Shown: positions 1-35,207 of the stretch, piece after piece
Numbering within the stretch: position 1 is the first letter of the stretch
Layout of the letters: each line of letters begins with the position of its first letter
Position numbers and translations under genes: made by a program
Origin: Candidatus Polarisedimenticolia bacterium
GTDB taxonomy: Bacteria; Acidobacteriota; Polarisedimenticolia; Gp22-AA2; AA152
Direction of reading: 5' to 3'
Length of the DNA stretch: 35,207 bases
NCBI GenBank assembly: GCA_036004685.1
Contig: DASYRE010000058.1
Coordinates: forward strand, 1-35,207
Notes under the pieces: generated by a model
What the model was told of the DNA's origin: nothing
The model's input: the letters and a program-made list of their open reading frames with translations, nothing else
The model's database searches: none

Positions 1-126
1 AGCCGCGTCGGCGCCATCCGCAACGCCCAGCAGGGCTACTTCAACATCGAGGACCGCGACCCCTTCTCCCCCGAGTTCAAGAAGATCCGCGTCGTCACCA
101 CCGTCCAGTATTTCCTGAAAGACTGA
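1..126 (+). CDS. C-terminal end of an unidentified protein (5' partial)
   Basis: An open frame enters from the left edge and ends at TGA 124-126, giving 41 residues that finish in VQYFLKD. The end alternates hydrophobic and aromatic residues, as in a closing beta strand of an outer-membrane or pilin-like protein, but that is only an impression. No family motif is visible. It converges on the cysteine-synthase-family gene; the 130 bases between the two stops hold no clear terminator. Confidence 0.55.
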
Positions 127-256
127 GCCGCCTCGTTTTCAAAGGCGACCCACGGGGAGGCTGCTAAAAAGCTTCAGGCATCAGTGTGCTCGAAAAGTTA
201 GAGCGCCACCTTGGCGCTGCTCGGTGACTCGGAAAGGATCCGCCCGAGTCGCCGCT

Positions 257-1201
257 CTATCGATACAGATCGCCCTGGAGGTATTTCAGGCCCGAGTCGA
301 CGATCACGGTGACGACGCGCTTGCCGGGGCCGAGCTGCTTCGCGAGGCGCTGGGCAGCCCAGACGTTGGCACCGCTCGTGATCCCGCCGAAGATCCCTTC
401 TTCTTTCGCCAGGCGCCGCGCGGTCGCCTGGGCGTCGTCGTCGGTGACCGCGATGATCTCGTCGGCCAGATCGAGCCGGCAGATCTTCGGGACGAAGCCG
501 GGGCCGATGCCTTCCTGGCGATGCCCACCGGGCTTTCCTTCTCCCGAGAGCGCCCGTGACGTGGCCGGCTCGGTGGCGGCGCAGCGGATCGCGGGGAGGC
601 GCTCCTTGAGCCTCTCGGCGTTCCCGGAGAAGCAGCCTCCCGTCCCGACGCCCATCACAAACGCGTCGACTTTCCCTCCGAGCGCTTCCAGGATCTCGTC
701 GGCCATCGCGTGGTAGGCGGCGCGATTGTCGGTGTTGTTGAACTGATCGGTCCAGAAGGTCTGCGGCTCGGCGGCGAGCTCCCGGACACGCCCAATCAGA
801 GTCTGGATGAGCTCCGGGGTGATTCTCCGGTTCTCGCTCTTGACGATGAGCAGCTCCGCCCCGAAGGCCCGCATCGTCTGCAGCTTCTCCTCCGCGAAGG
901 CGTCCGAGGAGGCGAAGAGCGCCCGGTAGCCTTTCGCCGCGCACACCATCGCCAGCGAGCTTCCGGTGCTGCCGCCGGTGTAATCGATGACCCGGCTGCC
1001 GGGCTCGAGCTCCCCGCGGCGCTCCGCCCCTTCCACCATCGACAGCGCCATCCGATCCTTCATGCTACCGGTCGGGTTCGCGCCCTCCCACTTCACGTAG
1101 ATCTCGGCCCCGTCGCGCGCCGGGAGGCGCTCGAGGCGGATCAGAGGAGTCCTGCCGATCGATCCAAGCATGTTCCTTAGGGCGTTTCGTTCCGGGGTCA
1201 T
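257..1201 (-). CDS. Cysteine synthase family PLP-dependent enzyme
   Basis: A 314-residue fold-type II PLP enzyme of the O-acetylserine sulfhydrylase / cystathionine beta-synthase family. Cytosolic members make cysteine from O-acetylserine and sulfide or catalyse related beta-replacements. The Schiff-base lysine is K48 in NPTGSMKDR, near the N-terminus as the family requires. The phosphate loop equivalent is TGGSTGS (75-81), the asparagine-rich part DQFNNTDNRAAY follows, and VGTGGCFSG matches the GxGTGG cofactor loop. The ATG at 1201 is chosen because AGGAGG lies just upstream; the frame extends further but lacks family sequence. It is the last gene of a three-gene operon, 29 bases after the VOC gene. 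The PTGSMKDR form rather than PAASVKDR leaves the true substrate open (O-phosphoserine, O-acetylserine or another). Confidence 0.88.
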   Translation of the reverse strand: MTPERNALRNMLGSIGRTPLIRLERLPARDGAEIYVKWEGANPTGSMKDRMALSMVEGAERRGELEPGSRVIDYTGGSTGSSLAMVCAAKGYRALFASSDAFAEEKLQTMRAFGAELLIVKSENRRITPELIQTLIGRVRELAAEPQTFWTDQFNNTDNRAAYHAMADEILEALGGKVDAFVMGVGTGGCFSGNAERLKERLPAIRCAATEPATSRALSGEGKPGGHRQEGIGPGFVPKICRLDLADEIIAVTDDDAQATARRLAKEEGIFGGITSGANVWAAQRLAKQLGPGKRVVTVIVDSGLKYLQGDLYR

Positions 1202-1230
1202 CGTTCCTCCTCTTGATCCTGGGTGCGGGT

Positions 1231-1731
1231 TCAGGGGGGCGTGTCGAGCTCCGCCAGAAGCGATTCCAGATCGAGCGGGTCGGTCTTCATGTTCACGGCT
1301 CCGCCGGCGCCGCGCGGCCATTCGTCGCGCGGCCGATCCCGGTACAGCTCCAGCCCGTTGCCGTCGGGATCGCGCAGATAGAGCGCCTCGCTGACGCCAT
1401 GGTCGCTGGCGCCTTCGAGCGGAACGCCGGCGGCGAGCAGGCGCCGCAGGGCGTCGGCCAGGGATCGCCGATCGGGATAGCGGATGGCCACGTGGTAGAG
1501 TCCCGTCGATCGCCGCGGCGGCGGCGAGCCGCCCTGGCTCTCCCAGACGTTCATCCCGATGTGGTGGTGATAGCCTCCGGCCGAGACGAAAGCGGCCGAG
1601 TCGCCGTAGCGCTGCGTCAGCTCGAACCCCAGAACGTCGCGATAGAAGGAGAGCGCCCGCTCGAGGTCGGCCACCTTCAAGTGGACGTGCCCGATGTCGA
1701 CTCGAGGGTCGATCGGCTCGGTGTTGGCCAT
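1231..1731 (-). CDS. VOC (glyoxalase/CatE-like) superfamily protein
   Basis: A 166-residue vicinal-oxygen-chelate protein. VOC proteins use paired beta-alpha-beta-beta-beta modules and a divalent metal for ring cleavage, isomerisation or resistance reactions. The first module has GHVHLKVADLERALSFY (from residue 14). YHHHIGMNVWES and GLYHVAI supply the usual metal-binding histidines, and GLELYRDRP near the C-terminus supplies the glutamate. These strings closely resemble catechol 2,3-dioxygenase of the CatE type. Two ATGs (1737 and 1731) compete; the second is better spaced from GGAGG, so 1731 is used. It lies between the lipoprotein and the cysteine-synthase gene in one transcript. The substrate cannot be read from sequence. 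Confidence 0.85.
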   Translation of the reverse strand: MANTEPIDPRVDIGHVHLKVADLERALSFYRDVLGFELTQRYGDSAAFVSAGGYHHHIGMNVWESQGGSPPPRRSTGLYHVAIRYPDRRSLADALRRLLAAGVPLEGASDHGVSEALYLRDPDGNGLELYRDRPRDEWPRGAGGAVNMKTDPLDLESLLAELDTPP

Positions 1732-1775
1732 CGCCATGCCCTCCGGAGAGGGAGCCCGCCCCAGGGACGGGCGGC

Positions 1776-2360
1776 TTACGTCTTCGGCGCCAGGTCTTTT
1801 CCCTCTTCCTTGCTGTCCGAATCGTCGGTGTTGAATATCAGCCGCGCGATCTTCCACGATCCCGGCGCCTCCCGCTTCAGGATCCAGAGGTACCTCACCC
1901 AGACCTCGATCTCCTCCCGCGTCACGGGATCGGTCGTGACGAGCGTCACGTCGATCCGCTCGAAGGCCCAGTCGGAGAGGATTCGGTCCTCCTGCACGTC
2001 GAACTCGAGCGTCGAAGGGTTTTCCTCCAGGATGTCGTTGAAGTAGGCGGCGATCTCTTCCTTCCCCTCGCAGGTCGCCTCTTCGGCCGGGATGAGGACG
2101 GCGTCCTCGGTGAAAAGCTCCATGAGCCGGTCGATGTTCCCCTCGTTGTGCGCCTTGAGGAAGCTCTCCCGGAGCTTCGCGATCGCCTCCACCTCGGCCG
2201 CATCGGGCTTCGCGGCGGCGGCCTTCGCGGGAGTCGCCTCCTTGCGGCAGGCGGGGATCAGGAGGCAGAAAGCCAAGGCGAGACTCGCGAGGAAGAGAGG
2301 GTGGAAACGGGCGGGCATCTCGGGTTTCATCCACTTGGCCGAACGGCCGTCGATCTCCAT
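1776..2360 (-). CDS. SnoaL/NTF2-like (YybH type) lipoprotein
   Basis: A 194-residue protein with a charged n-region, a hydrophobic stretch (about residues 20-36) and a lipobox-like LLIPAC, so probably a lipidated exported protein. After an Ala/Lys-rich linker, an NTF2-like fold is suggested by AIAKLRESFLKAHNEGN followed by LMELFTEDAVLIP, the signature start of YybH/SgcJ/DUF4440 proteins. The C-terminal half is the expected beta-rich sheet. The family includes ketosteroid-isomerase-like enzymes and many binding proteins, so no reaction is assigned. The ATG at 2360 follows AGGAGGAACG, nearly the same leader as the cysteine-synthase gene downstream. It is the first gene of the operon, 44 bases before the VOC gene. 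Confidence 0.8.
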   Translation of the reverse strand: MEIDGRSAKWMKPEMPARFHPLFLASLALAFCLLIPACRKEATPAKAAAAKPDAAEVEAIAKLRESFLKAHNEGNIDRLMELFTEDAVLIPAEEATCEGKEEIAAYFNDILEENPSTLEFDVQEDRILSDWAFERIDVTLVTTDPVTREEIEVWVRYLWILKREAPGSWKIARLIFNTDDSDSKEEGKDLAPKT

Positions 2361-2571
2361 CGTTCCTCCTGTCGGCGCCGAGAGGGTGTGCCCAGGCCGG
2401 CCGGCTCGCGAAATCTGGCTCTCGGGCGCCAGCGCCTCGAGAATCGAGGCAAATTGCCCCCGCCTTCCAGACTGCAGCCACCTACCGCCGGCGGCCCCGC
2501 CGGCCGCGGCATCAGTCCAAGCACCCTCTTTGGGGCGGGAACAGAGTCCTTTCCGGCGGCACGACTCCCGG

Positions 2572-2599
2572 AGGATAACACGGCCGAACCCGGGGTCAA
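2572..2599 (-). promoter_or_regulatory. Candidate sigma-70 promoter for the lipoprotein operon
   Basis: On the minus strand a -35 TTGACC (2599-2594) is separated by 16 bases from a -10 TATCCT (2577-2572). Transcription would start near 2565, leaving a leader of about 200 bases before the ATG at 2360. It lies in the divergent gap shared with the plus-strand methyltransferase. Recognised by eye only. Confidence 0.4.
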
Positions 2600-2623
2600 T
2601 TCCCGGACTTCCCCCCGGAAGGT

Positions 2624-3427
2624 ATGGTAGTGTTCGCCGTGACCATGCATGTCTCGTCGACGCTGCCTTCCGGAAGTTCGCCAGGGGATGGGCCCGATCC
2701 GCTGCATCCTCACCCGCCTCTGAAGCGATACTACGCGAGCGAAGAGGAGCGGCGGAAGCGCGTCAGCCGGTGGTTCGACCAGGCCGCGGCGCACTACAAC
2801 TTCATCACGCAGGCGATGAGCCTCGGCTCGGGGCATCGCTACCGGAAGCGGGCGCTGGCGCGCGCCGGCCTGGCGCGCGGCATGAAAGTCCTGGACGTCG
2901 CCTGCGGGACGGGCATCCTCTCCTCGCACGCCCAACGGATCGTCGGAGAGGAGGGTCTCGTGGTCGGCCTCGATCTCAGCGCCGGCATGCTCCGGCAGGC
3001 GCGGCGAGGCGGCGTGCGCCACCTCGCCCAGGGCGACGCCGAGCTGCTTCCGGTGGCGAGCGGGCAGTTCGACTTCCTCGACATGGGCTACGCGCTGCGC
3101 CACGTCGCCGACCTGCGCGCCACGTTTCAAGAGTTCCGGCGCGTGCTGAAGCCCGGGGGAAAAATCCTGATCCTGGAAATCACGCCGCCCCGCTCCCGCT
3201 TCCGGCTCGGCCTGGTGCGCCTCTGCCTCGGACGGGTGGTCCCGATGATCGCCCTGCTGGTGGGCGGCGGGCGGGGATCGCAGGAGCTGATGAAGTACTA
3301 CTGGGACACCATCGAGACTTGCGTCGCGCCGCCGGTCATCCTCGCGGCGCTTCGGGAAGCGGGCTTCTCGAGCGCCGAGCGGCACGTGGAGCTGGGCATC
3401 TTCAGCGAGTACCTGGCGGCAAGCTGA
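2624..3427 (+). CDS. UbiE/MenG-like class I SAM methyltransferase
   Basis: A 267-residue soluble methyltransferase of the UbiE/MenG (demethylmenaquinone/ubiquinone C-methyltransferase) family. RRKRVSRWFDQAAAHYNFIT (44 onward) is the family's N-terminal signature. VLDVACGTG (89-97) is the SAM-binding motif I, followed by the acidic GLDLSAGML, then MGYALRHVAD (UbiE usually GLRN) and FRRVLKPGGKILILE. It starts the plus-strand part of the polyene-type cluster, 45 bases before the chorismatase. Family knowledge says quinone C-methylation; the neighbour makes a quinone-ring precursor in XanB2 systems, so this enzyme could serve quinone or pigment synthesis. Start is uncertain: ATG 2624 follows GGAAGG too closely, and ATG 2645 has no clear ribosome site. 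Confidence 0.85.
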   Translation: MVVFAVTMHVSSTLPSGSSPGDGPDPLHPHPPLKRYYASEEERRKRVSRWFDQAAAHYNFITQAMSLGSGHRYRKRALARAGLARGMKVLDVACGTGILSSHAQRIVGEEGLVVGLDLSAGMLRQARRGGVRHLAQGDAELLPVASGQFDFLDMGYALRHVADLRATFQEFRRVLKPGGKILILEITPPRSRFRLGLVRLCLGRVVPMIALLVGGGRGSQELMKYYWDTIETCVAPPVILAALREAGFSSAERHVELGIFSEYLAAS

Positions 3428-3472
3428 GCGTCGCCTCGCCGGCGAGCGGCGGCGATCTGGAGGAACCGGACC

Positions 3473-4492
3473 TTGGTTTCGCTGGAACTCCCGGTCGGAT
3501 CCCGCGAGCCCCGCGTCGAGCTCCTGGTCGTGGAGGCCGAGCGCCTGGAGGCCGAGCTGGCGCGCCGGCGCGGCCGCGTCCTGATGGCCAAACGCTACGG
3601 CGGCCCCCTGGCGCGGCTCGACGCCGAGGCTCCCCTCGCCGAAGTGCCGAACCGGGTCCTGTGCGGCGCTCCCCGAGCCGAGATCTGGATCACACCGCGA
3701 CCGGCCACGTGCCACCGCGCGAACGGGCTGACCTGGGCGGAGGACGGCCGCGCCCTGTTCGGCTGCTCGCGGCGCCGGGCCGGCGAGAGGACGGACGAGG
3801 ACACGTTCGCGGCCTACCGCGAGGTCTTCGCCCTGCTCGACGAGCGCGGCTACCGAAACCTCCTGCGCGTCTGGAACTACCTGCCGCGGATCAATCAGGA
3901 TCAGCGGGGCGTCGAATGCTACAAGCGCTTCAACGTCGGCCGGGCGCGCAGCTTCGAGGAGCGCTACGGCTGCTCGGTGGAAACCGAGTTCTCGGCGTCG
4001 ACCGCGGTCGGCACTCCGGGGGAGGACCTGGTCGTCTGTTTCGCCGCCGGCCGCGAGCCGGGAATTCACCTGGAGAATCCCCGGCAGACCTGCGCCTACC
4101 GGTACCCGCCCGAGTACGGTCCGAAGAGCCCCTCCTTCGCGCGCGGAACGCTCGCTCCCGCCGGGTGGGGAGAGACCTTTTTCCTCTCGGGAACGGCGAG
4201 CGTGGTCGGCCACGAGACGAAGCATCCGGGGGACCCCCTGGGGCAGCTCGACGAGGCTCTCGCCAACATCGACGCGCTGCTGGACTGCGCCGCGGGGCGC
4301 AGCGGCAGGGGTCGCGCGGTGCGCGGCGCGCGGTTCGATCTGCTCAAGACCTACGTCCGGCGGCGAGAGGATTTCCCCGCCATTCGCGAGGCGCTCGCCA
4401 AGCGCCTCGACCCCGCCACGCCGGCGATCTACCTCGAGGCCGACATCTGCCGGAAGGACCTGCTGCTCGAGATCGAAGGGGTGTGGCGGTGA
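3473..4492 (+). CDS. Chorismatase (XanB2/Hyg5/FkbO family)
   Basis: A 339-residue homologue of the chorismatases that split chorismate to pyruvate plus 3-hydroxybenzoate, 4-hydroxybenzoate or a dihydrodiol. Visible family marks are RVWNYLPRIN in the middle, the highly characteristic ENPRQTCAYRYPPEYGPKSP (about 200-220), GWGETFFLSGTASVVGHET, and the C-terminal LEADICRKDLLLEIEG. Cys326 lies seven residues before Glu333, the arrangement I recall for the 3-hydroxybenzoate-forming Hyg5 type. The start is TTG 3473, supported by GGAGGA eight bases upstream. Its stop overlaps the acyltransferase GTG by four bases (GTGA), indicating translational coupling. In xanthomonadin-producing bacteria this enzyme supplies the aromatic pigment starter; the polyketide genes next door make the same role likely here. 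Confidence 0.88.
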   Translation: MVSLELPVGSREPRVELLVVEAERLEAELARRRGRVLMAKRYGGPLARLDAEAPLAEVPNRVLCGAPRAEIWITPRPATCHRANGLTWAEDGRALFGCSRRRAGERTDEDTFAAYREVFALLDERGYRNLLRVWNYLPRINQDQRGVECYKRFNVGRARSFEERYGCSVETEFSASTAVGTPGEDLVVCFAAGREPGIHLENPRQTCAYRYPPEYGPKSPSFARGTLAPAGWGETFFLSGTASVVGHETKHPGDPLGQLDEALANIDALLDCAAGRSGRGRAVRGARFDLLKTYVRRREDFPAIREALAKRLDPATPAIYLEADICRKDLLLEIEGVWR

Positions 4493-5460
4493 TCGGATCT
4501 CCGGCCGCGCCCGGAACCGCGCGGCGGCTCGCGAGGCCGCCCCACGCTCCGGAGCGCGGATGGTCGTGGCGGCTCCTCCGATCTTTCCACGTCACCGGCG
4601 TGTTCTGGTATCGCTTCCATTGCTGGGTCGTACGGACCTTCCCGCCGCCGGTCCTGGTCCTCTTCATCTATTTTTTCCAGGTCGCCTTCTTCCTCTGCCT
4701 ACGGCGGATCCGCGCGGCGATCGCCTCGAATCTCGAGCCGGTCCTCGGTGCGTGCGGATGGTGGGAGAGGCAGCGGCGGATTTGGAGGACGATGCTGTCC
4801 TTCGGCTGGTGCCTGACGGAGCGCTACGAGCGCCTGAGCACGCAGCGGCCGTTCCACCTGGAGATGGAAAACGCCGCCCACCTGATGGAGGTGTCGGGGC
4901 CCGGCGCCGGCATCCTGTTCGTCACGGCGCACCTGGGAAACTACGAGGTCGGCTCGATGCTGCCGGCGGAGGTGGGGAGCCGTCCGGTCCACCTGGTCCG
5001 CGAGCCGGAGGCCGACCCGAAGGCGCAGGCCTTCATCCAGGACGTCCTGGCGGGATTCACTCAGACGCGCTACTCGATGCACTTCCAGAACAGCGACCCG
5101 CTCCAGGGGCTTGCGCTCCTGGACGCTCTGCGGCGCGGGGAAATCGTGGCGGTGCAGGGCGATCGGCCGCGCGCCGGGACGCGGGCGATCGAGGCGACGC
5201 TCTTCGGGAAGCCGTTCCCGCTGCCGCCGGGCCCCGCCGCGCTGGCGCGGACCTCCGGAGTCCCGATGCTCCCGGTGTTCGTCTTCCGCGAGCGGCGGCG
5301 GCGCTACCGCGTCGTGTTCCGCCCGCCGATCCGCGTGGCGCGCACCGACGACGCCTCCGCCGATCTCACCACCGCGATGCGGCAGGTGGCGGCGGAAGTC
5401 GAATGGGCGATCCGCGCCGCCCCCCACCAGTGGTTCTGCTTCAAACAGCTTTGGCCGTGA
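4489..5460 (+). CDS. LpxL/HtrB-like lysophospholipid acyltransferase
   Basis: A 323-residue membrane-associated acyltransferase. A hydrophobic segment lies at about 52-70 (rich in F, V, L). TAHLGNYE puts H148 and E153 in the HX4(D/E) catalytic motif of the LpxL/HtrB family, which transfers acyl chains from ACP. GDRP and the PLPPGPAALARTSG block also match the family. The GTG start at 4489 overlaps the chorismatase stop and is preceded by AAGG. In aryl polyene and xanthomonadin clusters an acyltransferase of this fold is thought to attach the polyene to a lipid or sugar carrier in the outer membrane; I infer that role here. The last 20 bases overlap the convergent dehydratase gene. Confidence 0.85.
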   Translation: MIGSPAAPGTARRLARPPHAPERGWSWRLLRSFHVTGVFWYRFHCWVVRTFPPPVLVLFIYFFQVAFFLCLRRIRAAIASNLEPVLGACGWWERQRRIWRTMLSFGWCLTERYERLSTQRPFHLEMENAAHLMEVSGPGAGILFVTAHLGNYEVGSMLPAEVGSRPVHLVREPEADPKAQAFIQDVLAGFTQTRYSMHFQNSDPLQGLALLDALRRGEIVAVQGDRPRAGTRAIEATLFGKPFPLPPGPAALARTSGVPMLPVFVFRERRRRYRVVFRPPIRVARTDDASADLTTAMRQVAAEVEWAIRAAPHQWFCFKQLWP

Positions 5461-6238
5461 GCCAGGTGCTGAGGCTGCCGGCGGCGACGATCTCGCCGGC
5501 CGCTCCCACCTCGAAACGATAAGTGCTCAAAGGGGGCGCCAGTCCCGCCAGGCGGACGAACGCGGTGTGCGGTCGTCCCGCTTCGATCCGCGGCCGGGCG
5601 AATCGCACGTCCCGCGCTCCGACGAGGTAGCCGAGGAGAGCCCCTTCATTCCCCCCGCCTCGGCGGCGCTGAAGCGCTTCGAACACGGCCGCCGTCTGGG
5701 CCGCCATCTCGAGCGCCGCCAGAGCCGGCGCCGAGCCTGCCCCGGCGAGCGCGCACGCGGCCGGCACGCTGGCCGAGCAGGCGATCTCCTCCATGCTCCC
5801 GCCTTCGACGCCTTCCACGAAGCGCATCGGCGCGCGGTGCGGAATCAGCTCGTCGAGAGGAGGTACGTCAGGCAGAGGCCGAATCTCCCGGCCCATCGAC
5901 GCGGCGATCGGGGAAAAGGGCGAGCCGAGCGCGACGAGGCCCTGGGCGACGATTTCCGCGTCACGGCGCACTGCCAGCCGGGTCGTCTTGTCGATCGCCG
6001 TCCCGCCGCTGGCATCCACCTGAAGCCTCTCGCCGGGCCCGACCAGGCGGCGGAATCGAAGCGAGTGAATCTCGGTGAGCGCCGGAGCGGCGACGCCGGG
6101 ATCGATGGCGCGCAGGCCAAGGTCGAGAAGACAGACGCCCGGCAGGATCGGACGCCCCGGGAAGTGTCCTTCGAAGAGGATCCCGGAGGCGGGGATGGCG
6201 AGCGGGCGCCGGACGGCTGCCCGCGGGTCCGGGCTCAC
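5441..6238 (-). CDS. Fused double-hotdog 3-hydroxyacyl-ACP dehydratase (ApeI-like + ApeP-like)
   Basis: A 265-residue protein with two hotdog domains in one chain. Domain 1 (about 1-115) holds FEGHFPGRPILPGVCLLD, the FabZ/FabA active-site helix, with His25 and an acidic residue Asp39 at the position of the catalytic Glu/Asp. Domain 2 (about 120-265) starts PPLDELIPHRAPMRFVEGV (His134) and continues ALEMAAQTAAVF with Glu177, the pattern of the predicted 3-hydroxyacyl-ACP dehydratases of aryl polyene clusters. Such clusters usually encode these as two separate proteins, so the fusion is notable. The role is removal of water from beta-hydroxyacyl-ACP to form conjugated double bonds. The GTG start (6238) overlaps the stop of the upstream methyltransferase as GTGA. 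Confidence 0.8.
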   Translation of the reverse strand: MSPDPRAAVRRPLAIPASGILFEGHFPGRPILPGVCLLDLGLRAIDPGVAAPALTEIHSLRFRRLVGPGERLQVDASGGTAIDKTTRLAVRRDAEIVAQGLVALGSPFSPIAASMGREIRPLPDVPPLDELIPHRAPMRFVEGVEGGSMEEIACSASVPAACALAGAGSAPALAALEMAAQTAAVFEALQRRRGGGNEGALLGYLVGARDVRFARPRIEAGRPHTAFVRLAGLAPPLSTYRFEVGAAGEIVAAGSLSTWLTAKAV

Positions 6239-7410
6239 GCGCGCACGGCCGTGATCGCGGCGACCACGAACGCCGGGCAGACGTCGCGGATCCGCGCGAT
6301 GTCGGGATAGACCCTGGCGTCGCGAAAGCCGCAGGCGTGAAGGGCCGCGGTCCAGTTCTCCGGCGCCAGAAACCCGCCCCTCGGGCGCCAGGGCGCGACC
6401 AGGCGCGGGGCGCGGAACACCCCCAGGAGGTTGAACAGGAACTCGATGCCGACCGGCCGATCGGCGAAGGGGCGGATGCACTCGGAGAGAACCAGGGATC
6501 CCCCCGGCTTCAGGACGCTCCGGATCTCCCCCAGCGTGAATTCGAGATCGCGCGCGACGTGCAGCGTGTTGATCCCCGTGACCAGCGCGAAGGGCTCCGC
6601 CGGCAGGCCCGCCTCGGCGAAGGGACGATCCATGTCGAGCCGGCTGAAGGCAAGCGGGACGGCCGCGAATCTCGCCGAAAGCCGCCTCTGGCCGCGGCGC
6701 AGGAAGGAGGGGGCGATTTCGGTGAAGCGGTAGGCCCGGATCCCCCCGGCCCGTCCGGTCTGGGCGAAGCGCTCCAGAATCGCCTCCGCCCCGCTTCCGA
6801 GGCCGCCGCCGAGCTCGAGGATCTCTCCTCCGGAAGGCAGAGCCCGCTCCGCCGCCAGAGCGCCGAGACGGTTGCTGATCGCGTAGATTGGGTTGTCGTT
6901 GGAGAAGTACTCGAACCAGGCCCCGATCCGATCGGGCGCGAACAGCGCCTCCTCGCCGCTCACCTCGCCGTGGAGCACCGCCGGGTAGTGTCCGGCCGCG
7001 AGATCGGCCATCCGGTACGACGCCAGCGACGACGGGTCGTGCTTTTGTTGGGCGTCGAGGATCTCGCGGAGATCGGGATCGGCCGGAATCGCCGCGACCC
7101 GATAGCGCCCTCCAACCTCGCGCGCGGCGATCCCCCGGGCAGCCAGCGTGGCGAGCAGCCATTCGACGGGCACGGGAGCGGCGGCCGGGTCGAGTCCGGC
7201 GCGCGCCGCGATCTCCGCGGCCGTCCCCGGCTCGCGCGCGGCCGGCTCGAGCCCCAGCTCGCCCGCGATCCGGACCGCGAGCCGCCCGACGTATTCTTCG
7301 AAGAGAACGCACGACCCGATGAAACGATCGTCGAACAGGGGAAGCAGCTCGGCGGGGAGCAGCCGCTCGAGGCGCTCGTCGCGTCCGGCTCGGAAGGCGG
7401 CAGGGAGCAT
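6235..7410 (-). CDS. SAM-dependent methyltransferase of the polyketide cluster
   Basis: A 391-residue class I methyltransferase. The N-terminal 140 residues look helical and winged-helix-like (TAAEIAARAGLD, WLLATLAARGI), as in plant-type O-methyltransferases and PKS methylation domains. ILELGGGLGSG (197-207) is SAM motif I, followed by YRFTEIAPSFLRRGQRRL, similar to the TDxSxxFL strings of PKS C-methyltransferases. VTGINTLHVARDLEFTLGEI and VLKPGGSLVLSE complete the fold. Start ATG 7410 lies 17 bases after the ketoreductase stop; the gene is coupled to the dehydratase through a 4-base overlap. Whether it methylates oxygen on the aromatic head or carbon on the chain cannot be told. Confidence 0.82.
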   Translation of the reverse strand: MLPAAFRAGRDERLERLLPAELLPLFDDRFIGSCVLFEEYVGRLAVRIAGELGLEPAAREPGTAAEIAARAGLDPAAAPVPVEWLLATLAARGIAAREVGGRYRVAAIPADPDLREILDAQQKHDPSSLASYRMADLAAGHYPAVLHGEVSGEEALFAPDRIGAWFEYFSNDNPIYAISNRLGALAAERALPSGGEILELGGGLGSGAEAILERFAQTGRAGGIRAYRFTEIAPSFLRRGQRRLSARFAAVPLAFSRLDMDRPFAEAGLPAEPFALVTGINTLHVARDLEFTLGEIRSVLKPGGSLVLSECIRPFADRPVGIEFLFNLLGVFRAPRLVAPWRPRGGFLAPENWTAALHACGFRDARVYPDIARIRDVCPAFVVAAITAVRA

Positions 7411-7427
7411 CGAATCCCTCGCGGCGC

Positions 7428-8159
7428 TCAGGCCGAGGAGCCCGCGTCGACGACCAGCGTCTGGCCGGTGACGGAGGCGGCGCCCTCGGAGAGGAGGAAC
7501 ACCACCGACGCCGCCACCGAGACGGCGGTCACGCCGGCCGGCAGCGCTTCGGTGGCTCGCAGGGCGGCGACCTTCTCGGGCGTGGCGTCCGCGACCATCT
7601 CGGTCGGGACGAAACCGGGGATCACGGCGTTGACCCGGATGCCGCGCGAGCCGACCTCGCGGGCGAGGGAGCGCGTCAGCCCCAGGATCCCGGCCTTGGC
7701 GGCCCCATAGGCGGTCTGCCCCGCGACGCCGCGCATCGCGGTCAGGGACGACACGTTGACGATCGATCCGGCCCGCCGGCTCACCATCCGCGGGATCACC
7801 GCCCGGCAGCAGCGGAAGACCCCTCCGAGGTTCGCGTCGATCAGCTCCTCCCAGGCTTCGTCGGGGAGCGCCGCCAGGAGCGCGTCCTTCCGGACGCCGG
7901 CGTTGTTCACGAGACCGGCGATCGGCCCGACCTGCTCCTCGACCTCCAGGACGAGCTCGCCCGGGCGCCGGCGATCCAGCAGGTCGAAGCGGTAGGCCCG
8001 CGCCGCGCCGTCCAGCTCGGCGCACAGGCGCTTCGCCTCCTCTTCCCGCGCGCGCCAGGTGAACGCGACCTTCCATCCGCCGGCGGCCAGGGCGCGGACC
8101 ACCTCGCTGCCGATCCCTCGGCTTCCTCCCGTCACCAGAGCGACTTTCGATGTCGACAT
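7428..8159 (-). CDS. FabG-like 3-ketoacyl-ACP reductase (SDR)
   Basis: A 243-residue short-chain dehydrogenase/reductase of normal FabG length. The NADPH-binding GGSRGIG is at 11-17, NNAG at 85-88, and the catalytic Ser138 (NVSS), Tyr151 and Lys155 (YGAAK) are all present. The C-terminus ends VTGQTLVVDAG, the FabG pattern. It would reduce the beta-ketoacyl-ACP made by the ketosynthase pair, before the fused dehydratase acts. Start ATG 8159 has GGAG nine bases upstream. It stands 32 bases from the small membrane gene and is co-directional with the whole minus-strand PKS block. Confidence 0.9.
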   Translation of the reverse strand: MSTSKVALVTGGSRGIGSEVVRALAAGGWKVAFTWRAREEEAKRLCAELDGAARAYRFDLLDRRRPGELVLEVEEQVGPIAGLVNNAGVRKDALLAALPDEAWEELIDANLGGVFRCCRAVIPRMVSRRAGSIVNVSSLTAMRGVAGQTAYGAAKAGILGLTRSLAREVGSRGIRVNAVIPGFVPTEMVADATPEKVAALRATEALPAGVTAVSVAASVVFLLSEGAASVTGQTLVVDAGSSA

Positions 8160-8191
8160 CGCGCATCACTCCATTCGGCTGTGGCGTCTGT

Positions 8192-8524
8192 TCACCGAAT
8201 CCATTGAGCTCGCGCTGCTCTCGGCCCTGGCCCGTTCCGCGCTAGAATCACCTCGTAGCCTCTTTCCAATGCAAGCCGAATCCCACACACGACAACGACT
8301 GGCAAGGTGAGAAGTGTCAGCTGGCTATGTACGGCACTATAGATGAAGGCCGGCAAACCAACTTCCGTGAGCGTCCCCTTGTTACTAAGGTAGTGATGGT
8401 TGCCGTTGGACGATCGCCAGTCGGCCGTGCCGCCGATCACCGCGCAAACCGTCCAGAAAACCAGAAAATTCAGCATTGCGGCGCCACAAATTGCCTGGAG
8501 CAATCTGTTCCTGGCTGGCTTCAT
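8192..8524 (-). CDS. Small conserved-looking membrane protein inside the PKS operon
   Basis: About 110 residues with two hydrophobic segments (roughly 10-31 and 69-85) flanking a polar loop. In the loop the order GGTADW, YLSNKG, LTEVGLPAF, IYSAVHSQ resembles an unnamed family of short proteobacterial membrane proteins with G-x-YYL..HG..TEVS..F.YS..H. I recognise no function. The ATG at 8524 is used; a GTG at 8533 is also possible and neither has a clear ribosome site. The coding DNA and its flanks (about 8190-8550) are visibly richer in A and T than the neighbouring PKS genes, which hints at separate acquisition. Confidence 0.6.
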   Translation of the reverse strand: MKPARNRLLQAICGAAMLNFLVFWTVCAVIGGTADWRSSNGNHHYLSNKGTLTEVGLPAFIYSAVHSQLTLLTLPVVVVCGIRLALERGYEVILARNGPGPRAARAQWIR

Positions 8525-8593
8525 AGGATCCACAACTTCATGGGTCGTGGATGCGGCGCGCCACGCGTCCGTCAGGCGCTTTTCCCCCGTCCG

Positions 8594-9817
8594 TCAGGAC
8601 GCTCTCTCCAGGAGGAGCCAGGCGGCCGCGCCGCCCGAAGCGAGCCCCGTGAGCAGGACGCGCGCCCGCTTCTCCGGCACCGCGCCGCGATGCGGCGAGA
8701 AGCCGATTTCGGGGTCGAGCTCCGGCGCCTCGGGGAACGGCGCAAGCGCCTTCCCTTCCAGGGCGAGCAGCCCCGCGGCGAGAATCCCGCCGCCATATTC
8801 TCCGGTGACCGCCTTGGGCGTCATTACCGGCGGAAGGGGCGCCTCACCCCAGACCGCCTTCAGGACGCGGGCTTCAAGAAGGTCACCGCGCTTTGCTCCC
8901 GAGGCTCCGGAGACGATCATGGAAATCCCGGCCGCTCCGCCGGCCGTCGCGAGGCCCGCCCGCAGCGCGGCGGCGAGCGCGTCGTGTCCCGTGCCCCAGT
9001 CGGTCACGCCGGCGGTGGCGTCGAACGCGGCGCCGCTCCACCTCACCCGCGCCAGGATCCTCGCGCCGCGGGCGCGCGCCGCATCCTCGCGCTCGAGGAC
9101 GAGGAGGCTCGCGCCTTCCCCCGCCAGGATACCGTTGCGGCGCCGGTCGAGGGGCCGGGGCTGCTCGGCGAGCTTCTCCTCCGCCTGAGCCAGAGCCCCG
9201 AAGCGTCCCAGAAGGGCGTGCAGCAGCGGCGGAATCTCTTCGACGGCCCCGGCCAGCGCCCGGTCCACTCTCCCCTCCCGCACCGCCTGCGCGCCCCGCC
9301 CCACCGCGAGCAGCGGCCCCGCCTCCCGCTGGACGATCGTGACGTTCGGGCCGCGCGCGCCGACCGCGATCGCCAGCTGCGCCGCGGGGGTGTTCGCGAC
9401 GCATTCCGAGAAGTAGAAGGGCTGGGCCGCCTCCGCCCCTTCGAGGAAGATCTGCCGCAACAGCTTCTCGGTGTTGTGGACGGGACCGAAGGCGGTGGCC
9501 AGGTAGACGCCGGCGCGGCCTCCCTCGGAGGCGACCGTCTCGATCCCGGCGTCCGGCAGCGCCATCTTGCCGGCAGCCACGGCCAGCTTGGAGGGAAAGC
9601 TCATCCGCCGGGCGGCGGCCGGGGGAATCCAGCGCGACAGGTCGGGCTCGCGGATCAGCGCGGCGAGCCGGGAGCCCCCTTCGCGGTGCCAGCCACCGCC
9701 GCGATCCACCTCCGAAGCGACCGGCTTGCCCGCGGCCAGCGCCTTCGCCAGCGCCTCGCGCCCGAATCCATAGGGACCGATCGTCCCGAGCCCGGTCACG
9801 ACCGTCTCAATCGGCAT
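8594..9817 (-). CDS. Ketosynthase-like chain-length factor (KS-beta), active site lost
   Basis: A 407-residue thiolase-fold protein clearly related to FabF (VVTGLGTIGPYG start, EGASLLVLE, TPKAVTGEYGGG), but without the catalytic triad. The active-site cysteine is Glu165 (TIVQREAG in place of the ACxSG helix). The first histidine motif NAHGTxT is replaced by IVSGASGA, and the second histidine is Glu340 (TGE for TGH). This is the state of chain-length factors, which pair with a working ketosynthase and shape the product tunnel; classic KS-beta proteins carry Gln where this has Glu. Start ATG 9817 has GGAGGA upstream and overlaps the ketosynthase stop by 11 bases, as expected for a heterodimer made in equal amounts. 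A plain KS pseudogene is unlikely because the frame is intact. Confidence 0.83.
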   Translation of the reverse strand: MPIETVVTGLGTIGPYGFGREALAKALAAGKPVASEVDRGGGWHREGGSRLAALIREPDLSRWIPPAAARRMSFPSKLAVAAGKMALPDAGIETVASEGGRAGVYLATAFGPVHNTEKLLRQIFLEGAEAAQPFYFSECVANTPAAQLAIAVGARGPNVTIVQREAGPLLAVGRGAQAVREGRVDRALAGAVEEIPPLLHALLGRFGALAQAEEKLAEQPRPLDRRRNGILAGEGASLLVLEREDAARARGARILARVRWSGAAFDATAGVTDWGTGHDALAAALRAGLATAGGAAGISMIVSGASGAKRGDLLEARVLKAVWGEAPLPPVMTPKAVTGEYGGGILAAGLLALEGKALAPFPEAPELDPEIGFSPHRGAVPEKRARVLLTGLASGGAAAWLLLERAS

Positions 9818-11081
9818 CGCGATCCTCCGGGCGGGGACGGGAGAAGATGAGCGCGGCGTTCGCACCGCCGAAAGCGAGGCTGGTGGAGAGCGCATGACGC
9901 GCTCGCTTCAGCTTGAGCGGCGAGCCCAGGACCAGCTGCACGCCAATCGCCGGATCGGACTCCCCTTCGGCGGGCATCGGGTGGACCTCCCCGGCGACCA
10001 GGCAGAGGATCGTCGCCACCGCCTCGACCGCTCCGGCCGAGCCCAGCAGGTGCCCGACCAGCGACTTGGTGGAAGTCACCGGAAGCTCGCGCGCCCGCTC
10101 GCCGAACACGGAGGCGAGCGCTTCGCATTCGGCGAGGTCGTTCAGCGGCGTTCCCGTTCCGTGGGCGTTGACGAAATCGATCTCGCCGGGATCGAGCTGG
10201 GCGTCGGCCAGCGCGGCGCCGATCGCCTCCGCCGCGCCGGCCCCGAGAGGATGAGGGGCGGTCATGTGATAGGCGTCACAGGTCGCCGCCTCGCCGGCCG
10301 CCACCGCGAGCGGCCGGGCCCCGCGCGCCAGAACGCGCTCGAGCGGCTCGAGCACGATCACGCCGGCGCCCTCGCCGATCGACAGCCCGGCGCGATCCTT
10401 GCGAAAGGGGCGGCAGGGGCGCTCGTCGACCGACCTCAGGGCGTTGAATCCGGCGTAGGTGAGGCGGCAAAGCGAGTCGGATCCTCCCGTAATCGCCGTT
10501 TCGACCTCGCCCGAGCGGACGGCGCGGAGGGCGTCGCCGATCGCCATCCCGCCCGAAGCGCACGCGGCGGAGACGGTCTGGACGGGGCCGCCGATTCCGA
10601 TCTCGCGCGCCACCGCGTCGCCCGGGGCGTTGTATTGCTGCGGGGCGAGAATGCTCATCCGCGGGAGTCTCCGGCGCGCGCCCCCTTCGGCGGCCAGCAG
10701 CGCCTCGAAGTAGCGCTCGTTCTCGAGCATCCCGCCCGTGCTGCTGCCGAAATAGACGCCGGCCCGCCGCGTCCAGTCGCCGCCGCCGAGCCCCGCCTGC
10801 GACAGCGCCTCGCGGGCGGCGCAGACGGCGTAGCGATCGGCGAGGGAGATGCGCGCCGGTTTGCCGCGGGGCCGCGGCGCGGCGCGGGCGAGATCGACCT
10901 GGGCGGCGACATGAGTGCGATAGCCCGAATGGTCGAAACGATCGAACGGACCGATGGAAGTCTTGCCGGATCGCAGGCCGTTCCAGGTGGAGGGGACGTT
11001 CCAGCCGAAAGGAGTTACCGCGCCGAGCCCGGAGACGACGACGGTGCGGGGACGGGCAGGGGCGCGATCAACTCGCGGCAT
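9807..11081 (-). CDS. Beta-ketoacyl-ACP synthase II-type ketosynthase
   Basis: A 424-residue FabF-type ketosynthase with a complete Cys-His-His triad: Cys174 in VSAACASGG, His307 in NAHGTGTPLND and Lys339/His344 in TSTKSLVGHLLGSAGA. It would catalyse decarboxylative condensation of malonyl-ACP onto the growing chain. Start ATG 11081 overlaps the end of the ACP gene by 14 bases; the frame continues upstream without KS sequence. The next gene is its degenerate partner, so the pair matches the KS/CLF arrangement of aryl polyene and other highly reducing type II systems. Primary fatty acid synthesis is the alternative, but the neighbouring chorismatase and CLF argue against it. Confidence 0.9.
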   Translation of the reverse strand: MPRVDRAPARPRTVVVSGLGAVTPFGWNVPSTWNGLRSGKTSIGPFDRFDHSGYRTHVAAQVDLARAAPRPRGKPARISLADRYAVCAAREALSQAGLGGGDWTRRAGVYFGSSTGGMLENERYFEALLAAEGGARRRLPRMSILAPQQYNAPGDAVAREIGIGGPVQTVSAACASGGMAIGDALRAVRSGEVETAITGGSDSLCRLTYAGFNALRSVDERPCRPFRKDRAGLSIGEGAGVIVLEPLERVLARGARPLAVAAGEAATCDAYHMTAPHPLGAGAAEAIGAALADAQLDPGEIDFVNAHGTGTPLNDLAECEALASVFGERARELPVTSTKSLVGHLLGSAGAVEAVATILCLVAGEVHPMPAEGESDPAIGVQLVLGSPLKLKRARHALSTSLAFGGANAALIFSRPRPEDRDAD

Positions 11082-11358
11082 CCGCGTTCCCCGCGGCGGC
11101 GAGGCGTCGCTCGATGAAGGCCGCCAGAGCGCCGACGGACGCGAACGCCTCCCGGCCGACCTCGTGGCTCTGAATCGGAATCTTGAACTCTTTCTCGAGC
11201 GCGACGACCAGCTCGAGGGCGTCGACGGAGTCGAGCCCGAGGCCTTCTCCGAAGAGCGGGGAGTCGTCGGCGATGTCGGAAGGAGCGAGCCCATCCAGAC
11301 GGAGGGCGCTTACCAGGAGGGACTTGATCTTCGAGCGAATCGTCGGACTTTCCGGCAT
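11068..11358 (-). CDS. Acyl carrier protein
   Basis: A 96-residue ACP. The phosphopantetheine attachment serine is Ser44 in GLGLDSVDALELVVALE, with the usual acidic helix II and a three-helix length; PLFGEGLGLDSVDALEL is the family core. It would carry the starter and growing polyketide for the KS/CLF pair. The ATG at 11358 is preceded by an AGGGTCAAGAG leader, a modest ribosome site. It is first in the minus-strand operon ACP-KS-CLF-membrane protein-KR-MT-DH. The DSVD rather than DSLD core is common in secondary-metabolite ACPs. Confidence 0.9.
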   Translation of the reverse strand: MPESPTIRSKIKSLLVSALRLDGLAPSDIADDSPLFGEGLGLDSVDALELVVALEKEFKIPIQSHEVGREAFASVGALAAFIERRLAAAGNADAAS

Positions 11359-11361
11359 CTC

Positions 11362-11391
11362 TTGACCCTGCCCGTCCGGCGGCGTTAGGCT
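11362..11391 (+). promoter_or_regulatory. Weak candidate promoter for the deacetylase
   Basis: TTGACC (11362-11367), an 18-base spacer, then TAGGCT (11386-11391). Transcription would start near 11398, before the GTG at 11415. It resembles the TTGACC-17-TAGGTT promoter proposed at 27129. The -10 is poor, so this is tentative. Confidence 0.25.
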
Positions 11392-11414
11392 CAGACGCCC
11401 GTTTCCACGAAAAG

Positions 11415-12302
11415 GTGAAGGAGTATAGCACGGATCCCCTCGTCGCCAAGCCCGAGACGCCGCTGCTTCGCCCCGCATCCCGCTCCTGGCGAGCCTCCGC
11501 GCTGATGCGCGTTTCGGCGGGGATGCACGCGGGGGCGCTCGGGACGCTGATCTTCGCCCCGCGCGCCTGGCCGGGCGTTCTCGGGGCGATCGCCGCCGAT
11601 CACTTGACCGTGGTCGGCGCCGGCCTGCTGCCGCGCAGCGCCTGGCTGGGCCCGGTTCTCGTGCGCCTCCCGGGCCCCGCCGAGGCCCGGCGGGAGATCG
11701 CCCTGACGTTCGACGACGGCCCCGATCCGGCGACGACGCCCCGGATTCTCGATCTCCTCGAGGCGAGAGCGGCCCGCTCGACCTTCTTCTGCATCGGCCG
11801 CCGAGTCGAAGAGCGCCCGGAGCTTGCCGCCGAAATCGTCCGGCGCGGCCATCGGGTGGAGAACCACTCCTACCGGCACCCCGCTGGCTTCTGGTTCCTG
11901 CCGCCGGCGGCGCTGCGCGCCGAGATCGAGCGCGGCCAGGAGGCGATCGCCGGGGCGGCGGGCCGGGCTCCGCGGCTCTTCCGGGCCCCGGCCGGCATCC
12001 GGAGCCCCCTTCTCGAGCCGGCGCTCGCGCAGGCCGGGCTCGATCTGGTGGCCTGGACGCGGCGCGGATTCGACACCGTGACGGGGAAGTCGGAGGCGGT
12101 CCTGGGCCGGCTGCTTCGCGGCCTCTCGCCCGGCGACATCCTGCTCCTCCACGACCGGGCCGCCCGGCGCACGGCCTCCGGTTCCCCCGTCGTCCTGGAA
12201 GTGCTCCCGCGCCTGCTCGACGCCATCGACGCGGCGGGACTCAAGCCGGTGCCGCTCGGACCGCCGGCGCCGGGGCTCGAGCGATTGCCGGCCGCCCGAT
12301 GA
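11415..12302 (+). CDS. NodB-type polysaccharide deacetylase
   Basis: A 295-residue carbohydrate esterase 4 (NodB) protein. Motif 1 is TFDDGPDP (Asp100 base, Asp101 metal), motif 2 is HSYRHP (His151, His155), motif 3 is FRAPAGIRSP (about 189-198), motif 4 lies around VAWTRRGFD and motif 5 is LLLHD (His246). All metal and catalytic positions are present. A hydrophobic N-terminal region (about 36-72) suggests membrane anchoring with the catalytic part outside. Family members remove N-acetyl groups from chitin-like, peptidoglycan or glycolipid substrates. It diverges from the ACP, and I infer a link to the lipid-sugar part of the product. The GTG start is weakly supported; ATG 11505 is the alternative. 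Confidence 0.83.
   Translation: MKEYSTDPLVAKPETPLLRPASRSWRASALMRVSAGMHAGALGTLIFAPRAWPGVLGAIAADHLTVVGAGLLPRSAWLGPVLVRLPGPAEARREIALTFDDGPDPATTPRILDLLEARAARSTFFCIGRRVEERPELAAEIVRRGHRVENHSYRHPAGFWFLPPAALRAEIERGQEAIAGAAGRAPRLFRAPAGIRSPLLEPALAQAGLDLVAWTRRGFDTVTGKSEAVLGRLLRGLSPGDILLLHDRAARRTASGSPVVLEVLPRLLDAIDAAGLKPVPLGPPAPGLERLPAAR
11422..11449 (-). promoter_or_regulatory. Candidate extended -10 promoter of the type II PKS operon
   Basis: On the minus strand TTGGCG (11449-11444), a 16-base spacer ending in TGC, and TATACT (11427-11422) form a good sigma-70 promoter with an extended TGn -10. Transcription would begin near 11415, about 57 bases ahead of the ACP ATG at 11358. The element overlaps the first codons assigned to the divergent deacetylase, which makes that deacetylase start less certain or places it under mutual control. 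Confidence 0.5.
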
Positions 12303-12411
12303 GACCCGCCGGCCTGGGGCGAGGCGGCGCTCCGGTCATGCCGGCCTGAAGCCTCGCCTCGACGGAGAGGCTCGGCCGGCGGCGCCAGGACCGAATCCCG
12401 CCCGGAAGGCC

Positions 12412-13374
12412 TCAGCGGCCCGCCTTCGGCTCCAGGATCCCCTTCAGATCCATGATCGTGTTCTGGTCGGAGATGATCACCGAGATCTTGTCGGAGAGCT
12501 TGTCGACGTAGAGGTACTTGATGTAGTTCGGATTCCGTTGCAGGGCCTGGGTCACCGTCTCGATCGCCCGCGCCCTTCCTTGGGCCTCGATCACCTTGCG
12601 CTCCGCCTCCCGCTGCTCCTTTTCCAGCACGTACTTCATCTGCTCGGCCGCCTGCTGGGCGATCTGCTTCGCCTCGATCGCTTTGGCGAAATCGTCGGTG
12701 AAGCGGACGTCCCGGAGGACCACCTCGTCGATCAAGAAGCCGTCCTTCTCCACCAGCTGCTTGATCTTGGCGTTGATTTCGTCCTGGATGGCGGAGCGCT
12801 TGGAGGAATAGACGTCCATCACGGCGTACTCGGAGATCACCAGCCGGATCACCGACCGCACCGCCGGGCGGATGATTTTCTCCTCGTAGTCGGGGCCGAT
12901 CCGCTGGTGGATGTCCACCACCCGGTCCGGCTGCAGGTGGTGCCAGACGGTGATGTCGATACCGACCTGAAGCCCTTCCCGGGTCGGGGACCAGAGCGAG
13001 TCGTCGACCTGCGACCGCCTTCCCTCCCCTCGCGCCCCCGCCATGGTGTATTCCAGCCGCCGCAGATCGTAGACCTGGCTCTGCGTGATGAAGGGAGGAA
13101 CGAGCGTGACTCCCTGGCGGGCGAGCCGGAACGATTTCGACAGGGTGTTGAACACGACCAAGGCATGTCCGACGGGGACGACTCGGATCGAAGCGGGGAT
13201 CGACAGGAGGAGGACGAGCAGCAGCGCGGCCAGGACGAGCCAGCGGATCAAGCTGCCGGGGGCGGGAAGCTGCCGGCGGCCGTCGGGGCGCAGGACCGTG
13301 ATGCCGCGCCGGCGGAGCAGCTGGGCCGCGACGGCGGCGAGCAACAGCAGCGCCAGGAAGAGGGCGACGCCCAT
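12412..13374 (-). CDS. SPFH/Band 7 (prohibitin-like) membrane protein
   Basis: A 320-residue protein with two hydrophobic segments (about 3-20 and 42-60) and an SPFH domain from about residue 62: IRVVPVGHALVVFNTLSKSF, then RQGVTLVPPF, VDIHQRIG and YSSKRSAIQDEI. The coiled-coil-prone AIEAKQIAQQAAEQMKYVLEKEQREAERKVIEAQGR region follows, written here only as a description of residues about 225-265. Prohibitin-like proteins form membrane scaffolds that modulate proteases and microdomains. It sits alone, convergent with the deacetylase. In the 109-base gap an inverted repeat GGCGAGGC/GCCTCGCC (12318-12325, 12351-12358) is present but has no U-run. Confidence 0.87.
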   Translation of the reverse strand: MGVALFLALLLLAAVAAQLLRRRGITVLRPDGRRQLPAPGSLIRWLVLAALLLVLLLSIPASIRVVPVGHALVVFNTLSKSFRLARQGVTLVPPFITQSQVYDLRRLEYTMAGARGEGRRSQVDDSLWSPTREGLQVGIDITVWHHLQPDRVVDIHQRIGPDYEEKIIRPAVRSVIRLVISEYAVMDVYSSKRSAIQDEINAKIKQLVEKDGFLIDEVVLRDVRFTDDFAKAIEAKQIAQQAAEQMKYVLEKEQREAERKVIEAQGRARAIETVTQALQRNPNYIKYLYVDKLSDKISVIISDQNTIMDLKGILEPKAGR

Positions 13375-13538
13375 GCTGAGTCACCCCACGAGCCGGACGA
13401 TCCGGCGGCCGGGAAGGATAGCACGCCGGCCGCCGGGTGTCATTCGCGGCCGGAAGAGCCTTCCCGCCTCGCCGGCAAGCGAACGGAATCCTCGCGGCCG
13501 GCATCGAAGAAGCGACTCTCAGGCTTCGGGCGCCGCGA

Positions 13539-14414
13539 TTACTCCGCCAGCAGCTCTCGGTGCGCCGCGACCAGCTCCGCGCGCTGGCGCTTGTCCATCT
13601 TCGGGAATCGCAGATCGAGAGATTCGAGGGCTTCCACGACCACCTCGGCGACGACCAGGCGCGTGAACCACTTGTGGTCCGCCGGCACGACGTGCCAGGG
13701 AGCCTGCTGCGTCGCCGTGCTCCGGATCATCTCCTCGTAGGCCTTCCTGTAAGCGCGCCAGTGCCGCCGCTCCCTCACGTCCTCCGCGCGGAACTTCCAG
13801 TTCTTCTCCGGCTCGTCGAGCCGGCTGAGAAACCGCTTCTTCTGCTCCTCCGGCGAGACATGGAGGAAGAACTTGCGGAGCAGCACGCCGTTCCGGCCCA
13901 GGTAGCGCTCGTAGGCGTTGATGTCCTCGAAGCGCTGCTTCCAGATCTCCTTGCCGACCAGCCGCTGGGGGAGGTTCTGCCTCGCCAGCAGCTCGGGATG
14001 GACCCGCACCACGAGGACTTCCTCGTAATAGGAGCGGTTGAAGATGCCGATTCGCCCCCGTTCGGGCAGGCAGCGGTTGACGCGCCAGAGGTAATCGTGG
14101 TCCAGCTCCTCCCGGGACGGGGCCTTGAAAGAGAAGACCTGGCAACCCTGCGGGTTGATCCCCGACATGACGTTCCGGATGGTGCCGTCCTTCCCGGCGG
14201 CGTCCATCGCCTGGAAGATCAGGAGCAGCGCCCAGCGATCCTGCGCGAAGAGCTTCGGCTGAAGCTCGCCCAGGCGCGCGAGGCCGCGGTCCAGCCGCTT
14301 CCGCGCCTCGCTCTTCGACCGGATCCCGCCGGTGTCACGAGGATCGATCCGCTCGAGGCGAAACCGGTCGCCCGAGGCGATCCGGTACCGCTTTAGGGGA
14401 ACGGGGGATTTCAT
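13539..14414 (-). CDS. ppk2: Polyphosphate kinase 2 family protein
   Basis: A 291-residue single-domain PPK2, which phosphorylates nucleotides with polyphosphate. The Walker A equivalent is MDAAGKDGT (70-78), followed by VMSGINPQGCQVFSFKAPS; the Walker B region is IGIFNRSYYEEV (122-133), and the lid helices include the basic WKQRFEDINAYERYL and LHVSPEEQKKRF. Length and the GINPQG/ELDHDYLW strings fit the class I/III group rather than the double-domain class II. Class III members phosphorylate both AMP and ADP, but the class cannot be fixed by eye. It follows the TMEM175-type channel gene on the same strand after 87 bases that contain a short hairpin. Confidence 0.9.
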   Translation of the reverse strand: MKSPVPLKRYRIASGDRFRLERIDPRDTGGIRSKSEARKRLDRGLARLGELQPKLFAQDRWALLLIFQAMDAAGKDGTIRNVMSGINPQGCQVFSFKAPSREELDHDYLWRVNRCLPERGRIGIFNRSYYEEVLVVRVHPELLARQNLPQRLVGKEIWKQRFEDINAYERYLGRNGVLLRKFFLHVSPEEQKKRFLSRLDEPEKNWKFRAEDVRERRHWRAYRKAYEEMIRSTATQQAPWHVVPADHKWFTRLVVAEVVVEALESLDLRFPKMDKRQRAELVAAHRELLAE

Positions 14415-14434
14415 CCTCTCCCTCTCACGGGCGA

Positions 14435-14455
14435 GCCCGCAACGATCGTGCGGGC
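14435..14455. repeat. 7-bp inverted repeat between TMEM175-type gene and ppk2
   Basis: GCCCGCA (14435-14441), a 7-base loop ACGATCG, and TGCGGGC (14449-14455) form a perfect stem. It lies 20 bases ahead of the PPK2 ATG. No run of U follows in either direction, so an intrinsic terminator is unlikely; an operator or a leader hairpin is possible. Confidence 0.35.
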
Positions 14456-14501
14456 GCGCGACCCGCCAAGGGGTTGCGACTCCGGCCGGAACACCGGCGC
14501 G

Positions 14502-15077
14502 TCATGGCGCCAGGGTCCGTTCGATGCGCTTGTCGGGAACGAGCCAGATCACCGCGACCAGGACGTAAAGGCCGAACGCCGTCCAGGGGCTCACGAAGGC
14601 CAGCGCGATGGCCACCATGTAGAGGACGGGGGAGATCTTTCCCTTGAAGTCGCGGCCGACGGCGGTCGCCAGGACGGAATCCTTGCCGTGAAGCGCGATG
14701 AGAGCACGGGTCAGGATGAAGTAGGCGATCGCGGCGAGCAGCAGAATCACGCCATAGAGCGCGACCGGCCACTCGGCGAAGTCGTTCTCGCCCATCCAGC
14801 CGGTCACGAAGGGAACGAGCGACAGCCAGAAGAGGAGGTGCATGTTGGCCCAGAGCACGCGCCCGTCGACGTGCTTGATGGCCTGGAGAAGGTGATGGTG
14901 GTTGTTCCAATAAATGGCCAGAAAGATGAAGCTGATTGCGTAGCTGAGAAAGACCGGGATGAGCGGGCGCAAGTCGCTCAATCCGGCCGCATGCGGCACC
15001 TTCAGCTCCAGCACCATGATGGTGATGAGGATGGCCAGGACGCCATCGCTGAAGGCCTCCATGCGTCCCTTGCTCAT
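14502..15077 (-). CDS. TMEM175/DUF1211-type potassium channel
   Basis: A 191-residue integral membrane protein with the family signature RMEAFSDGVLAI (5-16) in the first helix, the mark of the bacterial TMEM175 relatives that tetramerise into K+ channels without a canonical TVGYG filter. About six hydrophobic segments follow, including LIPVFLSYAISFIFLAIYW, and NNHHHLL after the second helix is also typical. Length matches the single-repeat bacterial form. The ATG at 15077 is the only sensible start. It is 64 bases after the monooxygenase stop and co-directional with it; no functional link is evident. Confidence 0.87.
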   Translation of the reverse strand: MSKGRMEAFSDGVLAILITIMVLELKVPHAAGLSDLRPLIPVFLSYAISFIFLAIYWNNHHHLLQAIKHVDGRVLWANMHLLFWLSLVPFVTGWMGENDFAEWPVALYGVILLLAAIAYFILTRALIALHGKDSVLATAVGRDFKGKISPVLYMVAIALAFVSPWTAFGLYVLVAVIWLVPDKRIERTLAP

Positions 15078-15141
15078 GGCGGATTGGCGCGCACGACGTG
15101 CGGTCCCCCTCCCGGGAGAAGGAATGCGTTGGCGGGGATTT

Positions 15142-16380
15142 CTACACCCAGAGCGGCCAGAGCCTCTCCGCCCTCCGTCTCACCTCCGAGAACGGGATGT
15201 CAGCGCGCTTGGCGTGGGCGAAAATGCTGAGGCCAAGGCGCGAGGTGGCGGCGGCGCGGAGCATGTGAAAGCGATTCTCGAAGAGGCTTCTCACGCTCAT
15301 CCACGAGACGGCATCCGCCTCCGGTTTCCACCGTCTGTCGTAAAGACCGGCGGCCTCGAGGAGTTGGGCCGGCGACCCGCCTGCTTCGCCAATGCAGAGG
15401 TCCAGCGCCATCGCGGACTCCATCGCGGCGTTGACTCCCTGCCCAATCGGCGGGAACGCCGCGGCGGCGTCTCCGAGCAACACCGCCTTCCCGCCATGGA
15501 GCCGGGAACAAGTCAGCGTTTGGCCGATGTGGTAACAGGTGCGCTGCGCGAAGGCTGCAATCTTCTCCTCGCTCGTCAGCTCCAGGACGCGCGGAATGCG
15601 CAGGCGGAAAAATCGGCGGGCTTCCTCCGTGGACGAGAAGGCCTGCTTCGCCTTCGTTCCGACCGCGCAGAACCAGCGGGGCGTGTCGGATCCGTGATCT
15701 CCTTTGATGGCCCCCGCGACACAGAATGGTCGAGCGGACAATCCATGGAGATAGTTCTCGTCCATGCGATCCCCGACCCGATCGAGCTCGATCATCGTGC
15801 AGTAATTGGAATAGGACTTGGTCTCCACGGCGAATCCCGGAACTTGCTCGCGCAACGCCTTGCGCACCACCGATCCCGCTCCGTCTCCCCCGACGATGAA
15901 ATCGAATCGCCTCGTCGTCCTGTCCGATGGGGCACCCAAGGTCAGGGCGCCGGTGTGGACGTCCACCGACTCCACGCGGCACTCGAAGTTCAGCGATATC
16001 CATTCCTTGTACTTGTCTTCGACCAGAGCCATCAGGGCACGCAGGATGTCCCCCCGGGAGCCGGTCCAACCGGGCAGGCTCCACTCTTCGGTCCTGCCGC
16101 CCGGGATCTTGAGGCCTTTGAATCGGATCATCCTTTCATCGAAGTAGGCGCAGGCATCGATGTGGCGCAGGGCTTTGAGCCCGTGCCCCGAAATATCGAT
16201 CGTGTAGGAGCGATCGGGGTTGAAACGCGGCGCCCTCTCCGGATGAGCGTCTCGCTCGAAAATCGCGGTCCGAACCCCGCGGCGGGCAAGCGCGATCGCC
16301 GCCACCAGCGCGGCAGGACCGCTACCGACGAGCGCTATCTCCGCCGTCGCTTCCTTGTGGTTTGTGGGAATGACCGGCAA
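15142..16380 (-). CDS. FAD-dependent monooxygenase, kynurenine 3-monooxygenase-like
   Basis: A 412-residue flavoprotein aromatic hydroxylase. The N-terminal dinucleotide motif is GSGPAALVAAIALARRG (19 on, GxGxxA variant) ending at FERD (41-44). The mid-protein motif is GGDGAGSVVRKAL (164-176). The FAD-ribityl GD motif is LLGDAAAAFPPIGQGVNAAM (from 301), matching the kynurenine 3-monooxygenase style GDAAHxxxPFxGQGxN. RSYTIDISGHGLKALRHI resembles the KMO RSxNLALSxRGxxAL region. The start is TTG 16380 with AAGGAGGG about nine bases upstream. The substrate is unknown; no kynurenine-pathway genes are nearby. Its codons look somewhat less GC-rich than those of surrounding genes. Confidence 0.83.
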   Translation of the reverse strand: MPVIPTNHKEATAEIALVGSGPAALVAAIALARRGVRTAIFERDAHPERAPRFNPDRSYTIDISGHGLKALRHIDACAYFDERMIRFKGLKIPGGRTEEWSLPGWTGSRGDILRALMALVEDKYKEWISLNFECRVESVDVHTGALTLGAPSDRTTRRFDFIVGGDGAGSVVRKALREQVPGFAVETKSYSNYCTMIELDRVGDRMDENYLHGLSARPFCVAGAIKGDHGSDTPRWFCAVGTKAKQAFSSTEEARRFFRLRIPRVLELTSEEKIAAFAQRTCYHIGQTLTCSRLHGGKAVLLGDAAAAFPPIGQGVNAAMESAMALDLCIGEAGGSPAQLLEAAGLYDRRWKPEADAVSWMSVRSLFENRFHMLRAAATSRLGLSIFAHAKRADIPFSEVRRRAERLWPLWV

Positions 16381-16659
16381 AACGATCTCCCTCCTTGACG
16401 CCGCCCCTCCACCCCTTTGAGACCCTCATCCTTGATGTGCACTCCGCGGCAGCTCAGCTCCTATCTCCAAATCGGGAGCGAGGGCGAGCATGAATGCTTC
16501 CTCGCAAGCCGGCCACGGGGAGATTTCGAAAACTATATCCTTCCGAAGGCTGCCCCCGCAAGGCGCGGAGAGAAGCCCGACAGGACGGGCCGGTTGTTGG
16601 GGAGAAGGTGCGGATGGTATTCTCCGCCGCCACTCGCGAACCGGCTCGAGGAGATCTCT

Positions 16660-18306
16660 TTGGCGCGCGCCTCACGGAGCGTTTCCTGGATCGGACTGCT
16701 GGCGCTGGCGGCATTGTGCGCGGGGCTGTTCGGCTACCGTCTCGGCGGGACCGGCTTCTGGACCGACGAGTCGATCTACGCCCAGACGGCGCGCGAGATG
16801 GCCGGCACCGGGGATTGGATCACGCCGCGCCTGTGCGGCAGCCCCTATCTGATCAAGCCCCCTCTCTATCACTGGCTCGCGGCGGTGTTCTTTCATTTCC
16901 TGGGAGAGAACGAGCTGGCGGGACGGCTGCCGCAGGTGATCGCCGGGCTCGCGGCGGTCCTGGCGGTCGCGTCGATCGCCGGGCGGGCCTTCGGAAGAGG
17001 CGCGGGGCTCCTGGCAGGCGCCGCCCTGGCCACCTCGCCCGGATTCGCGGTGGGCGCGCGGGTGGCGGGGATGGACGCTCTGCTCACTTCCGGCATCACC
17101 CTCTGCCTCGTCTTCTTCTTTCGCGGCTACCGGGAGCCGGCCCGGCGCGCCGCCTGGTTCCTGGCTTCCGGCTTCGGCGCGGGGATCGCGGCGCTGGCGA
17201 AAGGACCGTCGGGGGCGGCGATTCCGGCGCTGGTGATCCTGGTCTTCCTGATCAGGCAAAGGGAGATCAAGCTGGCGGGCTCGAATGCGGCGCTGCGCGG
17301 CGCCGCCATCTGCCTGGTGACCGCCGCCTTCTGGTACGTTCCGGTCTGGATTCAGAATGGCAGCCGGTTCGCGCGCGTCTTCTGGCTTAAGAACAACCTG
17401 GCGCGGCTGGGCGAGCCGGTGTCCGATCATGGCGGCCCTGTCACCTACTACCTGCCGGTCTTCCTCATCGCCTTCCTGCCGTGGAGCTTTCCGTTCGCGA
17501 TCACCGCGGCGCGAGCCCTGACGCGGCTGGTCCGCCGGGCGCCCGAGGCGGCGCCCGATCCCCTGGCGGAGCTGGCGTGGTCGTGGTTCCTGGCCCCTTT
17601 CGTCTTCTACTCCCTGATCGCGACGAAGCTGCCCGGCTATCTGCTGCCCGTCTTCCCCGCCGCCGCGATCCTGGTGGCGCGCGAGTGGGATCGGTGGCGC
17701 GCGGAGCGCCGGGATCGATGGGGAAAGTCGTTCGCGGTCGCCGCCGCGCTGGGGGCGGCGTCGCTTCCGGGGGTCGCGCTGGCGGTGCCGTTCCTCCTAC
17801 AGCATCGGTACGGCATTCCGCCGGGCCGGATCTGGCTCTATCCGGCGCTGAGCTTCGTCTTCGCGGTCGCGGCCGTCTTCTCGGCCCTCCTGCCGCGGGG
17901 CCGGCTGAGGGCCGCCTGGTGGGTGGCCGCCGCTGGCGCCTTCGTCCTGGGCTTCGTGCGCTTCGCCATCGTGCCCGCGGCGCCTTACGAGTCGATGCGG
18001 GAGATGACACGGCGCCTGTTGACGCTGCGCGACGCCGGCTACCCGGTGGCGCTGGTGGGAGAGCACCTCAAGGGAACGCTTTTCTACACCGACTGCTCGG
18101 TTCCCCATCCAAGGGAGATCAATGACCTGCCGCGGCCTCAGGCGCGAGGCGGGCCGGTCTTTTGCCTGGTGAAGGAGCGCTTCCGGCCCGATCTCGAGGG
18201 CTGGGCCTCCCGCGGCCGCTTCACGCTGCGCACCGTCGTGAGCCGCGGGCCGCTCTCGCTCGTGGAGATCTCCCGGGCATCCCCATCCGCCCCGCCGGAT
18301 TCGTAG
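16660..18306 (+). CDS. ArnT/PMT-like membrane glycosyltransferase
   Basis: A 548-residue polytopic membrane protein of the ArnT/PMT_2 (GT-C) family, which transfers a sugar from a polyprenyl phosphate donor on the outer face of the membrane. The first loop carries FWTDESIYAQTAREM (34-48; Asp36-Glu37 metal/catalytic pair) and GDWITPRLCGSPYLIKPPLY (51-70), the classic ArnT string. Ten or more hydrophobic helices follow, then a soluble C-terminal part from about residue 445. The TTG start at 16660 is chosen because AGGAG lies six bases upstream and the N-terminal helix begins there; the frame further upstream does not look coding. The target could be lipid A, a glycolipid or a protein. Confidence 0.83.
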   Translation: MARASRSVSWIGLLALAALCAGLFGYRLGGTGFWTDESIYAQTAREMAGTGDWITPRLCGSPYLIKPPLYHWLAAVFFHFLGENELAGRLPQVIAGLAAVLAVASIAGRAFGRGAGLLAGAALATSPGFAVGARVAGMDALLTSGITLCLVFFFRGYREPARRAAWFLASGFGAGIAALAKGPSGAAIPALVILVFLIRQREIKLAGSNAALRGAAICLVTAAFWYVPVWIQNGSRFARVFWLKNNLARLGEPVSDHGGPVTYYLPVFLIAFLPWSFPFAITAARALTRLVRRAPEAAPDPLAELAWSWFLAPFVFYSLIATKLPGYLLPVFPAAAILVAREWDRWRAERRDRWGKSFAVAAALGAASLPGVALAVPFLLQHRYGIPPGRIWLYPALSFVFAVAAVFSALLPRGRLRAAWWVAAAGAFVLGFVRFAIVPAAPYESMREMTRRLLTLRDAGYPVALVGEHLKGTLFYTDCSVPHPREINDLPRPQARGGPVFCLVKERFRPDLEGWASRGRFTLRTVVSRGPLSLVEISRASPSAPPDS

Positions 18307-18385
18307 CGCTTGCCGGATGGGCGCGGCGGGAAGAGAATGACAGGCGTGGTGGCATGGGCCGGAACGGCATCGAGGAGGACCGACG

Positions 18386-18913
18386 ATGAACAAGACGATG
18401 GGCCTGCTGTTCGCCGCGCTCGGATACGCGGCCGGCTCCGTGTTCAGCGGCAAAGGGCCGGAGGCAGGCGACCCCGCGCCTTCCTTTACCCTTCCCGGTT
18501 CCGATGGAAAGACCTATTCGCTTGCGGATTATCAAGGGAAGAAGGCCGTGGTGGTCGCCTGGTTTCCGAAAGCGTTCACCGGCGGCTGAACTTCCGAATG
18601 CGCGTCGCTCCGTGCGAGCGGCGGCAAGATCCGAGAGTTCGACGTCGCCTATTTCGCCGCGAGCACCGACGATCCCGAGACCAATCGGAGGTTCGCGGAA
18701 TCGCTTCGTCTCGATTATCCCATCCTGAGCGACCCCGAGAAGAGCACGGCGCGCGCCTATGGCGCGCTGCGCGGAAGCGTCGCCGCGCGCTGGACCTTTT
18801 ACATCGGCGCGGACGGCAAAGTCCTCTACGTCGACCGCGAAGTGAAGGCGGCACAGGCGGGGGACGACGTGGCGCGGCGGCTGGCGGAGCTGGGGATCGC
18901 CCGGGCGCGCTGA
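18386..18913 (+). CDS. Peroxiredoxin (AhpC/TSA) with in-frame TGA, probable selenoprotein
   Basis: A 175-residue peroxiredoxin if TGA 18587-18589 is read as selenocysteine 68. Before it comes an N-terminal hydrophobic segment ([16 protein letters not shown]), then [20 protein letters not shown] and WFPKAFTGG. The TGA falls exactly where the family has its peroxidatic Cys (FTGG-U-TSEC), and Cys72 follows as a possible resolving residue. After the TGA the same frame continues for 107 family-like residues ([49 protein letters not shown]) to TGA 18911-18913. There is no frameshift and no other defect. GGAGG lies eight bases before the ATG. A hairpin fitting bacterial SECIS rules follows the TGA. 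It would reduce peroxides, perhaps at the membrane or in the periplasm. A nonsense pseudogene is the alternative. Confidence 0.85.
18590..18623 (+). promoter_or_regulatory. Candidate bacterial SECIS element
   Basis: Directly after TGA 18587-18589, CGTCGCTC (18603-18610) pairs with GAGCGGCG (18616-18623) as an 8-bp stem (one G-U pair), closing a 5-base loop CGTGC. The loop begins 21 bases after the UGA and has G as its second base, followed by U. Both agree with the known bacterial pattern: loop 16-37 bases downstream, with a G among the first two loop bases, recognised by SelB. The hairpin is inside the coding frame, as in bacteria generally. Confidence 0.7.
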
Positions 18914-18941
18914 CGAGAAACGAAAGGACAATCGGCGGGGA

Positions 18942-21017
18942 TCAGGATCGGAAGAACCCGCCCAAACGCAGCGCCGATTTCTTCCTGGGCGCGGGCACCG
19001 TCACGGGCTCCGGAGGATCGCCCTTCTCCAGGGCGGCTGCCGGCGCCGCGGGATCGGGAGCCGCGGCGGCGGGTTGGACTGAGGATCCGGACGCCTCCGG
19101 CGGATCGGCCGCCACGAGCCGCCTCGCGGCTGTGACTTTTTCGAGAATCGCCCGCGCCTGCCGAACGAGCGCCGCCGTGTCGATTCCCGCCTCTTCCTGC
19201 TGCTCGCGTCGCGACCCGTGATAGATCCAGCGATCCGGAAGCCCCAGGCGAACCACGCCCTGGGTCGGCAGCCCCATTTCGTGGCACGCCTCCAGGACGC
19301 AGCTTCCGAACCCCCCCGCGACGTGATGGTCCTCCACCGTGAGGATCGGGATGCCGCTCTCGACGAGAGCGCGGAGCCGTTCGCGATCGACCGGCTTGGC
19401 GAACCGCGCGTCATAGACGGCGATCGAATGTCCCAGCTTCTCCAGCTCGGAGCGCGCCGCCAGCGCGGTGTTCGCCGGAAAGCCGTAGGCGAAGACGGCG
19501 AGGTCGCTCCCCTCGGCCAGAAGGTGGGCCTTCCCCAGCTCGAACGGCGGCACGGGGCCGGCGGCGGGCTCCGGGACCTTCTCCCGGGGGTAACGCACCG
19601 CCGAGGGGCCGGCGTCGTAGAGGCGCATGAACTCCAGCGCCGCCCGCAGGGTCGGCTCGTCGCGCGCCGCCAGAAGGACCATCCCCGGCAGGCCCCTCAG
19701 GAAGGCGACGTCGAGGAAGCCGTGGTGGACGGCGCCGTCCCCGCCGACGAGGCCGGCGCGGTCGAGACAGAAGCGCACCGGCAGCCCCTGCAGCGCCACC
19801 TCCTGGAAGACCTGGTCGAAGGCGCGCTGGAGGAAGGTCGAATAGATCGCGGCGAACGGGCGCAGGCCCGTCTTCGCCATCCCGGCGCACATGTCGACGG
19901 CGTGCGATTCGGCGATCCCGACGTCGAACGTCCGCGCGGGGAACCGCGGCATCACCTTGGCGAGGCCGGTGCCGTCGGCCATCCCCGCCGTGACGGCGAT
20001 GACGCCCGGATCGCGCTCCATCAGATCGATCATCGCGTCGCCGAACGCGGCGGTGAAGGAGCGCCCGTCCTTGTGGATCTCGGCGCGGCAGCCGGTGACC
20101 TGGAAGGGCGAAGGGGAATGGAAGGTCACGGGATCGTCGGAGGAGAAGTCGAAACCCTTCCCCTTGATCGTCTTCACGTGCAGCAGCACGGGGCGCTCGA
20201 TCTCGCGGACCTCGCGAAGCACCTCGACGAGCGGTCCCAGCTCGTGCCCGTCCATCGGCCCGATGCAGAGCATGCCGAAGTGATCGAAAAGGTGCGTGTG
20301 CTCCAGCGCCGCCTTCGTGACCTCACCCAGGCGGTGGTAGATCTCTTCGAGCTTCTGCGCGACCGGAACGTGCTTGAGGACTTCGCGGGCCCGATCCTTG
20401 AGATCGGTGAAGCGGGGGTTGACGCGAATCCGGTCGAAATAGCCCGCCAGCGCCCCTTGCGGCTTGCCGATCGACATGCCGTTGTCGTTCAGGACGACCA
20501 GAAACTGCCGCCTGAGCGTGCCGGCGTTGTTGAGCCCCTCCATGGAGACCCCGTTGACGATGGCGGCGTCGCCGACGAGGACCACGACCTTGCGGTGCGC
20601 TTCGCCGCGGTGCAGGTCGCCCCGGGCCATGCCGATGCCCGTCGAGACGCCCGTGCCGGCGTGGCCCACGCTGAAGAGATCGTAGGGACTCTCCAGCGGC
20701 TCGGGAAAGCCCGACATCCCTCCCTTCTGGCGGAGCCGGCCGAGGAGAGGAAGCCGGCCGGTGAGCAGCTTGTGGGTGTAACACTGGTGCCCGACGTCGA
20801 AGAGGAGGCGGTCGGTCCCGAAGTCGAAGACGTAATGCAGCGCGAGGGTCAGCTCGACGACCCCCAGGTTCGGCGCGAGGTGCCCGCCGCCGCGGGCGAC
20901 CTGCTCGCAGATCGCCTGGCGGATCTCGCGCGCCAACTCCTCCAGCTCCGGAAGCGTCAGCCCCTTCAGCCGCGCGGGGGTCAATCCCTCGTCGAGAAAC
21001 CGGTTCTCTTTCATCAT
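18942..21017 (-). CDS. dxs: 1-deoxy-D-xylulose-5-phosphate synthase
   Basis: A 691-residue thiamine-diphosphate transketolase-like enzyme that joins pyruvate and glyceraldehyde 3-phosphate, the first step of the MEP isoprenoid pathway. HLAPNLGVVELTLALHYVFDF, DVGHQCYTHKLLTGR and HAGTGVSTGIGMARG are DXS marks. The cofactor site reads VGDAAIVNGVSMEGLNNAG and then LNDNGMSIGKP; YSTFLQRAFDQV, DRAGLVGGDGAVHHG and EDHHVAGGFGS complete domains II and III. About 60 Pro/Ala-rich residues after the conserved end (AADPPEASGSS onward) are beyond usual DXS length. It closes the hopanoid operon, so precursor supply is tied to hopanoid synthesis. ATG 21017 overlaps the squalene synthase stop; ATG 21014 is better spaced from GGGAGG. 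Confidence 0.95.
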   Translation of the reverse strand: MMKENRFLDEGLTPARLKGLTLPELEELAREIRQAICEQVARGGGHLAPNLGVVELTLALHYVFDFGTDRLLFDVGHQCYTHKLLTGRLPLLGRLRQKGGMSGFPEPLESPYDLFSVGHAGTGVSTGIGMARGDLHRGEAHRKVVVLVGDAAIVNGVSMEGLNNAGTLRRQFLVVLNDNGMSIGKPQGALAGYFDRIRVNPRFTDLKDRAREVLKHVPVAQKLEEIYHRLGEVTKAALEHTHLFDHFGMLCIGPMDGHELGPLVEVLREVREIERPVLLHVKTIKGKGFDFSSDDPVTFHSPSPFQVTGCRAEIHKDGRSFTAAFGDAMIDLMERDPGVIAVTAGMADGTGLAKVMPRFPARTFDVGIAESHAVDMCAGMAKTGLRPFAAIYSTFLQRAFDQVFQEVALQGLPVRFCLDRAGLVGGDGAVHHGFLDVAFLRGLPGMVLLAARDEPTLRAALEFMRLYDAGPSAVRYPREKVPEPAAGPVPPFELGKAHLLAEGSDLAVFAYGFPANTALAARSELEKLGHSIAVYDARFAKPVDRERLRALVESGIPILTVEDHHVAGGFGSCVLEACHEMGLPTQGVVRLGLPDRWIYHGSRREQQEEAGIDTAALVRQARAILEKVTAARRLVAADPPEASGSSVQPAAAAPDPAAPAAALEKGDPPEPVTVPAPRKKSALRLGGFFRS

Positions 21018-21991
21018 CCCCCTCCCGGACGGCGCGGGGATCCGCCCGCCGTTTCGAGCAGCTTCCCGACCGTTTTCCGATCCACCGCCTCATGGAGCGC
21101 GGCGACGATCTCCGACACTTCGGCGCGCGTGATCTTGGCGCCCGGGCCGTCCCGCTCCACGCGGCCGAGCGAGGAGAAGGCGAGAAGCGCCGGCAGCGCC
21201 GTGAAAGCGACGATTCCCGAATCGGCCCCGAAGCGCTCGAGGCGGGCGCAATAGTCCGACGCGACGGCGAGATCCCGGCGGGCCAGGGCGAACACGTCCG
21301 CCGGATCGACCTCCTCGGGGAGGTAGCACCGACCTTCGCGCGCGTCGGCGGCGCGGTCCTTCAGGATGTTGACGAGCTGGAGCGCCTCGCCGAAGAGAGG
21401 CGCCTCGTCGCGCATCACCGAGGCGATCGGCCCGAGCGCCGGATCGAGCAGGAACAGCTCCGTGAGCATCTCTCCCACGATGCCGGCGACGGCGTAGCAG
21501 TAGGCCCGCAGGTCGCCCAAGTCCTTCAGGCGCAGGACGCCGTCGCGCTCCCGCTCGACGAACGACGCCATGGCGCGGCAGGTCTTCGCCGTGTGGCTCG
21601 AAACGAGGCGCCAGGCCTCCGGAGCGAGCGATTCCGCGGCGCGCATCACGGACGGGAATTCACCCAGGAGCTCGCGGTACCCCGGATGATCGAGCGGCGG
21701 GTCCTCGGCCCACTTCCGCCACGGTGCCGCGATCGACCCGGAGGGGGCCTCGAGAAAGCGCCGGAGCGCTTCCAGCTCCTGGAGCTTGCCGTCGCGCGGC
21801 CAGCGCGTCGAATCCTCGATGCTGTCGGCGACCCGGAAAAGAAGGTAGGCGATCGTCACCTCGCGGCGGGTCGGCTCGCGCAGCAGGGGGATCGTCAGGG
21901 CGAAGGTGCGGCTGCTCGCCTGGAGGAGGCGGTCGAGCAGCGTTTCGGTCGCCACGCGCGGCGCGCCACCGCCGCGGTGCGGCGCGGGCAT
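21014..21991 (-). CDS. Squalene/phytoene synthase family protein (squalene synthase)
   Basis: A 325-residue head-to-head prenyl synthase. Two Asp-rich Mg-diphosphate motifs are visible: ADSIED (55-60) and NILKDRAADAREGRCYLP (208-225). SSRTFALTIPLL at the start and YCYAVAGIVGEMLTELF (164-180) are typical of squalene synthases that convert two farnesyl diphosphates to squalene. No HpnC or HpnE homologue is present beside it, so it probably does the whole conversion like eukaryotic-type SQS rather than acting as HpnD of the three-enzyme route. Start ATG 21991 has GGAG four bases upstream. It is 59 bases after hpnG and coupled to dxs by a 4-base overlap. Confidence 0.87.
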   Translation of the reverse strand: MPAPHRGGGAPRVATETLLDRLLQASSRTFALTIPLLREPTRREVTIAYLLFRVADSIEDSTRWPRDGKLQELEALRRFLEAPSGSIAAPWRKWAEDPPLDHPGYRELLGEFPSVMRAAESLAPEAWRLVSSHTAKTCRAMASFVERERDGVLRLKDLGDLRAYCYAVAGIVGEMLTELFLLDPALGPIASVMRDEAPLFGEALQLVNILKDRAADAREGRCYLPEEVDPADVFALARRDLAVASDYCARLERFGADSGIVAFTALPALLAFSSLGRVERDGPGAKITRAEVSEIVAALHEAVDRKTVGKLLETAGGSPRRPGGG

Positions 21992-22050
21992 CGGCTCCGG
22001 GGGCAGCCGGCGGTCTCCCGCGCCGGGGACGATCCCGCGTCCGGCGCGGC

Positions 22051-22836
22051 TCAAGAGGCGTCCCCGGCGAGGAACGCGCCGGCGGCGCGGGCCAGGCTCT
22101 CGGAGCAGAGGGCGACGCGGGTTCGAAGATGCCAAAGCGAGGGGACGAGCCAGGGGCGCGCCAGCGCGGCGAGCGCCACGCGCCGGCCGTCGACCGAGCC
22201 TTCGGAGTCGCGCAGGGCGTTGAAATCGAGCGGCAGGGACTCTTCCGCCGGATCGGAGATCGCCCGCAAGGCGACGTAGGGAAGGCCGCGCTCCGCGGCG
22301 GCGCGCGCGAAGGCCGCCGTCTCGAGGTCCGTGGCGGCGGCTTCGGTCCCCCAGGGGAGGCGCGCGTAGGCCTCCGACTTTTCCCGGGCGGCGCAGAGGA
22401 TCGAGCGCGTGCAGACGAAAATCGCGGGAGTGGCGCCCGTTCGACGCAGGAGCCGGCGGGTGTGCAAAGGGTCCGGCGGGGGGACCCCTCCCGTCTCGTC
22501 GATCACTTCGCGGGCCGCGACGATCTTCCCGGCCTCGAGATGAGGCGAAAGCCCCCCCGCCACCCCGAGAATCACCAGGCATTGCGCCTCGAAACGATCC
22601 AGCACGTCGCGGGCCCCGCTCTCCGCGCGCCGGGCCCCGTCTCCCGTGCTCGCCAGAACCGCCGGGATTCCGCCGAGACTCCCTTCCTCCGCCTGGATGC
22701 TGCCGTCTTTCCAGCGCCGTTCGGCCCTCAAGGCCGGCCGCAAGGCGCGGATCTCGCGCTCCAGGGCCGCCACGATCGCCACCTTCGTGAAGATCGCGGC
22801 CTCCGCCGCCGCCGGCGCGACAAGCCCCCGATTCAC
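22051..22836 (-). CDS. hpnG: Hopanoid-associated phosphorylase-like nucleosidase HpnG
   Basis: A 261-residue member of the MTA/SAH nucleosidase-purine phosphorylase superfamily. IVAALEREIRAL at the N-terminus, VILGVAGGLSPHLEAGKIVAA in the middle and TDLETAAFARAAAERGLPYVALRAISDPAEE near the end are superfamily signatures; the ETAA/SD pair marks the ribose and base site. In hopanoid bacteria HpnG removes adenine from adenosylhopane to give ribosylhopane. The GTG start (22836) overlaps the hpnA stop as GTGA, and its position after hpnH and hpnA supports the assignment. Confidence 0.85.
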   Translation of the reverse strand: MNRGLVAPAAAEAAIFTKVAIVAALEREIRALRPALRAERRWKDGSIQAEEGSLGGIPAVLASTGDGARRAESGARDVLDRFEAQCLVILGVAGGLSPHLEAGKIVAAREVIDETGGVPPPDPLHTRRLLRRTGATPAIFVCTRSILCAAREKSEAYARLPWGTEAAATDLETAAFARAAAERGLPYVALRAISDPAEESLPLDFNALRDSEGSVDGRRVALAALARPWLVPSLWHLRTRVALCSESLARAAGAFLAGDAS

Positions 22837-23831
22837 GCGGCGCGCCCCGTGACGTAACCGCTGTCGCGGAACCAGGCGACCGCGCGGCCGAGCGCCTCCT
22901 CCACCGGCGTCTGCGGGAGGCCCAGCTCGCGCACCGCCTTGCCGGAGTCGAAGAACATCATCTTCCGGGCGAGCCGCACCGCGTCGAGCTCGTAACGCGG
23001 CCTGCCGCCGCGGAGGCGGGCGAATCCAGTGTCCATCGCGGCGACGGCGAGGGGAAGCCAGTGGGGAACCCGGATCCGCGGCGCGGGCCGGCCGGCGATC
23101 GGCGCCAGCGCCTCCAGGATCTCCTTGAGCGACATGTTGCGGTGCCCCAGGATGTACTTCTCCCCGGGGCGCCCCCGCTCCATCGCCAGGATGTGGCCCG
23201 CCGCCACGTCGCGGACGTCGACCAGGTTCAGTCCCGTCTCGACGTAGGCCGGGATGCGGCCCTTCAGGAAGTCGAGGATCATCTTGCCGGTGGCCGTCGG
23301 CTTGATGTCCCTCTCACCCACCGGCGCAGAAGGGTTGACGATGACGACCGGCAGCCCGCGGATAGCCCATTCCTCCGCGACGCGCTCCGCCAGAAATTTG
23401 CTGCGCTTGTAGTGCCCCACCATCTGGCCGAGGCGCCCCGCGGTCCTCTCGTCGGCCGGCTCCCCGGCGGGGTGGAGGCCGAGGGCTCCCACGGTGCTGG
23501 TGTAGACGACGCGCTGCGCGCCGGACTCGGCGGCGGCGCGCAGGACGTTCCGCGTCCCCTCGACGTTGGCGCGGTACATGGCGGCGGGGTCTTCCACGTA
23601 GAGCCGGTAATCGGCCGCGCAGTGATAGACCGCCTCGGCCCCTTCCACCGCCCGGCGAATCGCTTCGAAATCGGTGAGGTCTCCGACGACGACTTCCACG
23701 CTCGCACCTTCGAGCAGGCGGCGGCTGGCGGGACGCGCGAGGCAGCGCACCTGGTCTCCCCGGGCGAGGAGCGCCTCCAGCAGGTGCCATCCCACGAATC
23801 CGGTCGCCCCGGTGAGGAAGACCCGCATCAT
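22833..23831 (-). CDS. hpnA: Hopanoid-associated sugar epimerase HpnA
   Basis: A 332-residue extended short-chain dehydrogenase of the NAD-dependent epimerase type. The nucleotide loop is TGATGFVG (7-14), followed by GDLTD (50-54), YHCAADYRLY, TSTVGALG and the catalytic Tyr141/Lys145 (YKRSK). INPSAP appears here as VNPSAPVGERDIKPTATG, a string strongly associated with HpnA. Its exact chemistry is not settled; it is a constant member of hopanoid clusters and thought to act in head-group sugar synthesis. It follows hpnH by 7 bases and overlaps hpnG. ATG 23831 and ATG 23828 are both possible starts. Confidence 0.88.
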   Translation of the reverse strand: MMRVFLTGATGFVGWHLLEALLARGDQVRCLARPASRRLLEGASVEVVVGDLTDFEAIRRAVEGAEAVYHCAADYRLYVEDPAAMYRANVEGTRNVLRAAAESGAQRVVYTSTVGALGLHPAGEPADERTAGRLGQMVGHYKRSKFLAERVAEEWAIRGLPVVIVNPSAPVGERDIKPTATGKMILDFLKGRIPAYVETGLNLVDVRDVAAGHILAMERGRPGEKYILGHRNMSLKEILEALAPIAGRPAPRIRVPHWLPLAVAAMDTGFARLRGGRPRYELDAVRLARKMMFFDSGKAVRELGLPQTPVEEALGRAVAWFRDSGYVTGRAA

Positions 23832-23838
23832 CTCGTCC

Positions 23839-24840
23839 TTATCCGAGGAGGTTCCACGCCGCCATGCGGACGAGGTCGCGGGGACTCTGGCGGATCTCCC
23901 GGACCGCCGAGGCCTCGAAGCCCGAGTGCATGGCGCAGTTCTGGCAGCGCTCGTCGCGGCGCGACTCCCAGTACTGCCAGTCGGTCTGCTCCCAGAACTC
24001 TTTCCAGGAGTGGGTGTACTTCAGCCCGATCAGGTAACACGGCCCCTTCCACCCGCGGGGGGTGTAGGTCACCGTGCTCCACGGGGAGCAGGGAAGCTCG
24101 CGAAGCCCCGCGGCGAACTCCAGGAACATGGGGGTGGAGGTGAGGCGGTAGCGCCGGGAAAACCGGAGGATCTTCCGGAACTTCGTATGAATCTCGTCGC
24201 GGGTGAGGAAGATGTCCCGATTGACCGACTCGTAATGATACCCGGGCGCGACGAGCATCCCGTCGACTCCGAGGCTCTTCGCCAGCTCGCACAGCGCCTT
24301 GACCTCGCCGACGTCGGTCTCCTTGAAGACCGTGGTGTTGGTCATGACGTGGTAGCCGAGGCGCTTCGCTTCGCGGATCATCGCAACCGCCTTGTCGAAG
24401 GTCCCCTTTTTGTCGCAGACCCGATCGTGGGTTTGACGCATCCCGTCGAGATGGATGTTCAGCGTGAGGCGCCGGTGGGGCGGGATCACGCCGAAGACCT
24501 TGGAGTCGAGGAGAAGGGCGTTCGTGCACAGATAGATGTGGCGGTGCCGCCGGATGATCTCCATCACCAGCTCCGGCAGCTCCGGGTAGAGGGTCGGCTC
24601 GCCGCCGCAGATCGACACGCCGGGGGCCCCCGAGTCCTCCACCGCCCGCAGGCACTGCGCCGGCGTCAGCCGGTCCGCCAGCTTGCCCGTGTGGCGCTCC
24701 GGCGTGCAGCCCAGGCAGGCCAGGTTGCAGGTGTACAGCGGCTCGAGCATCAGGACGAAGGGATAGCGGCGGCGGCCACGGAGCGCCTGCTTCGCCTGAT
24801 GCTTGATCATGTCGGTGGTGATGTGGACCGGAAATCTCAC
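23839..24840 (-). CDS. hpnH: Adenosyl-hopene transferase HpnH (radical SAM)
   Basis: A 333-residue radical SAM enzyme. The iron-sulfur motif CNLACLGC places Cys38, Cys42 and Cys45 in CxxxCxxC; ICGGEPTLYPEL is the SAM-binding GGE motif. HpnH couples a 5'-deoxyadenosyl radical to diploptene, making adenosylhopane, the first step of extended C35 hopanoids. Conserved strings MRFPVHITTDMIKHQ at the start, YHYESV and the C-terminal CYLIGLKYTHSWKEFW with RRDERCQNCAMHSGFE fit HpnH. The GTG start (24840) overlaps the shc stop and has AAGGAG eight bases upstream within the shc end. Confidence 0.93.
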   Translation of the reverse strand: MRFPVHITTDMIKHQAKQALRGRRRYPFVLMLEPLYTCNLACLGCTPERHTGKLADRLTPAQCLRAVEDSGAPGVSICGGEPTLYPELPELVMEIIRRHRHIYLCTNALLLDSKVFGVIPPHRRLTLNIHLDGMRQTHDRVCDKKGTFDKAVAMIREAKRLGYHVMTNTTVFKETDVGEVKALCELAKSLGVDGMLVAPGYHYESVNRDIFLTRDEIHTKFRKILRFSRRYRLTSTPMFLEFAAGLRELPCSPWSTVTYTPRGWKGPCYLIGLKYTHSWKEFWEQTDWQYWESRRDERCQNCAMHSGFEASAVREIRQSPRDLVRMAAWNLLG

Positions 24841-26831
24841 AGCACGACTCCTTCGGCCGGTGCGGCCGGGACGGCGGTTTGTTCCAGCGGCGCCCAGTCT
24901 CCGCGCCAGGCGGGCGGCTGCTTTGCGGCGTACACCCCGAGGGCGAGAAGCGGGAAGTAGAGCGGATAAAGATGATACCGGAGATAGAAGACGCCCGGGA
25001 ACCCGGTTCCCGTCCATTCCTCCTCGGGCCACGACCCGTCCGGGGCCTGGCGTGCGAGGAGGAACTCGACGCCGCGGCGCACCGACTCGTCCTCGCGATG
25101 GCCGGCGGCGAGCAGGCCCAGGACGGCCCAGGCCGTCTGGGAGGGCGTGCTCGGGCCCTTCCCCTTCAGCGAGGGATCGTCATAGGAGGCGAGGGACTCT
25201 CCCCAGCCCCCGTCCGGGTTCTGGCAGCGGAGCAGCCACTCCGCCCCGCGCCGCACCGCCCGATCCGAGGGATCGACGCCGATTTTCCACAATGCCCAGA
25301 GCGCCAGATAGGTCCCGTAAAGATAATTGCATCCCCAGCGCCCGTACCAGGCGCCTTCCGCCTCCTGCGTCCGGCGGAGGAACCGGATGGCGCGCCGCGC
25401 GGGCGGATAGTCCGCGGTGAACCCGAGCTCGGAGAGGGATTCGAGGCCGCGGGCGGTGAGATCGGCGGTGCTGGGATCGATCATGGCATTGTGATCGGCG
25501 AACGGAACCTTGGTCAGGATCTCCTTGTCGCAGGCCCGATCGAAGGCCGCCCACCCGCCGTCGTCATTCTGCATCCCCAGGTGCCATTCGTGACTCTCGA
25601 AGATCGCCCGCTGGCAGCGCAAGGCGTCGTCCGGAGGAAGGGTGACCTTGCAGAGGGTGGTGAGCACCTGGGAGGTGGTGTCGCAGTCGGGATAGAACGG
25701 GTTGGCGTATTCGAAGTACCACCCCGCCTTGACCGGTCCGGGCCGCTTCAGCCGCCAATCGCCCATTTCGCTGCCGCGCCGGCCGAGAAGCCAGCGCGCC
25801 GCGCAGGTCACGGCGGGATGATCGCCCGGGACGCCCGACTCGACCAGAGCGTTGACGGCCAGCGCCGTGTCCCACACGGGAGACAGGCAGGGCTGGACGC
25901 GCAGGGTGTCCCCCTCCTCGATCTCCAGCTTCTCCAGCTCGCGCGCCTGCAGGAGAATCGTCGGGTGGTCGGGGGCGTATCCTTGCGCGCGCAACGCGAA
26001 AATGGTGTTCACGATGGGCGGAAAGATGGCGCCGAGGCCGTCGCTGTCCTGGAGGCGCTCCAGCGTCCAACGCTCCGCTTTTTCCAGGGCGAAGGAGCGC
26101 AGCATCCCGAGAGGCAGCCATTCCGTGCGCTTCACCAGCGCGTCGACGGCGTAGAAGAACGAGCCCCACGCCGTGCGCTTCGGAGGGCGGTACTGGTCGG
26201 ACCGAAGCTCCGCGATCGCCGCGGCCGCGGGGACGGCGCAGCTCGGCTTGCGGGCGCTGATGATGCTGAGCGGCACGAGGATCGCCCGCGACCACGAGGA
26301 CATCTCGTAGATGTTCAGGTAGAACCGGCGCGGGAGGAGGACCAGCTCCGGGGGGACCGAGGGGCATTTCGCCCAGGGGTATTGCCCGAAGATCGCCAGA
26401 TAGATCTTCGTGAAGGAGTTGCAGGCGTCGATGCCACCGAGCCTGAGGATGACCCGGCGGGCGCGCTGCATGTGCCCGGCTTCGGGATCGTCTCCGAGCA
26501 GCTTCAGGACGAAATAGGCTTTGGTGGAGGCGCTGACGTCCGGCGGGCCTCCCGGATAGATGGCCCAGCCTCCCTCCTCGAGCTGCTTCCGCCGGAGGTA
26601 GTTGCCGACCTTCCCGATCTTCTCGCCGCCGCAGCGGCCGAGGAACCACATCGCCAGGACGTATTCCGACTCGAGGATCGTGTCCCCTTCCAGCTCCCCC
26701 CGCCAGTGGCCATCGGACGCTTGCAGCGCCAGGAGGTGCCCCTGCGCGCGCTCGAGCGCCTCGCGCAGGCGGAGGGCCGATTCGGCGGAGCTTTGGGGGA
26801 CGGAAGGGGCGAAGGCGGAACCGTGGGACAC
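24837..26831 (-). CDS. shc: Squalene-hopene cyclase with DxDTT active-site motif
   Basis: A 664-residue class II triterpene cyclase that turns squalene into hopene/hopanol at the membrane. QW repeats are plentiful (EEGGWAIYPGG, QNDDGGWAAFD, QNPDGGWGES, QAPDGSW), LSPVWDTALAVNAL (Trp320-Asp321) matches the SHC pocket, and GTGFPGVFYLRYHLYPLYFP is the family C-terminus. The protonation motif, normally DxDDTA, reads D382-C-D384-T-T-S: the proton-donating central Asp is kept but the fourth Asp is Thr. GTG 26831 is preferred over GTG 26897 because GGAGGA lies nine bases ahead and a promoter maps between them. It heads the operon shc-hpnH-hpnA-hpnG-squalene synthase-dxs. Confidence 0.92.
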   Translation of the reverse strand: MSHGSAFAPSVPQSSAESALRLREALERAQGHLLALQASDGHWRGELEGDTILESEYVLAMWFLGRCGGEKIGKVGNYLRRKQLEEGGWAIYPGGPPDVSASTKAYFVLKLLGDDPEAGHMQRARRVILRLGGIDACNSFTKIYLAIFGQYPWAKCPSVPPELVLLPRRFYLNIYEMSSWSRAILVPLSIISARKPSCAVPAAAAIAELRSDQYRPPKRTAWGSFFYAVDALVKRTEWLPLGMLRSFALEKAERWTLERLQDSDGLGAIFPPIVNTIFALRAQGYAPDHPTILLQARELEKLEIEEGDTLRVQPCLSPVWDTALAVNALVESGVPGDHPAVTCAARWLLGRRGSEMGDWRLKRPGPVKAGWYFEYANPFYPDCDTTSQVLTTLCKVTLPPDDALRCQRAIFESHEWHLGMQNDDGGWAAFDRACDKEILTKVPFADHNAMIDPSTADLTARGLESLSELGFTADYPPARRAIRFLRRTQEAEGAWYGRWGCNYLYGTYLALWALWKIGVDPSDRAVRRGAEWLLRCQNPDGGWGESLASYDDPSLKGKGPSTPSQTAWAVLGLLAAGHREDESVRRGVEFLLARQAPDGSWPEEEWTGTGFPGVFYLRYHLYPLYFPLLALGVYAAKQPPAWRGDWAPLEQTAVPAAPAEGVVL

Positions 26832-26884
26832 CCTGGATAATCCTCCCTCTCCACTTTGGCTGCAACTGCCCGCGGGGTCAAGCA

Positions 26885-26912
26885 AATACACTACCACCGT
26901 TTACGGCGTTAA
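26885..26912 (-). promoter_or_regulatory. Candidate promoter of the hopanoid operon
   Basis: On the minus strand TTAACG (26912-26907), 16 bases, TGTATT (26890-26885); each hexamer matches consensus at four positions. Transcription would begin near 26878, leaving a leader of about 47 bases before the preferred shc GTG. The -35 box lies inside a near-palindrome. Confidence 0.4.
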
Positions 26913-26914
26913 CG
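26898..26914. promoter_or_regulatory. 17-bp near-palindrome, possible operator of the hopanoid operon
   Basis: CGTTTACGGCGTTAACG reads as two 8-base arms around a central G with one mismatched pair (CGTTTACG against CGTTAACG). It overlaps the proposed -35 of shc, the position of a repressor site. The binding protein is unknown; a TetR-family regulator is encoded at 28265. Confidence 0.45.
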
Positions 26915-27128
26915 AAACTCCAGCCGTCTCCGGGCGGGGTGGTCCAGGAGACGTGCCACTGCCGGTTTGCCGGTAGCGGGGACGAGGTTTCCGGCCGGGC
27001 CCTGCCTCGCGGCCGGCCCTCGAACTGACCCGTGCCCGTCTCCCGGCGGCTCTCCGCACCTGCGCCGCGCCGCTCTTTTTTGCTTTCCCCACCGCCCGCA
27101 AGCCGCCGGGGCCGCGGGCCGCGCCGCC

Positions 27129-27157
27129 TTGACCTCAGTGCAAGGCAGTGCTAGGTT
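27129..27157 (+). promoter_or_regulatory. Candidate promoter for the duplicated secreted protein
   Basis: TTGACC (27129-27134), a 17-base spacer and TAGGTT (27152-27157), predicting a start near 27164 and a leader of about 36 bases before ATG 27200. The -35 is good and the -10 is weak. Confidence 0.4.
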
Positions 27158-27199
27158 TTGCTCAATCCGGTCCCAATCCGTCCGAAAGGAGACTCGACC

Positions 27200-28207
27200 A
27201 TGAGCCGCCCACATCGAGTTGGAACCTCGTCCTTTCATTTCCTGCGCCTCGGACGCGCGCTCGCGGTCGGGGTCGTCCTGGCGGCGGGGATCCTGTCGTC
27301 CTCCGCCCAGACTTCCGAGAACGCTTTCCGGATTTATCGCCTCGGCAAGACGGCCACGTTTCAACGAGGCTGCTTCGCGCCTTGCCTGTGCCCCGTCATG
27401 GAGACCGGCGGGGTCGAGGGGACCTTCGTTCTTACTCCGACCGGCGCAGCGGGCTCGTTCCGGACCTACTCGGTCACCGAGGTCAACTGGTCCGTCACCC
27501 TCCCCTCGGGGCCGATCCGAGTGACCGGCGGCGGCAGCTACCAGATCGGCGGCTACCCCGTTCAGGAACAGCTCTCGCTGGATCTGAAGGGGGGGGACGA
27601 CCCGGTCCAGCATTTCGACAGCGGCCTGGTCGCGGGCGGGGGCGACTTCCCCCGGATCGCCGTGACGATCTCCATTCATGGCCAGTACTGCTTCGACACG
27701 GCGTTCGGCGTCGACGCCTCGCCGGTGCCCACCGATGAAGTCCACTCCTACAAGCTGCTGCCCCAGAGCACCTACCAGCGAAGCTGCGGCGGGCCCTGCG
27801 CCTGCGCCCCGGGGCCGGTCCTGCCGATCCGCGGCAGCTTCTCGCTCGTCGACCTCGATCCGACGCCGCTTTTCAACCAATTCGTCGTGACGATGGTGAA
27901 ATGGCAGGTGGCTCCCGATCCTTCCTCCACTTCGGCTTCGGGCCTGCCTGTGAGCGGCGACGGCTTTTACCGCGTGGGCGGCGAATTCGCGGTGCAACAA
28001 CAGATGAGCCTGGATCTGAAGGTCGGAACGGAGCCTTCCGCCTTGTATGACAGCGGCCTGGTGCCAGGCGGCGGCGCCTTCCCGAGGATCGACGTCAAGA
28101 TTGAGAACGGAGCGGGAAGCTGCGTGACGACGGTGATCGACTTGCATGCCAAGCCGGCGCTCTCGGGAAGAATGGCTTCCCCGTCGCTCGAAAACTCCTC
28201 CTTCTAG
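27200..28207 (+). CDS. Secreted protein with an internal Cys-containing duplication
   Basis: A 335-residue protein I do not recognise. The N-terminus has basic residues and a hydrophobic stretch (20-34) ending SSSAQ, a typical signal peptide. The rest is two copies of one domain. Copy 1 (about 43-172) has QRGCFAPCLCP, EVNWSV, GSYQIGG, QEQLSLDLKGG, FDSGLVAGGGDFPRIAV and a late Cys164. Copy 2 (about 182-317) has QRSCGGPCACAP, MVKWQV, GFYRVGG, QQQMSLDLKVG, YDSGLVPGGGAFPRIDV and Cys308. Each copy keeps C-x3-C-x-C plus one distant Cys, so two disulfides or a metal site per domain are likely. The ATG at 27200 follows AAAGGAG. It is monocistronic, with a TetR gene 57 bases on. Confidence 0.8.
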   Translation: MSRPHRVGTSSFHFLRLGRALAVGVVLAAGILSSSAQTSENAFRIYRLGKTATFQRGCFAPCLCPVMETGGVEGTFVLTPTGAAGSFRTYSVTEVNWSVTLPSGPIRVTGGGSYQIGGYPVQEQLSLDLKGGDDPVQHFDSGLVAGGGDFPRIAVTISIHGQYCFDTAFGVDASPVPTDEVHSYKLLPQSTYQRSCGGPCACAPGPVLPIRGSFSLVDLDPTPLFNQFVVTMVKWQVAPDPSSTSASGLPVSGDGFYRVGGEFAVQQQMSLDLKVGTEPSALYDSGLVPGGGAFPRIDVKIENGAGSCVTTVIDLHAKPALSGRMASPSLENSSF

Positions 28208-28264
28208 GACTCGAGAGCGAGGCGCTCGGCGCATCCCCCTTCCTCTCGTCGCGCCAAAGGAACG

Positions 28265-28903
28265 ATGAACGAGGTCAAGGCCCGGATTTCGCAGGCGGCG
28301 CAGGAGCTTTTCCTCAGCGAAGGGGTCGACGGCGTGTCGATGCGGAAGATCGCCGACCGCGTCGGGGTCACCGCCACGGCGCTCTACCGCCATTTCCGCG
28401 ACAAGGAGGAGATCTTCGGCGAGATCATGAACGCCGGCCTGACGATCCTGTCGGAGTATCTGAGTCCGGCGCTGAAGGGCGAGGACCCCTACCGCCGGCT
28501 GACGGGCTTGATCGACGCCTATCTGCGCTTCGCCCTGGAGCAGCCGCGGTATTTCGACCTGGCCTTCCTCGTCCCGGGAGCCATGGCCGGGATCTCCGAG
28601 GAGCTGGAGCGGCGCAATCGCGCCACCTTCAAGCTCGCGGTGGAGCAAGTCGCGCGATGCATGGAAGCGGGAATCTTCCGGCGGAGCGATCCGATCGGGA
28701 CGGCGATCTATCTTTGGTCCACGGCGCACGGCCTGGTCATGCTTCAGAGGACGAACCGGCTCGGAGGCGACGCGGCGCAGTTTCGCAAGCTCTACCGCTC
28801 GGTGATCGGACGCGCGCTCGACGGGCTCCGGGAGAGTCCCCGTGCGAAGGCGCGGGGACCGGCGGCGATCAGGGCTGCGAAGCGGCGTCGAGAAGGGGCT
28901 TGA
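28265..28903 (+). CDS. TetR/AcrR family transcriptional regulator
   Basis: A 212-residue TetR-type repressor. The N-terminal helix-turn-helix is AAQELFLSEGVDGVSMRKIADRVGV then TATALYRHFRDKEEIF (about residues 11-56, described here in two parts), a near-consensus TetR DNA-binding domain. The ligand domain (60-195) resembles the TetR_C WHG-type group (AYLRFALEQPRYFDLAF, WSTAHGLVMLQ). The C-terminus is strongly basic (AAKRRREGA). AAAGGA precedes the ATG. It may be co-transcribed with the secreted protein upstream; its last 35 bases overlap the convergent glutaredoxin gene. Ligand and targets are unknown; the palindrome upstream of shc is one candidate site. Confidence 0.9.
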   Translation: MNEVKARISQAAQELFLSEGVDGVSMRKIADRVGVTATALYRHFRDKEEIFGEIMNAGLTILSEYLSPALKGEDPYRRLTGLIDAYLRFALEQPRYFDLAFLVPGAMAGISEELERRNRATFKLAVEQVARCMEAGIFRRSDPIGTAIYLWSTAHGLVMLQRTNRLGGDAAQFRKLYRSVIGRALDGLRESPRAKARGPAAIRAAKRRREGA

Positions 28904-29192
28904 GCTCCCCCTTGGCGTCCATCTCGCGCACGATGTCGCACCCGCCGATGAGCTTGCCGTCGACGAACACCTGGGGGATCGTGGGCCAGCTCGAATAGGC
29001 CGACAGGACTTGGCGGTACCGCGGATCCGGAAGGATGTCCACGGCGGCGAAGGGGACGCGGTGCTTCCGGAGGATGTCCACCACGCCAGCCGAGAAGCCG
29101 CAGCGGGGCATGTCGGGCGTTCCCTTCATGAAAACGGCGACCTTGTTCTCTCGGATGACCTTCTGAATTTCGTCGAGAATCGGATCGGGCAT
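28869..29192 (-). CDS. grxD: Monothiol CGFS glutaredoxin (Grx4/GrxD)
   Basis: A 107-residue monothiol glutaredoxin. KGTPDMPRCGFS gives the CGFS site with Cys31, which binds a glutathione-ligated [2Fe-2S] cluster. WPTIPQVFVDGKLIGGCDI is the TIPQVF-GG-cysteine glutathione-binding part of the family. Such proteins carry Fe-S clusters to targets and pair with BolA proteins. The bolA gene lies 28 bases upstream on the same strand, which supports a Grx4-BolA complex. The 3' end overlaps the TetR gene tail to tail. Confidence 0.94.
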   Translation of the reverse strand: MPDPILDEIQKVIRENKVAVFMKGTPDMPRCGFSAGVVDILRKHRVPFAAVDILPDPRYRQVLSAYSSWPTIPQVFVDGKLIGGCDIVREMDAKGELKPLLDAASQP

Positions 29193-29220
29193 CTCATCCT
29201 CCGCGAATCGCGCCCGGGCC

Positions 29221-29457
29221 TCACGGCTCCGGAGCGCTGGTTTTCAGGGATAGGGCGTGGATCTCGTTGGTGGCCATGAGATCCCGCAGCGGAGCGTAAA
29301 CCATCTGGTGCTGCTCGACCAGGGTCTTCCCGCGGAACTGCTCGGCCACGACGATCGCTAGGAAGTGATCCCCGGTCCCGGTCGTGTCCCGAACCTCGAT
29401 CCGGGCGCCCGGAAGCGCGCCGGCGATGAGCGTCTCGACTTCCGCGGGCGTCGGCAT
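29221..29457 (-). CDS. bolA: BolA family protein
   Basis: A 78-residue BolA-fold protein: VETLIAGALPGARIEVRDTTGTGDHFLAIVVAE, split around residues 7-38, then QFRGKTLVEQHQMVYAPLRDLM and EIHALSLKT. The H-Q-MVYAPL helix and the final histidine-bearing strand are the family marks; His residues act as cluster ligands in the Grx4-BolA heterodimer. No FxGxSR-type stress extension is present, so it resembles the IbaG/BolA2 group. ATG 29457 has GAGAGGAT upstream. It is operonic with the CGFS glutaredoxin. Confidence 0.92.
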   Translation of the reverse strand: MPTPAEVETLIAGALPGARIEVRDTTGTGDHFLAIVVAEQFRGKTLVEQHQMVYAPLRDLMATNEIHALSLKTSAPEP

Positions 29458-29518
29458 CGGAAGATCCTCTCCGGTATCGATAAGGACGGCCACTCCCCGC
29501 GCCGCCGAGTGTAAAATG

Positions 29519-29554
29519 CCCGCGGCGCCCCTCTTATTCCGGGGACGCCGCGGG
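29519..29554 (+). promoter_or_regulatory. Long hairpin overlapping the ribosome site of the zinc-ribbon gene
   Basis: CCCGCGGCG (29519-29527) pairs perfectly with CGCCGCGGG (29546-29554). Four more C-G pairs (29528-29531 with 29541-29544) extend the stem past a bulged A at 29545, closing a 9-base loop. The 3' arm ends inside the GGGAG ribosome site (29552-29556) of the ATG at 29564. It could mask the site in RNA or be an operator; a TAAAAT -10-like box is at 29512-29517. Confidence 0.5.
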
Positions 29555-29563
29555 AGAAACGAA

Positions 29564-29761
29564 ATGTCCGAAGACACTCAGCGCTGGTCCGTCTGTCCCA
29601 TCGAAGACTGCGAGTACGCTCAGGAATACGATCCCGACGCCGCCGCCTTCTGTCCCGACTGCGGGATGGAGCTGATCTCCGAGTGCCCTTCCTGCAAGAA
29701 GCCGGTCATGTCGGCGGATCAGATTTCCTGCAGCGATTGCGGGACGGGCTTCAAGGAATAG
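29564..29761 (+). CDS. Small zinc-ribbon protein
   Basis: A 65-residue protein with nine cysteines arranged as CPIEDC, FCPDCG, CPSC and CSDCG, that is one CxxxxC and three CxxC knuckles, enough for two zinc sites. No other domain is present. Such short ribbons usually act in nucleic-acid or protein binding, and rubredoxin-like electron transfer is an alternative, but spacing does not fix either. The ATG at 29564 has GGGAG seven bases upstream, inside a strong hairpin. It diverges from bolA and ends 7 bases before the convergent glutamate dehydrogenase stop. Confidence 0.8.
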   Translation: MSEDTQRWSVCPIEDCEYAQEYDPDAAAFCPDCGMELISECPSCKKPVMSADQISCSDCGTGFKE

Positions 29762-29768
29762 CTCCCCG

Positions 29769-31022
29769 TTACGGGTAGATGCCCCGGACCCGGGTCGCCT
29801 CCGCCACCCGGCCCACGGCGAGGATGTAGGCGGCGGTCCTCATGTGGACGCCGTACCGCTCCGCCACCGAGTGGACCTCCTTGAAGGCCTGCGTCATCTT
29901 CCGCTCGAGGTGGCGGTTGACCTCGTTCTCGTCCCAGAAGAACGAATAGAGGCCCTGGACCCACTCGAAGTAGGAGACGGTGACGCCCCCGGCGTTCGCC
30001 AGGATGTCGGGGATCAGGAACACGCCGTTCTTGAAGAGGATCTCGTCGGCGCCCGGCGTCGTCGGCCCGTTGGCCGCCTCGGCCAGGATTTTCGTCTTGA
30101 TCTTGGACGCGTTCTGGAGCGTGATCTGGTTCTCGAGGGCCGCCGGGACGAGCACGTCGCACTCGGTCTCGAGCACCTGGGCGTTGGTGATGTTGTCCGC
30201 CTCCGGATAGCTCGTGACGGATCCCGTCTTTTCCTTGTGAGCGAGAGCCTTCGTCGGGTCGATGCCGGAGGTGTTGCGGATTCCGCCCCGGGAGTCGGAC
30301 ATCGCGACGATTTTGGCTCCGTCCTCGTGCAGGAGCCGCGCCACGATGCTTCCGGCGTTACCCGCCCCCTGGACCGCCACGCGCGATCCCTTGAGGTTCA
30401 ATTTCAGGATCTTGCAGGCCTCGCGAATCGTGAACTGGCAGCCGCGGGCGGTCGCCTCGTTGCGGCCTTCGGATCCCCCGACCGAAAGGGGCTTGCCGGT
30501 GACGACGCCGAGGCAGGAGTACCCCTTCGTCATGCTGTAAGTGTCCATGATCCAGGCCATCGTCTGCGGAGTCGTATAAACGTCGGGCGCCGGAATGTCC
30601 TGTTCCGGGCCGATGATGACGCTGATTTCGGAGGTGTACCGGCGGGTCATTCTCTCCAGCTCGCCGAGGGACATCTCCTTGGGATTGCAGACGACCCCTC
30701 CTTTGCCGCCGCCGAAGGGAATATTCACGGTGGCGCACTTCCAGGTCATCCAGGAGGCCAGCGCCTTGACCTCGTCGAGGCTGACGTCGGGATGGTAACG
30801 GATGCCGCCTTTCGCGGGACCCCGGGCGATGTTGTGCTGGACCCGGTGCCCTTCGAAGACTCGCAGGGTGCCGTCGTCCATTTTCGTCGGAATGGCAACC
30901 GTCAGCTGGCGCTTCGGAGTCTTGAGCACCATGCGCAGGCCCGCATCGAGGTTGAGGTGATCGGCGGCGGTGTCGAACTGCTTCTGGGCGATTTCGAACG
31001 CATTCAGAGTTTCACTGGCCAT
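29769..31022 (-). CDS. gdhA: Glutamate dehydrogenase (Glu/Leu/Phe/Val family)
   Basis: A 417-residue amino acid dehydrogenase of hexameric GDH length, interconverting glutamate and 2-oxoglutarate plus ammonia in the cytosol. Substrate-domain motifs are RGPAKGGIRYHPDV (Lys71) and IPFGGGKGGVVCNP with the catalytic-type Lys107; PAPDVYTTPQTMAWIMD follows. The coenzyme domain has VAVQGAGNAGS, and LAEAANGPTTPGAD and ILANAGGVTVSYFEWVQ are the C-terminal GDH signatures. The ATG at 31022 follows AGGAGCTC. NAD versus NADP use cannot be assigned with confidence. A consensus -10 box lies about 100 bases upstream. Confidence 0.94.
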   Translation of the reverse strand: MASETLNAFEIAQKQFDTAADHLNLDAGLRMVLKTPKRQLTVAIPTKMDDGTLRVFEGHRVQHNIARGPAKGGIRYHPDVSLDEVKALASWMTWKCATVNIPFGGGKGGVVCNPKEMSLGELERMTRRYTSEISVIIGPEQDIPAPDVYTTPQTMAWIMDTYSMTKGYSCLGVVTGKPLSVGGSEGRNEATARGCQFTIREACKILKLNLKGSRVAVQGAGNAGSIVARLLHEDGAKIVAMSDSRGGIRNTSGIDPTKALAHKEKTGSVTSYPEADNITNAQVLETECDVLVPAALENQITLQNASKIKTKILAEAANGPTTPGADEILFKNGVFLIPDILANAGGVTVSYFEWVQGLYSFFWDENEVNRHLERKMTQAFKEVHSVAERYGVHMRTAAYILAVGRVAEATRVRGIYP

Positions 31023-31127
31023 CGTGAGCTCCTGTGCTCCTGATCGGAGATCGCCGGAACGAAAGTCGACCCCGGGGCCGGCAATCGGCGACCGCGGATC
31101 TCCTTCAGTGCGGCATGAAGGGAGCCG

Positions 31128-31133
31128 ATTATA
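31128..31133 (-). promoter_or_regulatory. Consensus -10 box for glutamate dehydrogenase
   Basis: A perfect TATAAT on the minus strand (31133-31128) in an otherwise GC-rich gap; no good -35 is seen at 17 bases. A start near 31121 leaves a leader of about 99 bases, in which GGAGATC (31046-31052) and GATCTCC (31097-31103) can pair around a second short stem. The remaining gap up to 31304 shows no gene. Confidence 0.4.
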
Positions 31134-31304
31134 TACCGATTGGCTTGTGCAACGCACCCGCGGGACGGGGCGGAGCCGGCCCCGATGCGAGCCGGCGGCG
31201 TTGATCCTCGCGACGGGATGACGAGAGGCTTGCTGCAGGTTTGGACCGCGCTCCCCCCCAGCTGCCGGGCGAGGAGGCGCGGTCCGGCGATCCGGGTCCT
31301 TACC

Positions 31305-31493
31305 TTACAGAATCTCGCACACGTAACAGTTGGGACCGGTCCTGACGCAGGCGCCCCCCCTCGCGGCACATTTCGCGGGGTTGCAGACGGTACCGCACGA
31401 AGAGGGAGCGGCCGACGCCGTGTTCAGCGAGATCATGTAACCACCAGCAGCTACGAATACCGCCAAGAGCAGCAATCCGAACAGCCTTTTCAC
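31305..31493 (-). CDS. 62-residue Cys-rich secreted peptide
   Basis: A short gene read from GTG 31493, which has GGAGGAG six bases upstream. Residues 1-28 form a signal peptide (KRLF, then a long hydrophobic stretch, then TASA before AP). The predicted mature part is about 34 residues with six cysteines (33, 37, 42, 49, 56, 59 of the precursor), enough for three disulfides, plus an aromatic YVCEIL end. I recognise no family. Possibilities include a small secreted antimicrobial-like or signalling peptide, or an envelope structural peptide; nothing in sequence decides. It has no export or immunity genes beside it. Two overlapping hairpins lie in its leader. Confidence 0.65.
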   Translation of the reverse strand: MKRLFGLLLLAVFVAAGGYMISLNTASAAPSSCGTVCNPAKCAARGGACVRTGPNCYVCEIL

Positions 31494-31494
31494 G

Positions 31495-31550
31495 CGACTC
31501 TCCTCCAGGATGGGCTGCAAGAGTCGGCTTCGAACCCCTCGAAGCCGATT
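31495..31550 (-). promoter_or_regulatory. Overlapping leader hairpins before the Cys-rich peptide
   Basis: Hairpin 1: TCGGCTTCGA (31548-31539) and TCGAAGCCGA (31533-31524) form a 10-bp perfect stem with a 5-base loop, extendable by two weak pairs. Hairpin 2: CGACTCT (31526-31520) and AGAGTCG (31501-31495) enclose the ribosome site and end two bases before the GTG. The two share bases around 31522-31526, so they exclude each other. No U-run follows hairpin 1. Confidence 0.45.
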
Positions 31551-31754
31551 CAGAAGCCGTCGAAGCAGGACCAACGGACAAATTTCACCGAAGCCGGGGG
31601 TTTTCCGGCGCGCGCCCGTTTTTTCATTCGGGCGCCGGGTCCTGTCTGCCGGTCCCCCCGCAGCCTGGCGATCGTCCGGAGAACGGGAGCCCCGAAGAGT
31701 CGGTTCCGGAAGGCGTCGAATGACTGCTGGAGGGGCCGGAAGGGGGCGCTTCTT

Positions 31755-32432
31755 TTAACCCTGGGCCCGCCGGCGGGTGGGGGCGCGATGGGACGAGGCG
31801 AGACGGAAGGCGAGGCTTTCCAGCTGAATTTTCAGATCGACGTTGCGGAGGCTGGTCGCGGGGGGCACGCGGACCTGGGCGGGGGCGAAGTTGAGGATGG
31901 CGGGGATTCCGGCGCCCGCCACGGCGTCCGCCGCCGACTGGGCCGCGGGGGCGGGGACCGCGAGGACCGCGATTTGCACCCCTTCGCGCTGCGCGACCTC
32001 GCGAATCTGCGAGACCGGCAGGATGGGAGCCCCGTTCCGGCAGGCTCCTCCGATCTTGTCCGGCGCCGTGTCGAAGAGGGCGACGATCCGAAAGCCCTCG
32101 CGGTTGAATCCGGCGTAGTCGCCGAGGGCCATGCCCAGGTTTCCCGCCCCCACGATGACGACCTTCAAGTCACGGTCGAGGCCGAGAATCCGGGTGAGCC
32201 GGCCTTTCAGCTCCTGGACGGAATAACCGACGCCGCGCACCCCGAATCCGCCGAAATTCGCCAGGTCCTTGCGAATCTGCGCCGAGCTGAGCCGGAACTG
32301 ATCGGCGAGGGTTTGGGAGGAGATCGTGACCACCTTCTGGCGCTGCAGCTCCTCCAGGCAGCGCAGGTAGAGCGACAGACGCTGCGTGACGAGATCGGAA
32401 ACTTCCGCCCCGCGCTCTCGTTTGCGCCTCAT
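31755..32432 (-). CDS. rex: Redox-sensing transcriptional repressor Rex
   Basis: A 225-residue Rex protein, which represses fermentative and respiratory genes when the NADH/NAD+ ratio is low. The winged helix (about 17-80) includes SSQTLADQFRLSSAQIRKDL followed by ANFGGFGVRGVGY, the Rex signature. The Rossmann domain has VVIVGAGNLGMALGDY (from 91, GxGxxG at 95-100), FDTAPDKIG and LNFAPAQVRVP. Length is normal. ATG 32432 is used, with AGGAGGAAGGG upstream. It is flanked by gaps of about 260 bases on both sides, so it is probably monocistronic; complex I genes lie close by and are plausible targets. I saw no clear TTGTG-N8-CACAA site in the window. Confidence 0.93.
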   Translation of the reverse strand: MRRKRERGAEVSDLVTQRLSLYLRCLEELQRQKVVTISSQTLADQFRLSSAQIRKDLANFGGFGVRGVGYSVQELKGRLTRILGLDRDLKVVIVGAGNLGMALGDYAGFNREGFRIVALFDTAPDKIGGACRNGAPILPVSQIREVAQREGVQIAVLAVPAPAAQSAADAVAGAGIPAILNFAPAQVRVPPATSLRNVDLKIQLESLAFRLASSHRAPTRRRAQG

Positions 32433-32690
32433 CGAGGAGACCCTTCCTCCTGCCGAATACAGTCACCGAACCGTCCGGTGTCGCGTCTCCGAGACTCCGT
32501 TACGCTGGGCCGGTCGACCCGCGGCGAGTTCCAGCCGCCGGGTCCGAACCTCCCCGAATGCGGCCGTCCATCCCGGCCAGTCGCGTCGCGCCTCGCTGGC
32601 GTGCCGCGCTGGGCGCGCGGCGCTTCGGTGCGCCTTGCCATCCGGGCGTCTCGATCGCCGCGAGGGGAACCTGATTGCCCGGCCGCAACA

Positions 32691-33149
32691 CTAGGGCTTC
32701 TTTTCGGGGACGGAGACCTGGAATCGCGCCTTGGCCGCGGAAGTGACGGCCAGCTTGTGGATGACGCTCTTGGCGCTGAACTCGCACGAATCGACGCGGT
32801 CGCCCGGCTTCAGACTCTCGAGCGTGGCCGGCTGCCCGTCGAGCGTCAGGGCGCTCTGAGGAGTCGCGAACACCTGATACTCGTTGACGTGGGTCTTGAT
32901 GAGAATCATGTGACGATCGGGGAAGAGCCGGACCACCGTCCCTTCGATCGTCCTCCACTCGGGGTGTTCGGCGGCCTTCGCCTTCCCTTCGGAAGTTGTC
33001 GAGCCCTCGGCCGGCTTGGCCGCTTCGGTGGGTTTCTTTTGCATCTTGGTCTTGGCTCCCGTCTCCTCGTCGGGCCGAGCCGTGAGCGGCGACAGGAAGA
33101 GGGCCAGAAGAACGGAGAGGATCCGGACGGACGGGCGGGCGGTTTTCAT
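32691..33149 (-). CDS. Secreted hypothetical protein with a small beta-rich domain
   Basis: A 152-residue protein. Residues 1-26 are a signal peptide (MKTARPSVRI, hydrophobic LSVLLALFL, then SPLTARP). A Lys/Ala/Glu-rich linker (about 30-60) follows. The rest, from WRTIEGTVVRLFPDRHMILIK to PATLESLKPGDRVD, looks like a compact beta barrel of the kind seen in exported OB-like or DUF5666-type domains, where the final LKPGDRV loop is common. A single Cys is present. No enzyme motif is visible. The ATG 33149 has GGAGG five bases upstream. It follows nuoN on the same strand after 91 bases. Confidence 0.75.
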   Translation of the reverse strand: MKTARPSVRILSVLLALFLSPLTARPDEETGAKTKMQKKPTEAAKPAEGSTTSEGKAKAAEHPEWRTIEGTVVRLFPDRHMILIKTHVNEYQVFATPQSALTLDGQPATLESLKPGDRVDSCEFSAKSVIHKLAVTSAAKARFQVSVPEKKP

Positions 33150-33169
33150 CGATACCTCCGAAATGGCGC

Positions 33170-33187
33170 TAGAATACAGGCATTCTA
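33170..33187. repeat. 18-bp perfect inverted repeat upstream of the secreted hypothetical gene
   Basis: TAGAAT (33170-33175), six bases, ATTCTA (33182-33187). It is an AT-rich symmetrical site 20 bases upstream of the ATG at 33149. The minus-strand TAGAAT (33187-33182) could also serve as a -10 box, so it may be promoter, operator or both. Confidence 0.35.
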
Positions 33188-33240
33188 ACATCCCCGGCTC
33201 GACAAGCCTCAGCCGGTGCGCCCGTCCCGGTCCGCTTGCC

Positions 33241-34716
33241 CTAGAGAAGAGAACGGGACAGATCCAGGAGCCATCCGGGGAACAGCCCCAGGAAAAGGGT
33301 CGCGGCCGCCGCGAAAGCCAGGGAAATCCCCTCGGGGGAGGTGGGCCCGGGAGGTATCCCGGCGGCGGACGGCTCCTTCATGTGCATGTGGACGACGACT
33401 CGCAGGTAATAGAAGGCTCCCACGACCGAGTTGAGGACCCCCAGGACCGCGAGGAAATAGAACCGGCCGTCGATGGCGACGCGGAACAGGAAGAACTTCC
33501 CGAGGAAGCCGGCCATCGGCGGGATCCCCGTCAGCGACAGCATGAACATCGTCATCACCGCCGCCAGGAAGGGGCGCCGGCGGGCGAGGCCCGAATAATT
33601 TTCGAAGGAGTACCCTTCCTCGGCGCCGCCGGAAGTCCGCCCGATGACCGACGCCACGGCGAAGGCGCCGAGGTTCATGAAGATGTACCCCGCCAGGTAA
33701 TAGACGATGGCCGAAAGGGCCGCCTGGCGGCTCTCCACCGCCGAGGTCACGACCACGCCGACGAGGAGGTAGCCGGCGTGCGCGATCGAGGAGTAGCCGA
33801 GCATCCGCTTGACGTTCGTCTGGGCGAGCGCCACCACGTTGCCGACGATCATGGTGCACGCGGCCATCAGGGATAGGGCGGCGATCCACCCCGCCTCGAC
33901 GCTCGGGCCGCGGAAGGCGACCCCGAAGAGACGCAGGATCGTCGCCAGGGCCGCCGCCTTCGTCCCGGCCGCCATGAATCCCGCCACCGGAGTCGGGGAT
34001 CCCTGATAGACGTCCGGGATCCAGAAATGGAACGGCGCGGCCCCCAGCTTGAAGGCGAGCCCCACCAGCAGCAGTCCCATGCCCGCCATGGCGCGCGGAT
34101 CGATGGCCGACTCCGCCGGAAGCGCAAAGGCTCGCGCGATCCCCCGCAGCTCGATGCTCCGGGTGACGCCGAAGAGGAGCGCGGCCCCGTAGAGGATGAA
34201 GGCGGTGGCGAAGGCCCCGAGCAGAAAGTACTTCATCGAGGCCTCGACCGATTTTTCGACGTCCCGGGTGAAGCCGGCCAGGATGTACAGGCTGATCGAG
34301 AGGATCTCGAGGCCCAGGAAGATCGTCAGGAGGTTCTCGCTGCTGGCCATCAGGATCATCCCGATCGCCGCCGTGAGGATCAGGACGTAATACTCCCCCT
34401 TCCCCTTCCCTTCCTGCTCCACCAGGGGGATCGACGTCAGCACGGTCAGGCCGGCGGTGGCGAGGAAGAGCAGGGTGAAAAGGAGGGAAAACCGATCCAC
34501 CAGCAGCGCGCCCGAGAACAGAGAGGCGGCGGCGCCGTCGCGCAGGAGGCGGAACGCGCTGACGCCGGCGAGCAGGATTCCCATGAAGGTGAGGTATCCC
34601 GTTGCCTTGTCCAGCCGGCGGAACAGGGTGACGAGCAGCAGCGCGAGGACCGCCCAGGCGGCCAGGATCGTCAGCGGCGCGAGGCGCGCCAGGCTCTCGG
34701 GCACCGACTCGATCAT
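33241..34716 (-). CDS. nuoN: NADH-quinone oxidoreductase subunit N
   Basis: A 491-residue antiporter-like membrane subunit of complex I with about 14 hydrophobic helices. Conserved features are LGLEILSISLYILAGF, EASMKYFLLGAFATAFILYG (the Glu-Lys pair region), AGMGLLLVGLAFKLGAAPFHFW with VYQGSPTPVAGFMA, and NVKRMLGYSSIAHAGYLL, which together mark NuoN; the broken helix and ion-channel lysines fall in these. It pumps protons as part of respiratory complex I. The ATG overlaps the nuoL stop as ATGA (34713-34716). It is followed by a secreted hypothetical gene rather than another nuo gene. Confidence 0.94.
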   Translation of the reverse strand: MIESVPESLARLAPLTILAAWAVLALLLVTLFRRLDKATGYLTFMGILLAGVSAFRLLRDGAAASLFSGALLVDRFSLLFTLLFLATAGLTVLTSIPLVEQEGKGKGEYYVLILTAAIGMILMASSENLLTIFLGLEILSISLYILAGFTRDVEKSVEASMKYFLLGAFATAFILYGAALLFGVTRSIELRGIARAFALPAESAIDPRAMAGMGLLLVGLAFKLGAAPFHFWIPDVYQGSPTPVAGFMAAGTKAAALATILRLFGVAFRGPSVEAGWIAALSLMAACTMIVGNVVALAQTNVKRMLGYSSIAHAGYLLVGVVVTSAVESRQAALSAIVYYLAGYIFMNLGAFAVASVIGRTSGGAEEGYSFENYSGLARRRPFLAAVMTMFMLSLTGIPPMAGFLGKFFLFRVAIDGRFYFLAVLGVLNSVVGAFYYLRVVVHMHMKEPSAAGIPPGPTSPEGISLAFAAAATLFLGLFPGWLLDLSRSLL

Positions 34717-35207
34717 AGAAGGTACCAGAGGAGCGCGACCGCCCCGAGAAAGAGGGCGAGCGCGTAGTTGCGGACGTGGCCGGTCTGGAACAGCTTGAGG
34801 ATCTGGGCGCCGACCTCCAGGAAAGCGCCGGCGCCGTTGACCACGCCGTCCACCACCCGGCGATCGAACTCCCCCAGAAAATCGCAGAGCCGCCCGTAGG
34901 GCCGCACGACGGCGGCGTGATAGAGCTCGTCGACGTAGTACTTGTTTTCCAGCAGCCGGGCGAGCACCGGGAAGCGCCCGGCGAGGCGCGCCGCAATCTC
35001 CGGACGCTGCACGTAGAAGCGATAGGCGAAGAAGATCCCCGCCGCCACGCCCGCCAGCACCAGCGTCATCAGTCCGTACTCCAGCCCCGCCGCCTCCCCC
35101 GCCGCCTCGTGGGCCGGGGAAGAAGCCTCGCCGAACACCGGCGCGAGGTAATGCTCGAACCCGTTGAGATCCACCCCGAAGCTCAGGCTCTTCGGGATCC
35201 CCACCCA
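34713..35207 (-). CDS. nuoL: NADH-quinone oxidoreductase subunit L, C-terminal part
   Basis: The right edge cuts this gene; 164 C-terminal residues are visible. NuoL marks are LLENKYYVDELYHAAVVRPYG, FDRRVVDGVVNGAGAF and the ending QTGHVRNYALALFLGAVALLWYLL, which correspond to the region after the long lateral helix and the last membrane helix of NuoL. The frame is open to the window end and includes GIPKSLSFGVDLNGF. It is directly coupled to nuoN by a 4-base overlap. In most bacteria nuoM sits between these two genes; here it is absent from that position. Confidence 0.88.
   Translation of the reverse strand, partial: WVGIPKSLSFGVDLNGFEHYLAPVFGEASSPAHEAAGEAAGLEYGLMTLVLAGVAAGIFFAYRFYVQRPEIAARLAGRFPVLARLLENKYYVDELYHAAVVRPYGRLCDFLGEFDRRVVDGVVNGAGAFLEVGAQILKLFQTGHVRNYALALFLGAVALLWYLL

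Follow-up and report, generated by a model that had tools for sequence, protein, structure and literature searches.

A chorismatase-linked gene cluster of aryl-polyene type in an uncultured acidobacterium, with starter loading probably encoded at a second locus

The window analysed here is a stretch of 35,207 nucleotides from a draft genome, probably a MAG. Pfam and NCBIfam profiles place in its region 2624-12302 a UbiE-like methyltransferase, a chorismatase, an LpxL-type acyltransferase, a fused dehydratase, a second methyltransferase, a ketoreductase (KR), a chain length factor (CLF), a ketosynthase (KS), an acyl carrier protein (ACP) and a NodB-type deacetylase, so that every part of the gene list in the original prediction could be located. 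The cluster lies within its contig between CysK/VOC/SnoaL genes on the left and SPFH/PPK2/TMEM175 genes on the right. The same scan of the window genes detected no AMP ligase, ammonia lyase, thioesterase or exporter, in line with the absences first noted from the sequence alone. MMPL, LolA and thioesterase genes are missing from the cluster, and where GT2, a member of the usual gene set, would be expected there is an ORF of 113 codons with low GC that is not conserved; the best GT2 homologue of the genome (G000) is found on contig C37. MMPL/Lol export genes lie inside the clusters of the related genomes G024, G026 and G022, while the sole MMPL homologue of G000 is remote (26%) and sits on contig C54 with no neighbours of aryl-polyene (APE) type.

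Of the features expected of an APE cluster, the window has a KS-CLF pair distinct from FabF, an ApeE/ApeF-like ACP with a ketoreductase, and ApeI and ApeP dehydratases, here fused. The KS (KS-alpha; 9807..11081, minus strand) has an intact Cys-His-His-Lys active site and groups with E. coli ApeO away from FabF. Its partner, a full-length KS-beta or CLF (8594..9817, minus strand), has lost the active site (Cys replaced by Glu, both His positions by Gly and Glu) and forms a clade of its own, apart from KS and FabF, in trees that hold E. coli ApeO and ApeR on long branches. A grouping of KS and CLF with primary fatty acid synthases, which the original prediction had named as a result that would refute it, is not observed in these trees. 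Together with the separate FAS operon of the genome (plsX-fabH-fabD-fabG-acpP-fabF on contig C26), they led us to reject primary fatty acid synthesis. E. coli ApeC gives only a weak local match to the CLF, though the motif ARRxSxxSKLAV is common to both, and a search of a plasmid collection for CLF relatives returned only generic FabF-like matches. The ACP (11068..11358, minus strand; PF00550, 1e-11) carries the DSxD serine and is closer to ApeE (51% identity, E 8e-22) than to AcpP (1e-8). The FabG/ApeQ-like ketoreductase (7428..8159, minus strand) matches TIGR01830 at 3e-65 and ApeQ at 3e-35 and has a homologue of 78% identity in the cluster of the closest relative, G006.

The dehydratase (5441..6238, minus strand) unites an ApeI:ApeP pair in a single chain, as a double-hotdog protein with an ApeI-like N half and an ApeP-like C half, as assigned by sequence and fold. 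Profile scores are 1e-10 for FabZ (TIGR01750) and 0.004 for ApeP (PF22817), the latter a weak score that is backed by matches to E. coli ApeP (E 2e-10) and to chain B of the ApeI:P structure (6QSR_B, ApeP; 7e-8), by the ApeI motif that is also present, and by an AF2 model (pLDDT 86.5) whose fold resembles PKS DH domains and ApeP. The two halves are fused in six genomes and encoded by two separate genes in G022. Such a single-chain enzyme naturally links the paired dehydratases of type II systems to the double-hotdog domains found in modular polyketide synthases. It is also a handy construct for mechanistic studies.

Other genes of the cluster encode candidate tailoring and anchoring functions. 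The LpxL-type acyltransferase (4489..5460, plus strand; start codon uncertain, 4489 or 4600) matches PF03279 (Lip_A_acyltrans) at 2e-23, has the HX4E motif and is a homologue of the acyltransferase part of E. coli ApeJ (residues 363-549, E 1e-11). A SAM-dependent methyltransferase of 391 aa (6235..7410, minus strand; PF08242, 3.5e-9) has homologues in the G006 and G024 clusters (69% and 55% identity, respectively); E. coli ApeB gave no convincing match to either methyltransferase of the window. The NodB-type polysaccharide deacetylase (11415..12302, plus strand) matches PF01522 at 4e-31.

The chorismatase (3473..4492, plus strand) is the only one found in a genome-wide search. It matches the FkbO/Hyg5 chorismatase family TIGR04444 at 7e-74, a score below the curated cut-off of that family, and the Hyg5 structure 5AG3 at 9e-59. 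When the Hyg5 residues described in PMC7170507 are transferred at a constant offset of 9, the catalytic Glu334 and two of the CH-II (Hyg5) signature residues, Gly240 and Cys327, are retained; position 173 is Ala instead of Gly, which leaves the Gly, Gly, Cys signature incomplete. Judged by sequence, we class the enzyme only as Hyg5/XanB2-like and not as FkbO-like, and its predicted product is 3-hydroxybenzoate, perhaps also with 4-hydroxybenzoate. As in xanthomonadin systems, the chorismatase is linked to PKS genes, and this linkage is found in G000, G006, G033 and G025. Across 41 genomes of the class, chorismatase and APE-type CLF co-occur beyond chance (Fisher p 5e-4), and the two lie within about 8 kb of each other in 4 of the 5 genomes that have both. 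The gene grouping is not a chance one, because the same genes recur together in related genomes.

We therefore consider it very likely that region 2624-12302 is an APE-type cluster, similar to those for xanthomonadin and arcuflavin, and that a second locus supplies starter loading and part of the tailoring. The core of the original prediction, a chorismatase-linked, aryl-polyene-like type II PKS with starter loading elsewhere, is thereby supported by gene content, homology, active-site residues, phylogeny, conserved linkage and the position of candidate ligases off the cluster; the aryl head group and the product itself are predictions from sequence. Alternatively, the product could be a lipid, polyunsaturated or hydroxylated but with no aromatic head, made by a highly reducing type II PKS or a specialised fatty acid synthase, with the chorismatase serving another pathway. 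The lack of an aryl ligase in the cluster would fit such a lipid, as would the lack of a chorismatase within reach of most related loci and the best PDB scores of the KS, which are to FabF enzymes, although we set this ranking aside as phylogeny since it reflects only database content and the tree decides. Against this stand the recurrent linkage and co-occurrence of the chorismatase, the ApeE/ApeI/ApeP/ApeJ-type partners and the ApeH-like ligases in related clusters, so that we regard a non-aromatic product as unlikely.

Closest in gene content are the arcuflavin and xanthomonadin clusters. In Azoarcus sp. BH72, the arcuflavin genes are spread over two unlinked loci that include a chorismatase, deacetylase, methyltransferase, acyltransferase and ligase, and the activities of chorismatase and ligase have been demonstrated in vitro (PMC3949708). 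Common to arcuflavin and the window cluster are a XanB2-type chorismatase (arcB), a ketosynthase pair, KR, dehydratases, an acyltransferase, a polysaccharide deacetylase (arcN) and a methyltransferase (arcM) (PMC3949708), and the AMP ligase (arcT) and halogenase (arcA) of the two-locus system have possible counterparts in the candidate ligases and the halogenase-like enzyme on C37. Differently from the window, the Betaproteobacterium has two separate dehydratase genes, a CLF counterpart for which only an N-terminal ketosynthase domain is listed, another gene order, and its exporter and LolA in the locus. The xanthomonadin clusters of Xanthomonas and Lysobacter likewise pair a chorismatase with a type II aryl polyene PKS comprising KS, ACP, KR, two dehydratases and an acyltransferase (PMC3691225). 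Their CLF is half-length (about 275 aa) and carries a conserved Gln (PMC3691225), whereas that of the window is 407 aa long with Glu, and because of this full-length CLF we do not class the window cluster, which also differs by its lack of ligase and exporter, as xanthomonadin proper. Compared to apeA-R of E. coli CFT073 (PMC8253772), the window has homologues of ApeE, ApeO, ApeQ, ApeI and ApeP and, in the case of ApeJ, of its acyltransferase half, but the E. coli cluster lacks chorismatase and NodB, keeps ApeI and ApeP separate, has a short ApeC (240 aa), and includes an additional KS for initiation (ApeR) as well as Lol/MMPL export genes. The ApeI:P heterocomplex of Xenorhabdus doucetiae (PDB 6QSR), which the halves of the window dehydratase match by sequence for ApeI and ApeP and by fold for ApeP, consists of two chains instead of one. 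The mismatch to known arrangements that had been proposed at the outset stands for the fused dehydratase and the uncommon layout, but not for NodB and the methyltransferase, which occur, as do unlinked gene blocks, alongside a chorismatase in the Azoarcus arcuflavin loci (PMC3949708). The window cluster departs from the known systems in the dehydratase fusion, the full-length CLF (half-length in xanthomonadin) and the apparently trans-encoded ligase.

An aryl ligase lies beside the ACP/KS genes in most related clusters; it is absent from those of G000 and G006, which keep the rest of the genes. Loss at a contig end is ruled out because the window cluster has other genes on either flank and that of G006 is embedded in a contig of 71 kb. 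Contig C37 carries candidate ligases along with GT2 and a halogenase-like enzyme, and the best candidate (about 74.9-76.3 kb) adjoins this halogenase-like flavoprotein and is nearest in the tree to the ligase of another APE cluster (L152, SH-aLRT 97). G000 and G006 each have, on another contig, genes for a halogenase-like enzyme and a ligase, the ligases belonging to other APE lineages. The C37 ligases are tied to the window cluster only by the shared draft assembly and analogy; the starter-loading ligase is apparently encoded in trans. Of the two options originally offered, starter loading elsewhere or by a different route, the latter need not be invoked, as most relatives have ligase homologues inside the cluster and this genome has them on C37. 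Loading by direct transfer or from another starter, e.g., a fatty acyl-ACP, would suit the two closest clusters, which both lack a ligase gene, but it is quite improbable given the APE-lineage ligases and halogenase-like enzymes elsewhere in both genomes and the use of such aryl AMP ligases by the xanthomonadin and arcuflavin systems (arcuflavin: PMC3949708). Aromatic ammonia lyase was rejected as starter source: strong PF00221 matches occur in each of seven genomes, unlinked to the cluster, and are likely housekeeping histidine ammonia-lyases.

Tentatively, and with some doubt, the whole may be a chimera in which the chorismatase and chain-building cluster stem from one APE lineage that lost its own ligase and the ligase and halogenase-like enzyme at the other locus from another, while the parallel ApeI-ApeP fusion would amount to a PKS-like double-hotdog dehydratase in a type II system. 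With the ligase missing in two related genomes and trans ligases of other lineages present, starter-enzyme exchange between type II clusters becomes testable.

The UbiE-like methyltransferase (2624..3427, plus strand; PF01209, 4e-27) is probably a head-group or tailoring enzyme, with homologues linked to the clusters of G033, G024 and G026. A UbiE/MenG quinone methyltransferase would be expected above the TIGR01934 cut-off and as the sole genome copy; the window enzyme reaches 120 bits (cut-off 158), and a canonical MenG/UbiE of 226 bits is encoded on contig C31. That chorismatase (supplying 4-hydroxybenzoate) and UbiE-like enzyme form a ubiquinone/menaquinone branch merely neighbouring a polyene cluster would agree with the UbiE family membership and with XanB2 supplying both ubiquinone and xanthomonadin (according to papers cited in PMC7170507 and PMC3949708), but is very improbable, as we reject this role for the window gene on account of the C31 copy, above-cut-off MenG/UbiE likewise lie elsewhere in G033 and G024, and the G024 and G026 clusters contain UbiE-like copies without a linked chorismatase.

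For the favoured aryl-polyene cluster, we infer the reactions, the partnership with the C37 ligase and the parts played by NodB and by the methyltransferases as follows. The chorismatase would convert chorismate to 3-hydroxybenzoate, possibly with 4-hydroxybenzoate, which an ApeH/ArcT-like AMP ligase acting in trans (best candidate on C37) would load onto the ApeE-like ACP. Repeated malonyl extension by KS-CLF, keto reduction by the KR and dehydration by the fused ApeI-ApeP enzyme would then build a conjugated aryl polyene, with the methyltransferases acting on the head group or chain end. The ApeJ-like acyltransferase would transfer the polyene to an anchor, either a lipid or a glycolipid, with a possible contribution to that anchor from NodB and the C37 GT2. 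The predicted result is a membrane-bound molecule of yellow-pigment type, for which the window would hold most of the genes.

Clusters of this type recur in dozens of Acidobacteriota genomes, many of them labelled Thermoanaerobaculia, and we found no earlier description of this family in the literature searched. Chorismatase-initiated aryl polyenes would thus extend to uncultured Acidobacteriota, where the cluster family is common: almost all of its 43 named loci belong to this phylum. The recurring core order among the relatives, whose genes were mostly called by a simple codon-usage caller with approximate start positions, is NodB-ligase / ACP-KS-CLF-GT2-KR-MMPL-LpxL, and NodB adjoins the ligase or the KS in many of them.

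Ketosynthase (KS) and chain length factor (CLF) pairs of primary fatty acid synthesis would have argued against the polyketide assignment of the original prediction, but the phylogeny (a 125-row tree and a more careful 38-row tree), the active sites and the genomic context all set this pair apart. The window KS shares a clade with E. coli ApeO in both trees (ApeO is long-branched and its exact placement unsure), while FabF proteins of the class form their own clade with E. coli FabF (support 99-100) and the CLFs form another. Cys-His-His-Lys is intact in the KS, the CLF has Glu for Cys and has lost both His, and the plsX-fabH-fabD-fabG-acpP-fabF operon of this genome (G000) sits on a separate contig, C26. 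G000 encodes no second CLF-like pair, its sole other strong match being FabF.

Translation and family scans recovered every gene originally listed at 2624-12302. The UbiE-like methyltransferase (2624-3427), chorismatase (3473-4492), LpxL-type acyltransferase (about 4489-5460) and NodB deacetylase (11415-12302) lie on the forward strand, and the fused dehydratase (5441-6238), second methyltransferase (6235-7410), ketoreductase (7428-8159), CLF (8594-9817), KS (9807-11081) and acyl carrier protein (ACP; 11068-11358) on the reverse strand. KS/CLF, ACP/KS and methyltransferase/dehydratase genes overlap end to start in an operon-like manner, and context suggests roles for both methyltransferases and NodB. 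The window spans the entire contig C58 of G000 (3.84 Mb, 62 contigs), and unrelated genes border the cluster on both sides, so the gene set is not truncated by a contig end. A low-GC (56%) reverse-strand ORF of 113 codons with apparent membrane segments (8192-8533) sits where relatives carry GT2; it does not pass the codon model and, apart from one weak homologue in G026, lacks conservation, possibly representing an insertion or ORFan. An FAD-dependent monooxygenase (PF01494; 15142-16380, reverse strand) lies a few genes away and is not conserved beside related clusters, and a hopanoid/isoprenoid group (18942-26897) comprises DXS, a squalene/phytoene synthase-type protein, an HpnA-like epimerase, a radical SAM protein with DUF3463 (HpnH-like) and squalene-hopene cyclase.

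Among the aryl polyene (APE) proteins of E. coli CFT073, the window ACP is nearest to ApeE (51%, 8e-22), and the acyltransferase aligns to the C-terminal half of ApeJ (1e-11). The dehydratase (265 residues, two hotdog halves) carries the ApeI motif in its N half and matches ApeP in its C half (2e-10); across six genomes the first half invariably has GHFPxxPILP, and the second His134 and Glu177-xx-Ala-Gln. Along its full length, the AlphaFold2 model (pLDDT 86.5, pTM 0.88) matches the double-hotdog DH domains found in modular PKSs, and the C half matches 6QSR_B of the Xenorhabdus doucetiae ApeI:P heterocomplex (TM 0.78 on target, 26% identity). The halves are two separate adjoining genes in G022, and the closest relative, G006, lacks a linked dehydratase altogether. 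Our search of literature other than the main ApeI:P paper found no earlier report of an ApeI-ApeP fusion.

The E. coli APE cluster has no chorismatase (PMC8253772). The window chorismatase is the only one in G000. It aligns with Hyg5 (5AG3; 9e-59) and retains Hyg5 Gly240, Cys327 and Glu334, with Ala instead of Gly at position 173; since FkbO has Ala at the equivalents of Gly240 and Cys327, the enzyme is by sequence Hyg5/XanB2-like rather than FkbO-like. Its product may be 3-hydroxybenzoate alone or with 4-hydroxybenzoate, alternatives that chorismatase sequence does not discriminate, as also cautioned in PMC3949708.

In relatives, the cluster also contains an ApeH-like ligase, an exporter of the MMPL type and a GT2 that matches ApeJ in its N-terminal half, and in most of them an AMP ligase adjoins the ACP/KS genes, often with NodB. 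No AMP ligase was found beside the ACP/KS genes of G000 or G006, and each instead has a Trp-halogenase-family flavoprotein next to an AMP ligase on a different contig (G000:C37, about 73.5-76.3 kb; G006:C81, about 5.4-8.7 kb, with an extra ACP). A tree of the ligases pairs that of G000 with its counterpart from locus L152 (62% identity, SH-aLRT 97) and groups that of G006 with those of G007 and G008 (support 100), which by phylogeny assigns both to other APE lineages. A second C37 ligase lies with the best GT2 homologue of the genome (about 50.7-53.0 kb). Because the ligases are on other contigs and G000 has no other CLF-like pair, the simplest reading would be starter loading in trans by a C37 ligase, with C37 and C58 belonging to one organism as the draft assembly implies. 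Next to the unlinked ligase and GT2, locus L075 on C37 also encodes a long radical SAM protein (L075 13102-15153) and a PHP-domain protein (L075 15284-16261).

The NodB gene and the missing ligase, both puzzling in the original prediction, have a precedent in arcuflavin biosynthesis of Azoarcus, whose two unlinked regions encode a XanB2-type chorismatase, halogenase, KS, second KS-like protein, ketoreductase, dehydratases, acyltransferase, polysaccharide deacetylase, methyltransferase, LolA, exporter and AMP ligase (PMC3949708). Unlike the window CLF, that of Xanthomonas and Lysobacter is half-length (PMC3691225). Exporter and Lol genes were not found in the window cluster, and one remote MMPL homologue lies on G000:C54. 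In G006:C196 (L017, 15371-18136), the chorismatase is flanked by genes for an ABC transporter pair and for a LolA-like protein, which possibly form an export set replacing MMPL.

Scanning named genomes with a CLF alignment yielded 43 loci, almost all in metagenome-derived genomes of Acidobacteriota, many of them carrying the label Thermoanaerobaculia; one locus, L110, is identical to the contig of the relative G006. Among 41 genomes of the class, 7 have a chorismatase (E < 1e-30), 7 an APE-type CLF (E < 1e-80) and 5 both (Fisher one-sided p 5e-4, indicative only, as thresholds were picked after the lists were seen); the two genes are at most about 8 kb apart in 4 of these 5. G007 and G008 (L083, L084), of the same order, carry a second APE-like subtype with an arsenate-reductase/phosphatase-like gene between KS and CLF, as well as ACP, ligase, PHP-domain protein and acyltransferase (plus GT2 in G007), and its flanking genes recur without KS/CLF on G006:C81. 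A third, more distant KS/CLF/GT2/ligase subtype (L132-L148), usually with a halogenase-like flavoprotein, is common among Acidobacteriota, soil genomes of gp7 being one example. L113 (JAHZIX010000043.1), labelled Deltaproteobacteria, has an Acidobacteriota-type KS/CLF/ACP/ligase set nested within the Acidobacteriota tree, reflecting either transfer or misbinning.

Follow-up and report, generated by a model that had tools for sequence, protein, structure and literature searches.

The 35,207-nucleotide stretch of DNA that was analyzed (the window) almost certainly carries a genuine selenocysteine (Sec) peroxiredoxin gene at positions 18386 to 18913 of the forward strand. As judged from the sequence, this gene very probably reads through an in-frame UGA to place selenium at the catalytic site. 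The fuller proposal, in which the product is exported and works through a UxxxC pair (U denotes Sec), is put forward with moderate confidence.

The reading frame begins with an ATG at 18386, 7 nt downstream of a Shine-Dalgarno-like GAGGAGG that can be read directly in the sequence (18372 to 18378, forward strand). It contains a lone internal TGA, codon 68 (18587 to 18589), and ends with a TGA at 18911 to 18913. The 107 sense codons that the initial annotation had counted between the two are there, and its coordinates were exact. It had also claimed that the internal TGA replaces the catalytic Cys of an otherwise intact peroxiredoxin. When this TGA was read as Cys, the 175-residue product matched the Pfam AhpC-TSA model (PF00578) with 105 bits (cut-off, 26) over residues 28 to 148; the match runs across the TGA, and codon 68 was confirmed as the peroxidatic position. 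Standard annotation would truncate the gene to a 67-residue fragment. A PMT-type glycosyltransferase gene lies upstream and dxs lies downstream on the opposite strand. No cluster of neighboring genes recurred in more than 5 of the 102 loci of the close family described below, and the neighbors gave no hint of a reductant. A scan for promoters and terminators around the gene returned no candidates. Rfam matches on 18300 to 19000 were all below threshold (PhotoRC-I, 23.5 of 45 bits) and were taken as chance.

A search of relatives and GTDB species for homologues yielded 110 peroxiredoxin loci, 102 of which form a close family with 95 distinct members (66 Sec genes and 29 Cys genes). Codon 68 is TGA in 73 of the 102 loci and TGC or TGT in the other 29, and none has a further TGA within the aligned stretch. 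Thus, alignment at residue 68 revealed either a TGA or a Cys codon, and scattered stops were absent. The existence of Cys homologues indicates that Sec is not indispensable. The close homologues come from Acidobacteriota, Planctomycetota, and Verrucomicrobiota; a few records bear other taxon names and may be mislabeled. For example, four loci (L083, L089, L098, and L101) have titles naming Akkermansia muciniphila or Klebsiella pneumoniae, which are probably wrong because in the tree these genes group with, or nearly match, environmental Verrucomicrobiota bins. A search of plasmids recovered only relatives with less than 60% identity, mostly Bcp where annotated.

Sec and Cys members are intermixed in the tree. 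Parsimony required 14 changes between Sec and Cys, counted in either direction, and well-supported branches force at least seven switches. The well-supported forks that join a Sec gene and a Cys gene include L090/L120 and L088/L108.

The AlphaFold2 model of the product, built with 55 sequences, had a mean pLDDT of 93, with values below 60 for residues 1 to 20. This N terminus (approximately residues 1 to 22, encoded by 18386 to 18451) has a hydrophobic start that resembles a signal peptide when judged by eye. The protein had been described as apparently membrane-targeted. The hydrophobic N terminus stands, but it is better read as an export signal because nearly all homologues have signal-peptide-like N termini, also judged by eye, directly before the peroxiredoxin domain. 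These starts occur in all three phyla, and one homologue (L056) has a lipobox, LIGC. Thus, the best reading is an extracytoplasmic enzyme, and from its sequence the protein is probably exported. The signal-like segment of the window protein is short and weaker than those of most homologues, features that would suit a Sec peroxiredoxin retained in the cytoplasm or at the cytoplasmic membrane, with the N terminus serving as an anchor or resulting from a misassigned start. In view of the hydrophobic starts across three phyla and the lipobox, this location is unlikely, yet it is the alternative to which we give the most weight.

The likely exported protein has the active site of a peroxiredoxin. 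P61, T65, residue 68, C72, and R135 are invariant in the 55 aligned sequences, and the first three belong to a PxxxTxxU motif (P61-K-A-F-T65-G-G-U68, 18566 to 18589). Arg135 (codon at 18788 to 18790) is presumably the peroxiredoxin active-site Arg, by analogy with other peroxiredoxins. Cys72 (codon at 18599 to 18601), four residues past position 68, is present in all 95 distinct homologues (66 of 66 Sec genes and 29 of 29 Cys genes) and is a candidate resolving residue. The nearest solved folds include Bcp1 and Bcp4 of Sulfolobus solfataricus and BcpB and AhpE of Mycobacterium tuberculosis, and sequence comparison agrees. PxxxTxxU is the motif named for Sec peroxiredoxins (PMC13188914).

It is conceivable, with a rather low probability, that the selenoprotein is not a peroxidase and is instead an exported UxxxC thiol oxidoreductase of the peroxiredoxin fold that acts on protein disulfides. 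The invariance of the UxxxC pair and the likely export would fit such a role, and peroxiredoxin-like selenoproteins with UxxC and a predicted oxidoreductase function have been catalogued (PMC13188914). However, PxxxTxxU together with the invariant Arg constitutes the peroxide-binding site of peroxiredoxins, the residue that Sec replaces is the peroxidatic one, and the nearest folds are peroxiredoxins.

Among known peroxiredoxins, those of the PrxQ/Bcp type (Escherichia coli Bcp, Deinococcus radiodurans DR0846, and S. solfataricus Bcp1) are closest in sequence and fold. Bcp is cytoplasmic. The UxxxC spacing of the window protein differs from the CXXXXC of PrxQ, in which the resolving Cys is five residues past the peroxidatic one (PMC6590489), and the scores of the protein against the PrxQ/Bcp NCBIfam equivalogs were below cut-off (72.3 of 140 and 66.7 of 260). 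M. tuberculosis AhpE is also near in sequence and fold; it is a 1-Cys peroxiredoxin according to its PDB title, in contrast to the Sec with a second Cys at +4 in the window protein. PrxU (NF040737), which we take to be a Sec peroxiredoxin, was a weak match (30.5 bits; cut-off, 270), and Prx-SUH (NF045827) scored 21.2 of 298. No NCBIfam model, PrxU and Prx-SUH included, reached its cut-off. A literature search on CXXXC peroxiredoxins found no matching paper.

The initial annotation had pointed to a hairpin at the expected distance after the TGA. The hairpin is present within the coding region (arms 18604 to 18610 and 18616 to 18622, forward strand), with a 7-bp stem and a CGUGC loop (18611 to 18615) that starts 21 nt after the UGA. 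The 19-nt element folds with −9.7 kcal/mol. Published rules for bacterial SECIS elements (bSECIS) specify an apical loop of 3 to 9 nt with a G in the first two positions, an upper stem of 4 to 16 bp, a distance of 16 to 37 nt after the UGA, and a minimum free energy of at most −7.5 kcal/mol (PMC13188914), and the window hairpin conforms to all of those tested (loop, stem, distance, and energy). Folding thus bore out the hairpin, but not its significance in isolation, because the hairpin alone is not unusually stable (z = 0.11 for the 51-nt fold and −2.4 for a 54-nt version). The same seven pairs arise in 2.6% of synonymous recodings of the window sequence.

Comparison with relatives demonstrates that the hairpin is more than chance because it is conserved in their Sec genes and not in the Cys genes. 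The stem common to the 66 distinct Sec genes pairs positions +15 to +21 after the UGA with +27 to +33 and encloses a five-base loop, which is CGUGA in 44 genes, CGUGC in 13, CGUGG in 2, and of other sequence in 7. Every one of the 66 has G at the second loop position. The full set of seven pairs is present in 51 of the 66 Sec genes versus 0 of 29 Cys genes (Fisher's exact test, P = 1e-13), compared with a mean of 2.3 and a maximum of 9 expected from 1,000 trials of synonymous recoding of the Sec peptides. In an alignment of 51 Sec genes, 97.2% of the pair cells are formed, and 16 cells represent double changes (shuffle mean, 2.5; 0 of 500 shuffles reached 16). The compensatory pairs include C-G to U-A (6 cases), G-C to A-U (5 cases), and C-G to G-C (3 cases). 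In contrast, 24 Cys genes had 54.8% of the pair cells formed, with no excess over shuffles. Codon and residue usage follow the same division. Nearly all Sec genes use CGU for the loop Arg, and the Cys genes that keep the Arg mostly use CGC, CGA, or CGG; 56 of 66 Sec genes encode Ser at +10, versus 4 of 29 Cys genes. One Cys homologue (L092, 5190 to 5234) retains most of the hairpin, including a CGUGA loop, apparently left over from a recent switch of Sec to Cys.

The genome from which the window comes (3.84 Mb in 62 contigs, 100% complete and 1.5% contaminated) encodes all four components for Sec decoding that were sought: a tRNA-Sec on contig C49 (75 bits; anticodon TCA according to ARAGORN), selB on C19 (327 bits, both pieces together), selA on C11 (564 bits), and selD on C8 (369 bits), the three protein genes all exceeding their cut-offs. 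A second match to the tRNA-Sec model that was over the cut-off, on contig C54, was rejected because ARAGORN identified it as tRNA-Ser(CGA). The source lineage is probably Acidobacteriota, given that among homologues with an organism name the nearest are from metagenome-assembled genomes of Acidobacteria. Sec machinery is widespread in this lineage, with selA over the cut-off in 39 of 41 genomes (this genome and 38 of 40 relatives). selA exceeded the cut-off in 23 of the 25 genomes carrying the peroxiredoxin as a Sec copy versus 9 of the 25 carrying it as a Cys copy (P = 7e-5), a comparison in which many of the genomes are incomplete metagenome-assembled genomes and a Cys genome may encode other selenoproteins. 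One of the two remaining Sec-copy genomes, and one further Cys-copy genome, have selA split over contigs. The homologue codons, the Sec machinery, and the conserved, covarying SECIS all support Sec at the peroxidatic site, as was first suggested from the single sequence.

Another possibility is that the UGA is leaky or is read as a different amino acid, such as Trp, through a changed code or a suppressor. Any read-through would keep the frame open, but homologues that lack the UGA invariably have Cys in its place, the genome encodes tRNA-Sec, selA, selB, and selD, and the gene terminates at a TGA of its own (18911 to 18913), so that UGA is still a stop where no hairpin follows; the chance of such decoding is minimal. 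It could also be supposed that the gene is an ordinary Cys peroxiredoxin in which a nonsense mutation (making it a pseudogene) or an error in sequencing (making it an artifact) produced the TGA; this would need only the one base that separates UGA from TGC and TGT and was compatible with the single sequence and its unremarkable hairpin. This explanation, which the initial annotation already considered unlikely, is refuted by the homologue survey: many independent assemblies contributed the 73 of 102 homologues that share this UGA, and their aligned frames contain no other TGA. Further evidence against it is the covarying SECIS, which is restricted to the UGA genes, and the complete Sec machinery in the genome.

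We infer that Sec insertion in the cell would proceed with SelB bound to the hairpin at 18604 to 18622, bringing Sec-tRNA(UCA) to the UGA at 18587. Translation would then run on to 18910 and yield the 175-residue product, a predicted Bcp/PrxQ-AhpE-type peroxiredoxin that contains a TxxU site and is most likely exported. Sec68 would attack a peroxide substrate and be converted to a selenenic acid, and Cys72 would probably resolve the oxidized Sec68 as a selenenylsulfide. U68 and C72 both lie within helix 66-77 of the model. As positions i and i+4 of one helix, they would need local unwinding to form a bond. An extracytoplasmic dithiol reductant would then recycle the selenenylsulfide.

Sec peroxiredoxins (TxxU, COG1225/PF00578) are an established selenoprotein family (PMC1088965, PMC1794560, PMC13188914), listed in catalogues of 2006 (PMC1794560) and 2026 (PMC13188914). 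Therefore, the window gene is a further member of a known family. It shares with the published members the peroxiredoxin domain, PxxxTxxU, the peroxidatic Sec, and a UGA with a downstream bSECIS. Its clade may differ from them in being probably exported, in the invariant Cys at +4, and in its occurrence in three phyla, and the exported UxxxC subfamily is what may be new. We consider it reasonably probable that these genes represent an unnamed, exported UxxxC subfamily spread over three phyla. In this reading, the SECIS overlaps the helix that follows the active site and limits the choice of codons and even of amino acids, and repeated exchanges between Sec and Cys have left some of the Cys members, such as L092, with a degenerating SECIS.

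The gene clearly illustrates how a real gene would be truncated by standard annotation. The family supplies paired Sec and Cys enzymes across three phyla and, with its repeated switches, provides a good natural experiment on the retention and loss of selenium in a peroxidase. It is also suited to the study of how an RNA signal within a coding region shapes a protein.

The genome likely encodes at least four selenoproteins, counting the window gene, selD, and two further candidates. selD (L018) has an in-frame TGA in SSGGUAAKLSPE and likely encodes a Sec-containing SelD; the GGA loop of its candidate SECIS begins 17 nt past the UGA, and a different fold has nearly the same stability. A peroxiredoxin gene on contig C41 with one TGA was rejected as a selenoprotein because this TGA is the one that terminates the gene and because Cys occupies the active site. 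No match to formate dehydrogenase alpha exceeded the cut-off in this genome, and no in-frame TGA was found for it. The two further candidates, in both of which the UGA falls on an active-site position, are likely selenoproteins as judged from their sequences. One (L138, contig C36, 148300 to 149900, TGA at 626) is AhpC/TSA-like, with N-terminal hydrophobic segments and a UxxC in FYRGYWUPLCNSEL; a hairpin with an AGUUG loop 16 nt after the UGA would suit a SECIS. The other (L139, contig C54, 4500 to 6300, TGA at 758) is a larger AhpC/TSA-fold protein with hundreds of residues beyond the UGA and has a TlpA/thioredoxin-like domain with a UxxC in LWTTWUGSC; the strong hairpin downstream would also suit a SECIS.

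Four more distant peroxiredoxins from the same phylum (L044, L045, L047, and L049) likewise carry a TGA as their peroxidatic codon, with motifs such as YPKADTPGUTVEAC, FPKADTPGUTIEA, and FTAGUTKEM. Thus, several Sec peroxiredoxin subfamilies seem to coexist.
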